A DNA stretch of 64,000 nt from Cheilinus undulatus. Its lineage: Eukaryota; Chordata; Actinopteri; Labriformes; Labridae. The notes beneath the pieces are model-generated. The model was given only the letters and a program-made list of their open reading frames with translations. It had not been told where the DNA came from and searched no databases. The position numbers were made by a program, and so were the translations under genes. The DNA is taken from positions 44,256,429-44,320,428 of the forward strand of contig NC_054878.1 in the NCBI RefSeq assembly GCF_018320785.1, read 5' to 3'. This document shows, in pieces, positions 1 to 64,000 of this stretch. Numbering within the stretch: the first letter of the stretch is position 1; the number at the start of each line of letters is the position of its first letter.

Positions 1-260
1 ATGCTGACATCTGGGAGGTGTTTGAAGAGCAATACCTGGTTAAAAATGGGATAAAGCTGCAATTATGGGACAGAAGGTGCAAAAATGGGCAAAATAATGG
101 CGAAAAACGGTTAAAAAAAGTGGCAAAAATGGGCAGCTCAAGATGTGAAAGTGGTTAAAGAGTAGCAAAAATTGGCTTAAAGGAGCAAAAAATGGGTTTA
201 ATGTGGAAACAGCACCATTGCTGGAAACAGTGATGAAAAGGGGTTAAAAAGTGGCACTTA
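1..260. repeat. Degenerate purine-rich tandem repeat
   Basis: Loosely repeated words such as GGTTAAAAAGTGGC and CAAAAATGGGC fill the stretch with irregular spacing. The same word family appears at 19560-19710 and, as the complementary T-rich strand, at 57360-58030. The sequence just after it (about 300-400, with AGCACCAATGCTACTGAT) also recurs after the 19.6 kb copy, so the array is probably part of a larger dispersed element. No coding capacity is seen. Confidence 0.6.
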
Positions 261-504
261 TAAATACTCTGAACAGAACCCAGTTAAACCTTTACACACT
301 TTACAGCTCCAAAATGAGGACACTGCTAGCCAGGATGCTAGCACCAATGCTACTGATTCAACACACATACATTGAAATCATCAGTAAATCACAACTGGTG
401 ACAGTTGTGTGGGCAGGCATGGCCAGGCTGGACTCTCTCCTGATAACTTCTCCTCAGTTCCTTTTTTGGGTTTTGTTGTTAGACTGTGTGTCTATGCTGA
501 TGTC

Positions 505-690
505 CCTCGAGAGAGAGCGGGGATGGGAAGGTCAGCTGCTTGATACGGGAATAGCAGTCGCGCTTCTATGGGTGCCGGGTGTGTAGTGAAGGGACCAGGT
601 GGAAGGATACCTGGAGGCAATGATGGCGATGGCCATCAGGAGGTCAGAGTAGGACAGGACCAGGGCTCCCATGCCTGACCTGACCTGATT
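505..690. repeat. Dispersed repeat, copy A
   Basis: This stretch matches 36810-36985 over about 170 bases. Shared words include GGATGGGAA, GGTCAGCTGC, GATGGCCATCAGGAGG and CTCCCAT-CCTGACCTGACC. The two copies have diverged and neither has a convincing reading frame. The family could not be named from sequence alone. Confidence 0.6.
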
Positions 691-1314
691 TTATTTTGTT
701 TTCAATCCTTAACAAGTTCCTTTTTCCATAGTATAGTTTATTTCGCTATTATTAATCTGTACATAGTTCTTAGTTTGATCTCAAAATTAAAGCAGGCCTG
801 TATCAGTCAAAAAAATTAAACAAAACCAGTTTTAGACTCAAACAGTGGGATTTAAACATGCAACAAGAATGTGAGATTAATGCTGATAAACTACATAAAT
901 TCTGAGGTTAACCAGAATAATACAGAAATATCTAACAGGCCTGACTGTATCACATGATATGGTATCATATTGTACTATATTGTATCCCATCATATCAGAT
1001 TGAATTGTGGAATCACATCCCTGTCATATGTCATCATAATATGATTGTATGGTATGATAAATTCAATCATACTAGAGCTGGCACACAGTGTGGTATGGCT
1101 GTAGGCCATCATTAATCATTAACCTTTTTAGTTTCTCTCTTATCGAGGCTAATGTGACCTGATAAATCTAAAACCCCACCTTCGAACGAAAAGTATTTTC
1201 ACCAAAATTTTATGTCGGCCCATGAGGGCAACAGGATAATCTGTAAAAGACAAAACATTTATTTATCTATTTTTATCTTGTATCTGTTTATTTATTTATT
1301 TAGATTTTATGTAA
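691..1314. other. AT-rich stretch, no gene seen
   Basis: The sequence is AT-rich with short ATATCAT/TGTAT-like repeats around 950-1080. No exon with flanking splice signals and no recognisable protein similarity was found. It probably lies in an upstream intron of the mthfd1-like gene, because that gene's first coding exons are missing from the window. Confidence 0.5.
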
Positions 1315-1445
1315 TTACTGGTCAGTCCTGGGATTGACTGGCGACTAGTCCAGAGTGTATCCCGCCTCTCCCACAATGACTGCTGGGATGGGTTTCAGAT
1401 CCCCTGTGACCCCGAATGGGACAAGTGATGTAGAAAAGACGTATG
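1315..1445 (+). repeat. Teleost retroposon 3' fragment (ATTGACTGGCGAC family)
   Basis: The words GATTGACTGGCGACTAGTCC, GTGTATCCCGCCTC and GCTGGGATGGG identify the ubiquitous fish retroposon seen in better form at 13190-13482, 39795-40100 and 40670-40912. Only about 130 bases are present, followed by an A-rich tail near 1450. The 5' part is missing, as is usual for 5'-truncated copies. Confidence 0.7.
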
Positions 1446-1995
1446 GATTAAAAAAAAAAACTTAAAAAAAAACCAAACTAAATTACCCCAAAGTTTTAAG
1501 ACACTGAGAATAATGTCCCTTTGAAATTATCCCCAAATGTCCTTAAATATTCTAAAAAGGTTTCAGTAAATTTTTCTGAAAAAAGCATTCAAATATACGA
1601 AAAAATTTCCCCAAAATCCTTTGGAAATTTCATCACGAATTTCAAGACAACTTAAAAAAAATATGAATCAATTCCCCATTACATGAAAATTTCAAAAGAA
1701 ATTCCCCATCCACATCTCCACTCAAATTCCCCAATTTTCTAAATAAATTCTTAAAATTCCCATGAAAGTACCAAAAAAAACCCCTGAAAATTTCAAAGCA
1801 CACTGCATGTATGCAGGGTCTTAAGAAGTTAATCTGATCATATTAAATTATTGATTGTATCATCATGTCAAATCCTTTTATCTCATTAGTGAAGAGCAGA
1901 TCTGAGCCTCCCTTTAGCTGTTTGTTTTGTACATTTGAACTTTGTATCTCTTTTTGACGGATGAAATCACTGAAGCTTGTGTGTTTGTGTTTCAG
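1446..1995. other. A-rich low-complexity intron sequence
   Basis: Runs of A and repeated AAATTCC/AAAATTTC words fill 1446-1800. The final part leads into a pyrimidine-rich acceptor (TTTGTGTTTCAG) at the first visible mthfd1 exon. No coding exon is seen. Confidence 0.5.
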
Positions 1996-4900
1996 GTTGG
2001 CGACAGAGACGACTCAAACCTTTACATCAGCACCAAACTGAAGGCAGCGGCTGAGGTCAGAATCATTAAACCATGGTGACGATGTTAGAGAGAAAGCATT
2101 AGACTCTTTCTGGACCTAATCTAAGCTCCAAACTAAAACAGCTTTGATTGAATACATCTCAGCAGCATGTGTATTAATTTGGTGGAGGGACACATGAGGA
2201 ACCACTGATAAACAATCGAACACTCTCTCCTCATCACAGCTCCAAACGTAGATTCACCCACCACATGAATAGTTCTAACAAACACCCATACATCCTCTAT
2301 TGTTTTTTGTTTTGATGTGTAATTAATGTGTAAAAGCTGTCATCACTGTGTCATGGTGTCATCTGCAGATTGGAATTGAAGCGAAACACGTGCGACTGCC
2401 GAACACGGCCACACAGGACGAGGTGAGTGATATACCTGCAGGTAGAGCTGCTGAAGGTGTGACACCTGCCAAAGTGACCTGTAGAGTTGCTTGTAGTGTT
2501 CTTTTGTCTTCATGGTGTAATGTTAGCCATGAATACTGATTAACAGTGACTGGACCTTCACAGGTGTCTTTATTCTACAATCATCTGAATCATCATTCAC
2601 TGTGCACCTTTAATAGGCACCATCTCGTTTCTAGCAGCACCTCTGTCTCTGGTCTCCCAGTTGTTCCAGGTGTAGGAGTGATTTACTTCCTGTGTGTCTG
2701 TCCAGGTGTTGCGGAGCATCATGGCGGTCAACGATGACCAGTCCGTCCACGGTCTGATTGTCCAGCTTCCTCTGGACTCTGTGAACACCATGGACTCTGA
2801 ACTTGTCACCAACGCCGTCTCTCCAGAGAAGGACGTGGACGGGTGAGTCTTGGCAGGCTGGGCCCGAGGGGGGTAAGTCTTCTTCTTTGGTTTAATGACT
2901 GTGTTTCTGTGTAGTCTGAGCTGCATCAATGCAGGGAAGCTGTCCCGAGGCGATCTGAAGAACTGCTTCATCCCCTGTACCCCAAACGGCTGCATGGAGC
3001 TCATCAGGCAGACAGGTCATCCACGTTTCTGCTGTTTATTTCTGATCTCTCAGCTTTTAGAAGATTTTACAACTGTTCATTTTTGAAGATTCATTTTTTT
3101 TCCATTATTATCAAGATGCTGGCTGGCTTGGTAAAAAATATTTACGTAATGATTCTCTAAAGTATTAATGAGGGATTTAAATGGGGAATTTACTTCAGAG
3201 GCAGAAATAGCCATGGTTGAGCTCTTTCTTTTTAGTTACCTAGAGCATCATGGGAACTGTAGTATATAAAGGCAGTCCTCTTAATAAGAGTGAATAACTA
3301 ATCAAACAATAATAGACACCTTCATTGTGCAGGTGTGTCTGTGGCGGGGAAACATGCCGTTGTGATTGGTCGCAGTAAGATCGTCGGCGCACCGATGCAC
3401 GACCTGCTGCTGTGGAGCCATGCCACGGTGACCACGTGTCACTCAAAGACAGCAGACCTACCTGAACAGGTGACGACACTCACCACAAGGAGTATAGATT
3501 TATGAATAAAACCCCTTCTTATATGTGATGATGCGTTTCCTGTGGACAGGTGGGGCGGGCTGACATCCTGGTGGTGGGAGCTGGTCGACCAGAGATGGTG
3601 AGAGGAGAGTGGGTGAAGAAGGGAGCTGTGGTCATCGACTGTGGAATCAATTACATCACAGGTACACGCCACAAAATACACGCCTCATTTAAGTCATAGG
3701 GAAAATAATAGTTATTATTTTAGTTATTGTTTTTATAATTATGACGATGATCATGATCATTATTATTATATTCTAATTATCACTTAATATTCATATTATT
3801 AATATTTTCATTGTTATCCTAAATATATCAGTCATTATCATTAATATGGTCTAATTTACATAATAATATTGATAACATAATGATGATTATTATTCTTACT
3901 ATTTTCATTATTATTTTACAATTATTATTTTATAATTACTTTAATTGTCATTATCATTGTTGCTATAATTTTTCATTTTCATCATCCTTATTTTATAATA
4001 ATTGTTATTATGACAATTAATACAATTATCATCTTTTTTTAATTACTATTATTATTATTATTATTTTCATTATTATTATTATTATTTGCATTTTTTATTT
4101 TAAATATCAGTATTATAACTGTGATTAGAATTATTTCTAGTATTTTTATTCTTATTGCTATTAGTATTATTATTAATAATAATACATATTTCCATTATTA
4201 ATAATTCATTATTAAGTGATAGCATTGATATTTAATTCACTATTTTGTGAGCAAATGACTGTGTGCTGTAAGAGTGAAAATACTGGTCAAATTGATAATG
4301 GTAGGTGGTAACAACACTGCAGTTTTATCAGAAATGTCAAGCCCAGACTTTCCAGTGATCAGGATCACACCCTTCCCCCCAAATAAGTCTCCTATAAATA
4401 GTTTGATTTTGATACTTACACTTTAGTATTTAAAACATAAAAGGAGATCAAAACAGTTTGTTTCATAATCCCATCAGATGTGATGTGGTTCATCTTTATT
4501 ATCTTTATAATAAACTTTACAAGATTCTCCGTCTCCATTATCATTTAGTTGATCATAGCGGGCTTTTCAGACTCCATCATCATTTGACTGATCTAGATGT
4601 GGTTATAGACTTCATCATCATTAAAGTGATCTTAACGAGATGTTCAGTCTAAATAATCTTTGAAGTGAAGCGACCTTAATGAGGTTACTAGACTCCTTCA
4701 TCGTTAAAGTAATTTTAACAAGATTTTTAGAGTCCATCAGAGAATTAAAAAGATTTCTATGTTTGGCCAAAGTGATTTAAAAAGTTTTTTTTTTAAACCT
4801 TAATGTGTCCATGTGACCTCGGTGTCGTCCTTTCTGTCAGATGAGACGAAGGCGAGTGGGAAACGGGTTGTCGGAGACGTCCACTATGCCTCAGCCTATC

Positions 4901-5260
4901 AGAGAGCAGGATTTGTCACACCAGTTCCAGGAGGAGTGGGGCCAATGACGGTGGCCATGCTCATGGAGGTGACTGCATAATCATATTTATTGATTAACTG
5001 TTATCTTTGTAAAGGTCTGACAGGGTTGATGGATTAATGCTGATGTGATTCAGGTCCAAAAACAACGAGTTTCTGCAACCTTCATTGTCAGACGACTAAA
5101 AACTAAACAAACTCAAGCTCATTTGTTATTTCTTTTTCTTCCAAACTTTATTGATCCAGTGAGATAATTTTAGTTGGTTTCACCTTAAATGCTGTTTTTG
5201 TTTCAGAACACGGTGCAGAGCGCTCAGCGTTTCCTCCTGAAGAATCAGCCGAGGAGGTGA
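1996..5260 (+). CDS. mthfd1: mthfd1-like methylene-THF dehydrogenase/cyclohydrolase, lacking synthetase domain (5' partial)
   Basis: Eight exons join in frame: 1996-2055, 2369-2422, 2706-2842, 2915-3015, 3333-3469, 3550-3661, 4841-4968 and 5207-5260, giving 260 residues and a TGA stop. The product closely resembles the N-terminal domain of cytosolic C1-THF synthase, which oxidises methylene-THF with NADP+ and hydrolyses methenyl-THF. Active-site signatures are intact: the Tyr-x-x-x-Lys pair in NLYISTKLK, the Gln of IVQLPLD, the Asp of EKDVDG, and the nucleotide-binding [14 protein letters not shown]. About 42 N-terminal residues (two exons in human) should lie upstream of the window. Oddly, the frame ends at LLKNQPRR, where vertebrate MTHFD1 normally continues into a roughly 600-residue formyl-THF synthetase domain. 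A poly(A) signal follows, and no synthetase exon is seen downstream. It looks like a real bifunctional gene rather than a pseudogene. The choice of mthfd1 over mthfd2/mthfd2l rests on TCHSKTA, FIPCTP and the neighbours zbtb25-zbtb1. Confidence 0.88.
3700..4250. repeat. ATT/TTA microsatellite-rich intron segment
   Basis: Degenerate ATT, TTA and ATC triplet repeats fill half of the mthfd1-like intron at 3662-4840. The purest run, (ATT)n, is at about 4048-4087. It is simple-sequence DNA with no coding signal. Confidence 0.8.
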
Positions 5261-5478
5261 AACTCTCAGACTGCTGCTCCTCTTTACTCTCTGTAGATCA
5301 GTTTCCTCTCAGTCTGACAGCTTCAACCTCCAAACAAACCCTCCGGATTGAAGTCCAATCATGACTCCTGTTCTCCTCCTTCAGATCCGACTTTTTCACC
5401 ATGATTTTTTAGAAGTTCAAACTCCGCTGTTTTATTTGGAGTTCATTCTCCATGGATCAGTTGTGAAAACAGCTTTGA

Positions 5479-5484
5479 ATTAAA
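5479..5484 (+). terminator. Probable poly(A) signal of the mthfd1-like gene
   Basis: ATTAAA lies 219 bases after the stop codon. A GT/T-rich stretch (TTGTTGTTGTTG then a T run, about 5522-5545) follows at the usual downstream-element distance. This supports a transcript ending here, so the missing synthetase domain is not just sequence beyond a long intron. Confidence 0.55.
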
Positions 5485-5544
5485 GCAAAGAAGATTTTTA
5501 TGAAAACTTTAAAAGCTGTTACATTGTTGTTGTTGTTTTTTTTT

Positions 5545-7005
5545 AATTTCTCCCTAAAATATTTTCTTTTTTTTTCACTCTAACAGCTCTTTAAAATTTT
5601 ATTTCAAAACATTAAGTTTCTTTTGAGATATCAGAATAAACAGATTAGTTTAGAGGTATAAAGTCAGTAAATCCAAAACAGATAAACATAAATGTTGTGT
5701 ATAACTCCACTCAACTCAACTCAAGCACTTTAAAAACAACCACAGCCGAAACAAAGTGTTGTAAATAGACAACACGACGCAGGGATAAAACAATTAAAAC
5801 AATTAATAGGGATAAACACAAAAATAATTGTTTCACTGTTTTGAAAAACAATTTAAGAACAACAAAACAATAACTAAAAAAAAAACATAAAACACTGAAA
5901 CAAGAGCAGAGTCTCATGTGGGGTTGAAAGCCAAGGACTAAAAATGGGTTTAAGATGAGTTTTAAAGATGGACAATGAACTAATGCTTAGTTTGCTGTTC
6001 CTTTTTTCCCACATTCTCTTCATTAAACGACTTTATTGTTTACATATTTCTGGTCACAGTTTTGCTGGCTAAGCTAGCAACAAGCTAGCGTGACCCTTAA
6101 AGAGACTGAATGCAGCTACACAGGTTTAAATCATGTTTATGAATGGTCAGAGAGCTCTGACGTTGGATTGTCTGAGAGCAGAAATGCAGTGCACAAGAAG
6201 TGGCCTGATCAATGTATCATTGATTATTGAAAAAAAAATCATAGATCTGCACATGTGGAATCATGTTTGATAATGATAATTATAAAAAAAATCAATGTAT
6301 TTAAACAGAATCTTTTTTAAGGATCAATAAATTTTGAATTCTTTGATGTATCCTGTGTATTATTGTTTTTCTTTTAAAAAAAATTGTCTTTATTGTGAAA
6401 TTTGACTCATTTACATACATAAAATTAGAGGACAAAAATAATCCCTAAAGTTTAAATATTCATTTTGATTAAATATTTCTGAGACGATACCAGCCTGCTG
6501 TGACAGGTTATATTCATAAAGACCGCTGCACTTGGATCTCTGCTGCCACCTGCTGGACATCTGTAACTGCAGCGAATTCACAGGTGTAATTTCTCTGTAC
6601 ATATCTGCCTAAAAAAGCACCATTCATCAGGCAAAATAAAACCTCAGCTTCTCCTGAAAGTGTCCACATTCAAATAAATTATTTTTAATCAGTTCCGTCA
6701 AAGGTAATAAACATCAGTCTGCTTTTTTGCCACTAGGCATCCATCTTTTGCATCATTTTGCAATTATTAATGTTTCCATTAATGTTTCTGCCATCCTGGC
6801 ATTACTTTCCAAATGGTTTAGTTCAATGTGCCCATCTGTATTTTTACCATCAACATTAAAAAGGTAATTCTGTTTTATATATTTTACTATAGCATAAATA
6901 AGTAAAATTGTTTTGCTCTAATCAGAGTAGTTATGATTCTGGTTAAAAAAAGAATTATCACAGCTTTCCTTTACAGTAGATCATGGTTTTGCCTCTGAAG
7001 GTGTT
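5545..7005. other. Intergenic, no gene seen
   Basis: AT-rich sequence with short A and T runs. Short open frames here have no recognisable similarity and no splice context. A human-like AKAP5 gene, which I recall beside MTHFD1 in mammals, was looked for by eye and not found. Confidence 0.5.
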
Positions 7006-7110
7006 CTGTATGATTTGTGGCTTTGGGACTCAAGCAAACCGTGGTGTGAGAGCCATTATCCACAAAAGGAGAACACTTCGAACAGCGTTGAACCTTCCCA
7101 GGAGAGTAAT
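7006..7110 (+). mobile_element. Tc1-like transposon remnant (short)
   Basis: GGCTTTGGGACTC, GTGAGAGCCATTATCCACAA and GAACCTTCCCAGGAG match transposase-region words of a Tc1-like family also seen at 54355-54425. Only about 100 bases survive, with no terminal repeats. Confidence 0.6.
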
Positions 7111-7202
7111 TTGTGTTTTTTTAGAGGAAAAAAAGGTTGAATTTAAATAACCATGGTATCAGCTCAGACTCAGCTGTGATCTATTTGGTGGAAAAACAAA
7201 CA

Positions 7203-7222
7203 TTTATTTACAAAACTTTATT
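7203..7222 (-). terminator. Candidate minus-strand poly(A) signals
   Basis: Two AATAAA hexamers on the minus strand (7217-7222 and 7203-7208) sit in a sequence that looks like a transcript end. The nearest upstream minus-strand gene is zbtb25, stop at 11588. Using these signals would need a 4.4 kb 3' UTR containing transposons, so a nearer signal (11177-11182) may be the real one. Confidence 0.25.
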
Positions 7223-8534
7223 GTTCCATCAATGAAAAACAAACATTTATGTACAAAACATGAGACACTTAACTTCCTGTTTGGATTTTTTCCTTTTTTT
7301 TTTTTTTTTTACAGTGAAACACAGAATGACAGCTGTCAATCAATCACCCAACAATCAAAATCAAAATGACTGCTGACGACACAGAGCTCTTATTTAAAGG
7401 AGCAGACCGCTGTTTTTCAGTGAGCTGGTTACCAGTGGTTATTTTCATGATCCTTTATTGGTTTACTGTGGGGCTTTAGCTTAGCTTCTCCAAACAGAGA
7501 GCACATTATCGTCTGCATGTTGTATGTTCATGACAAGGAATGGCTCAAAGAACCACAACTCAAAAAAAAACATGAATTATCCCTTTAATTACAGTTTGTT
7601 ATTCCCGTGTTTGGTTCTTTTTTGAAAATGTTAAAGCTGATTTTTTTTTTTTTGTCAGAAACTCCTCACAAAGAAATCCAACTAAAGGTAGAGCACTTCA
7701 AAACAGCGGTTTGGTCCTTTAAGGTTTTCTTTTTTTTAACTGAGCTCAGAGAAATCAAAACATGAAGCATCAAATGTTCAGGTTCTTCTTAGTTCTACAA
7801 AAAGAACGTTTTGGTGTAAAAACAGCTGGTGGGCGGATTCTCTTCTTCTCTCAGATTGTCCTGAAGCTCAGTTTTACTGATGACACAAACCAACAATCGA
7901 ACGCATCACGAAGGCACTGCTGCTGCTTTCATCACTTCCTGTTTCTGTCCATACGGTCCGTCACATTAAAGGAACAGTCTGCCATTGTCACACTTGTTCC
8001 ACCTCACAGCCCGAGGCGTTCACTGTCCGCTGGTGAGCGTGGAAGATTAAGATTTGACAGTTTGGCCTCTGCAGACGTTTCCTCATAAATACATGGGAAC
8101 TAAAATGATCAGCTGTGATCAGAAAGAGACATGACTTAATTAGTCTATTATTGATTAATCACCTGATCATACCAATTTAACGATTGATCATGTTGTCAAT
8201 AAAACATCAACCAGAACTTAAGAGGAACACTCGAAAGTCTTGTTTACATTCTCATAATCATTCAGTCCATCAATGCGGACAAAAAATCAAACAAAAAAAT
8301 CATTAAAATCTAAAAAACATAAAACAATTTATTGTCAAATTAGTTTCTGATTGATCTCCTGATGATTAATAATCATTAATCAAGTTAATCTTCATGAGCC
8401 AGAACAAAATAGACCTTTATGACTGAACCACGCACACAGACTCACACCTGCACAGGTACAGAACCATCAGACAGCAGCAGAGACACACAACAACGACACA
8501 AGCCTTCACACACCGCTCACACACATGGATATAT
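7223..8534. other. Intergenic, no gene seen
   Basis: Contains T runs near 7291 and 7639 and a 108-codon open frame (7762-8088) with no recognisable domain, no Kozak or splice support, and a composition typical of chance frames. Annotated as non-coding. Confidence 0.45.
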
Positions 8535-8675
8535 ACACACAAATGCTGCCTAGGCTATAAGTGTTCACAGAACGATATGTCTATGCAGCCGCCATCTTGG
8601 AGAGGGGTCCAGCCACAGCTCAAAATGCATAAAGCAAGTTGAGACCTCCTCTTTCAAGCGATCTCAGCTCACTTA

Positions 8676-10463
8676 CAGTGCCTATAAAAGTATTTGCCCA
8701 CTGTATAGTATTCCTGAATGCCATTACACCATGAGGACAAAAGAACACTCCAAACAACTCAGAGAAAAGGTTGTTGAAAAGTGTAAGTCTGGGGATGGAA
8801 AGGCATAGAAAATCCCCCAGAGTTCAGTTAAATACTAGTACATCATCAAGCAAAGGAAGGAAACTGGCACATGTGTGAATCTGCCTAGATCAGACCGTCC
8901 TCATAAACTGAGTGAGCGTGCAAGAAGGAGACTAGTGAGAGAGGCCACCAAGACACCTACGACTACTCTGAAGGAGTTCCAAGCTTCAGCAGCTGAGATG
9001 GGAGAGACTCTGCAGACAACTGTTGGCTGGGTTCTTCACCAAAGCTTTATGGGAGAGTGGCAAAAGAAAGCCACTGTCGAAGAAAACTTAGATTAAATCT
9101 GGACTAGAGTTCACCAGAAGGCATGTGGGAGAGTCCATGGTCAAGAGGAATAAAGTTCTTTGGACTGATGAGACAAAAATGGAGCTTTTTGGCCATCATA
9201 CAAGACACCAAACACTGCACACCACTACAAACTAGGGGTGTAACGGTACAGAAAAATTTCAGTTCGGTACATACCTCCTTTTTGAAGTCACAGTTCAGTA
9301 CGTTTTCAGTACGGTAATTGAAGTGAATAAATATATCTTTTTTTCCTTTTTACATGACATTATATTTGGATAAATAGGCTGAATAAATTACATTTAAATT
9401 AGTAATAATGCTGCAACCTCCTTCCAAAAGTTCTTCAATGATTAAAAATATTAATAAATAAATATATTTTTGAATTACTAGGTTTTTTTAATTGATATAT
9501 TGACATATTTATACCCATTCTTTAAACACTCAAATTTCCTAGTCAACAGGACACTTTTATCTGGGAATACTGAGGCTGTTGCTGTCATTGGCTGTGGTTG
9601 TGTGATTGCCAGGACAGTGTGACAGTGAGTTGTTCTCTGGCTTTCTGTCTGTATGTGAGCTTCGTTCCACATGTATTCGTTCGGCACACGTCTGTACCAT
9701 ACCGAGGGGCCCGTACCGAATCGGTAGGGTACAGATACACGTACCTTTACACCCCTACTACAAACACACCATCCCCACTGTGAAGCACGGTGGTGGCAGC
9801 ATCATGCTGTGGGGATGCTTCTTGGTAGTTGGCCCTGGAAGGCTTGTAAAGGTAAAGCGTAAAATGAATCTGACAAGGTAAAGGTAAATCCTTGAGGACA
9901 ATCTTATTCAGACTGCAAGAAAATTACGGCTTGGGAGAAGATTTATGATCGAGTAAGATGTTGAATCAAAGCATAAAGAGAAAGCTACACAGAAATGGTT
10001 TAAAGACAACAAGGTGAGTCTTCTGGAATGGCCGAGTCAAAGTCCAGACATTATTCCATAGAGAATTTGTGGCTGGACTTGAAAATGGATGTTCATGCCT
10101 GATCCCCTGCAACCTGATAGAGCTTGAGCATTTTTGCAAAGAAGAATGGAGTAAAATTACAGAGTCCAGATCTTTGAGCCTGATTGAGACCTATCCACAC
10201 AGACTCAGAGCTGTCACTGCAGCCAAAGGTGACTCTACAAAATACTGGCTTATTGGGGGTGAATATTAATGCAGTCACTTATTTTATATTGCATATTCTT
10301 ATTTAATTGACATTACTTTGTAGATATCTTTTTTCACTTTGGCATTAAAGAGGGTTTTTTTGTATTTTTTGTCAAAAAAGCCAAATTATATTGACCAGGT
10401 TTGATTTATAAAATCAATAAAAGGTTTAAAAATCCAAGGGGATTAACACTTTCATAGGCACTT
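8676..10463 (+). mobile_element. Tc1-like transposon, family 1, defective, with a hAT MITE inside
   Basis: The left end, after TA at 8674-8675, reads CAGTGCCTATAAAAGTATTT. The right end near 10450-10463 is its inverse with changes (TTCATAGGCACTT). Transposase traces include an N-terminal helix region (KLSERARRRLVREATKTP, ASAAEMGETLQ, about 8895-9030) and the conserved [11 protein letters not shown] block near 9790. Stops and frameshifts are many, and the second half is poorly coding. A 525 bp MITE at 9233-9757 splits it. A second, inverted copy of this family lies at 59645-60095. Confidence 0.8.
9233..9757. mobile_element. hAT-type MITE with 8 bp target duplication
   Basis: The ends are TAGGGGTGTAACGGTAC (left) and the inverse of TAGGGGTGTAAAGGTAC (right), 16 of 17 matching. 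Exact 8 bp direct repeats CTACAAAC flank it at 9225-9232 and 9758-9765, the duplication length typical of hAT elements. It carries no transposase, so it is non-autonomous. It sits inside the Tc1 and is therefore younger than it. Confidence 0.85.
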
Positions 10464-11280
10464 CAGTCACTATTATGCTATCATGGACCTAGATAATTAG
10501 CATGTCCTGAATCAGACATTTTTCTACCAAATACCAAATATTTTAACTGTGTAAGTGCGCAAAGTGTGTGCATTGAGACAAATGTATGGCACACTCTAAG
10601 CCGTCCAAGAATAATTTGTGGAACGATGGACCTTTGAACCCTCAGTGAATGACATATTGGTGACATAGCAGATATGCTACTGTTAGCATGCTAGCAACTT
10701 CTAGCTAGCTTATGTGTTACTAGTAATATCAGCACATTAAGTTTTTCTTTTAGTGAAGAAAGTTAAAATAAAATACAAGTTAAACTAATTTAACAGTGAG
10801 TGAAAATGGCCATCAAATTTCAGTGATAATCACCCAGTGTCTATTAATTTGCTCTTAAAGGTGCAGTGTGAAACATTTAGCCTAAAAGCATTTAACAAAG
10901 CAAACCTGGTTAAAAAATGGAACATAATATTACAAGGCAGGCCTGTCTAAATTATCGTCTAATCACCCAGATATATAAAAACTGTTTTATCTTTATGAAC
11001 TTAGAGTAAGCCATTCATTCATACATGGGGAGGAGCAGCTCCATGGACTCTGCAATCTTGGATTTTTGCATCTTGCATGCTTCTACAGTACAGAAGGGAC
11101 CAAATAATAGCAAAATGTTATTTTTATTCAGATGATTATACACAAACTAAGACAGGCCAACCTATTAAAAAAGACATTTATTGGGTGATTGGCACTGAAA
11201 TGGGACAACTACTTTTACTGTTTTCCTGGTTAAATAAATTTTAAAAAATAAATACAATTTGAGTGATAATCAACCATGCC
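10464..11280. other. Interior of the inverted-repeat element, no gene seen
   Basis: No coding exon is visible. The word TTAAAGGTGCAGTGTGAAAC near 10855 resembles a common fish repeat. A minus-strand AATAAA at 11177-11182, 406 bases past the zbtb25 stop, is a plausible zbtb25 poly(A) signal, though nothing else supports it. Confidence 0.4.
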
Positions 11281-11345
11281 TACCCCTCTCCAAGATGGCA
11301 GCTGTGTAGCCACGTCAGAAACCCAAAGGCAGCATTTATGTGTTT

Positions 11346-11522
11346 ATGCTGCGTTCCATTATACTCGGAACTCGGATAAATCCGACCTCCAGTCGGAATA
11401 ACGTGATAGCAAAATGGCGTTGCACACCGTGAGAGGTAAACAGAGTTGAAACACATTTACCTCGGAAGCCGGAATTTCCGACTCAGATCTTTCCGAGTTC
11501 CAAGTACAATCGAACGCAGCAT
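11346..11522. mobile_element. Small palindromic MITE in the zbtb25 3' UTR region
   Basis: The ends are inverted copies: ATGCTGCGTTCCATTATACT on the left, and on the right the inverse of ATGCTGCGTTCGATTGTACT. Both continue into GGAACTCGG. The 177 bp element carries CGGAATTTCCGAC-like inner repeats and no coding sequence. It ends 65 bases from the zbtb25 stop codon, so the zbtb25 transcript probably includes it as a hairpin. Confidence 0.75.
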
Positions 11523-11587
11523 TATATCTATGAGTCAGACTCCTCTGATGACGTCATCCCTCTGACGACATCACTCCTCTGATGATG

Positions 11588-13091
11588 TCACTCTACAGGC
11601 ACGCCCTCCACGCTCTCCTGGGAGATCTCAGAGTCCAGAGAGTAGCAGGAGCTGCCGTTGTCCTGAGTGTCCCTGTTTGGCTCCTCAGAGAGCATGGCAG
11701 TGCCAGCTGAAGCCCCGCCCCCAGCTCCCCCTCCTCCTCCTCCCCCAGGCTCCGCCGTGGCCTCACAGAAGTGGGCGGAGGCCTGAAAGAGCTGGCTGCA
11801 GAGGCGGTTGTAGCGGTGGTAGCGTGATGGTTTCCCTGTGTGCGTGTACATGTGCTCCTGCAGCTGGCTTTTGTGGGAGAAGCGCAGGCTGCACACGGCG
11901 CACGCGATCTTCCGTTTACGAGAGTGCAGCACGGCGGGGGTGGGGCTGCTCCCTCCTCCTCCACCTCCACCCCCCCTGCTCCTCCTCAACTCTGCAGCCA
12001 GCTGGTTTGCGAGTGCCTGGCTCTGTCTCAGCGCCTCCTCAAGGCATCCTGCGTCTAACTGCTCTTGGGACCCCGGAGCCCCCTCCTCCACGCCAGCATC
12101 CAGTTCACCACCCTGCGACAGCCCCTCCATCAAGCGAGTGGGGTCGAGGGCGTGGCTAAACAGGTGCTCTCGCAGGCCCTCTGGGGAGGAACAACGCTCT
12201 CCACAGCGTGGGCAGAGCAGGACCAGTGGTCGGTCTTTGAACAACAAGCCCTGACTGGGACTGCTGCCCTGAGCCGGCGATGGAGACCCAGCTCCATGAC
12301 CTTCCTCCCCCTCACCATCCTCCACCTCCTCCTCCTCCAAACGCTCCTGCTTGATGCGAGTCGAGATGTCCGAGTCATCTCCGGACGCCACAGAGCAGAC
12401 GTTCCGGAGAGCAGAGGCCTGGTGGTCTGATGGGACCCCCTCCAGTCCCACAGCCAGGGACCGACCCCCACGGCCAGAGGAGCGCCCGTCTTCAGGGGCG
12501 CTGCGGGACACAGAGGTGGACTTTGGGACTCCTGAGGGGTCCTTGTTGGCCAGCTGGGAGGAGATCTGGATGCCGTACAGGTTGGACATACGGACCACAT
12601 CAGCAGTGGCTTCCGTGGTGACCTCGCCAGGTTTGCGGCACAGCTGGTAGGCGTGGAGAAACTTGATCCCGTCCTGCAGCCGGCTCTGGTCCACAGGCTG
12701 TTTGGGACACATGCCGGTATACATGATGTGGAGCAGGTAGCTGAAGACGTCCGGCTGGATGTCTGTGGGCTGGATCTTTATACACTCACTGACACAAAAA
12801 CAACAAACACAGGATTGTTTACTTTAAGTCTGAATCAATCCCCCACATCCTGTCACATAACATAAAGAAACTGCTCTTCCCCACCCCCTTGCTGGCTGAG
12901 GTGTGGATGCATCCTCACCTGGACTGGTGGATGAAGATCATCTTGAAGTAGTTGGAGAAGGCGGCCAGCACGGCTCGGTGAGCTTTGAAGTAGACGTTTC
13001 CGATGGCGACGGTGCAGTCACACAGGAAGCCGAACTCTCTCTGCACGTTGAGCTGCTGCAGCAGGAAGAGGCTGTGAGACGACACCTCCAT
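11588..13091 (-). CDS. zbtb25: ZBTB25, BTB/C2H2 zinc-finger transcription factor
   Basis: Two coding exons, 12919-13091 and 11588-12788, give 457 residues. Residues 1 to about 110 are a BTB/POZ dimerisation domain ([26 protein letters not shown] motif region) spanning the intron. Two C2H2 fingers follow at about 250-270 (CPRC...HLFSH) and 354-374 (CAVC...HMYTH). Between them are an acidic stretch, a candidate SUMO site (IKQE, about 203-206) and a poly-Gly run. The C-terminus has the family's RYNR-like motif after finger 2 and ends GVPVE, like human ENVDTILVE. The protein is a nuclear DNA-binding regulator by family. The start at MEVSSHSL was preferred over the ATG five codons upstream because family members begin there. 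An acceptor at 13109-13110 implies an upstream non-coding exon. It is divergent from zbtb1, as I recall for human. Confidence 0.92.
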
Positions 13092-13189
13092 GGCCCCACC
13101 TACCACACCTGCACAGGTAAAACATAATGAAGAATCAGGCTCGGTTAAAAGCAGCTAACCCTTCTTCATTAAAAACAACATTTCCAATG

Positions 13190-13482
13190 ATGGGCTGCAC
13201 AGTGGCGCAGGGGTTAGTGCTGTTGCCTCACAGCAAGAAGGTTCCTGGTTAGCTTCCTGGTCGCGGCCTTTCTGTGTAGAGTTTGCATGTTCTCCCTGTG
13301 CATGCGTGGGTTCTCCGGCTTCATCCCACTACCACAAACATGCTCTGGTGTAAGTTTGAGTGTGCCTTGTTGTTTGTCTCCATATGTCAGCCCTGTGATT
13401 GACTGGCGACCAGTCCAGGGTGTACCCCGCCTTTCGCCCAATGACAGCTGGGATAGGCTCCAGCCCCCCTGGGGGCTTTTTA
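13190..13482 (+). repeat. Teleost retroposon, 5' part of a split copy
   Basis: Starts at GGGCTGCACAGTGGCGCAGG and runs through TTTGCATGTTCTCCC, ATTGACTGGCGACCAGTCC and AGCTGGGATAGGCTCCAGCC. The expected tail (GGATAAGC...ATGGATGG) is not here but at 16502-16536, so a 3 kb insertion separates the two parts. It lies in the zbtb25 5' intron. Confidence 0.75.
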
Positions 13483-14562
13483 CTCCTACTCTGTTACATT
13501 TGTGATTAAATAACTACACCTCTACTCTGTTATACTGGGCATGTCTATAATTTATTTTCATGAAGTATTTTATTACACTCAGCTGAGCTCTCACAGCAGC
13601 ATGAGGTAAAATCCTCAGCACCACAGAGTAAACGGAGGAGTGACCCGTCCCCCTTAGCTATCAACAGTTGGAGATAATGGCTGAAGATGTAATATCTGCG
13701 TCTCCTTCAGAGGAGCATGTTCATCCCTGGTCCAACACCAAGACTCTTTGCCTTTCAAACGACGAGGAACAACAGCCACATGATGCGCTGCCTGCTGTGT
13801 CTACCTAAAATGGTGGAAATCTCAAGCTTCAAAAATAGCCAAATCTAAGAAAGCACGTTATGGTAAGAAAGCTAAACAAGCTAAAGACTGCACTGCTAGT
13901 TAGCTAAAGGTACAAGTTCAAATCTCTGTTTTAACTTGCAGACTGCAAAGACACAGTTGTGTCAGTGATAAATGATGTCACGTGTCCAATCATCTCTTCA
14001 ACTCTGCCACAAATGTGATTTTACACAGCATTATTTAACGTAATGCTGTAGGTGATATTATCATCATGGGTGTGTGGCATATCTCTGATATCAGTGATTA
14101 CACCTTACATGGTTATAACGTGTAGCTAGCGGGCCAAAGTTGTTGTGTGAAAATCAGGATAAAAATTCATAAATTGTAGCTAAAAAGTAAAAATTAAAAG
14201 TCAGAAATGAGGCCAATTTATAAGGTTAATTTCATAAATATGAGCCAAAAACCATTAACACATTATAAAATGAATACAATGTGAATAAAAAGGAAGAACT
14301 GCAAGGTAGAAATCCATGTATGTGAGATTAAAATCATCATGTAGAAATAACATAATTATAATGAGAGAAAGAGTCTGTTTTTTTCTCATCATATTGAATT
14401 TTTCATCCCATAATTGTGATTAACAAACATAACTTTGCTGCTTTATTTATTAAGTGAATTTTTTTTATTTCTTTTACTTTTAGCAAGTTATGCTACTTTA
14501 TTGATGACAATATGCAGTTTACATTACTACCCCTGAATTATATGTCGTAATGCAATATGTAT

Positions 14563-15123
14563 TTAACCTGACACGCCAGATGGATGTGTGAAACACATCC
14601 ATCTGGGAAAGCTTCAATAGGAAACGTTTGAGAAAAGGCAGAGGCTTTGAAAAAAATTCGGAGTGTGACTGGGTGAACGTTCTGTCTGTCACATCTCTAT
14701 GGGCCAATCAGAGCGACAAAGCACGTGACGTAGCCGCTATCGAGCCGCGCGTGCGCAGCTACTGATGAATAATCCGAAACATGGCGACTATAGACATATA
14801 AGTACTCGACTTTTGTTGTTTTTGAAAAGAAAACAACTCACTTCTATCCTTTGTTCTTCTTTTAACCAAGAAATGTTGTCAAGTTCTGATAAAACTGGCG
14901 CTTTAGCAGCATCCACGCTAATCTCTTCCTCCATAACTGCACCAGCTCTTGCCTTTACATGTTTACGTCATGACTCTGCTGCGCCTGAAAGTACTTCCCC
15001 TTGTCACTAATTGGTCCTGTCACTTTGTAACCGGGCCCAATCGGTTCAGATGGGAGCTTTGCAAGATGGATTCGCCATTGAAAAACAAGGAAGCGGGCGT
15101 ATCCATCTGCTTTGCAAGGTTAA
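14563..15123. mobile_element. piggyBac-like MITE with TTAA ends
   Basis: TTAA at 14563-14566 and 15120-15123 borders the ends. Inward, the left end reads CCTGACACGCCAGATGGAT and the right end, inverted, reads CCTTGCAAAGCAGATGGAT. TTAA target sites with CC-starting ends are the hallmark of the piggyBac superfamily. The 560 bp interior has no transposase. A related, incomplete copy lies at 31563-31770. Confidence 0.7.
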
Positions 15124-16349
15124 TACGTTTTAATAAATTGCACAAAATTAAGTTACTCATGAAGTTACTCATGAGTAACTGGGGTGTCCCCCAAGGCTCA
15201 GTCTTAGGACCTATTTTATTTTCCATCTATATTAACAACATATGTGATCATTTGTCGAATGCCTCTTTCCATTTTTATGCAGATGATACCATTATTATTG
15301 TTGGTCATCTTCAATCGTGCAGGCTTTTGAGTTCTTACAGTCTGCTTTTAATGTTGTGCAGTCTCGTTTAAAAAGACTTAAATTGGTTTTAAATGCAGAC
15401 AAAACCAAACTCATGGTGTTTTCTAGTTCCAGTGAGTTACCAGGGAACATCCCATCAGTCCTAACTTCACAAGGTGTTCCCATTGAACTAGTCTCAAATT
15501 ACAAATATTTGGGTTTTCTTATCGACCGTGAGCTCTCGTTCAAAGCCCATATTGCCAGTTTGGTCATCAAACACAGGGTGAAAATAGGTTTCTATTATAG
15601 AAACAAGTCCTGCTTCTCACTCAGGGCTCGTAAATATCTTGTTTCTGCAACATTTCTACCGTTGCTCGATTATGGTGATGTTTTGTATATGACAGCCTCA
15701 GCTAAATGTCTACAGTCTTTGAATACTGTCTATCACTGTGCGCTGAGGTTTGTCACTGGCTGTAGTCGCCTCACGCACCATTGTGAACTCTATGCCAAAT
15801 CTGGCTGGCCCTCGCTGAGTGCTCGCAGATACACTCACTGGCTGACTCTGATCTACAAGACTCTTCTTGGCTTGGTTCCCACCTATTTATGTACTCTTCT
15901 GCAAAGATCTAAAAGCCACTACGCTTTGCGTTCCTGTGATATTCTCCACCTGCTTGTTCCTCGTGTCAGGACTGAACAGGGGAGAAGAGCGTTCAGATTT
16001 GCTGCCCCCTCGGCATGGAATACTCTCCAGACTGAATTGAAACTTTCCGAATTCATCTCACTGGAAAACTTTCGCCCTGTCTTAAACGATAGACAACGTG
16101 AGTCCATGGAACAGTGCTCGTGTTTCTAAATTGTTACTGTGACCGCTATTCTTGCACTTTAAAATGTGATGTAGCTCCAATTCTTATTATTGTCGTGTTA
16201 ACTTATTGTGTATTATCTGTCTCTTGAATATGTATTATTTATTATGACGTGTGCTGCTGACCTCTTGGCCAGGTCACCCTTGTGAAAGAGATTTCGGTCT
16301 CAATGGTTTTTTTTATCTGGTTAAATAAAGGTTAAATTAAAAAAAAAAC
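15124..16349 (+). mobile_element. 5'-truncated non-LTR retrotransposon (LINE), defective
   Basis: Reverse-transcriptase motifs are clear: GVPQGSVLGPILFSIYI (about 15182-15230) and FYADDTIII (about 15270-15300). A frameshift near 15300-15320 separates these from the long second frame (QAFEFLQS, LNADKTKLMVF, NYKYLGFLID, then the C-terminal region to about 16129). The 3' end has GGTTAAATAAAGGTTAAAT and an A run (16340-16348). The endonuclease half is missing. The motifs suit the Jockey/I-type group, but I do not assign the clade. Not a host gene. Confidence 0.85.
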
Positions 16350-16501
16350 TCACTACTTGAGTAGTCTTTTAATAAAGTACTTATTTACTCTTATTCAAGT
16401 ACTTATTTTCATAAGTACTTTACTTCTACTTGAGTAATTATTATTGTGAAGTAACAGTACTTTTACTTGAGTACTGTAACTGTGTACTCCACCCACCACT
16501 G

Positions 16502-16536
16502 CCAACCGGATAAGCAGTATAGAAAATGGATGGAGT
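16502..16536 (+). repeat. 3' tail of the split retroposon
   Basis: CCAACCGGATAAGCAGTATA and AAAATGGATGGA are the tail words expected to follow the copy that breaks off at 13482. This shows that the intervening 3 kb is an insertion. Confidence 0.7.
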
Positions 16537-17559
16537 TCCCGTGATGTAAACAGGAAGTACATGCATTCAGGGAATCATGCAGCATCTCAGTTGATCTGGG
16601 AACTTGGAAATTCCAAGATGACCCCTGCAGTCAGAATTCCCATGTCTGAGGAAATCGCAGTATTGGCTCAAGCCTGAGAAGTACAATTGATTTGTTTTGG
16701 TTGTTTTACGTTCCTGCTTCTCATGTTAGCACTGATTTGTCTCTCCTCGCTCTCTCACTCACTCACCGTCACTGTCTGTCGGAGTGCAGATTATTATTAA
16801 TCACCAGCAGTCCCTAGGTAATACTAATCCCATGCGAGTAGAGCAAAGAAGTGGCTTTGCGATTGGCCGCTGCGGAAATTGGATGTTCGCTGTACATTTC
16901 TAGTTCTGTTACAGTTAGTCTCAAAAGTTTAATTTTGTATAGTTTTTGTCTTTTTGCATCCTTCATGTCCTCGTGTCTCAGCTCTTCCTGGTGAGGAGTT
17001 GTAAGAGGGACATAAGGGCAGTGGAGAATTCTCTAAACAAACATCCTCCACTTCTTCCAGTCATTCTGAGCAGCATAAAGAGGGACTACCAGTGTTATGT
17101 GCAATTTTAACTCCATGTAGGACTTTGCAAAGATTTTGAAAATCAAATCAGGAAATCTCCCAGGACTCGGCGTCTGTGTTTTGATTTTTGCAAGAACCGT
17201 TCAGGTTTGTTATCCTAGTATCTTGACAACCTGAGAGGGCGGAACATCGATGAAATCTGCATGTATGAAGACAGTTAACGCCTTACAGAATGTGTCAGTG
17301 AAGGGGTCATTCATCCTTTAAACACCTGCTGCAGGTCCACCCTCATGACGTCACAGCATCTCCAGCCAGCCTCGCCCATCTGCCGTCTGAAAGCGCACCT
17401 GAGCAGGTCAGCATCTGACCACTGACGTCACTGAAGGTCAACTGAAGCCTCAACAACAACACACACACAAACCCCATACACACAAACACATCCTAAAAAC
17501 ACACACTAACACACATCCCTAACAGCCACATCGACGTCTGCCTTCTCTGACCGGAAATA
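16537..17559. other. zbtb25 5' intron, no further gene seen
   Basis: A patch with TTGGAAATTCCAAG-type words (16550-16680) recalls the MITE at 11346-11522 but is not clearly a copy. A CA-rich simple repeat lies at about 17456-17520. No exon is recognised. Confidence 0.4.
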
Positions 17560-17880
17560 CACCAAACAACAAACCCGCTGTGCGCGTGCACGTCGCGCCC
17601 GTCGCGCGGCTGCAGCCTCCTCCATCCTCTGTCTCATTCAGATGCACACACACGCACGTCCTCATTCACCTGCCTGCACACGTGCGCGAGCGCATGCACA
17701 GCCGCCCTCTCTCACGCGCTTTCTGTGTGTGTGTCGGTGCCGTGCACGCGCGCGGTGGTCGTTAATCGCTGTCTTACCGCAGAAAGGAGCAGATTGTCTT
17801 CAGCTGGAAGAGCCGATTTGTTGCTGCAGATGATCTCGCAGAGAGCAGCGTCACGTCTCGCGAGAGGTAGGGTCAAAGGG
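17560..17880 (-). promoter_or_regulatory. CpG-rich promoter and probable first non-coding exon of zbtb25
   Basis: CpG density rises sharply (CGCGCCCGTCGCGCGG and similar). The perfect palindrome TCTCGCGAGA is at 17856-17865; it is an established core-promoter motif of TATA-less CpG promoters. On the minus strand, sequence just downstream of it runs to a good donor, CTGCG|GTAAGA, with the exon ending at 17778. That exon can splice to the acceptor at 13109-13110 ahead of the zbtb25 start. The plus-strand open frames here are composition artefacts. Confidence 0.65.
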
Positions 17881-18032
17881 GCTGGTCACGTGATCGGACT
17901 CTGTCTCCATCGGCATGATTTTAATGATCAATCAATAAGAAAAAAAGGACCAATCACTGACGAGCTAATCTATCTGGTTTTCCCAGTTGTGATTAAAAAA
18001 ACTATGGGGCGAGATTTTAGTAGAACAACAAC

Positions 18033-18060
18033 ATGATCATCATCATCATCATCATCATCA
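18033..18060. repeat. (ATC)n microsatellite
   Basis: About nine uninterrupted ATC triplets lie between the two divergent zbtb promoters. Confidence 0.85.
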
Positions 18061-18299
18061 TTTTCATTATATTCACATTATTATTATCATAATCATCTGA
18101 GGGAGCAGCTTTTATTTATAATTCTAAACTAATATTTTTTCCTATCCAAGATGATCTGTAATGATAAATAAAAGTCACTGCATTAAAAGAAGGAAAAAGT
18201 ACAGCATTATACTACCCAGTGTCTTATTTTGGTTTCTGAATTTTTTTGTATTAATATTTGTGTCTTGTAAGCCTATTTGGGCTGGACATTTGTTTATTA

Positions 18300-18750
18300 C
18301 GGTGGCCCCGAAGGAAAAACAGGATTAACATTTCATAAGTGCAAAATAAATTTCACAAAACAAAAATATGTCACAAAGCACAAAAATATTTCCAAAAACA
18401 AAACATATTTCACAAAACACAAAAATAGTTCACAAAACACAAAAATATTTCACAAAACACAAAAATATTTCACAAAACACAAAAAATATTTCACAAAACA
18501 AGAATATTTTACAAATCAAAAATATATTTCACCAAACAAAAATATTTTAACAAAGCACAAAAATATTTCACAAAAAATAAAATATATTTCATAGAGCACG
18601 AAATATTTTGTTTTTTTTTTCAAATATTTTTGTGTTTTGTAAAATATTTTTGTATTTTATGAAATATGTTTGCGATTCTTTTAAATGTATTCGTATTTTG
18701 TGAAATTTATTTTGCACTTTTGAAATATTAATTGTGCTGGCCTTCTGTAG
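18300..18750. mobile_element. Fold-back element built from tandem ACAAAAATATTTC repeats
   Basis: The left end, after TTA, reads CGGTGGCCCCGAAGG. About 12 degenerate copies of a 20 bp unit (CAAAACACAAAAATATTTCA) run from 18340 to 18595. The same unit then appears inverted (TTTTGTGTTTTGTAAAATAT) from 18605 to 18720, ending in TGGCCTTCTGTA. The whole can fold into one long hairpin. A compact copy with cleaner ends is at 39209-39368. The Lys/Asn-rich open frames here follow from the repeat and are not genes. Confidence 0.7.
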
Positions 18751-19559
18751 TTCATACATTACACAATAATAAAATTAAATCAACCAGCACATTAAAGCTC
18801 ATAGCTCATAAAGCTCATAAAGTGTTTTCAAAAACAAGAGAAAATTTCAATGACTGATTCTGGAGCTCACATAACGTGACCTTTGCCCCACAAATCCATC
18901 TGAATGACAATTAGAAGAGACTTTTTTTGTAAATATTTCCTCTTCAGTCATTTTAAGCACATTTGCTTTAGATTGAAAAAACATTTATTTTAAATAGATT
19001 TGTCGTATCATTGTAAGAAATCAAAAAGATATTCTGTTTTATGTTTGCAGAGCCTGTTTCAGTGATTTTATGGCCCCAGGCAAAGACAAATATGAGGCTT
19101 TTCTCCATTCAGCTAAAATCAGTCAAAGCGAGTAAACCAAATATGTAGAATCATCTCTTTTCAGGTACCAAAGCCAGAGAACCACAGGACATACCCAAAT
19201 GTGAATCGCATGCCATTTTGCCACACAGTGATCCCACAATTCATTGTTTCATTTAATTCATTGTTTGTTATGCAAGGCCGTCCATACGGGGGATTAAAGG
19301 GGAGAGCTTTCTGGGGCCATGGGGGTTCAGCAAAACTAAGGTCCATTGTAAAGTTAAGCTGTAATAATTGTATTTTTTTTCACCTGAATAACAACTATTC
19401 TCAACAAAGGAGCAAATTATTAATTTATTTATCCTGTAGTATATAACCTTCTTCAAAATGTAAACCCCATTTCTTAAAACAGAACAAAAATTGGTTTAAA
19501 GTTGTGAAAGTGGGTTGACAGAGACAAAAAAAAGTTGGAAATTCACAAAAATGACTGAG
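18751..19559. other. Intergenic, no gene seen
   Basis: AT-rich sequence between the divergent zbtb25 and zbtb1 promoters. No coding signal or clear repeat ends were recognised. Confidence 0.4.
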
Positions 19560-19768
19560 AATTTTTTTTAAACCAGGCAGAACGAGTTAATAAAGGGGGT
19601 ACAAGAGGAAAAAATGGGTCAGAAGTGGCAAAACAGTAGAAAAGAGGTTAAAATGTGGCAAAAAAGAGCAGAAAAGTGGTTAGAAGAGGTTAAAAAGTTG
19701 CACCAATAAATAACTTAAATACTTCAAAATGATGTTAGCCAGGATAACACCAATGCTACTGATCCAAT
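19560..19768. repeat. Degenerate GTTAAAAAGTGGC repeat, second locus
   Basis: Words such as AAAGAGGTTAAAATGTGGC and AGAAGTGGCAAAAC match the family at 1-260. The following CACCAATGCTACTGATCC also matches the sequence near 340-360, so both loci hold the same larger repeat. Confidence 0.6.
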
Positions 19769-19769
19769 A

Positions 19770-21016
19770 CACACTATATTGCCAAAAGTATTCACTCACC
19801 CATCCAAATAATTGAAATCAGGTGTTCCAATCACTTCCATGTCCACAGGTGTATAAAATCAAGCACCTAGGCATGCAGACTGTTTCTACAAACATTTGTG
19901 AAAGAATGGGTCGCTCTCAGGAGCTCAGTGAATTCCAGCGTGATACTGTGATAGGATGCCACCTGTGCAACAAGTCCAGTGGTGCAATTTCCTCATTCCT
20001 AAATATCCCACAGTCAACTGTCAGTGGTATTAGAACAAAGTGGAAGCCATTGGGAACGACAGCAACTCAGCCACCAAGTGGTAGGACACGTAAAATGACG
20101 GAGCGGGGTCAGCAGATGCTGAGGTGCATAGTGTGCAGAGGTCACCAACTTTCTGCAGAGTCAATCGCTACAGATCTCCAAACTTCATGTGGCCTTCAGA
20201 TTAGCTCAAGAACAGTGGTAGAGAGCTTCATGGAACGGGTTTCTATGGCTGAGCAGCTGCATCCAAGCCATACATCACCAAGTGCAATGCAAAGCGTTGG
20301 ATGCAGTGGTGTAAAGCACACTGCCGCTGGACTCTAGAGCAGTGGAGATGCGTTCTCTGGAATGACGAATTGCGCTTCCTCATCTGGAAATCTGATGGAC
20401 AAGTCTGGGTTTGGCGGTTGCCAGAAGAAGGGTACTTGTCTGACTGCATTGTGCCAAGTGTAAAAATTGGTGGAGGGTGGATTATGGTGTGGGGTTGTTT
20501 TTCAGGAGCTGGGCTTGGCCCCTTAGTTCCAGTGAAAGGAACTCTGAATGCTTCAGCATACCAAGAGATTTTGGACAATTCCATGCTCCCAACTTTGTGG
20601 GAACAGTTTGGGGATGGCCCCTTCCTGTTCCAACATGACTGTGCACCAGTGCACAAAGCAAGGTCCATAAAGACATGGATGAGAGAGTTTGGTGTGGATA
20701 AACTTGACTGGCCTGCACAGAGTCCTGACCTCAACCCCATAGAACACCTTTGGGATGAATTAGAGTGGAGACTGAGAGCCAGGCCTTCTGGTCCAACATC
20801 AGTGTGTGACCTCACAAATGTGCCACTGAAAGAATGATCAAAAACTCCCATAAACTCACTCCTAAACCTTGTGGAAAGCCTTCCCAGAAGAGTTGAAGCT
20901 GTTGTAGCTGCAAAGGGTGAAACGTCATATTAAACCCTATGGATTAAGAATGGGATGACACTTAAGGTCATATAAGAGTCAAGGCAGGTGAGCAAATACT
21001 TTTGGCAATATAGTGT
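19770..21016 (+). mobile_element. Tc1-like transposon, family 2, near full length but disabled
   Basis: The terminal inverted repeats are about 30 bp: CACTATATTGCCAAAAGTAT on the left, and on the right its inverse ending near 21015 before TA. The transposase starts at MGRSQELSEFQRDTVIG (19906), with helix-turn-helix region to about residue 110. A frameshift and a stop near 20235-20300 separate it from the catalytic half. The DDE residues are still readable: [17 protein letters not shown] and [15 protein letters not shown] (spacing fits DD34E). The reading frame is broken, so it is probably inactive. Confidence 0.88.
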
Positions 21017-22690
21017 ACATTGATATCATCAATGAATCCCAACTGGAGAGGGCCATTCTCTGAGTTTGTTAGAGGCCCAGCCAAATCTGTGGGATTACCT
21101 AACTAGCATTGCCTAGATATGAAGATACGAAGACATCAGGGGCTTTTGAGGGGCTTGGACCCTGCTGTTGGGGTCTGGGGTCCTCCACAGTGGCTTTCTG
21201 GAAAAATCAAAATCTATCTTGGTGCTGTTCTTGACCACTTGTAAACCTCCAAAATACACAGAAAGTGCTTTTATACATGTACACCTATAATAACTACATC
21301 TTTAGACCCCTTGGAACACCAGGCCCAGGGCAATGGACTTCCTTTGCTTATTGGTAACACGGTCCAATGTTTGTAGGGACAGAGTGCGAGAGTCAAGTCA
21401 GAAGATAGAGTTTAAGAGGAGGACCGGTAGTTACAGGAGGAATTAATATTATTATTATTGCAAATATGCTGCAATGTGCTGAATAAAGCCACAGTGCACG
21501 TAGCCAGACATTACCAAATTCACCAATTTGCATCCAACAAAAATCCATCAGAGTGAGACGTCTTCGTATTATTCAATCTTTGGTGAGTCATTTGAAAACA
21601 TCAGTGGTTCCACAAAATCAGCTCAGCGTGAGAACTGGTTGCTATTTTTCTCTCTCTGGAGGGTTTCCTCAGCTGGCGGCCTGCACTCCCCAATACAGTT
21701 AGAAAGAATGAAACATGCGGCTTCCTGTGAGGTTTTCCAAAATAAAAGTCATGTTGGCATGAAGTTGTCCCGTCTTATGTACATTAAAGTGTTTCAGAAA
21801 AAAAATGTCAAACCTATTTGTGCTCCAAAACAACAATAAAATGAAATAATTATTTAGTGAAAGTTGAAAATACGATACAATCAATGTGATACAGTTAGAT
21901 GTGCTTAGTGTTACGAAAAATGTATCCAGAAAAAAAACAAAATTATGAATATGGTGTGCCTTGAGATTTTATTATGCTATTAGATTTATGTTGGGCAAAA
22001 AAAGCTTTAACAATTGTGCAATATGTGACAATATGATATGATATGATGAGATATGATACACATTATCATGTTTACAGGGAAATTTGTCTTGGACTCTTGA
22101 GTGCTGGTTAGGCAAAAGCAAAGCAATGGAGCGCTTCAATGTGCAATTGTATGACTTCTAAGCATTTCTTCAATCCAGATTAGCTGACCATTTTGTCTTT
22201 GTGGATGACCAAAGGTTTTTTTGTGTTATTGGGATATATATATATTTTTTTATTGTAAAATAAGAACTGAGTATAACCCAGCAAGAACGACTTCTACTGT
22301 TCAAATGATAAACTAAACTAACAAATTAGTGTAACACACATTTTCTCTCTGCAGTTTATAAGAAAGAACTTTTTTCTGTTTATATCACACATATAATGTA
22401 TATCATATACGTCATATTTTCTGTCTGTTGGCGGTCATATAGCTAATACAGTAAGCTAAAAATGTTTGTCTTTCATTTCATAAAGTTTAGGTTGTGCAGA
22501 AAGAAATTATACCAACACTGAGCATGGTAATTGTTGTTTTCTTTTCACATGTTTATTTTATGTTCAAAATCTGAAGTTTATAGAATTTTTTTAAATAAGA
22601 AATATTTATGTAAGATTTTAGTTTCAATCTACAGAGAAAAGACCCAACAAAAATAAGCTCGGGGGATATATTTTATTCTATTAATTTATT
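21017..22690. other. Intergenic upstream of zbtb1, no gene seen
   Basis: The first 60 bases continue the repeat interrupted by the Tc1 (CATTGATATCATCAATGAAT resembles about 370-390). The rest is AT-rich with an ATATG-type simple repeat near 22025-22065. No exon was found. Confidence 0.45.
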
Positions 22691-22699
22691 TTGGACGTA

Positions 22700-22936
22700 A
22701 TAATTTCAACCGGAAGTTTTTTATTTTGTAGTTTTCGCAGTGTGCCGCTTCACTTCGCGGCGTACTGTGCGGAAGTTCTTTCATCCCGCAGGAGAAGAAG
22801 AAGAAGAAGTCTTGTTCGTCTGAACTCTCCGCCCGAACACAACAAACCCCCGCCGAGGAAACTTCCAGACTCCAGGGGACATCCACTAACACTCCGCCGC
22901 CTCTAGCAGCTACTCCGCCGGCCTCCGGGACCCACG
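22700..22936 (+). promoter_or_regulatory. zbtb1 promoter and first non-coding exon
   Basis: An ETS/GABP-type site, CCGGAAGT, is at 22710-22717, with GCGGAAGT at about 22769-22776 in a CpG-rich patch. A strong donor, CCCACG|GTGAGTCC, ends the exon at 22936. The next good acceptor in the same direction (CTCTGTCTCCTGCAG, ending 27855) sits 4 bases before the zbtb1 ATG. The transcription start is inferred, not seen. Confidence 0.6.
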
Positions 22937-25256
22937 GTGAGTCCTCGGCTTTCTGCCCGGCCAAGTGAGCCTCCTGGTCGGCAGAGCTTACAGAAATCCC
23001 CGCGGCCTGCTGCTGTCGATGCTAGCTGAATGCGGGTGGCAGTGCGGGGGTGGCGGGACTGTTTGCGGGAGATATCACTGTAAACGTCAAAGCCGTCGCA
23101 TTTCCACTTCTACTTCTGGCTTGGATTTTCACAATAATAACCATAGCCACTAAATCGGCTTAACAGTAACTTGGTATGTAGACGACACTATTTGTAACAT
23201 TTTCTTTATATAAAAACCCGACTTTAGTTCACTGTTTGTTGCCAAAAGTACTAATTTTAACAATTCCCACGTCTTAAACAAACCCCTCCTAGTTCTGTCA
23301 TTTTACTTTGACAGCCTACTCTCATGTATTTCCGGCCTCATTGACGCTAACGGCTGTTAGCTTCACTTAGCTAACCTCCGAGGAGCATTCTCTCCATTTT
23401 AGCTGTACAGTACAGGCGGCCTCTCCCGTCTTTCTGCCTCCTGTATCCTTCTGTCCTCGGTATGACTCTATCCGATCCTTATGGTTCATCTTCGGTTCAC
23501 TCGGGACGGGTTCCCCGAGAATGACAGGCCGCGAATGCGGGGCTCTCCCCCTCGCATGCCCGCGGCTCTCTGCGGGGGCGAGCGATGAACTGCTGCAGAT
23601 CAGAGAAACTGGGACTGCTTTAAGTTTAAATTTAGGCTGTAGGCTTGTCATTACACCAGAATTTTAAACTTTAATATGTCTTCAGTAAAAGTTAAACCAC
23701 ATATATGCTTGTGTGGTGCCATATTAACAAAGATAGACCACCAGCACACCTCATATGGGGTTGCCTAATTTCTTGTTGAGGATAAAAATTGCAAACTCCT
23801 GCACACTACCAAAGCCAGATTATTCCTTAGGTTTATGGTACTCTATTATGTTTCTGCTCTTATTTGTTTTCAAATTTAGTGTCTTTTTAGTCCATGAGGG
23901 CTGGGCATCTCTTTTGGAGCATGAAACCTTGAAATAACAGTACACAAACTAAATTTGAAAACACTGACTGTAAAATTTGGAGCTGGATGACATGGACCAG
24001 ACTAGAGCGGCACAATGTTGGCAAAAATGATCATCACAATTTTTAATTAGGAATATCAATAATTTTTATTTAACGTGCAGTTATTTTTATTAGTTCTTTT
24101 ACATTTTGAAACCCTCATATCCTACTACTACTAACCACCCGGGTTAGACTGGACAAAAAGACTAAAAATCTGCTCTGGCGTTTGAGCCCCAAACATTTGC
24201 CATACCACTGGCCAAATATGACATAGTAGCAGCCTCTAAATGCACCAGCTGCTCCACTATTTGGCTACAAGATAATCGTACTGAAAAGTACATGAAATCA
24301 AAGAATTAGACCTAGTGTTCTGTATTAAACTCATTTAAGGATTTAATTTGCCAAATAATACTTAATATTTTAGCTTAATATGCCTACTTTGGGAAGTAAT
24401 GAGTAGTTAATGATGGTTAAACAAAGTTATTTTCTCAACAAACTGTTCTCGGCTTTGCCTTTATTTGTCGTTATACATTATGTCTTTTGTACTCTCTTAT
24501 GCATAGTATACTTGTGGTTTGGAAAATTATCTTATTTTGAAAAGACAAAAGGACTTTCAATTTATCGCCAGTTTAGCAGTAACCTAACTACAGCAAAAGA
24601 AAAATGTGAAAAGTTCAATCTTATTTGGATCAATTTACAGTGAATTTATAAGTGAAGCTTTTGAAGTGGAAGTATTTCATATTCAGTGTCTATACTGATG
24701 ATTTTTTCCCAAGAAAAGCTGTTAACTCTATAGAGTAGGGCAGCAACAAATGATTATTTCAATCATTGATAAATCGGATGATTCCCAGGGGTCAGGGTCC
24801 CTTAATTAAAAATTGAACATGCATATTCCAAAGCTGTCAACATAATATTAGAGTTTAAATGTCTTTATTCTTAAAACTAAAAGAAAACATTTTTGAGTTC
24901 TTTTAAATTTAATAACTTGAACATTTCACAGAATTAAGACAAAAAATATAATACTTTTTTTTTTAATTAAAATGAGATTTTCTCTGTTTTTACTTTGCCT
25001 CCCTCCTTACATACATATACAAACAATTTAAGATCACACTAATGACAGCAGCCTGCAGATATGATTTGAATGAGAGACTGTTATAGTGGGATTCTGCTTT
25101 TATTATGTCCTCTTCAAATTATTTTATCCCAGAGGGGCCACAGGTAAGCCTCAGCCTATAGAAGTTATTCATATTATGATATGACGTATAAACATTTGTC
25201 ACTCACGTATTCAACAAGCTAACGTTAGTTCGTTGATGCTTGTTGACAGATGAGAA
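22937..25256. other. zbtb1 intron 1, first half, no gene seen
   Basis: CpG-rich until about 23600, then AT-rich. No alternative exon stood out. Short open frames such as 24410-24643 have no recognisable domain. Confidence 0.45.
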
Positions 25257-25880
25257 GGTAACGGCTGCGCACCGCGGGAAGGTGGAGTCGGATCATCCAA
25301 CTCCGCCCCAAAGATCCAGCCCCGTCCACAATACATCCTTGGGCATCACGTGATGTCCTCCCATCTCCTCATGCAGTTAGAAGAAGAGGGGTCCAGCTGT
25401 AGACCTCCAGTGTCATTTGGCTTAACAGCTCCTCCAACGTGAAGTGGAAGCCACCTTCACTCAGGTTTTAATAGCATTGACCCATACGCTGGGGCTTGCT
25501 ACTGCACGGCCCAGCGTAGGGGTTGGGGTGTGCTGCTGCAGGCTGTGCTAATGTGTAGTAAGCACATGCTAACAACAGCTAACACGCTGCACGCCCCAAC
25601 GTAGAGGTATTGTCGAGGTCTGCAGCCAGACTCTGTTGAAATCATGCGCGTCTTAATTTAAATATACACCTACCCCAATGAGCTACCCCTAAACCTAACC
25701 AGTTGAGATTAGAATGCTAAACCTAACCCCTAAACCTAACCAGTTGAGATTCAAATGCTAAACCTAACCTAAAGCAAAGCAAAGGATGTGGGCAGAGTTG
25801 GATCATCCAACGGACGTCATCGTGGGCGGAGTTGGATGATTTAACTCCGACTTCCCGCGGTGTGCAGCCATTAACAGTTG
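25257..25880. mobile_element. Inverted-repeat element with CCTAAC-type inner repeat
   Basis: The left arm reads GGCTGCGCACCGCGGGAAG and continues with ATCATCCAACTCCGCCC. The right arm, inverted, reads GGCTGCACACCGCGGGAAG and ATCATCCAACTCCGCCC. The arms are about 55 bases and the element about 620. Near 25680-25775 two tandem units of about 45 bases contain CTAAACCTAACC. No transposase was found. A TAA flanks both ends, but the duplication is too short to be sure. Confidence 0.6.
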
Positions 25881-26639
25881 TGACAGACTGGCCCGCGCAC
25901 ACAGATGTACACACAAACTATCACTCCTCTCTGTCACACATACACACGTCCCTGTCGCCCTGTGACTGAAGCTCGCTGTTCCTTCCTCTCTCCTATGTTA
26001 GTGGACATTTACAACACAAAGTGAGGCAAATATCATGGATTACATGAGTGCCTGACAGTCCAGCGCTATTGTTTTTATCCAGTCTTGTATCATAACAAAC
26101 GAAACTTAAGTTCCGCTGGAGTTTTTACGACACCAAGCTACTTTTAGATCGCTAGCGTCTCATCTCTGTCATGAGACACGGTTGATGAGTAACATATCTA
26201 CTTAATTTTTCTGCTAATCGCTGGATTATAATCAGAGAAGTACTGCATCATGCCAAGTGACGCCATAATCGTGCGACACAACGAATTAACACAAATTCGT
26301 TACCAACTTTTCAAATTATCGATTTCATCGATTCGTTGTTGCAGCCCTACTATAGAGAATGCAGACAGTGTGTGTATTTGTTTGTGTTTTTGCATGTTTG
26401 CTGGTGGAGAAGGAAAGAGATCAGGGAGGCAAAATGGGGAGATTAAAGTTGTATGCAAATAAATATTACTATTAAAGAATATTCACAAAACCTGACATAT
26501 AACCAGAAGATTTAAATACGATAATGTATTTTTAAAATAATTTAAATAGTCAACATTGTTGAGTTTCTCACAGGTAAAATGCTGATTTGTAATGAAAATA
26601 AATGCCAACTATTGTTTTTCTTTGATCGTGGATAGGTCA

Positions 26640-26895
26640 AAATCGTGATTAAAGTTCAATTAATTGTGCAGAGGAGGTTCTTTAAGAGGTCTTCAGGGCA
26701 CATCGGACTGGGAGGAAACCTTGGGGAAGATCCAGAATGCGCTGAGGGGATTATAAATCCTGTCTGGTCTCAGAATCCCCCAGAAGAAGTTGAAAAGTGT
26801 TGCTGGGGAGAAGGCTGTGTTGGCTGAATCGCATAACCTGCTGTAACAGTGACCAGGTCCTTGAAAAGTGGAAGAAAGAGGATGGATGGATTATG
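26640..26895 (+). mobile_element. LINE 3'-end fragment
   Basis: GGGCACATCGGACTGGGAGG, GGGGAAGATCCAGAATGCGC and ATCCCCCAGAAGAAGTTG, then AGGATGGATGGATT, match the widespread fish non-LTR retrotransposon C-terminal coding end and its ATGGATGG tail. The frame is decayed. It lies in zbtb1 intron 1. Confidence 0.65.
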
Positions 26896-26984
26896 TTTGT
26901 TTACAGAATTAGCATACTAGCAACACTTTTTTCCGACACTATGAAACACAATACAGCCAAGCACAAGCTTCATGTTCTGATGTG

Positions 26985-27079
26985 GGCCATATTTCATTTT
27001 AATTCTAGAATTTTCTGCAGGCTAAAAATTGACCGTGGGCCAAATCTGGCCCCTGGCCATAGTTTGGACACCCCTGATC
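26985..27079 (-). mobile_element. hAT-type repeat end
   Basis: On the minus strand the sequence begins CAGGGGTGTCCAAACTATGG and continues GGGGCCAGATTTGGCCC, the usual terminus of a widespread hAT-derived repeat. Only one end was recognised. Confidence 0.6.
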
Positions 27080-27169
27080 TAACTCCTCACTTTGGTTTTC
27101 TTGACTCTTGTTCCTGTTGTTAAATATAAAATAAGAAATCAAGTAAGATAGCAAGCAAAATTTTGGTGA

Positions 27170-27580
27170 CTTGTGTTTTCATCTAGGTTGCTTGATAAAA
27201 CAATGACTAAAAATTTAAGTCAACTAATGTTTTTCCATGAGGAAGAGGAGACAAAGACTAACTAGGAATAGATCTTTGAATATAAAAACTGTGACAAGTA
27301 AATTTAGTTTCCATTAAGGAGACTGAAATGTTAGTGCTGGCTGTTGTAATTTCAAAATTTATATTTTCCATTCCACATTTTAAAATAATTAAAGCAACGA
27401 TAGTGTATTAATGTAAGTGTTGTACATTTCCATTAATTTTACAATATGGTTAATAAAGTAGTTCAAAGAAAATAATTGTGTTGACCTAAAATAAAAACTA
27501 AAATGTAAGGACTTTTATTGACCAAGACTCAAATAAAATGTTTTGGGGTCTTTGACTAAAATTTTCATAAGTAAAAATTG
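27170..27580 (+). repeat. GACTAAAACTA-type dispersed repeat, copy 1
   Basis: Shares AGTCAACTAATGTTTTTCCATGA-like, ACTAGGAATAGATCTTT and ACTAAAATGTAAGGACTTTT words with 63205-63735 (plus) and, inverted, with 57030-57240. The boundaries are not sharp. It lies in zbtb1 intron 1. Confidence 0.6.
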
Positions 27581-27859
27581 TTAAAATGAAAAGGCATTTA
27601 AGTGATTATATGATCTTTCCTGAGGGATAAAAATCTTTATTTCTGACGAGAATGGGACCAAACATCTGAAATCAGACGTCATTATTCTTCCCATGAGATC
27701 TCATGAGTCATAGCATGATAGGGCTCTTCTTGGCCTCGCTGAGTTCAACCAGACAAACATTATGAAATGTAAGGCAATAAAAGTAGACCACAGAGAACAC
27801 TGGCAGCAGAAAGAATGCAGCGCTTTGATTCCATGTCTTCCTCTGTCTCCTGCAGGGCG

Positions 27860-29878
27860 ATGGCGAGGCCGAGCCACAGCGATCACGTCCTCCAGCAGCT
27901 CAACAACCAGCGTGAGTGGGGCTTCCTGTGCGACTGCCTCATCGCCATTGGGGATATCTATTTCAGGGCGCACAAGGCCGTCCTGGCGGCCTGTAGCTCC
28001 TACTTTCGGATGATGTTTATCCGTGACCAGCAGGGGGCAGGCCGCCTGGACCTGAGCAACATGCAGATCAGTGCTGAGTGCTTCGACCTCATCCTGCAGC
28101 TTATGTATCTTGGCCGTATCGTTGTTGGGAGCTACGAGTTTGAGGAGCTCAAGGCCTCCATGGCGTATTTGCAGATGTACTACATCCCCGACTCACTGGA
28201 GGATCTCAGAGACATCAGAAGCTCCAACCTCACCCCGTCCTCCTCAGCCTCCTCCTCGTCCAGTTCCTCTTCCGGATCTGCTGGAGGGAAAATGATGTTT
28301 GGAGTTCGCATGTATGAGAAGCAGAGGCCCCCTGCACCAGACGTAGAGCGCTTACCTAAAGCTGTAAATAGCACCGCGGCGCGTCCAGCTGTCCCAGTGA
28401 CTGTAAGCAGAGTGGCAGTTGCAGAGGAGGTAGTGAACACGCCTCTCATTGTGGCACCACCTGTGGTCGATGGCGCTGTCGAGCAGCCGTGTGATCTAAG
28501 AAAGAGGTCCAGTGCCAGAGGGTCAGCGCTTAAAGATCGTCCTCGTTTTGGACGCACGTATACCTGCGATGACTGCGGCTTCGTTTTCAGCTGTGAGAAG
28601 CTTTTAATCGAACACATCCTGACATGCACCAACCGGAAGGCCTTCCATCAGCCCAGAGGTAACACAGAGGGCGATAACGAGTCCAGTAAAGCTGAGAGCT
28701 CCACCTCAGAGAGCACAGAAGACCGGGCTGTCTGTAAAGGTGAGGACGACTGGCCGGGGGTCAAGGCCGACTCTGATCTCAACATCAGGTCGGTGGCAGC
28801 TGGGACGGATGGTGAACCTGGGTCAACCCGGAGTGTGTCAATCAAAACAGAACCAGAAGAAAGCATGTTTCCTGAGATAGAAATGATCCAAGTCGGGGAG
28901 CTCACCAGCAGAGACTGTAGCGCACGAATTGGTGATGCCTCACGTAAAGACCTATTGAGCGTGGAACGTGAACCAGAGCCCAGCGTGTCTGGTGTTGATC
29001 ACAGTAGCGAGCCATTTGAAGGGTTAGGAATTCCAGCAAAGCTCCGTAAAATCAAGGAGGAGAAGCAGGATGCTGACTCCGTCCCTTGTGAGTTGTGTGG
29101 TGATCTGTTAACAGAGGAGGACAAGTCAGCCCATTACCTGTCCAATCATATGGGTCATATATGTGCCTGTGGGAGGTGTGGCCAGGTGTTGATCAAAGGC
29201 CGCCAGCTGCAGGAGCACGCCGAGCGCTGTGGTGAGTCCCAGGGGAGGGAATCTGACTCAAACGGAGAGGATGAGGCATCTCTTCTGGAAGAGCCCCATG
29301 GGATGGATGAGGGTCTGCTGGACACGGCAGACCTGGCGTGCTCTCACTGTGGGCTACTGTTTCAGAATGAGAGTCTTGCGCTGGAGCATGCCTTGTCCTG
29401 TCATGACCAGGAGTTGTTCCGCCCTGTGCTGTTGGAGGAGGGCACTGAACCCGATCACCGCCGCAAACACTTCTGCAGCATCTGTGGAAAAGGCTTCTAT
29501 CAGCGCTGCCACCTGCGGGAGCACTATACCGTCCACACCAAGGAGAAGCAGTTCACCTGCCAGACCTGTGGGAAGCAGTTCCTGAGAGAGCGCCAGCTCA
29601 GACTGCACACTGACATGCACAAAGGCATGGCGCGCTATGTCTGCCCTGTGTGCGACCAGGGAACCTTCCTTAAGCATGACCATGTCAGACACATGATCTC
29701 CCATCTGTCGGCCGGGGAAACCATCTGCCAGGTGTGTTTCCAGATCTTTCCAGGCGGAGAACAGCTGGAGAAACACATGGACGTTCACCTGTACATCTGT
29801 GGCGTCTGTGGAGAGAAGTTCCGCCTCCGCAAAGACATGAGGAGTCACTATAACTCCAAACACACCAAGAGACTATAG
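27860..29878 (+). CDS. zbtb1: ZBTB1, BTB/zinc-finger transcriptional repressor
   Basis: A single coding exon of 672 residues. Residues 1 to about 125 are a BTB domain (MARPSHSDHVLQQLNNQREW start, then GFLCDCLIAIGDIYF). A Ser-rich linker and the family motif KMMFGVRMYE follow. Zinc-finger units are: CDDCGF...HILTC, CELCGDLL...H, CACGRCGQVL...ERC, CSHCGLLF...SC, then five closely spaced C2H2-type fingers from HFCSICGKGFYQRCHLREH to the end (RSHYNSKHTKRL). SIKTEPEE is a candidate SUMO site. Known mammalian roles are repression, lymphoid development and support of PCNA ubiquitination at damaged DNA. The upstream in-frame ATG at 27815 lies before the acceptor that ends at 27855 and is intronic. 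The intron-free coding sequence agrees with the mammalian gene structure as I recall it. Confidence 0.95.
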   Translation: MARPSHSDHVLQQLNNQREWGFLCDCLIAIGDIYFRAHKAVLAACSSYFRMMFIRDQQGAGRLDLSNMQISAECFDLILQLMYLGRIVVGSYEFEELKASMAYLQMYYIPDSLEDLRDIRSSNLTPSSSASSSSSSSSGSAGGKMMFGVRMYEKQRPPAPDVERLPKAVNSTAARPAVPVTVSRVAVAEEVVNTPLIVAPPVVDGAVEQPCDLRKRSSARGSALKDRPRFGRTYTCDDCGFVFSCEKLLIEHILTCTNRKAFHQPRGNTEGDNESSKAESSTSESTEDRAVCKGEDDWPGVKADSDLNIRSVAAGTDGEPGSTRSVSIKTEPEESMFPEIEMIQVGELTSRDCSARIGDASRKDLLSVEREPEPSVSGVDHSSEPFEGLGIPAKLRKIKEEKQDADSVPCELCGDLLTEEDKSAHYLSNHMGHICACGRCGQVLIKGRQLQEHAERCGESQGRESDSNGEDEASLLEEPHGMDEGLLDTADLACSHCGLLFQNESLALEHALSCHDQELFRPVLLEEGTEPDHRRKHFCSICGKGFYQRCHLREHYTVHTKEKQFTCQTCGKQFLRERQLRLHTDMHKGMARYVCPVCDQGTFLKHDHVRHMISHLSAGETICQVCFQIFPGGEQLEKHMDVHLYICGVCGEKFRLRKDMRSHYNSKHTKRL

Positions 29879-30669
29879 GAACAGTCCACCCGTCCTTTCA
29901 TTTATACCCATTTGTTACTAAAAGCCATAAATGTGAGAACAAATGTATGCACTTAAACACCAAAAAGACACCTTCTAAATCTGCACTTTGAACGTTTATG
30001 CATAACCTAAAGAGGCGTTCACACTGCGAGCAACAGAGCGGGTTGTTAAACGTTCTGTTGTGACTGATGGGAACTGTGCAACTATCTGCAGCTTTAATGT
30101 CTACAGCAGAAACACTTCAATCAGGACAACTTAAGAGACGTATCTTTATGATAAATCTAAGAATGTAACGTTGATGCAACGTCATAAAATGTCAAGAAAC
30201 AAACATTTTTATCATCAACTGACCGTCCATAGCCACTGCTGGAAAGCAGAGGTTTGCAGAAGACTCTCGCTGTCTGTCAGGGTCCTAAAATGCCATCAAA
30301 CTGTTTTATTATCTGGCATTCTTCTTTACTTTTTAATGACAGTGAAACATAACCTAATCAGCAGCATTCAGTTTATAGAACTGCTTTATCTCAATTAATG
30401 TTTTATACATAGAACTATCTTCCAGGTTATGTCTGATGAGAATATGGAGGGAAATGTTTGGCAGACGCCTGCCCAGTGGTCACTTTTTATTCATTTTTTT
30501 CTGCAATGACAGCAGAGCACTCCAAGGCAGTTTCCACTAGGGGGTGGTTTAGTTCAGTTTGGTTTGGTATGCATTTATCTGTCAGTCCTGGGCAACTAAT
30601 TGAGTCCTCATTTAAATTACAAATGTGGCTACCCATGATCATGAAAACAAGATGATCAGGATTAAATGA
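29879..30669. other. zbtb1 3' UTR and downstream, no other gene seen
   Basis: Unique-looking sequence follows the zbtb1 stop. Candidate poly(A) hexamers are ATTAAA at 30661-30666 and AATAAA at 30963-30968, neither with further support. Confidence 0.4.
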
Positions 30670-32592
30670 TTAGTAGTGGTGCACTGGTTGTGAACATCAA
30701 CGCTGATACTGAAACCAGTGTTTGAAATAGCAATTTTGCCAATTACCAGTACCAATTCCGATGCTGTCTTCATTACTTCTTTAGGTGTAAGACCCCAAAA
30801 ATGGCAGCATTTACCTTCATGTTTGACTATCAGAGTGTGTCCAATAGGTTTCTTCTGTGTAGCCAAAAATCTTCTAAATCAGCAACTAGGTGAACTAGAT
30901 CTCAGCATAAAATTGATTGTGTGACATTGTTTTTTGCTGGTATGTGATATCTGATATTTCCAAATAAATTTTAGCCAATACAGATATTTAAATAGAGTTC
31001 ACACCTAAAATTCAGGCCTTAAAAATTTGTTGAGGAATTCAGATAAATAAAGAAAATGACTTTGGCTGATGGAGGTTAGTCCTGCCTAAAACTCCACAAA
31101 CTTCTTTGCCGTCTATATTTACAGATGTTGTAAATATCTGCATCAATTTTCTATCTGCAGATACTGATATCATGCATACTTGGCTAATTGATGCAGCACA
31201 ACATAAAAAACATGCCACTGATACTTGTTCATGGAAAAAAATCCCAATGTCATCTGCCAACAGGTCAATATTGCCATTACTATTTACTGTGCTGTATGCC
31301 ATTTTGTGCTCTTTTTTTTTCATATGTTTTGTCGTGTCTGATAAATGGCATGCACCCCCCTTTCCTTTACAGCAGAGCATGTGCTCTGCCCCTCCCGTCA
31401 AAACAGTTCTCACTTTGATTTGAGTGAGGAGCAGAGGGAACCATGGCATGTACCCTGATTTGTTTGAAAAGAGTGAGAGCTAAAGAAGACAGCAGAAAGG
31501 CAGCCATTGGTTGCCAAAAAACCTACCTTAGTCATATAGATTATTGTATTTTAAATGTCCCCATTTAACCTTGCAAAGCCGATGGATTGGCCAGATTCCA
31601 TGTCTGTTATCAGGCAGATCCATCTTGCAGAGCTCCAATCTGAAATGGTGGAGCGAGATCTGAGAACATACTTTTGACAAGAAAAGACATGAAATAGATA
31701 ACGGTCTGTTATCTGATTTTCTTTGTTGTGTTGGACCCATGTGGTCCAATGACAAATCAGACCTGGAACCATGCAAAATAACTAGAAGAATTTGATGAAA
31801 ATCAAGAAAAACAAAAAAATGAACTCCAAGGCACTTTCTTTCAGCATTAAAATGTCTTTATCACATGGTCATGTGTAGACCTCAAAGTTTTTCCTTTTTT
31901 TTCATCAGCTTTATGAAACCCATTTCCAAAGAGCACCTAAAAACTCTTTATTGAGTCAAAGAAGCACTCTTCCTATAGATTTTTAGCTATAAGAATTTGT
32001 TGGACGGTTGTGGCGTCCCCTCAATGAAACACAACTACTTTATTTCATTCTTTGAAACTCACATACAGAATGGTATATGAGTAATTGTTTTCAATTGTCT
32101 TGGTCTCAATAACATTCCAAATGATCACTATAATAGTTTTTCAGGGTGGCACAGTATTATCAGCACATCAGTACCAGCCGATATTTGTTTAAAAAGTTAA
32201 ACATCCGTATGAGCAGATGAGAAAGTTCCTGCCAGTATTTACTGCCAGCATATCTGCCATACACAACGGCAGTATGGATCATATATCGGCCTGAAATATC
32301 AGCAAAATATATAGGTGTACCATCGGGTATGGGTTGTTGCATAGGGGGCCACACACTCAGGGAGGCCAGTAGTGAGCCCAGAACATTTTCATGAAGCTCC
32401 AAATGCAGAACAATTACCAGACTGTCTACTTCCCTGCTCCTCTTTCAGCTCTGCATGACTTAGCCTTTATTTGCACTGGAGGCACTTGATGATTTTTACA
32501 GTAGAAAGGGTGTATATATCAGTATTGGCTAAAGTTAGTTTGAAAATACTGGCATTTCGAAAATCAAATTGTGCATCCTTATGATACTAATC
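30670..32592. mobile_element. Possible large DNA element with GGTGCAC ends
   Basis: The left edge reads GTGGTGCACTGGTTGTGAAC. The right edge, inverted, reads AAGGATGCACAATTTGATTT. The interior has repeated GCCGATATTTG, ATATCGGCC, CCAATACAGATATTT words typical of a common fish repeat. A piggyBac-like fragment lies inside (31563-31770). No transposase frame is seen, and the ends match only loosely, so this could be two separate remnants. Confidence 0.35.
31563..31770. mobile_element. piggyBac-like MITE, incomplete copy
   Basis: TTAACCTTGCAAAGCCGATG followed by GAT matches the inverted right end of the MITE at 14563-15123. Inner words also match (CCATCTTGCAGAGCTCC against CCATCTTGCAAAGCTCC). 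The opposite end was not found. Confidence 0.6.
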
Positions 32593-34589
32593 AATCAGCC
32601 CTGGTTTACCCTGTCAAAAGCTTGGATTGGTACCAAATAATTGATCCATGATGTCCTACTTATTTGCACTCTTCTGCTGGGGTACTAGGCATACCAGCTA
32701 GACCCACTATTAGTGGTTGAAGGTGCAGAGGGAGCTGGAACGTGCCTTGAGGAACAAGTGTTCCAGTGATTCTTGCACTTACCAAGTAACGGTATGGCCA
32801 GCTCTGGATATGTAAGCAAGATCAGGCTTTACCCTGTCAAAGTGTACCAAACCAAACTAGACCGCTTGGTGGAAATGCACGAAAACATCATCTTTAGTCA
32901 ACTAAATACGAATTGTGCAATTTCATGTATTATTTACTGTTGATAACCGATACATAAGTTGTTTAAAGACTGTGCTGTAATAGTTTATCAATGTGTCATC
33001 CCACACAAAATGATTCCTAAAGCAAACGGTTACTCAGATCCCATATTCTATGAGCGCACAGTTTACTAGTGCTTGTTCAAACTTAGAAAATATGCTCATT
33101 TGTGTGCAGGGTATAGATTTATGAACACCTTGTCTAGTTCTACTAACCCCTTTGGGCTCAGTAAAACTACACAAGAATCTCCGAATGTGGGACAATGCAA
33201 AGAACTCGCTGCACCTCAAAGGCAGCTTCAGCCCGTTCATTGCTTGCTTCATTGCTCCATAATGGGCTGTCAACATCCAGATAGCTAGATGTGTTCAGTA
33301 GTCTACAGTCCCGAGGTCTGGGGTAATGCCGTGTCCTGGAGAACCCTTCCCATTGAAGCTAACCAGCTAGAGAGCTAACCAGATATTTATTTAAAAAAAA
33401 CATAGAGAAGGTGGGCTTTTATGAAGATGGTTTAATGTTTGGGATATTTAGGTGGTTTTAAACATACCACAGTGAGGTGTGACAATCTTCAGTCAAAGGA
33501 AGTCCAAAAAAAAATCAAACTTACACTGAGATAAAACACAAGTGGAAGTTTGAGCCTAGCAGCAAATTGTCAACAACACATTTGGGTTAGTCAGATGTCT
33601 GTCAACAATTCATGTTTGCACTGGAATGCACCACAGGGACAATGCCTGGATGTCAAAGGCTTTTTCCATTCCCTACTACTACTTGTCATTAGGCCTGTTC
33701 AAGAGAAGTCCTGATTCGTCTCCACACTTTCGGTACATGATTATGTTGCTCTCAGTGTGAACGACACGGAAGACCGTCAGAGAAAGAAATGGGAGCTGGC
33801 GTGTCCTTGGAGCCTGTGAGGAGACAGTCTAGCTGTTTTACAGTTTTACAGTCAGAAACAAGTACCATGGCATCACTGACGTTCAACCATCTGCTGTGTC
33901 ATGAAGTCAGGAGAAGCACACTTTGTTCAGTTTCTTTTTGGAGCATGTCTCAGAGCGTGTTGGCGTCTGTAGGCTATGTAGCCGCAAGGTTTGATGTCAG
34001 CTCTGGAGACGAAACGCGCCGTCTGTTGAGGAGTGCCATTGCTGGGAAGGGACTGAATCTTTGTTTTTGTGAGTTTGTTACACACTGATTCTTTTCCGCA
34101 ATTATCCAATCAGCTTTACGCTCATGGTTCAACTTGCTCTGTGATTCGTGCCTTTACTGTGACTGTCGTGCAGCCTTGCATCTTCCTGTCTGCTTAACAG
34201 TGATGCATGCTGGGAGGTGATGGGTATACAGACACACCCCTGATTCAAAGAGATGTCAGTTAGGGAAAAGTTAAACTTCACAACACTATGAAGGTCTGAG
34301 ACTATTATGAGCAAAGTTCAAGCCATGCAGTACGTGGCTTATCCATTTTTTATGACTTGATGCAGGAAATCAGAAACTGTTTTTTTTATTCAGATTTTCT
34401 GTTTTCCAATATAGTTCTTGGATCAAGAAAAAGAAGGGAGGACTGTGGTTGATTTTAATATTCAGTTTGTCAGTTTCTTAGTTGTTATAGTGAGAAAAGC
34501 ATCCCAAGAACCAACTGTACCTCGCCGGCATGTAACAACAACAATACCATTATGAGCTGATCAACCATTTGCAATTTTTTAAAATAAAA
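32593..34589. other. Intergenic, no gene seen
   Basis: No exon or clear repeat end was recognised. The longest frames (for example 33789-34088) have no similarity that I can name and no splice context. Confidence 0.4.
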
Positions 34590-35400
34590 TGCTGAAATAT
34601 CACATCGTATTGAGACCCTTTGCAGAAACACTAAGTTTAGCTCAGGTGCCTCCCATTTCTCTGGATCGTTGTCGAGCTGTTTCTTCACCTTGAGCAAAAC
34701 CCAAGCAATGAGGTCAAACTAACTGCCTGCAGAGCTCAGAGACAGGATTGTTGATGGGCGCCGATCGGGGGAAGCCTAAAAAAACCCATCCGCTGCATTG
34801 AAGGATCCCAAGAGCACAGCGGCCTCTATAATTTGCAAATGGAAGAAGTTTGGTACAACCAGGACTCTTCCAAGAGCTTAGCAAGAAGGGCTTTAGTAAG
34901 AGAGGTAACCAGTGTAAGTAGCAACTGCTGCACCAAACTTTGCTGGATTACCAGTAGAAGAAGAAGAAATTTAAAAATAGAAACAATGGGCTACCCGTTA
35001 ACAGGTAGCTCAGTTGTGGTGGAAAAGCAAATCCCTTGGCGTGTTTGGCTGCTGTGCTGTGTCAAACTAAGTAGAGCCAAAAGAACCCAGTTGTCACTCT
35101 GAGTGAGCTCATGAGATCCTGATTAGAGGTGGGACCAAGTTTCAGAAGGTCAGCCATCAGTACAGCTCTCCCCTGTTCTAGGATTTATGACAGAGTGGCT
35201 AGAGGGAAGCCTCTCTTCTGTACAAAACACATGAAAGTCTGCTTGACTTTCTATGTGGAGTTTGTGCAAACCATCTCAGCAAAGATCCAGAAAAAAAGGC
35301 AGACACCAGAGCTAAATTTCAAGTTTTTTGCAAAGGGTCTGAATACTTAAGTCAATTCAGTATTTCAGTTTTTTAAAATAAATTTGCCTTGTCATTATGG
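34590..35400 (+). mobile_element. Tc1-like transposon remnant, family 3
   Basis: The left part has GAGACCCTTTGCAGAAACAC and CTCAGGTGCCTCCC. The right part has TTTGCAAAGGGTCTGAATAC followed by TTAAGT. Transposase traces (GATCCCAAGAGCACAGCGGCC, ACAGAGTGGCTAGAGGGAAG) lie between. This matches the fish Tc1 group whose ends include GGGTCTGAATACTT. Frames are heavily broken. Confidence 0.65.
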
Positions 35401-36427
35401 GGTGCATGCGATTCTTAGGAGGCTTTTCTCAGCACAACCACTACAAGAGGTCACATAAAGAGGATAATTAAAATACTAAAATCAAATAAGACCTGTGGCC
35501 TGTTCCCTATTTACCCTATTTTGATGTTCTACCATCTCTTTTAACATTCCCAATTTTTGATTCTCAATTGAATGTCCAATGAATGATTGATGCACAAATT
35601 TGATGCCTTTGGCTTTGTCAAATTCCAATTTCCTGGTTAAAGATGACAAACTTTGTGATTTTATAGAAAATCAGCGTGTTTGCTTGTTGTTTTCAACCAA
35701 ACCAAACCATGTTTGGTTTGAGAAATTCCTGCATCTTCTGTCAAAGAAATATATGACTGTCTTTGCCTTATAGGTCATGTTAAGTTTTTTCACTGTATTT
35801 TTATGTTGGCTGTCAGGAGCTCCAAGCAAGTCAAAGTACAAATGTTCAAAACCAGCAGGAACATTTTAGATCCACACTACAGATATGAACTAAACCAGTT
35901 TAGTTTTAATTATTAGAACAGTTCAAACTTATCTGAAACCATTGCACAAGATTTAGACACCAGGTTAAGGTCGGCCCAAACCTGTAGAAGTTACAGTAAC
36001 TTTCCAAACCAGTTTTAACCATTGAAAAACCTGTTGATAATCAATATTAATGGTCTAGATTCAGTTTAAAGCAGCTTCAGGTGAAGGCTGGCTACCCTCA
36101 TGAATTTCAAATCTTCAAAATCGTGAGAGACAGCAGACATGAGAATAGTTTCAACTAATTTAATGTTAAGGTTGAGTGAATGCACACACGAGATGATTTA
36201 GCCAGAAACGTGAACTACACTAGAACCTTTCTGAACAAGTTCAAACCAAAGTCATCCTAGGAAATAAACAAGATCCAGGTCATGAGTTTGGGTTTTAAAG
36301 TCGCCCCGTTACATCAGACAATAAATTATGGTTTAGTATTAAGACAATCATGGTAGGGAAGAAGATGCTGCTGTCTGTTACGGACTTTTTCGTGGTAACA
36401 GTTAAATCAAAGTTTTTCAAAATTGTC

Positions 36428-36429
<2 letters not shown>
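35401..36429. other. Intergenic, no gene seen
   Basis: The stretch has several ACCAGTTT/AACCAGG-like words but no definable repeat unit. No exon was recognised. Confidence 0.4.

Positions 36430-36459
<30 letters not shown>
36430..36459. repeat. T homopolymer of about 30
   Basis: An uninterrupted T run. It could be the poly(A) tail of a minus-strand retroposon, but no retroposon body is recognised beside it. Confidence 0.8.
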
Positions 36460-36462
<3 letters not shown>

Positions 36463-36784
36463 GAGGTCTGATGTTCCTGTCTGAATGTGGATTTGATATG
36501 AAGTAATTGCTGCCTTAAACCAGTCCAAGTACACCAGTTTCAATTAGGTTCAAATGAACCTGTCCAGAACCTGTTCTGACAGACTAAACCACCCCTGAGG
36601 ACAAGGCACTTTCAGAAACACATCTCAGTAGAGAAGTTCCCAACAGAACCAGTGATTTAGTATGAACTGGAGTCTGTCCAGGTTTTGAAATGTTTGATAC
36701 TTCTATGTTTTTAGAGACCACGTTTTAACCGATGAAGTCTGATTTTTTTAAAAATCAGCCGTATCAAATATTACTATGGGAAGC

Positions 36785-36985
36785 TAGTGTGTCTAATGCT
36801 ATCATGTTCAGGTGGGAGGGGGATGGGAATGGTCAGCTGCCTGATGTGGGAACGGCTCTTGCGCTTCAGTGAGGATACCTGGGGAGATAGGTTATGGTCC
36901 TGGCACAGGACTGGATGATGGCCATCAGGAGGCAAGAGCAGTACATGCGAACCGGCGTGTGCTCCCATACCTGACCTGACCGGTT
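36785..36985. repeat. Dispersed repeat, copy B
   Basis: Counterpart of 505-690, with the words GGATGGGAATGGTCAGCTGC, GATGGCCATCAGGAGG and CTCCCATACCTGACCTGACC. It is non-coding. Confidence 0.6.
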
Positions 36986-38300
36986 GTATTAAAAGTACCG
37001 TAGCTTTAGCAAAGGTTTCTACTAGCGAGGGGGAGAGAGATCACTGAAAGTCTGACTAAAATCACAGTTTGTCAACATTTATCAGCCCCTTTTGGTATCA
37101 CATAAATAAAGTTAGATTTGTCTCATACAAACAGAGCAGAGGAGGTTGGTTGGTGATACCTGGAGTTTGGGTGAAGATCTGCAGGTTATTTTTAAAGCTT
37201 TGGTACTTTCTGATCCCACCAATCAATAAAGGAACAGAAAGTGCATTATTTTACAAAACTCATCATCAAGTATCAAACATTTTGATTATCTTAAACCCAG
37301 AATTGTTTAACTTTTAGCTCTACTTGGATCAGACTGATCCACAGACAGTACAATATATAAGATCTCATTATCAGGTCCTTGGTCCGGCCTGTTGATCCTC
37401 CAGGACTTGGACCTTAAATCTTTAAAACCCTTGACCGTCCATTACCGTCAGACAGTCACACTGAGTCTTCATGTTCATTTTAAAGGTCACGTGTTGCTGG
37501 GTTCTGATTGGTCTGTTTATGCTCTGATGTTTCTTCTTCATGTGTTCGCCTGTGTTTTGTTGTTCTGAATTGTTTTCTGATGTTTTCTTTGTGAAGTTTC
37601 TGATCTCTTTGAATCAACACTCGCCTTTCTTTACGCTCAATAAACCAAGAGATAAAACACCAGCGCTTCTTTTGTTCTCCTTGATCATCAGTAGCAATCG
37701 CTTTAGAAGCCGGACATCTACAGCTTCTGTCCTTAAGGAGGCCCGAGATTAACATGGTCTTTTTAGAGTGCTCCAGACATGCTGTCCTATTTCATGACTG
37801 ATTTTATGCCTGTTTATTTATGTATGCATGCATGCCTTCCAGGGCTTCTGCAGTGAAGTGCATTTTAAACATGCTTTGTTCATCATGTATTTTTTAAATC
37901 TTAGGTATAAATTGCAGATTTGTCATTGAATGCTCTTGAATGTCTGAAACATCAACATTAATTTGGGCCACTGTTCTCATTAAGAGGGTGGTGGTGGGTC
38001 CAAAGGCTAAGAACTACTGCTTTAACTTTAGAGTTTTAGCCTGCAGTTCACGATTTGGCCCCACAGGGGTAGTGTTGGGTTAAATGTATAGCTTACCTGA
38101 TGACTGGATGATTTTAGATTCTGCTCATGTTAAAGTGGTTTATATAAGTAGACCAATCAAATACAAAAATTAGGCTTTATTACATCATAATGAAGTGTAA
38201 TTCACAAAACAGCGCAATACAATGGCACTCAATGACTTTGTAACTAGATCAAAATTGTAATTTCAGCTGAAATCGCATTGGGATGCTGAGAGTTGAAGTG
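36986..38300. other. Intergenic, no gene seen
   Basis: Open frames on both strands at 37480-37755 overlap each other and lack any family signature. AATAAA at 37640-37645 (plus) might end a long zbtb1 transcript, but nothing else supports this. Confidence 0.4.
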
Positions 38301-38545
38301 TGCAAGAACTGCTGAAAATAGCCAAAAGCACAAAAATAGCATAAAAATAACATAAATTGGCATAAAAGTAGCTGAAAATGGCATTCAATAGCTCAAAAAG
38401 GATAAAAATAGCTGAAAGTAGCCTTAGAATAGCTGAAAATAGCCTAAAAATAGCTGATTTTGCTTTCAAAGTAGCAGAAAAATGCATTCAATGGCTGAAA
38501 AAGCATAGAAATAGCTGAAAACAGCATGAAAATAGCTATATTCTA
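38301..38545. repeat. Degenerate AAATAGCTGAAAATAGC tandem repeat
   Basis: Roughly 10-11 base units of the type AAAAATAGCTG recur about 20 times with drift. On the minus strand they give a Phe/Leu/Ala-rich open frame that is a repeat artefact. Confidence 0.7.
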
Positions 38546-39208
38546 AAAATTATAAAAGTTAGAAATGAGAAAAATCATAGCAGTCGAATGACAAAGAAAC
38601 TGAATTTTTTAGAGTTCAAACGGTGTCGATACAACAAAGTATGAAGGAGGAGATAGCGGGCACGGAAGAAGAAGAATAAACACAAAATGCCCGACGCGAA
38701 TATCAAAATGTGGATGCTCAGCATCCCCGCTTATTATTAATAATAGTTTAAGGGGGGAAACATCAGAGGTTAATTTATCAGCTTTAAAAGAACACGAAAG
38801 CCCTGAAGATTGTTATTGATTCATCATTATTGATGATCAGACCTCTATTCCCTGACAGGATTCAAAGTTAGAATGATTTACTCTCAGTTCCTGTTCAGAG
38901 TTGGAAGTTTTTTGTTTTTTTTTTCCCCCTGAAGCTTGTTTCTAAATCTATGGGTGAAACCCATCCATCCGATCAGGATTGACCTCCTCTGCAAGCATGG
39001 ACACAGGCAGGGGCATAGCTAGGGATTTTGGGCCCCCAGAAAGAATATTACACAGGGCCCCCTTTGACCGCTAGCCAAGCAACAAATGTGCCATTTTTAC
39101 AAGTATCAATGCATTTAAACGTATTTTTGAGCTGTAATTTCCCCATTTATGAGCAGTGTTTTTACTGTGGTTAAATCAAAGTTAGTGGGCACACAGATGG
39201 CTTATCTA
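38546..39208. other. Intergenic, no gene seen
   Basis: Contains GGGGCATAGCTAGGGATTTT near 39010, a phrase common in degenerate fish repeats. No gene or element ends are defined. Confidence 0.35.
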
Positions 39209-39368
39209 CGGTGGCCCTGAAGGCCAATAGGAATAATATTTAGAAAGTGCAAAATATATTTCACTTCTGTGAAATTTATTTGTGTTTTGTGAAATTTATT
39301 TTTGTTCTGTGAAATGTCTTTGTGTTTTTTTTAAATATTTTTTGCGCTTTTGGCCTTCAGGGCCACTG
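39209..39368. mobile_element. 160 bp MITE with TA flanks
   Basis: The left end is CGGTGGCCCTGAAGGCCAA and the right end is the inverse of CAGTGGCCCTGAAGGCCAA, 18 of 19 matching. TA lies directly outside both ends (39207-39208 and 39369-39370). The interior has the TTGTGTTTTGTGAAATTTAT unit. It is the compact relative of 18300-18750. TA flanks suggest a Tc1/mariner-type mobiliser. Confidence 0.82.
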
Positions 39369-39794
39369 TACCTAGCGGTCTAAGGCATGACCCATGTACG
39401 CGGGTGACCCGGGTACATGGTCTCTCCCTACTCTCGTCCCATTTCCGACTCTATCCACTGTCCTCCGCTGTCCAGTAAAGGCACTAAAAAGCCCAAAAAT
39501 AAATCTTAAAGTAAATAAATAAATAAATGCATTATTTCACAGCGCTGGACTACAACATTTGGACATTTTGAAGGGAGGAGCAGGGCAACCCAATGTTTTA
39601 TTTTTTTCTGTTTGATACAAATTTCAGTCTGTTGACTGATTCATTTAGTTGCTTTTGATTGAATAATACCACTAATTACTAAGAAAAAATAAATAAAACA
39701 CACCTCTCAGTGCAGGCTTCTCAAGGGCCCCTCCCTACTGTGGGCCTGGGTAATCTGTACTCTCTATCCCCCTGTGCTACACCCATGGACACAG

Positions 39795-40100
39795 GTTCCA
39801 TCCATCCATAATCAATGCTGCTTATCCCATTGGGGGTCGCGGGGAAGCTGGAGCCTATTCCAGCTGTCATTGGGTGAGATTGCACCCTGGACTGGTCACC
39901 AGTCAATCACAGGGCTGACATGTAGAGATAGACAACCAGGCACACGCTCACACTCACATGTACGGGCAATTTAGAGTCACCGATTAACCAGCATGCTTGA
40001 GCCTGTTTTTTGTGGTGGGAGGAAGCTGGAGTACCCAGAAAGAACCCACGCATGAAAGGCCCTGACCGGGAAGGCAACGGCGCTAACCCCAGGCCTAAAA
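39795..40100 (-). repeat. Teleost retroposon copy
   Basis: On the minus strand it ends with the ATGGATGG tail (CCATCCATC at 39799-39807) and carries GCTGGAATAGGCTCCAGC, GATTGACTGGTGACCAGTCC and the GGTTAGCGCCG 5' region. About 300 bp, near full length for this family. It lies just downstream of inafm2. Confidence 0.75.
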
Positions 40101-40327
40101 ATAACCGTGATGAGGATTAAAGAGGTGAAATCAACCACAAACTTTGATCAGCTGATGGACCGCCATGCTGAGCCCTCTGGCTTTAATAAATGTTTAAAAG
40201 TCAGACTGAATAGATCCGTCCATTAATAAATTAATTTAATGTTTCCTTTTAAAAATAAAAGAACTCTAGGATTGAGCATGGACCTGACAGGACACGGAGC
40301 AGAATCCACAGAAAAACAACAGTCCTC

Positions 40328-41491
40328 TTAAAAATCATCTTCCGGTTTCTCCCTCTTAGTGAAGGGACCAGGAGGTTCACTTGCAGATCCTTCGATTTCC
40401 TCTCCACGGTCCCTGGCTGGATGTGTGGGAAGGTTAGAAGGATCCTCTACGGTCACAGGAGGGGCCGCCGTGGAGATCAGGGCTGGGGATGAGGAGCCAA
40501 CTTGGTCCTGACTCGGTCTGGCTGCTCTGGTGGATGGATACTGTGAGCTGTGATCAGGTCCAGCAGAGTCTGTGTGAAAATAAACGTACAGTTAGGTCCA
40601 AACAGGAGACAGTTCAGATTCTTTTATGTTGAAGTGGAAACAGATTTTTACAAGGTAATGTCAAAATATCCATCCATCCCTTTTCTATACCGCTTATCCC
40701 ATTCCAGGTCACAGGGGGTCTGGAGCCTATCCCAGCTGTCATCGGGCGAGAGGCAGGGTACACCCTGGACTGGTCACCAGTCAATCTCAGGGCTGACATA
40801 TAGAGACAGACAACCAGGCACACTCACACCCACACCTACAGGCAATTTAGAGTCACCAGTTAACCAAAGAGCATGTTTTTGGGTGGTGGGAGGAAGCCGG
40901 AGTAGCCGTGCCGTAATGTCAAAATATTTAATGTTAAATAAGTGACTGCAGAAATATTCACCCACTTCAAGTAACAAACACCACTTATCTATGCTAATTA
41001 GCTTTTGGGTCAAAGCTAAGGTCAGAGGCTTTGGAGCATGCTCAGAAGGCCTGGTCCAGTTTGGGTCTGATTGAGGTGTAGACGTAAAAGAAAACCAAAG
41101 ATTGCCAAGATGTGTTAGTCCCACTTTGAGAAAACTGAGGTAATATGATTCCAGTCACACTCACATGTTTAGACAGGAAACTAAATGATTGATTCTTAAT
41201 CTTACTGGGATTATATGCTGATGACTCTTTTGTCCTGGTCCCTGAGGTCGTGGTTCCCGATGCCCCTGTCCTGGTCAGTCCTGGTGCAGCCGTTGGTGTC
41301 CAGATCAGGCTGTAGTACAGGACGAGGACGACAGCCGCCAGAGACACGGTCAGGATGTAGAGCAGCACGGTGGCCAGTCTGACCCACTTCTTATTGGCCC
41401 TGGTCTCCTGTCGGGCCCTCCGCTCCCCGCTATACAAGGCGACTCTCCCACGCTCCCCTGGGCTCGCTGTCCGGCTCCACTGGTTCTTCAT
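40328..41491 (-). CDS. inafm2: InaF-motif small membrane protein (INAFM2-like)
   Basis: Two exons, 41206-41491 and 40328-40569, give 175 residues. The start MKNQWSRTAS lies 28 codons inside a longer open frame. I chose it because InaF proteins begin with a short charged head, and GERGRVALYSGERRARQETR then matches. The InaF core follows: ANKKWVRLATVLLYILTVSL and AAVVLVLYYSLIW, one transmembrane helix at about residues 42-62. The rest is Pro/Ser/Thr-rich and ends EKPEDDF. Exon 1 ends AATCCCA|GTAAGA and exon 2 begins after TTTTCACACAG; the frame stays open across the junction to a TAA. Fly inaF binds a TRP channel, but vertebrate function is unknown to me. The intron holds a retroposon (40670-40912). 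The pak6 neighbour favours inafm2 over inafm1. Confidence 0.85.
40670..40912 (-). mobile_element. 5'-truncated retroposon with 15 bp target duplication
   Basis: Exact direct repeats GTAATGTCAAAATAT flank it at 40655-40669 and 40913-40927. On the minus strand it ends in ATGGATGG and carries GCTGGGATAGGCTCCAG and AGATTGACTGGTGACCAGTC. The 15 bp duplication supports target-primed reverse transcription. It lies inside the inafm2 intron. Confidence 0.88.
40993..41084. repeat. Left arm of an inverted repeat around inafm2 exon 1
   Basis: About 90 bases, matching the inverse of 41808-41900 with a 27-base core identical (includes GGAGCATGCTCAGAAGGCCT). The arms sit in the intron and upstream of the gene, with exon 1 between them. 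Confidence 0.75.
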
Positions 41492-41807
41492 GCTGCTCGT
41501 TTGGATCAGGACAGGAAGAGTGGGAGTAGAGAGTGAGCAGGGAAAGAGCCATCGGAGAAAAAAAAAAACCTCCATTATGATGATCAGTTTTTATATAACG
41601 GATGAATGGCTACCAAACCCCCTCCCATCCAGTCCTAATCCACCCCTCCTCATCCACAGGCAGTCCTTTCACATGAGAAGTGTATTTACCTCGTTAATGT
41701 GACTAAACATAGACGTTTAATATCCTTATCAACATGTTAGTCTAAATCAAATTTCTCAAAGTTAGACTGACACACCTAGACTAGGGTTGGAGACTGATTT
41801 ACTCCTG

Positions 41808-41900
41808 CATGTCTACATCTCAGTCAGACCCGACCTGGACCAGGCCTTCTGAGCATGCTCCACAGCCTCCTCTCCGGGCTTTGACCCAACAGTCAACAGC
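41808..41900. repeat. Right arm of an inverted repeat around inafm2 exon 1
   Basis: Partner of 40993-41084. GACCAGGCCTTCTGAGCATG is the shared core read on this strand. It lies about 320 bases upstream of the inafm2 start codon and so may be in its promoter region. Confidence 0.75.
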
Positions 41901-42555
41901 AAAAAAGGCATGTGTAGTGAATTGGTGTTCCCTCAGATATCACTCTAATCTGGAGCAAATGATGAGCTTCAAGGTGAGTCTAGTCACACTGAGGGGATCA
42001 GTAAACGGTACTTTTTAACTCCAGTAACTACAGTAGCTGTCAAAGAGCCTGCCCATAGAAACACCTTAACTATAGAATTATAATTTAGTTTTTCATCTCC
42101 ACCTGGTTATCTGTTAATTTACTTCAGAGGTAAACTCAGAACAATAAGTATGATTTTCGCTTTCACTGTAATGACTTAAACAATAATAATAATCATTTAA
42201 AAGATTTATAAAAAAACAGAGTTAATTCTGACATGATTTCAGCTTTCAAGGACCAGTCAGTGCTCAGTGTTGTCATCACATTATCATGACCGAAATGAGA
42301 GAAAAAAACAATCAGAGCAATCACACGTGACTTTATTTCATGAGAAACTGATACAGTAGTTATTGATTGGCTGTAAAACATTACTCATCAGCTCAGTTTA
42401 TTTAATCAATAAATGAGAGGCTCGAGTTTAATTTTGGAGAAAATTATGAATCAGTTCTTAGAAACACTTTGATTCAGTCAGAAATAATACTGCAAACATT
42501 CTGACAACAGGGGAACTTTCCAGAGTTTTAAGGATCATTTCAAAAATTTATCCCA
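41901..42555. other. Intergenic, no gene seen
   Basis: No exon, repeat end or simple-sequence array stands out. Confidence 0.4.
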
Positions 42556-43175
42556 ACTAAAAATAGAAAGAATAGATGAAGAATGAAAATAGAATAAAAG
42601 AAAATGGAAAAGAATTAAGAAAACAACAACAAATTAAAAATTGAGAGGAAAAAAAACAAAAGAATAATAAATCAAAACAAAATAAACAAAAAGAAAAATT
42701 AAAATTAAAAGAATAGAAATTAAACTGCAAAAATGATATCAAACAAAATTAGACAAGTAATTTAAAAAATACTTGAATGAATAATTAAAAAAATAAATGA
42801 AAAAAATTAAACAGAAACTTAAAGGTGAAAAATTTTTTAAAAAATAGCAAAAAATAAAATTAAAATAAAAATGAAATAAAAAAAAAACTTTAAAGATAGA
42901 TGGAATACAAGAAACAGAAATAAAATAAAAATGAACAGAAATAAAAAATTTGAAAAAATTTAACAAATGAGTAAAATAAAAGAAATAGAAATTAAATAAA
43001 AAATAAAATGAAACCAAATTTTGGAAAAAAATTTCAAATTAAATTAGATAATTAAAATTCAACAAAAAACTAACAAGTTAATAAAATGAAAATAAAATAA
43101 AATAAATGAAATCAAACAATAATTTAATCAATTAATGAAATTTTAAAAACTTAATTTAAATAAAATTGATATTTT
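42556..43175. repeat. Strand-asymmetric A-rich low-complexity tract
   Basis: About 600 bases of AAATAAAAATGAAAT-type sequence with very little C or T runs on the plus strand. Minus-strand frames give Phe/Tyr/Ser-rich nonsense. It lies just beyond the probable 3' end of the myosin gene. Confidence 0.8.
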
Positions 43176-43244
43176 TATTCTTCATTTCAGGTTTGACAGA
43201 GCTGATGGTGATAAAAAAAAAGATGCAAAATAATATTTGGGGTG

Positions 43245-43250
43245 TTTATT
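43245..43250 (-). terminator. Candidate poly(A) signal of the myosin gene
   Basis: AATAAA on the minus strand, 409 bases past the myosin stop codon. Minus-strand CATTGCAG|GTTTGT (about 43633) and TTTGATTTGCAG|GCG (about 43425) could also be a donor and acceptor of a 3' UTR intron. Confidence 0.4.
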
Positions 43251-43658
43251 GATTACATTTAGAGTTGAAAGATTTGAATTGAGCTGATGGCTGTTCCCAT
43301 GAATATGAAAGTGTTAAAATTTCCTTAATAATCACTAAAACTACATCCATTTAATATTTTACTAAAAATAAAATAAAATCCATTTGAGCTTCTCTCTGCA
43401 TTGCGGTCCAGGATCAGGAACGCCTGCAAATCAAAAACACAAATTAGTTTTAATATCAATGTTAAACATTCAAGTGTGAGGGTAGTTTTGTTCTTGATTA
43501 TGAATCAAACAAAAAATATTCATGAGCATACATTTCCACACAGCAGCCATTTCATATTTAATGTATAATTATCATAATTACTTTTTTGGTAGATTATATG
43601 ATTGTCACATTTATGTTGTGTCTCTACAAACCTGCAATGCTGACTCACTCCTCCATCC

Positions 43659-46600
43659 TCACTCATCCAGGCCCTTCTTGGACGATCCATCTCTGGTCTT
43701 GGCCCTCAGCTTGTTTACCTGGGACTCTGCGATGTCGGCCCTCTCCTCAGCCTCCTCCAGCTCATGCTGGAGCTTGCGAAGTTTAGCCATGTTCCCATTG
43801 GCGGCCTCCTCAGCCTCCTCTGCTGCACGTTTGTAGGATTTGACCTTCAGCTGCAGCTTGTCCACCAGGTCCTGGAGGCGGGCCATGTTCTTGCGGTCTT
43901 CTTCAGTCTGGTAGGTGAGCTCCTTGATGCGACGCTCGTATTTGCGGACGCCTTTGATGGACTCGGTTCCTCTCTTTTGCTCTGCCTCCAGCTCGTTCTC
44001 CAGCTCTTTTATGCGAGCCTCCAGTTTCTGGAGCTGCTTCTTTCCGCCCTTCATGGCGATCTGCTCAGCCTCATCCAGACGGTGCTGCAGGTCTTTGATG
44101 GTTTGCTCCATGTTCTTCTTCATGCGTTCCAAATGGGCACTGGTGTCCTGCTCTTTCTTCAGCTCCTCGGCCATCATGGCTGCATCCGTGATGGCTTTCT
44201 TTGCCTTCTCCTCAGCATTGCGGTTCTCCTGGATGGCCTCCTCTATCTCAGTCTGCAGGTGCAGGAGGTCGGCTTCGTGCTTCTTCTTCTGGTTGATCAG
44301 GCTGGTGTTCTGGGAGTGCAGGAGTTGCATGCGCTCTGTGGCCTCAGTCAGCTCCTGTTCAGCCAGTTTTCGGCTTCTCTCCGTCTGCTCGAGGGCAGCC
44401 CTCACTTCCTCCAGCTCGGCTTGGATCAGGTTGTGTCTGCGTTCCAGTAGGGCGATGTTCTCTCTCAGGTCATCGTTGCCATGCTGTGCATCATCCAGCT
44501 GGAGCTGGGAGTCCTTGAGGTACGCCTGAAGGCTTTTCAGCTGTTTCTGGGCATCAGCAGCCTGTCTGTTAGCTTGGCTGAGCTGGATCTCCATCTCGTT
44601 GAGGTCTCCTTCCATCTTCTTCTTGACTCGCAGGGCCTCGTTGCGGCTCCTGGTCTCAGATTCCAGAGAGGACTGAAGAGATTCAAGCATTCGTTGGTAG
44701 TTTTTCTTTGCCTGCTCCATTTCTTCATCTTTCTCAGCCAGCTTGCGCTCCATGTCAGCTTTCACTTGGTTGAATTCCAGCTGGGCTCTTAGGATCTTGC
44801 TTTCTTCATGTTCCAGAGAACCTTCTGCCTCCTCCAGTGCTGATTGGAGCTCAGCCTTTTCTTGCTCAAGCTGCTTCCGAATCTTCTCCAGTTCATGAGC
44901 GCTCCTGCCGCCCTCCCCCAGCTGGTCAGTGAGATCAGAGATCTCCTCTTGGAGGTTCTTGTTTTCTCTTTTCATGGTCTCCAGTTGATCCAGGGACTCC
45001 TCATAGGCATTCCTCAGTTTGAAGAGTTCAGTGCTCAAAGACCGAGATTCCTTTTGAGAGCTTTCCAGCTCGCACTGCGACTCCTCAAACTTCTGCTTCC
45101 ACTCTGCCATGACTTTGTCAAAGGCTCTTTGTTTTTTGTCCAGCGCTGCAGACGCTGCGTTGGATCTTTCAAGGTCCAGCATCAGGTCTTCAATCTCATT
45201 TTGGAGGCGGTGCTTAGTTTTCTCCAGCGATGAACACTTTGCATTCACAGCTTCGATAGCCTCTTCAGCCTCCTGCAGTCTTTGGACCAGTTTCTTCTTT
45301 GCTTCCTCCAGTTCCTCTGTTCTCTGGATTCCATCAGTTTCATATTTTGTTCTCCATGCTGAGATCTCCGTGTTGGACTTGGACAAAGCTCTCTGTAGCT
45401 CAGCCTTGGCTTCCTGCTCCTCCTCAAATTGCTCTCGAAGCAGATCACAGTCATGACGAGCGGACTGCACAGCATGGGCGAGAGCATTCTTGGCCTTCAC
45501 TTCTTCCTCCAGCTGTCTGCGTAGGTCTTCGACCTGCTGGTTGTACGACATCTTCACTCTGGTCAGCTGGGATATCAGACACTCCTTCTCCTCCAGCTGA
45601 CGTCCAAACTCGCCATTCTCAGTGAGCAGCTTGGCCCTCTGGGTAGTCAAGTCATTGATAGCTCTTTGAGCTTCCTCATATTTACTCTTGAACTCATTCA
45701 TGTTGTCTTCCATTGAACGACACATCTTTTCCATGTTTGACTTGGCCTTCACCACGCTCTCCATGTTGGAGGATAGGTCATCCAGCTCCAACTTCAGCTC
45801 ACTCTTTTCCTTTTCCAACTTTTGCTTCACACGCTGCAGGTTATCAATTTGTTCACCAAGTTCGGCTACACTATCGGCATGTTTCTTCCTCAGGGAGGCA
45901 GCGGTGGCTTCATGTTGAAGGGTAGACTCTTCCAGCTCCCTACGCAGCTTCTGAAATTCAGCATCTCTCTTTTTATTCATTTCCACTTGGGCTGATGTTG
46001 CTCCACCCGCCTCCTCCAGACGCTCGCTGATGTCCTCCAGCTCACGGGAAAGATCAGAGCGCTGCTTCTCGACTTTGGCCCGGGCTGCACGCTCAGCATC
46101 CAGCTCCTCTTCCAGCTCCTCGATCCTCGCCTGGTTTTCTTTTAACTTCTTCTGCAGCTGAACCGACGCGACCTGCTCATCTTCTAGTCTTGAATTAATT
46201 TGGACCACCTCAAAATCTTTCTTCTTCAGTTTTTCCTCCAGCTGCTGCTTGTCATTTTCTATGTCCATCAAGCTCTCCTGGTTCAGTTTCAGGTCTCCTT
46301 CAAGCTTCCTCTTTGAGCGCTCAAGGTCCATCCTCACTTTTTTCTCTTGCTCCAGTGAACCTTCCAGATCATCCACTTGTTGCTCCAGTTTGACTTTGGC
46401 TTTAGTCAAACTGTTGACCTTATCTTCTTCACTCTGCAGGTCGTCCAGTGTCTGCTGGTGAGCCTCCTGCAGTGACTTCTTCTCTTTGGTTAGCTTCATG
46501 ATGTTTTCATCCTGGGAAGCCATCTCCTCTGTCAGGTTTTTGACCTTATTCTCAGTGGCGTGTTTCTCTTTCTCCACCTTGGCCAAAGTCAGCTCCAGAT

Positions 46601-49460
46601 CATCGATGTCTTTCTTCAACTCGGAGCATTCATCTTCTAGCTTACGTTTCTTCGCCGTGAGATCTGCATTCAGCTCCTCTTCATCTTCCAGGCGTTCTGT
46701 CATCTCTTTCAGCTTGGCCTCCAGCTGAATCTTGCTTTTTATCAGCTGCTCACACCGTTCTTCGGCGTCTGTGAGTGTGTCCTGCTCAGCCTGAATCTGC
46801 AGAGTCAGATCGTTCTTCTCTTGGAGAACAGTCACGATCTTCTCTTCCAGTTCCTTCCGTCTTGCTTCGGATTTCTCCAGCGCTTCTTTCAGCTTGTTGA
46901 ACTCATCCTTCATGTTGGCCATCTCCTTCTCAGACTCAGCGCTCTTCAGAAGAGGTTTGATCTTGAAGAACAGCTTCATCCATGGCCAGTTCTTGACACC
47001 CAGAAAGGAGCGTAGGTTCCACTGAATGACCATCAGGGCATCTCTGCGCTCCACAAGCTTTGCAAACTCAGCTCTCATTAGGATTGCCCGGGCATTAGCC
47101 TGGATCCTGGTGATGATGCGAGAGAGTTGCTCGTCTCGCATCTCTTCCAGCGTCCCCAGCAGACCAGCTTTGAAAAAGACTTTGGTGTGGCCAAACTTGT
47201 ACTGGGTGTGGTCGATGTCCAGTGATCCCAGCAGCTTTTCTGCACTCTTCTTGCAGTCGATGAACTGACCTTCAGGAATCGCAGAGGCATTCAGGATCCT
47301 GTACCGCTGTTTGAAGTCACCGTAGAGCACCCTGTTTGGGAAACCCTTCCTACAGATTCGGATGCCTTCCAGGACGCCGTTACAGCGCAGCTGGTGCATC
47401 ACCAGGCAGTTGTCCATGATCCCTGGAGTTTTACTCTCATTAGGAATCAGACAGCGGACAAAGTGGGGATGTGTTGTCTTCAGGTTGCTCATCAGCTTGT
47501 TCAGGTTTTCCCTGTGAAGTGCAGACACAGTCTGGAATGAGGAACCTTTCTTCTTGGCTCCTTTTCCACCTCCTTTGTCTCCACCGTCTGCTCCTGTATA
47601 GCTCGAAAACAGCATGCTAAGAAGCTTCAGCGCTGATTTCTGGTAAAGACCAACCACTGTTTCATTCAGAGGATCTTTGTTTTTGACTAACCAGTTGCCG
47701 ATGTTGTAGTCCACCGTGCCAGCGTAATGAACCAGGGCAAAATGAGCCTCTGCTTTCCCCTTTGCAGCCCTCGGCTTCTCAAACATCTTGTTCTTGCCCA
47801 GATGATTATCATAGAGCTTGGATTTGAAGGTCTGGTCGCTGGCTTTTGGAAACATGCATTCTTCCTCAAGAATTGACAGGATGCCCAGCGGTTTCTCGAT
47901 GAGGTCAATACAAGCCTGCAAGTCCATCCCAAAATCAATGAACTCCCAATCAATGCCTTCTTTTTTGTACTCTTCTTGCTCCAGAACGAACATGTGATGG
48001 TTGAAAAACTGTTGCAGTTTCTCGTTGGTGTAGTTGATGCACAGCTGCTCAAAAGTGTTGAAATCAAAGATCTCAAATCCAGCAATGTCCAGCACTCCTA
48101 TGAAGTACTGACGATGCTGTTTGGTGTCCAGGGATTGGTTGATCCTCACCACCATCCAGTTGAACATCTTTTCGTACACTGACTTTGCCAGAGCACCGAG
48201 GGCGTAGTAGACTTGGTCCACACTTTGGCCTTTGGTGACATATTCATTTCCCACCTTTACTCTAGGATGGCACAGCCCTTTGATAAGGTCGGCAGAGTTC
48301 AGCCCCATTAGGTACGCTGATTTATCTGCAGCCTCGGTCCCATCTGGCTCTGCCTGCTCCTCACGCTGCTTTTGCTTGAACTTCATGTTGCCGTAGTGCA
48401 TGATGGCACCAGTCAATTTATAGACGCCCATCTTCTCCTCCGAAGTGAAACCGAGCACATCGAAGGCGCTGTCGGTGGCCATCAGCTCCTCGGCGTCGTT
48501 GATGGAGGCGACTGTTACCTCTCCTTGGGAGATGTAAGAGTAGTCATATGGGTTATTAGTGATCAGCAGCATGTCCAGCAGCTCTGGCTTCTGATTGGAC
48601 AGGATCTGGTAGAAGATGTGGTAGTTCCTCTCAGCCTTGAGCTGAAAGGTTACACGGGACTTCTCCAGCAGGTACGTCTCGATGTCAGCAGACGACAGCT
48701 TGCCGCTCGTACCAAAGTGAATTCGGATGAATTTACCAAAACGTGACGAGTTGTCGTTTCTTAATGTTTTGGCGTTGCCGAAAGCCTCCAGGGCGGGGTT
48801 AGCCTGGATGATTTGATCCTCCAGTGTCCCCTTACTGGTGTCTCTTTTGCCTCCACCGACCGCTGCGATGCTAGCAAAGTACTGGATGACTCTCTTGGTG
48901 TTCACAGTCTTCCCCGCTCCGGATTCTCCGGTGATGAGGACGGACTGGTTCTCCCTGTCAGTCAGCATGTACTGGTAGGCGTTATCAGAGATAGAAAAGA
49001 TGTGCGGGGGAGCCTCGCTCCTCTTCTTCCCCCTGTAAGCCGCCACCACCTCAGCATCATAGACAGGAAGCCACTTGTAAGGGTTGACGGTGACGCAGAA
49101 GAGCCCAGAGTAGGTGTAGATCATCCACGCTGCGTAACGCTCTTTGAGGTTAAACAGCACGGCGGGCTCGTGCAGGAAAGTGAACATCGCCATGTCTTCG
49201 ATTTTATCAAATTTGGGCGGGTTCTGGGGGTGGACGTCAGATTCTTTCACCGTCACTGTTGTTCCATCCTCTTTCTTGACCGTCACACTCCCTCCATCTT
49301 TGCTCTGGATTTGTCCCTTCACATATTCCACTTTATCGTCCACTACGAAGCATTCGGTTTTGATGTCAAAAGCTCGGGTCTGGGACTCCAGTCGCTCCTT
49401 TTCTGACTTCCTCAAGAAAGGAGCCGCCTTCCCGAACTCGGCCATCAGAGCATCACCCAT
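43659..49460 (-). CDS. Sarcomeric myosin heavy chain, coding sequence in one exon
   Basis: An uninterrupted frame of 1933 residues, the normal length of muscle class II myosin heavy chains. Motor landmarks are intact: P-loop GESGAGKT (178-185), switch [12 protein letters not shown] (about 235-245), switch [10 protein letters not shown] (458-465), Lys/Gly-rich loop 2 (about 624-640), SH2 and SH1 cysteines (693 and 703), a light-chain-binding IQ-like helix (about 780-830) and the Pro hinge near 836. From about 840 to near the end is the heptad-repeat rod. The C-terminus (GLDE) and [10 protein letters not shown]-type motor sequence suit slow/cardiac-like or other sarcomeric types; I do not assign a named paralogue. 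The start [14 protein letters not shown] is 30 codons inside a longer open frame and matches the family. Vertebrate sarcomeric MYH genes usually have nearly 40 exons, so this looks like a retrocopy. With no stop or frameshift in 5.8 kb, it appears to be maintained by selection. Confidence 0.95.
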
Positions 49461-49562
49461 GGTGGAGGGTGGAGGATCACTGCAGGCAGCAGAGGGAGTG
49501 GTCTGAGTCTGTTCTCTGGTGAATCTGAAGCAGCACTGCAGACTCTCCACAGGAGGAGGATG

Positions 49563-49570
49563 CTTTTAAA
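49563..49570 (-). promoter_or_regulatory. TATA-like element upstream of the myosin
   Basis: TTTAAAAG on the minus strand, about 105 bases upstream of the ATG, could set a start giving a 70-80 base leader. Alternatively, CTCTGCTGCCTGCAG, an acceptor-like sequence ending 19 bases before the ATG (49480-49481), suggests that a 5' UTR intron remains. The sequence cannot decide between these. Confidence 0.4.
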
Positions 49571-52500
49571 GACCTCCTGAAGACCAAATTAGGAGAGATC
49601 TGCTGGAAAGAAAGGAGCATTGATGCTAAATTGGATGTGAATGCATCATGAGGGCAAATTCAGGACCTTTGGCTGTGAGTGTCCATTTTAGGAGGAGCTT
49701 ATCTGTCTGCTGATATGGCCTCCCTATGCTACCTATCACCTCCTAACGCCTCCTATCACCTCCTGATTCCTCTTCATTTAGACTCCACTCATGCTGTCTG
49801 TGGACATCTCCTCTCTACTGCACATCCTCCACCCTTTATTCTACAGCACAGTCCCTTGGTTAAATTTAAAACTTCATTCAACAGCTACTTCTTTTTATTA
49901 TGCCTCTCTGAATCATATCATGGCTGGAGGGGAAAACATTTTAAATAACCTTTTTTTTCAGTTGACAAAGCCACATGCCTTCATAGTTGCAGGATAAAAT
50001 CAAATCAGGCTCAAGAATAGAGGAAATTCTAAATGATTTGACACAGGCAGCTGGTGTTTGAGCGTTGGATTTTCATTTGCTCCAGTTATCATCCTGAAAT
50101 TTGATTTCAGACCTTTTTTTTTTAACTAAAAGGAGAAGTACAGCAGTTGACTGGTTTCAGTTTCAGCCTGACTAATGAGGGAATCCAGGGGAAAACCTGG
50201 TTTTAAATGTAGGTTGTTTGCAGTCACCTGATCCAGAATGTCCACTGCTCCATGCTGCATCCTGGAGCAGATTTTACCAAGAGTACTCTGATGCAGACAA
50301 ATTGGCCAACATACATCAAATCCATACCGGAAGTCTCAACCGGAAGTCTGTACGTCTAAGGTTAGGCTTAGGTATTAAAACCCGAGTAGTTAGGTTCAGG
50401 GTAAGGCAGTGGGGAAGGTGATATATTTGAGATCCAGCACCAAGGCTTAGGCTTAGGCGCGAACAAGACTGACAACCACTGGCAGCTTGGATGTATAGCG
50501 ACGCCCATGTAGGCCATCTTGACTGCAGTTGGGTCCCTCTCAATTTTACTGCCTCATTTTTTCAGGATTTTGAAGCTCAATTTCACAAATTTAGAGATTT
50601 TTTATTTGACCGAAATTTGATTTAGGGGTTCATAACACAGTGACCGGTCATACAGCAAACTTAAATATACACAGGGTCTAAACTACGGCAAAAATGTATT
50701 GAACCAAAGCGGACCACTTTGTAGAAAGGGACCATACACTAGCAGCTTGTCAAGGCATTAGATGGAGGCTTTTTTATTTCCTGCCTGCTGCTGTTTCTCT
50801 GTGACTTTTAAAGCTTTTGCCTGAATATTTCACTACTTTCAGGACATGAAAATAGCTTAATATTTAAGAATATTTATAGTTTCACACTTTGAATGGTCCT
50901 AAATAGATCAAAACATGTTTTTCTGGAAGTGTTTATGCGGAAATCACTGCTTGCCTTCCCAGGTTAGTTCTCTGCCGCTGCTTCACATCATCTGCAAAGA
51001 GCCTTTAATGGAGATGCTGATTATTTAGTTAGCTATGGTCTGATAAGTCAAACTGACTTTAGTAATAATCTCAGAATGACAAATGGTGTTTTTTGATGTA
51101 TTAAAATGAAGATTAAAGTCTAAAATCACTGCAAGGTAAATTTAAAAAAATGTTATTGCAAAAAACAAATTCACAGAGTCCTCATTTTTTGTACTGGTTT
51201 TGCTCCTTTATAAATAAAACTGCTGATATTCATCTGTTCTCTGTACACTGAGGATGATTTCACAGACTCTGAAGTCCAGGACTGTCATTTAGAAATGTTG
51301 CGTAGGTGCAAACCAGAGCCTGATGTTGGCGTATGCCACTTCCCTGCCAAGAGTATGTGGTTCACTAAAAAGAGACCTGGTGGTCAAATGTGTGCAAGGT
51401 AGATTTACCAGAGTACATTTTACTCAAATAGACTAAAAAATCACTGTGAAAAATAAAAAAATTCATCCCAGCATATTTGGAGTAAAATTCTCTCTGCTTG
51501 CAGAGTAATATTTCAGAGTTGTTTTTACTCTATAAATGTGATTTTTTTTTTTTACTCTAAATGACGACTATGTACTCCACAGGGAAAAAAATTAAAATAA
51601 CTCTACAGTAATTGACTCTGTACAGTGTTGTATCTAGTCCTTTCAGAGCTATCTAGAGTATATCTTGAAAAATAATAGAACGATATTTTCATCAAAAAAA
51701 TTGAGTATAGTTGGACTAAAATACTTGCAAAAATATCAGTCATATGTCATAATAGTGCTAAATCTGGCAGGGAAAAATGAACATAACCGGTACCCGAATG
51801 AAGAGCCGTTTGGGAGCAGAAAGAGTCAAACTAAATGATCCGGATCACTGGAAACAGCCAAATTCCCATCACTACTGAGTTATAGCTTCAGTGGGTGTAG
51901 TTGATGTTTTATTCCAGCAGAATTTCCTCTGTGTTTTTACTCCAACTCTGGCGGTGGATGGTAATAAATGCACTCAAAAAAGAGCAAATTTTACTACTTT
52001 TAAGTAAAATATTTTTTTACTCAGGAAAAATGACTCCCCAGATTTTAATGATGTGAGCACCTGTTTCATCATGTTACGATAACAAACAACATTTCAGATA
52101 TCACAAAATCTGCTGAGATACAATATTGATATGATTCAATAAAGGAGCCTATGATCGATACCAATTTATACTGATATTTCACACTGTTAGAGAAAAAAGT
52201 ATTTATTATTACTGTATTTTATAAAAGAAACCTCTTTTATCTAAAAGAACACACTACAGTAATACAGTAATTCACTACAGTAGTATGTGTTATTTCATAA
52301 ATGTGTAATTATTTAAAATTCAGAACCACAGTTACTTTACGTACCACACATTTTTATTTCTTCATCTCCTCAGTTCACTAAAGCACCAATATGGGCTTCA
52401 TCTACAACCTTTCATCAACATTGTCACATTTTTGGCCTGTTTTTCTATCTTTTTTTCTGACATATTTATTTGTATCGCACTGCAAAATATCGCCATATTA

Positions 52501-54165
52501 GTGTATCTGCTTTCTAACACCCCTAGTATTTCCTCTTTTAGAGAACTGAAACTCTGCAGATGTATAACCCCACTGAGCTGACATGGAGCCTTCCTCTCAG
52601 TGTGTGTGGTTTAAAGAGTGTCGGATAGAAGAGTGTCAGTGAGGGGCTGAAGCATGTCTCTTTATCTCTGACAGTTTGGACTCGTCAGCTCTGGAAATAG
52701 AAACCAGCTCGACTTTAATCTGATGTTATCTCTGTCACTCAACGGCGTGGGACACTTCAGTCTGCAGCGCTTTAAACATCCTTGTAGGATGATCAGTGAC
52801 AAAACTAAGAACAAACTCCATGTTTGTGAGCAAGGGGAGGCAGTCCTGAGAGAGGAATGTATTTAATAATAAGTAATTACCTTTCTTATTTCATTAGCAA
52901 AGAATTTCAGCGCTTTTTTTCAGAGACATTAAAGCCACAAAAATGTGCTGGCATGTTCATTATACAATAAATAAGCCAATAGCATTTATTTAGTTGAAGC
53001 AGGCATCTGTAATCTCTTAAAATATGCATTGTGCCACCATAGAGCTTTTCCTAGCAATGTTAATGCAACATAGAAGAACGTTTAATGGAGTGTCACCAGG
53101 TAATTAAGCACCAGTTAAAGGGGACATATTATGAACAAAAATATGTGCCCCTGATCTGTCTACAATCCCCTCAAGTACCAGAATCTTCTCCTGTGTTTAC
53201 ACTGATCAAATGAGCTGGACTTTGGGGTCAAGTGTACTCAGATCTGGGCCCAGATCCCAAATGTGAAACCAGTCTAATTTGGAATTAGTGGCAAATGTCA
53301 GGTGGTGCAACCACAAATGCAGTAAGACTTACTTTGGGACCAACCCGAATAAACCATCATGTATATATTTACTGTTACGGCGGTGGTTACAGTTGAGATC
53401 ATCAGTTTATGAGGACTGACAGTAGTAGTCAATTTTGATTTGTAATGCAGAGTTTTAGGTAGTTTATGGTTAACAGAGCACAGGTTAGTGATTTGTTTGG
53501 ATGATTCGTTGGGAAGGATGGTGATTGGCTGTTGTAGCAGCTAATGTGCTAACAAGCTAACTTAGAGCTAATGGAGCTAACGTGAAGTTAAGTGCTGGTT
53601 TTTTTTAAAATGCACACATATATTGTGCGACTGTGTGTAAGGAACAGCTCACAGCTTTAATGAAATGTGTTTAAACCACTTACACAAAGACAAATGAGAG
53701 TGACTTTGTCAGTCATTACCAAAGTCTGGTCATGAGTATTATTCATGTTTCATAATATAATCATCTTTATTTATTTACATCAGTTTTCCTTATCAAAATT
53801 TATGTAAAATAAAAAAAAAAACATTCAACCCATATGTGCAAAGTCACATTCTGTGTGAAATGTGCAAGTTTTCAACATTTTATCCTCGTCTGAAGTTAAA
53901 AAACAAACAGGGAAATTAAGAGCTGTGTAATATTCAACATTTAGATTATAGGATCATAGGAAAATTATCCAAACAATGACTGACATTCGGACAGAAAGAA
54001 ATGGAGTACAAATCAGTCACAATACTGCCAAGTCCGTCTTTGTTTTGCATATTTCTTGCTCTTAAATGTTTCAGATCAAACAAGTTCTATTATTAGAGAA
54101 AGGGGACTCAGGGAAATACACAATGCAGTTTGGAAATGATGATTTCATTCACTAAGGAGAAAAAA
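49571..54165. other. Intergenic between myosin and the Tc1 remnant, no gene seen
   Basis: About 4.6 kb with no recognised exon. A GTTAGG/CTTAGG-rich patch lies at 50350-50460. Degenerate TTTACTC/ACTCTA words (51400-52040) look like old repeat. TTAAAGGGGACATATTATGA near 53115 is a phrase common in fish repeats. Upstream myosin control elements may lie in the first kilobase but were not identified. Confidence 0.45.
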
Positions 54166-54690
54166 GCCATCCAAATCTACCCGGCCCTATGAAAAAAGTA
54201 ATTGCCCCCCCTTCCCTTGTTAAATCATGAATTAACTGCAATAAACCTCATTTTTTGGAAATCTGAGTTCAATTTAACTATCCACACCCAGGCCTGATTA
54301 CTAAGAACAAATGAGAAACAAAGTGATTGGCATCTGTTGGTCTGGAAAGGGTCACAAAGATGTTTTGGAGGCTTTGGGACTCCACCCAACCATTGTGAGA
54401 GCCATTACCCACAAATGGAGAAAACTTGGAACAGTAGTCCAGGGGATCACAGAAGATCCCAGAACAACATCTTAAGACCTGCAGGCCTCACTGACTCAGT
54501 TAAGGTCAGAGTTCATGATTTAACCATAAGAAAGACACTAGACAAAAATGAGAGTTCCAAGGCCAAAACCACTGCTGAACAAAAAGAGCAGAAAGGCTCG
54601 CCTCACATTTGACTAAAAACATCTTCATGACCCTCAAAACTTTTGAGGAAATATTCTGTGGACAAACCAAAAACAGAGTTTCCCCTTAAA
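54166..54690 (+). mobile_element. Tc1-like transposon remnant, family 4
   Basis: The left end GGCCCTATGAAAAAAGTAAT followed by TGCCCCC is a known fish Tc1-type terminus. CTTTGGGACTCCACCCAACC, GTGAGAGCCATTACCCACAA and GACCTGCAGGCCTCACTGAC are decayed transposase-region words. The 3' half is missing. The short fragment at 7006-7110 is the same family. Confidence 0.7.
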
Positions 54691-55011
54691 ATGAGATTGT
54701 TGTTTAAAAATGGCACTTTGTATTAACTCGGGTTACCTTGGTCTAATACTCAAATTTGTTTGATGATCTGGGACATTTAAGTGTACCACATTACTATGAG
54801 TTGTTTTTGTCAGGTACGGCTCTCTAGCACTTGTGTATATCCTGATTGTGCAGGCGGAGCATCCACATTGCATACCCATGCCAAAGTCCACCTCTTCCGA
54901 CCCAAAAATGGGGCACACCAATCATGCTCGGGCAAGGTACAGATGGCCTATGACAGCTTAATGTGATACAAAATTATTCTTGGATTTCTGTCTACACTGA
55001 TGATAGGAGTT

Positions 55012-55017
55012 TTTATT
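55012..55017 (-). terminator. Candidate poly(A) signal of pak6
   Basis: AATAAA on the minus strand, about 315 bases past the pak6 stop codon. No other evidence supports it. Confidence 0.35.
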
Positions 55018-55331
55018 TTCTGGGTTGTGACTCTTATTCTTTTTGATGAAATGTTTTTTATCAAGAATCGATGTCTAAAATATTTTCCTTGTTCTCTTGC
55101 ATGAAGACGATCTTTGTGAACAGAAACTACAAATATTTAAATACTATTTCAGCAGCGTCAATGTGAACCAAGTCAGTGGTTCTTTCACAATAAAATTCCC
55201 TGACAGGAAATGATCAGCCCAACTGTCAAAATAAAGTCCAGGTTGTTTTTAAGTCCTTATAGGTGACATCAGTAGGCATTAAAACAAAATGTCCCAAAGC
55301 TGGATGTCAGAGTTCCCATCCGGGTATGCAT

Positions 55332-63204
<7,873 letters not shown>

Positions 63205-63735
63205 GCAGTGTTAATTTCTTCGACTAAAACTATGACTAGAAATGTTCAACAGCCTTTTTTCCATGACAAAAACTAGACTAAGACTAACAAAAATAGATCT
63301 TTCATGACTAAAACTGACAAAAAGTAAGTTTATTTTTCATCAGAATGACTAAAACTAGACTGAAGTGTAATTTAGTTTTAGCTGGACATTTAAAATCTCT
63401 GATATTTCTCCACAGTAGGTTAATCTGTCAAAAACAATCCATCTATAGCTATTCTGTCTCTCAGCTGTAGAAAGCAGGGACCCCAGGTTTGGAAGAGAAC
63501 ACACTACCATGATTTGGTACCAGACTTAGGCAAGAAAATAAATTCTTGGACTACAAGTAAAGACTAAAATGTGAGGACTTTTTACGAAGTACAACTAGAC
63601 TAAAATGTTTTTTCAGTTTTCATAGACTAAAACTAGACTAAAACTAAAAAGTTTAGAAATGTGACTAAAACTAAAAGACATTTTGTTTAAAGACTAAGAC
63701 TAAAATTAAAAATAGCTGCCAAAATTAAAACTGCA
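63205..63735 (+). repeat. GACTAAAACTA-type dispersed repeat, copy 3 (longest)
   Basis: Dense in ACTAAAACTAGACTAAAA and similar. Shares AATAGATCTTT and ACTAAAATGTGAGGACTTTT with 27170-27580, and AGCTGTAGAAAGCAGGGA with 57030-57290. It is non-coding. The final 265 bases of the window hold nothing that I recognise. Confidence 0.65.
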
Positions 63736-64000
63736 GTGAAGTAACTTTAGGGTTCTGTTTTCTAACGCTCTATCTTGTAAACCTAAAGCTAAAGTTAGTT
63801 AACTTCCTGTTGCAAAAAAGCTGTCGTTATTTAATTTAAAGCAGAAAAGGAGTCAAGAGTTGAGGCAGCAACTTAGAGACAAAAAAACGCTTGCTATGCA
63901 TCACAGAGTGAATGCAAATGGCAATAAAGAATGGGAAAAGATCACTTTTCAATGTTTCTTTAAATTAGTGATCCAACAAAAACTGCCTTGCAACCTATTT

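Follow-up and report, generated by a model that had tools for sequence, protein, structure and literature searches.

How did a full-length sarcomeric myosin heavy chain (MYH) come to be encoded without a single coding intron in the genome of Cheilinus undulatus, and which myosin is it? The question is raised by a 64,000-nucleotide stretch of contig NC_054878.1 (hereafter the window), in which a preliminary description placed a single-exon MYH of 1933 codons with no internal stop and with every motor signature present. When the region was translated, the coordinates given there proved exact from start to stop, and the strand, which had been left unstated, was found to be minus. The ATG begins at 49460 and the TGA occupies 43661-43659, so that the coding sequence (CDS) measures 5802 nt and its sole stop is the terminal one (stop-to-stop frame 43659-49565). 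Frame 1 of the plus strand over the same interval contains many stops. When the bases of the window were shuffled 20 times, no stop-free run exceeded 202 codons, versus 1933 in the gene. GC content at codon positions 1, 2 and 3 was 0.58, 0.31 and 0.64, respectively, and 0.39 in the flanks. The description as a single exon holds for the coding part, while an intron in the 3' untranslated region (UTR) is possible (Table 1).

The predicted protein matched three Pfam families above their cut-offs, namely Myosin_N (1-45 of 45), Myosin_head (2-679 of 679) and Myosin_tail_1 (4-1080 of 1081). The N-terminal, motor and rod domains are thus complete, and the domain plan is the same as in mammalian MYH6 and MYH7. 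The motor motifs are intact as well: GESGAGKT (178-185), NDNSSRFG (235-242) and DIAGFE (458-463), which we take to be the P-loop, switch I and switch II, and CNGVLEGIR (693-701). The product is best explained as an ordinary muscle myosin II, which would have an ATP-driven motor head and a filament-forming coiled-coil rod.

The assembly comprises 46 contigs and 1.17 Gb, and the window was located in its contig C14. When this assembly was searched for the myosin head (at least 146 matches; 65 of 577 candidates scored), the window gene alone, among the 146 matches listed, covered head positions 2-679 in one open frame. A search with the window protein gave at least 111 matches (24 of 2495 candidates scored), and among the matches listed all others were pieces of at most 232 residues, none of them more than 89 % identical to the window protein. 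Short conserved exons reach 98 % identity. Nine spliced paralogue models, one of them partial (C20_1), were fitted with a purpose-written aligner (Table 1); three further places with sarcomeric MYH matches (C3:31.0 Mb, C21:12.9 Mb, C21:27.0 Mb) lie outside these nine. Three slow/cardiac-type MYH genes were seen at C13:2508398-2571223 (plus strand) and C13:2893365-2925274 (minus strand); two of them form a tandem pair, and the third lies in inverted orientation at a distance of about 320 kb.

Nearly all intron positions and phases are common to the paralogue models. Introns at residues 679 and 1759 are found in the four fast models and absent from the cardiac/slow ones, and C20_1 has the one at 679. 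None of the introns of the nine models is present in the window gene. In the alignments to C13_1 and to C13_2, each of its 1933 residues has a codon as partner, leaving no intron remnant. The longest coding exon among the paralogue models is 390 nt, and the eight models that are full or nearly so extend over 9.9-31.9 kb of genomic DNA versus 5.8 kb for the window gene. The alignment to paralogues proposed in the preliminary description thus gave 35-37 coding introns in these eight models versus 0 in the window gene, and intron-bearing relatives persist elsewhere in the genome.

Table 1 Features of the window (positions counted from its first letter) and modelled MYH paralogues of the same genome
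Feature	Position	Strand	Details
Myosin heavy chain CDS, intronless, sarcomeric, very probably teleost myh6-type	43659..49460	minus	1933 codons + stop
Stretch between outer presumed myh6 primers F459 and R1325	48142..49002	minus	861 bp, intron-free
TATA-like TTTAAAAG, putative core promoter	49563..49570	minus	110 bases before ATG
CArG-box match CCTAATTTGG, putative SRF-type site	49584..49593	minus	-133
CArG-box match CCTAAAATGG, putative SRF-type site	49683..49692	minus	-232
Candidate 3' UTR intron	43424..43648	minus	Donor GTGAGT 10 nt after stop; CTAAT before TTTGCAG acceptor
AATAAA polyadenylation signal, possible 3' UTR end	43245..43250	minus	One of several downstream A[AT]TAAA hits
InaF-motif ORF, inafm-type neighbour	41042..41590	minus	PF15018, 4.5e-14
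PAK6-like kinase exon	62047..62607	minus	Pkinase 26.6 bits, below the 31.7 cut-off
C13_1, cardiac/slow			83.6 % identical to window gene; 36 coding introns
C13_2, cardiac/slow			84.1 % identical; 36 coding introns
C13_3, cardiac/slow			82.2 % identical; 36 coding introns
C19_1, cardiac/slow			84.4 % identical; 35 coding introns; model ends before last short exon
C9_1, C9_2, C21_1, C21_2, fast			75.9-76.9 % identical; 37 introns; models stop at residue 1924
C20_1, partial			76.1 % identical; 27 introns

Maximum likelihood (ML) trees of protein, codon and codon position 1+2 data, rooted on the fast genes and C20, were used to place the window gene. In all three, C19_1 and the three C13 genes formed a group with 100 % support. 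The window gene branched outside this group and, relative to the fast genes and C20, on the cardiac side. Matches to PDB sequences likewise associate it with cardiac/slow rather than fast MYHs. The best full-length match was MYH7 (3506 bits; fast MYH4, 3278), MYH6 being listed as motor fragments only. When the motor was considered, the best match was MYH6 (1535 bits; MYH7, 1500), with 85.8 % identity to MYH6 and 83.3-84.7 % to MYH7 chains.

For the name of the gene we turned to myh6, one of the single-copy fish phylogenetic markers picked for long exons, with four primers, F459, F507, R1322 and R1325. The presumed primer sequences were scored against the window gene and the nine paralogue models. 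R1322 and R1325 showed 0 and 1 mismatches, respectively, in the window gene and at least 5 in all nine paralogues. F507 showed 3 mismatches in the window gene versus 4-8 in the paralogues, where both forward primer sites fall outside the C20_1 model. F459 is the exception: it has 2 mismatches in C13_1, C13_2, C13_3 and C21_1 versus 3 in both C21_2 and the window gene. The window gene is therefore the best of the ten genes for three of the four primers. The F459 site begins at CDS position 459 and the F507 site at 507, in the window gene and in the C13 models alike, so position does not discriminate, and the reverse primers end at CDS 1319 and 1316, not matching exactly the numbers in their names. 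Eight of the paralogue models include the marker stretch; in each it is split by nine introns and takes up 1.7-8.3 kb of DNA versus 861 bp, so that none of them could give an intron-free marker of this length. Because no paralogue exon is as long as 861 bp, the single-exon nature of the gene seems to have been implicitly known already.

Thus, myh6 is the most economical name that the sequence comparisons offer, and the window gene very probably represents teleost myh6 (amhc), the gene of the atrial myosin heavy chain, in the form of an old functional retrogene. Apparently, then, this is a known fish gene and not a new one, and if the marker is the one presumed here, its single long exon has already been exploited by fish systematists. 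The hint in the preliminary description at an intronless MYH in some fishes seems right in substance, given the fit to this marker. The name myh6 appears in fish phylogenetics papers (e.g., PMC1838417 and PMC7959404). Among the open-access matches listed, no statement that fish myh6 is a retrogene was found, which is weak evidence as most journals lie outside that collection, and three surveys of single-exon genes or retrogenes (PMC8207432, PMC3091775 and PMC2048973) contain neither "myosin" nor "myh" in their main text.

Retroposition into a new locus is the mechanism that we infer. The spliced mRNA of an ancestral cardiac/slow MYH would have been reverse-transcribed, and the copy would have been inserted between an InaF-motif gene on one side and a PAK6-like gene on the other, where it would have acquired or evolved a promoter of its own. 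Purifying selection would then have kept it since before the duplication that yielded the intron-bearing cardiac/slow genes of C13 and C19, and its myosin product most likely works in the atrium, a site of expression suggested by the role of the gene in other species. The reading as an mRNA retrocopy put forward at the outset gains support from the lack of introns versus 35-37 in the relatives, from the clean joins and from the low omega (see below). In the case of the usual insertion marks, no run of 8 or more A was found in the 2.5 kb downstream of the gene, and the 400 bp that precede the ATG share no exact direct repeat of at least 10 bp with the 1500 bp that follow the stop, in agreement with the earlier remark that neither a poly(A) tract nor a target duplication is left. 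As such marks fade with age, their absence gives the mechanism no support and does not exclude it.

The intronless structure is also typical of processed pseudogenes, and a young or decaying copy that is still open by chance would look similar at first sight. The pattern of substitution makes this a negligible prospect. NG86 dN/dS between the window gene and the four cardiac/slow paralogues was 0.037-0.051, values that are approximate as dS is saturated, and omega was 0.051 in a one-ratio codon ML model of seven genes (C9_2, C21_2 and C20_1 left aside), as an average over the tree and not for the window branch alone. The window gene was also compared at 688 informative codons whose state is identical in C19_1, C13_1, C13_2 and a fast gene, and it shows 198 synonymous versus 43 nonsynonymous codon changes there. 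The gene is thus under purifying selection, as had been claimed, and the dN/dS near 1 that was named as evidence to the contrary is not seen. When neutral change of 0.1 substitutions per site was simulated, 21 stops arose on average and at least 11 in each of 100 runs; over the range from 0.1 to 0.5 the average rose from 21 to 64. Moreover, no close intron-bearing parent (dS below 0.1) was seen, the closest modelled relative being C19_1 with saturated synonymous sites. A full-length, intron-free mature CDS also resembles cDNA, and the preliminary description had named a misassembled contaminant as a concern. Such an artefact of contamination or contig assembly can be practically dismissed: the gene lies within contig C14 with non-coding DNA and other genes (the InaF-motif ORF and the PAK6-like exon) running on at both sides, no near-identical parent exists among the matches listed (best whole-gene identity 84.4 %, no piece above 89 %), and the presumed marker primers fit the window gene.

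Two further explanations accept a working gene and differ in its history or name; we regard both as improbable. Recombination of an ancestral MYH with its cDNA, in place, would likewise remove every intron exactly and would leave neither target duplication nor poly(A) tract, as found here. It is the neighbourhood that argues for insertion elsewhere. The human counterparts of the flanking genes, INAFM2 and PAK6, presumably lie on chromosome 15. Human MYH7 and MYH6 are described as a tandem pair on chromosome 14 (PMC8783688), so that, by this comparison, the locus in the window looks new. Alternatively, the window gene could be a functional retrogene that is nevertheless a separate, lineage-specific cardiac MYH and not myh6/amhc, since its orthology is argued from presumed primers, an equal CDS length and elimination, and one of the four primers does not favour it. 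Both reverse primers, however, discriminate strongly for the window gene, and all nine other modelled sarcomeric MYHs carry introns. We retain the reading of the window gene as retroposed myh6.

Its age and its relation to mammalian MYH6 were addressed with further comparisons. In agreement with the trees, the proportion of synonymous differences (pS) from the cardiac/slow paralogues was 0.71-0.73 for the window gene, while C19 and C13 differed from each other by 0.63-0.64. The window gene is changed at 78 of 1350 positions that are invariant in eight paralogues, and 61 of the 78 belong to the rod. When single paralogues were left out in the same manner and the window gene was counted among the others, the yardsticks were 16 of 1288 for C19_1, 29 of 1301 for C13_3 and 4 of 1276 for C13_1. 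By these counts the window gene evolves faster, and its basal place could partly reflect long-branch attraction. C13 and C19 may be partners from the teleost genome duplication, a view drawn from the zebrafish gene set (PMC10713478). If so, the insertion would predate that duplication.

When three mammalian PDB sequences (MYH6/MYH7) were added to a tree of the motor, the mammalian MYH6 and MYH7 paired with each other, the window gene had no well-supported place relative to the mammals and to C13+C19 (46.3/68), and C13 and C19 were joined at 97.6/59 (C20_1 was excluded from this tree and from the count of invariant positions). In AU tests on the motor the free tree gave 0.57-0.59 and a tree with the fish genes together 0.33. 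One-to-one orthology with tetrapod MYH6, with the window gene and MYH6 grouped to the exclusion of MYH7, was rejected (7.35e-05). The rejection fits the account in PMC2786259, by which the mammalian MYH6/MYH7 pair and the Xenopus pair arose by separate tandem duplications.

The flanks were compared with the other loci. No match to any modelled MYH locus was found in the 1500 bp upstream, and the promoter therefore probably either arose at the new locus or has diverged. Three weak matches of 27-41 bp between the flanks and paralogue loci (upstream, L007; downstream, L009 and L018) were not accepted as homology. The 700 bp before the ATG were scanned for 13 motif classes and compared with shuffles. 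Only TTTAAAAG (1 found, 0.03 expected; a motif added to the scan after being seen), CArG, which we take to be the SRF-type site (two sites; 4 hits over both strands, 0.12 expected), MEF2 (one palindromic), GATA (4, 1.8 expected) and E-box (one palindromic) were above the shuffles. In the same 700 bp TATAWA was not found (1.6 expected), and MCAT, both Nkx patterns, Tbx, RARE, the DR1 pattern and ACATGT did not occur.

At the 3' side, the donor of the candidate UTR intron is expected 0.014 times per 50 nt, and under a strict filter no acceptor was found in the 600 nt after the stop, which makes the candidate a weak one. A long T-rich low-complexity tract was noted by eye at 42600-43140 (minus strand), just past the possible 3' end. 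On the far side of the gene, the best chain for 62047-62400 was PAK 6 (1.1e-33), with PAK 4 and PAK 5/7 close behind.

MicroRNAs were also looked for. At curated thresholds, Rfam gave nothing in the whole window or in 14 paralogue loci, and lax scans of five loci and of window positions 38000-56000 gave sub-threshold matches only. Presumed patterns of miR-499 and miR-208 were not matched exactly at any of 30 loci. We draw no conclusion from these negatives, as C20_1, which we guess to be the MYH7B-type microRNA host and which could have served as a positive control, was covered only in part. The introns of human MYH6 and MYH7 are described as containing miR-208a and miR-208b, respectively (PMC6402096, PMC3602621).

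Several known systems resemble the window gene. MYH6 of Sebastes schlegelii, reported as highest in the heart, has a CDS of the same 5802 bp and a protein of 222.63 kDa and pI 5.62 (PMC8228858) versus a computed 222.41 kDa and pI 5.55 here. Teleost myh6 (zebrafish weak atrium) is a cardiac-type MYH like the window gene, on which three of the four presumed primers fit best. The intron-less rhodopsin of teleosts, as presented in PMC11461388, is alike in being an old retrogene with a major physiological role whose intron-bearing parent persists; its intron-bearing form has five exons, whereas the window gene lacks 35 or more introns. The intron-less hatching enzyme genes of teleosts are alike in having lost introns and changed locus by retrocopy. 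Their promoter reportedly moved along (PMC6385490), whereas the 1500 bp upstream of the window gene match no MYH locus that was modelled.

In our judgement, made without a survey, a strongly constrained CDS of 5.8 kb that has shed 35 or more introns is a large case of a working retrogene. Loss of the zebrafish counterpart, myh6, is described as abolishing atrial contraction (PMC3602621). Fish myh6 would have its name, and probably its role, in common with mammalian MYH6 without a one-to-one line of descent, a point of consequence for fish models of MYH6 heart disease. An intronless CDS would also explain why a long stretch of myh6 amplifies from fish genomic DNA. Further, a locus without coding introns, having no more than a single exon junction close to the stop, would respond differently to mutation, and nonsense-mediated decay and transcriptional adaptation may differ from those of other cardiac myosins. 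Whether, jointly with this last consequence, the atrial myosin of ray-finned fish is a retrogene older than the teleost duplication, not orthologous to tetrapod MYH6 and independently recruited to the atrium, we regard as evenly balanced.

Other elements were observed elsewhere in the window. Tc1/mariner-like transposase pieces in overlapping frames, probably a broken copy, lie at 19816-20337 and 20253-20837 (plus strand), with HTH_SB at 42.5 bits, just below the cut-off of 43, followed by DDE_3. Two ORFs at 14937-16129 (plus strand) resemble, on visual inspection, a fragment of a LINE-type reverse transcriptase, Pfam being blank on the second. Long C2H2 zinc finger ORFs are found at 27773-29878 (plus strand), also with BTB, and at 11588-12823 (minus strand). 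A tandem array of a 52-bp unit in 5.2 copies occupies 59057-59331.
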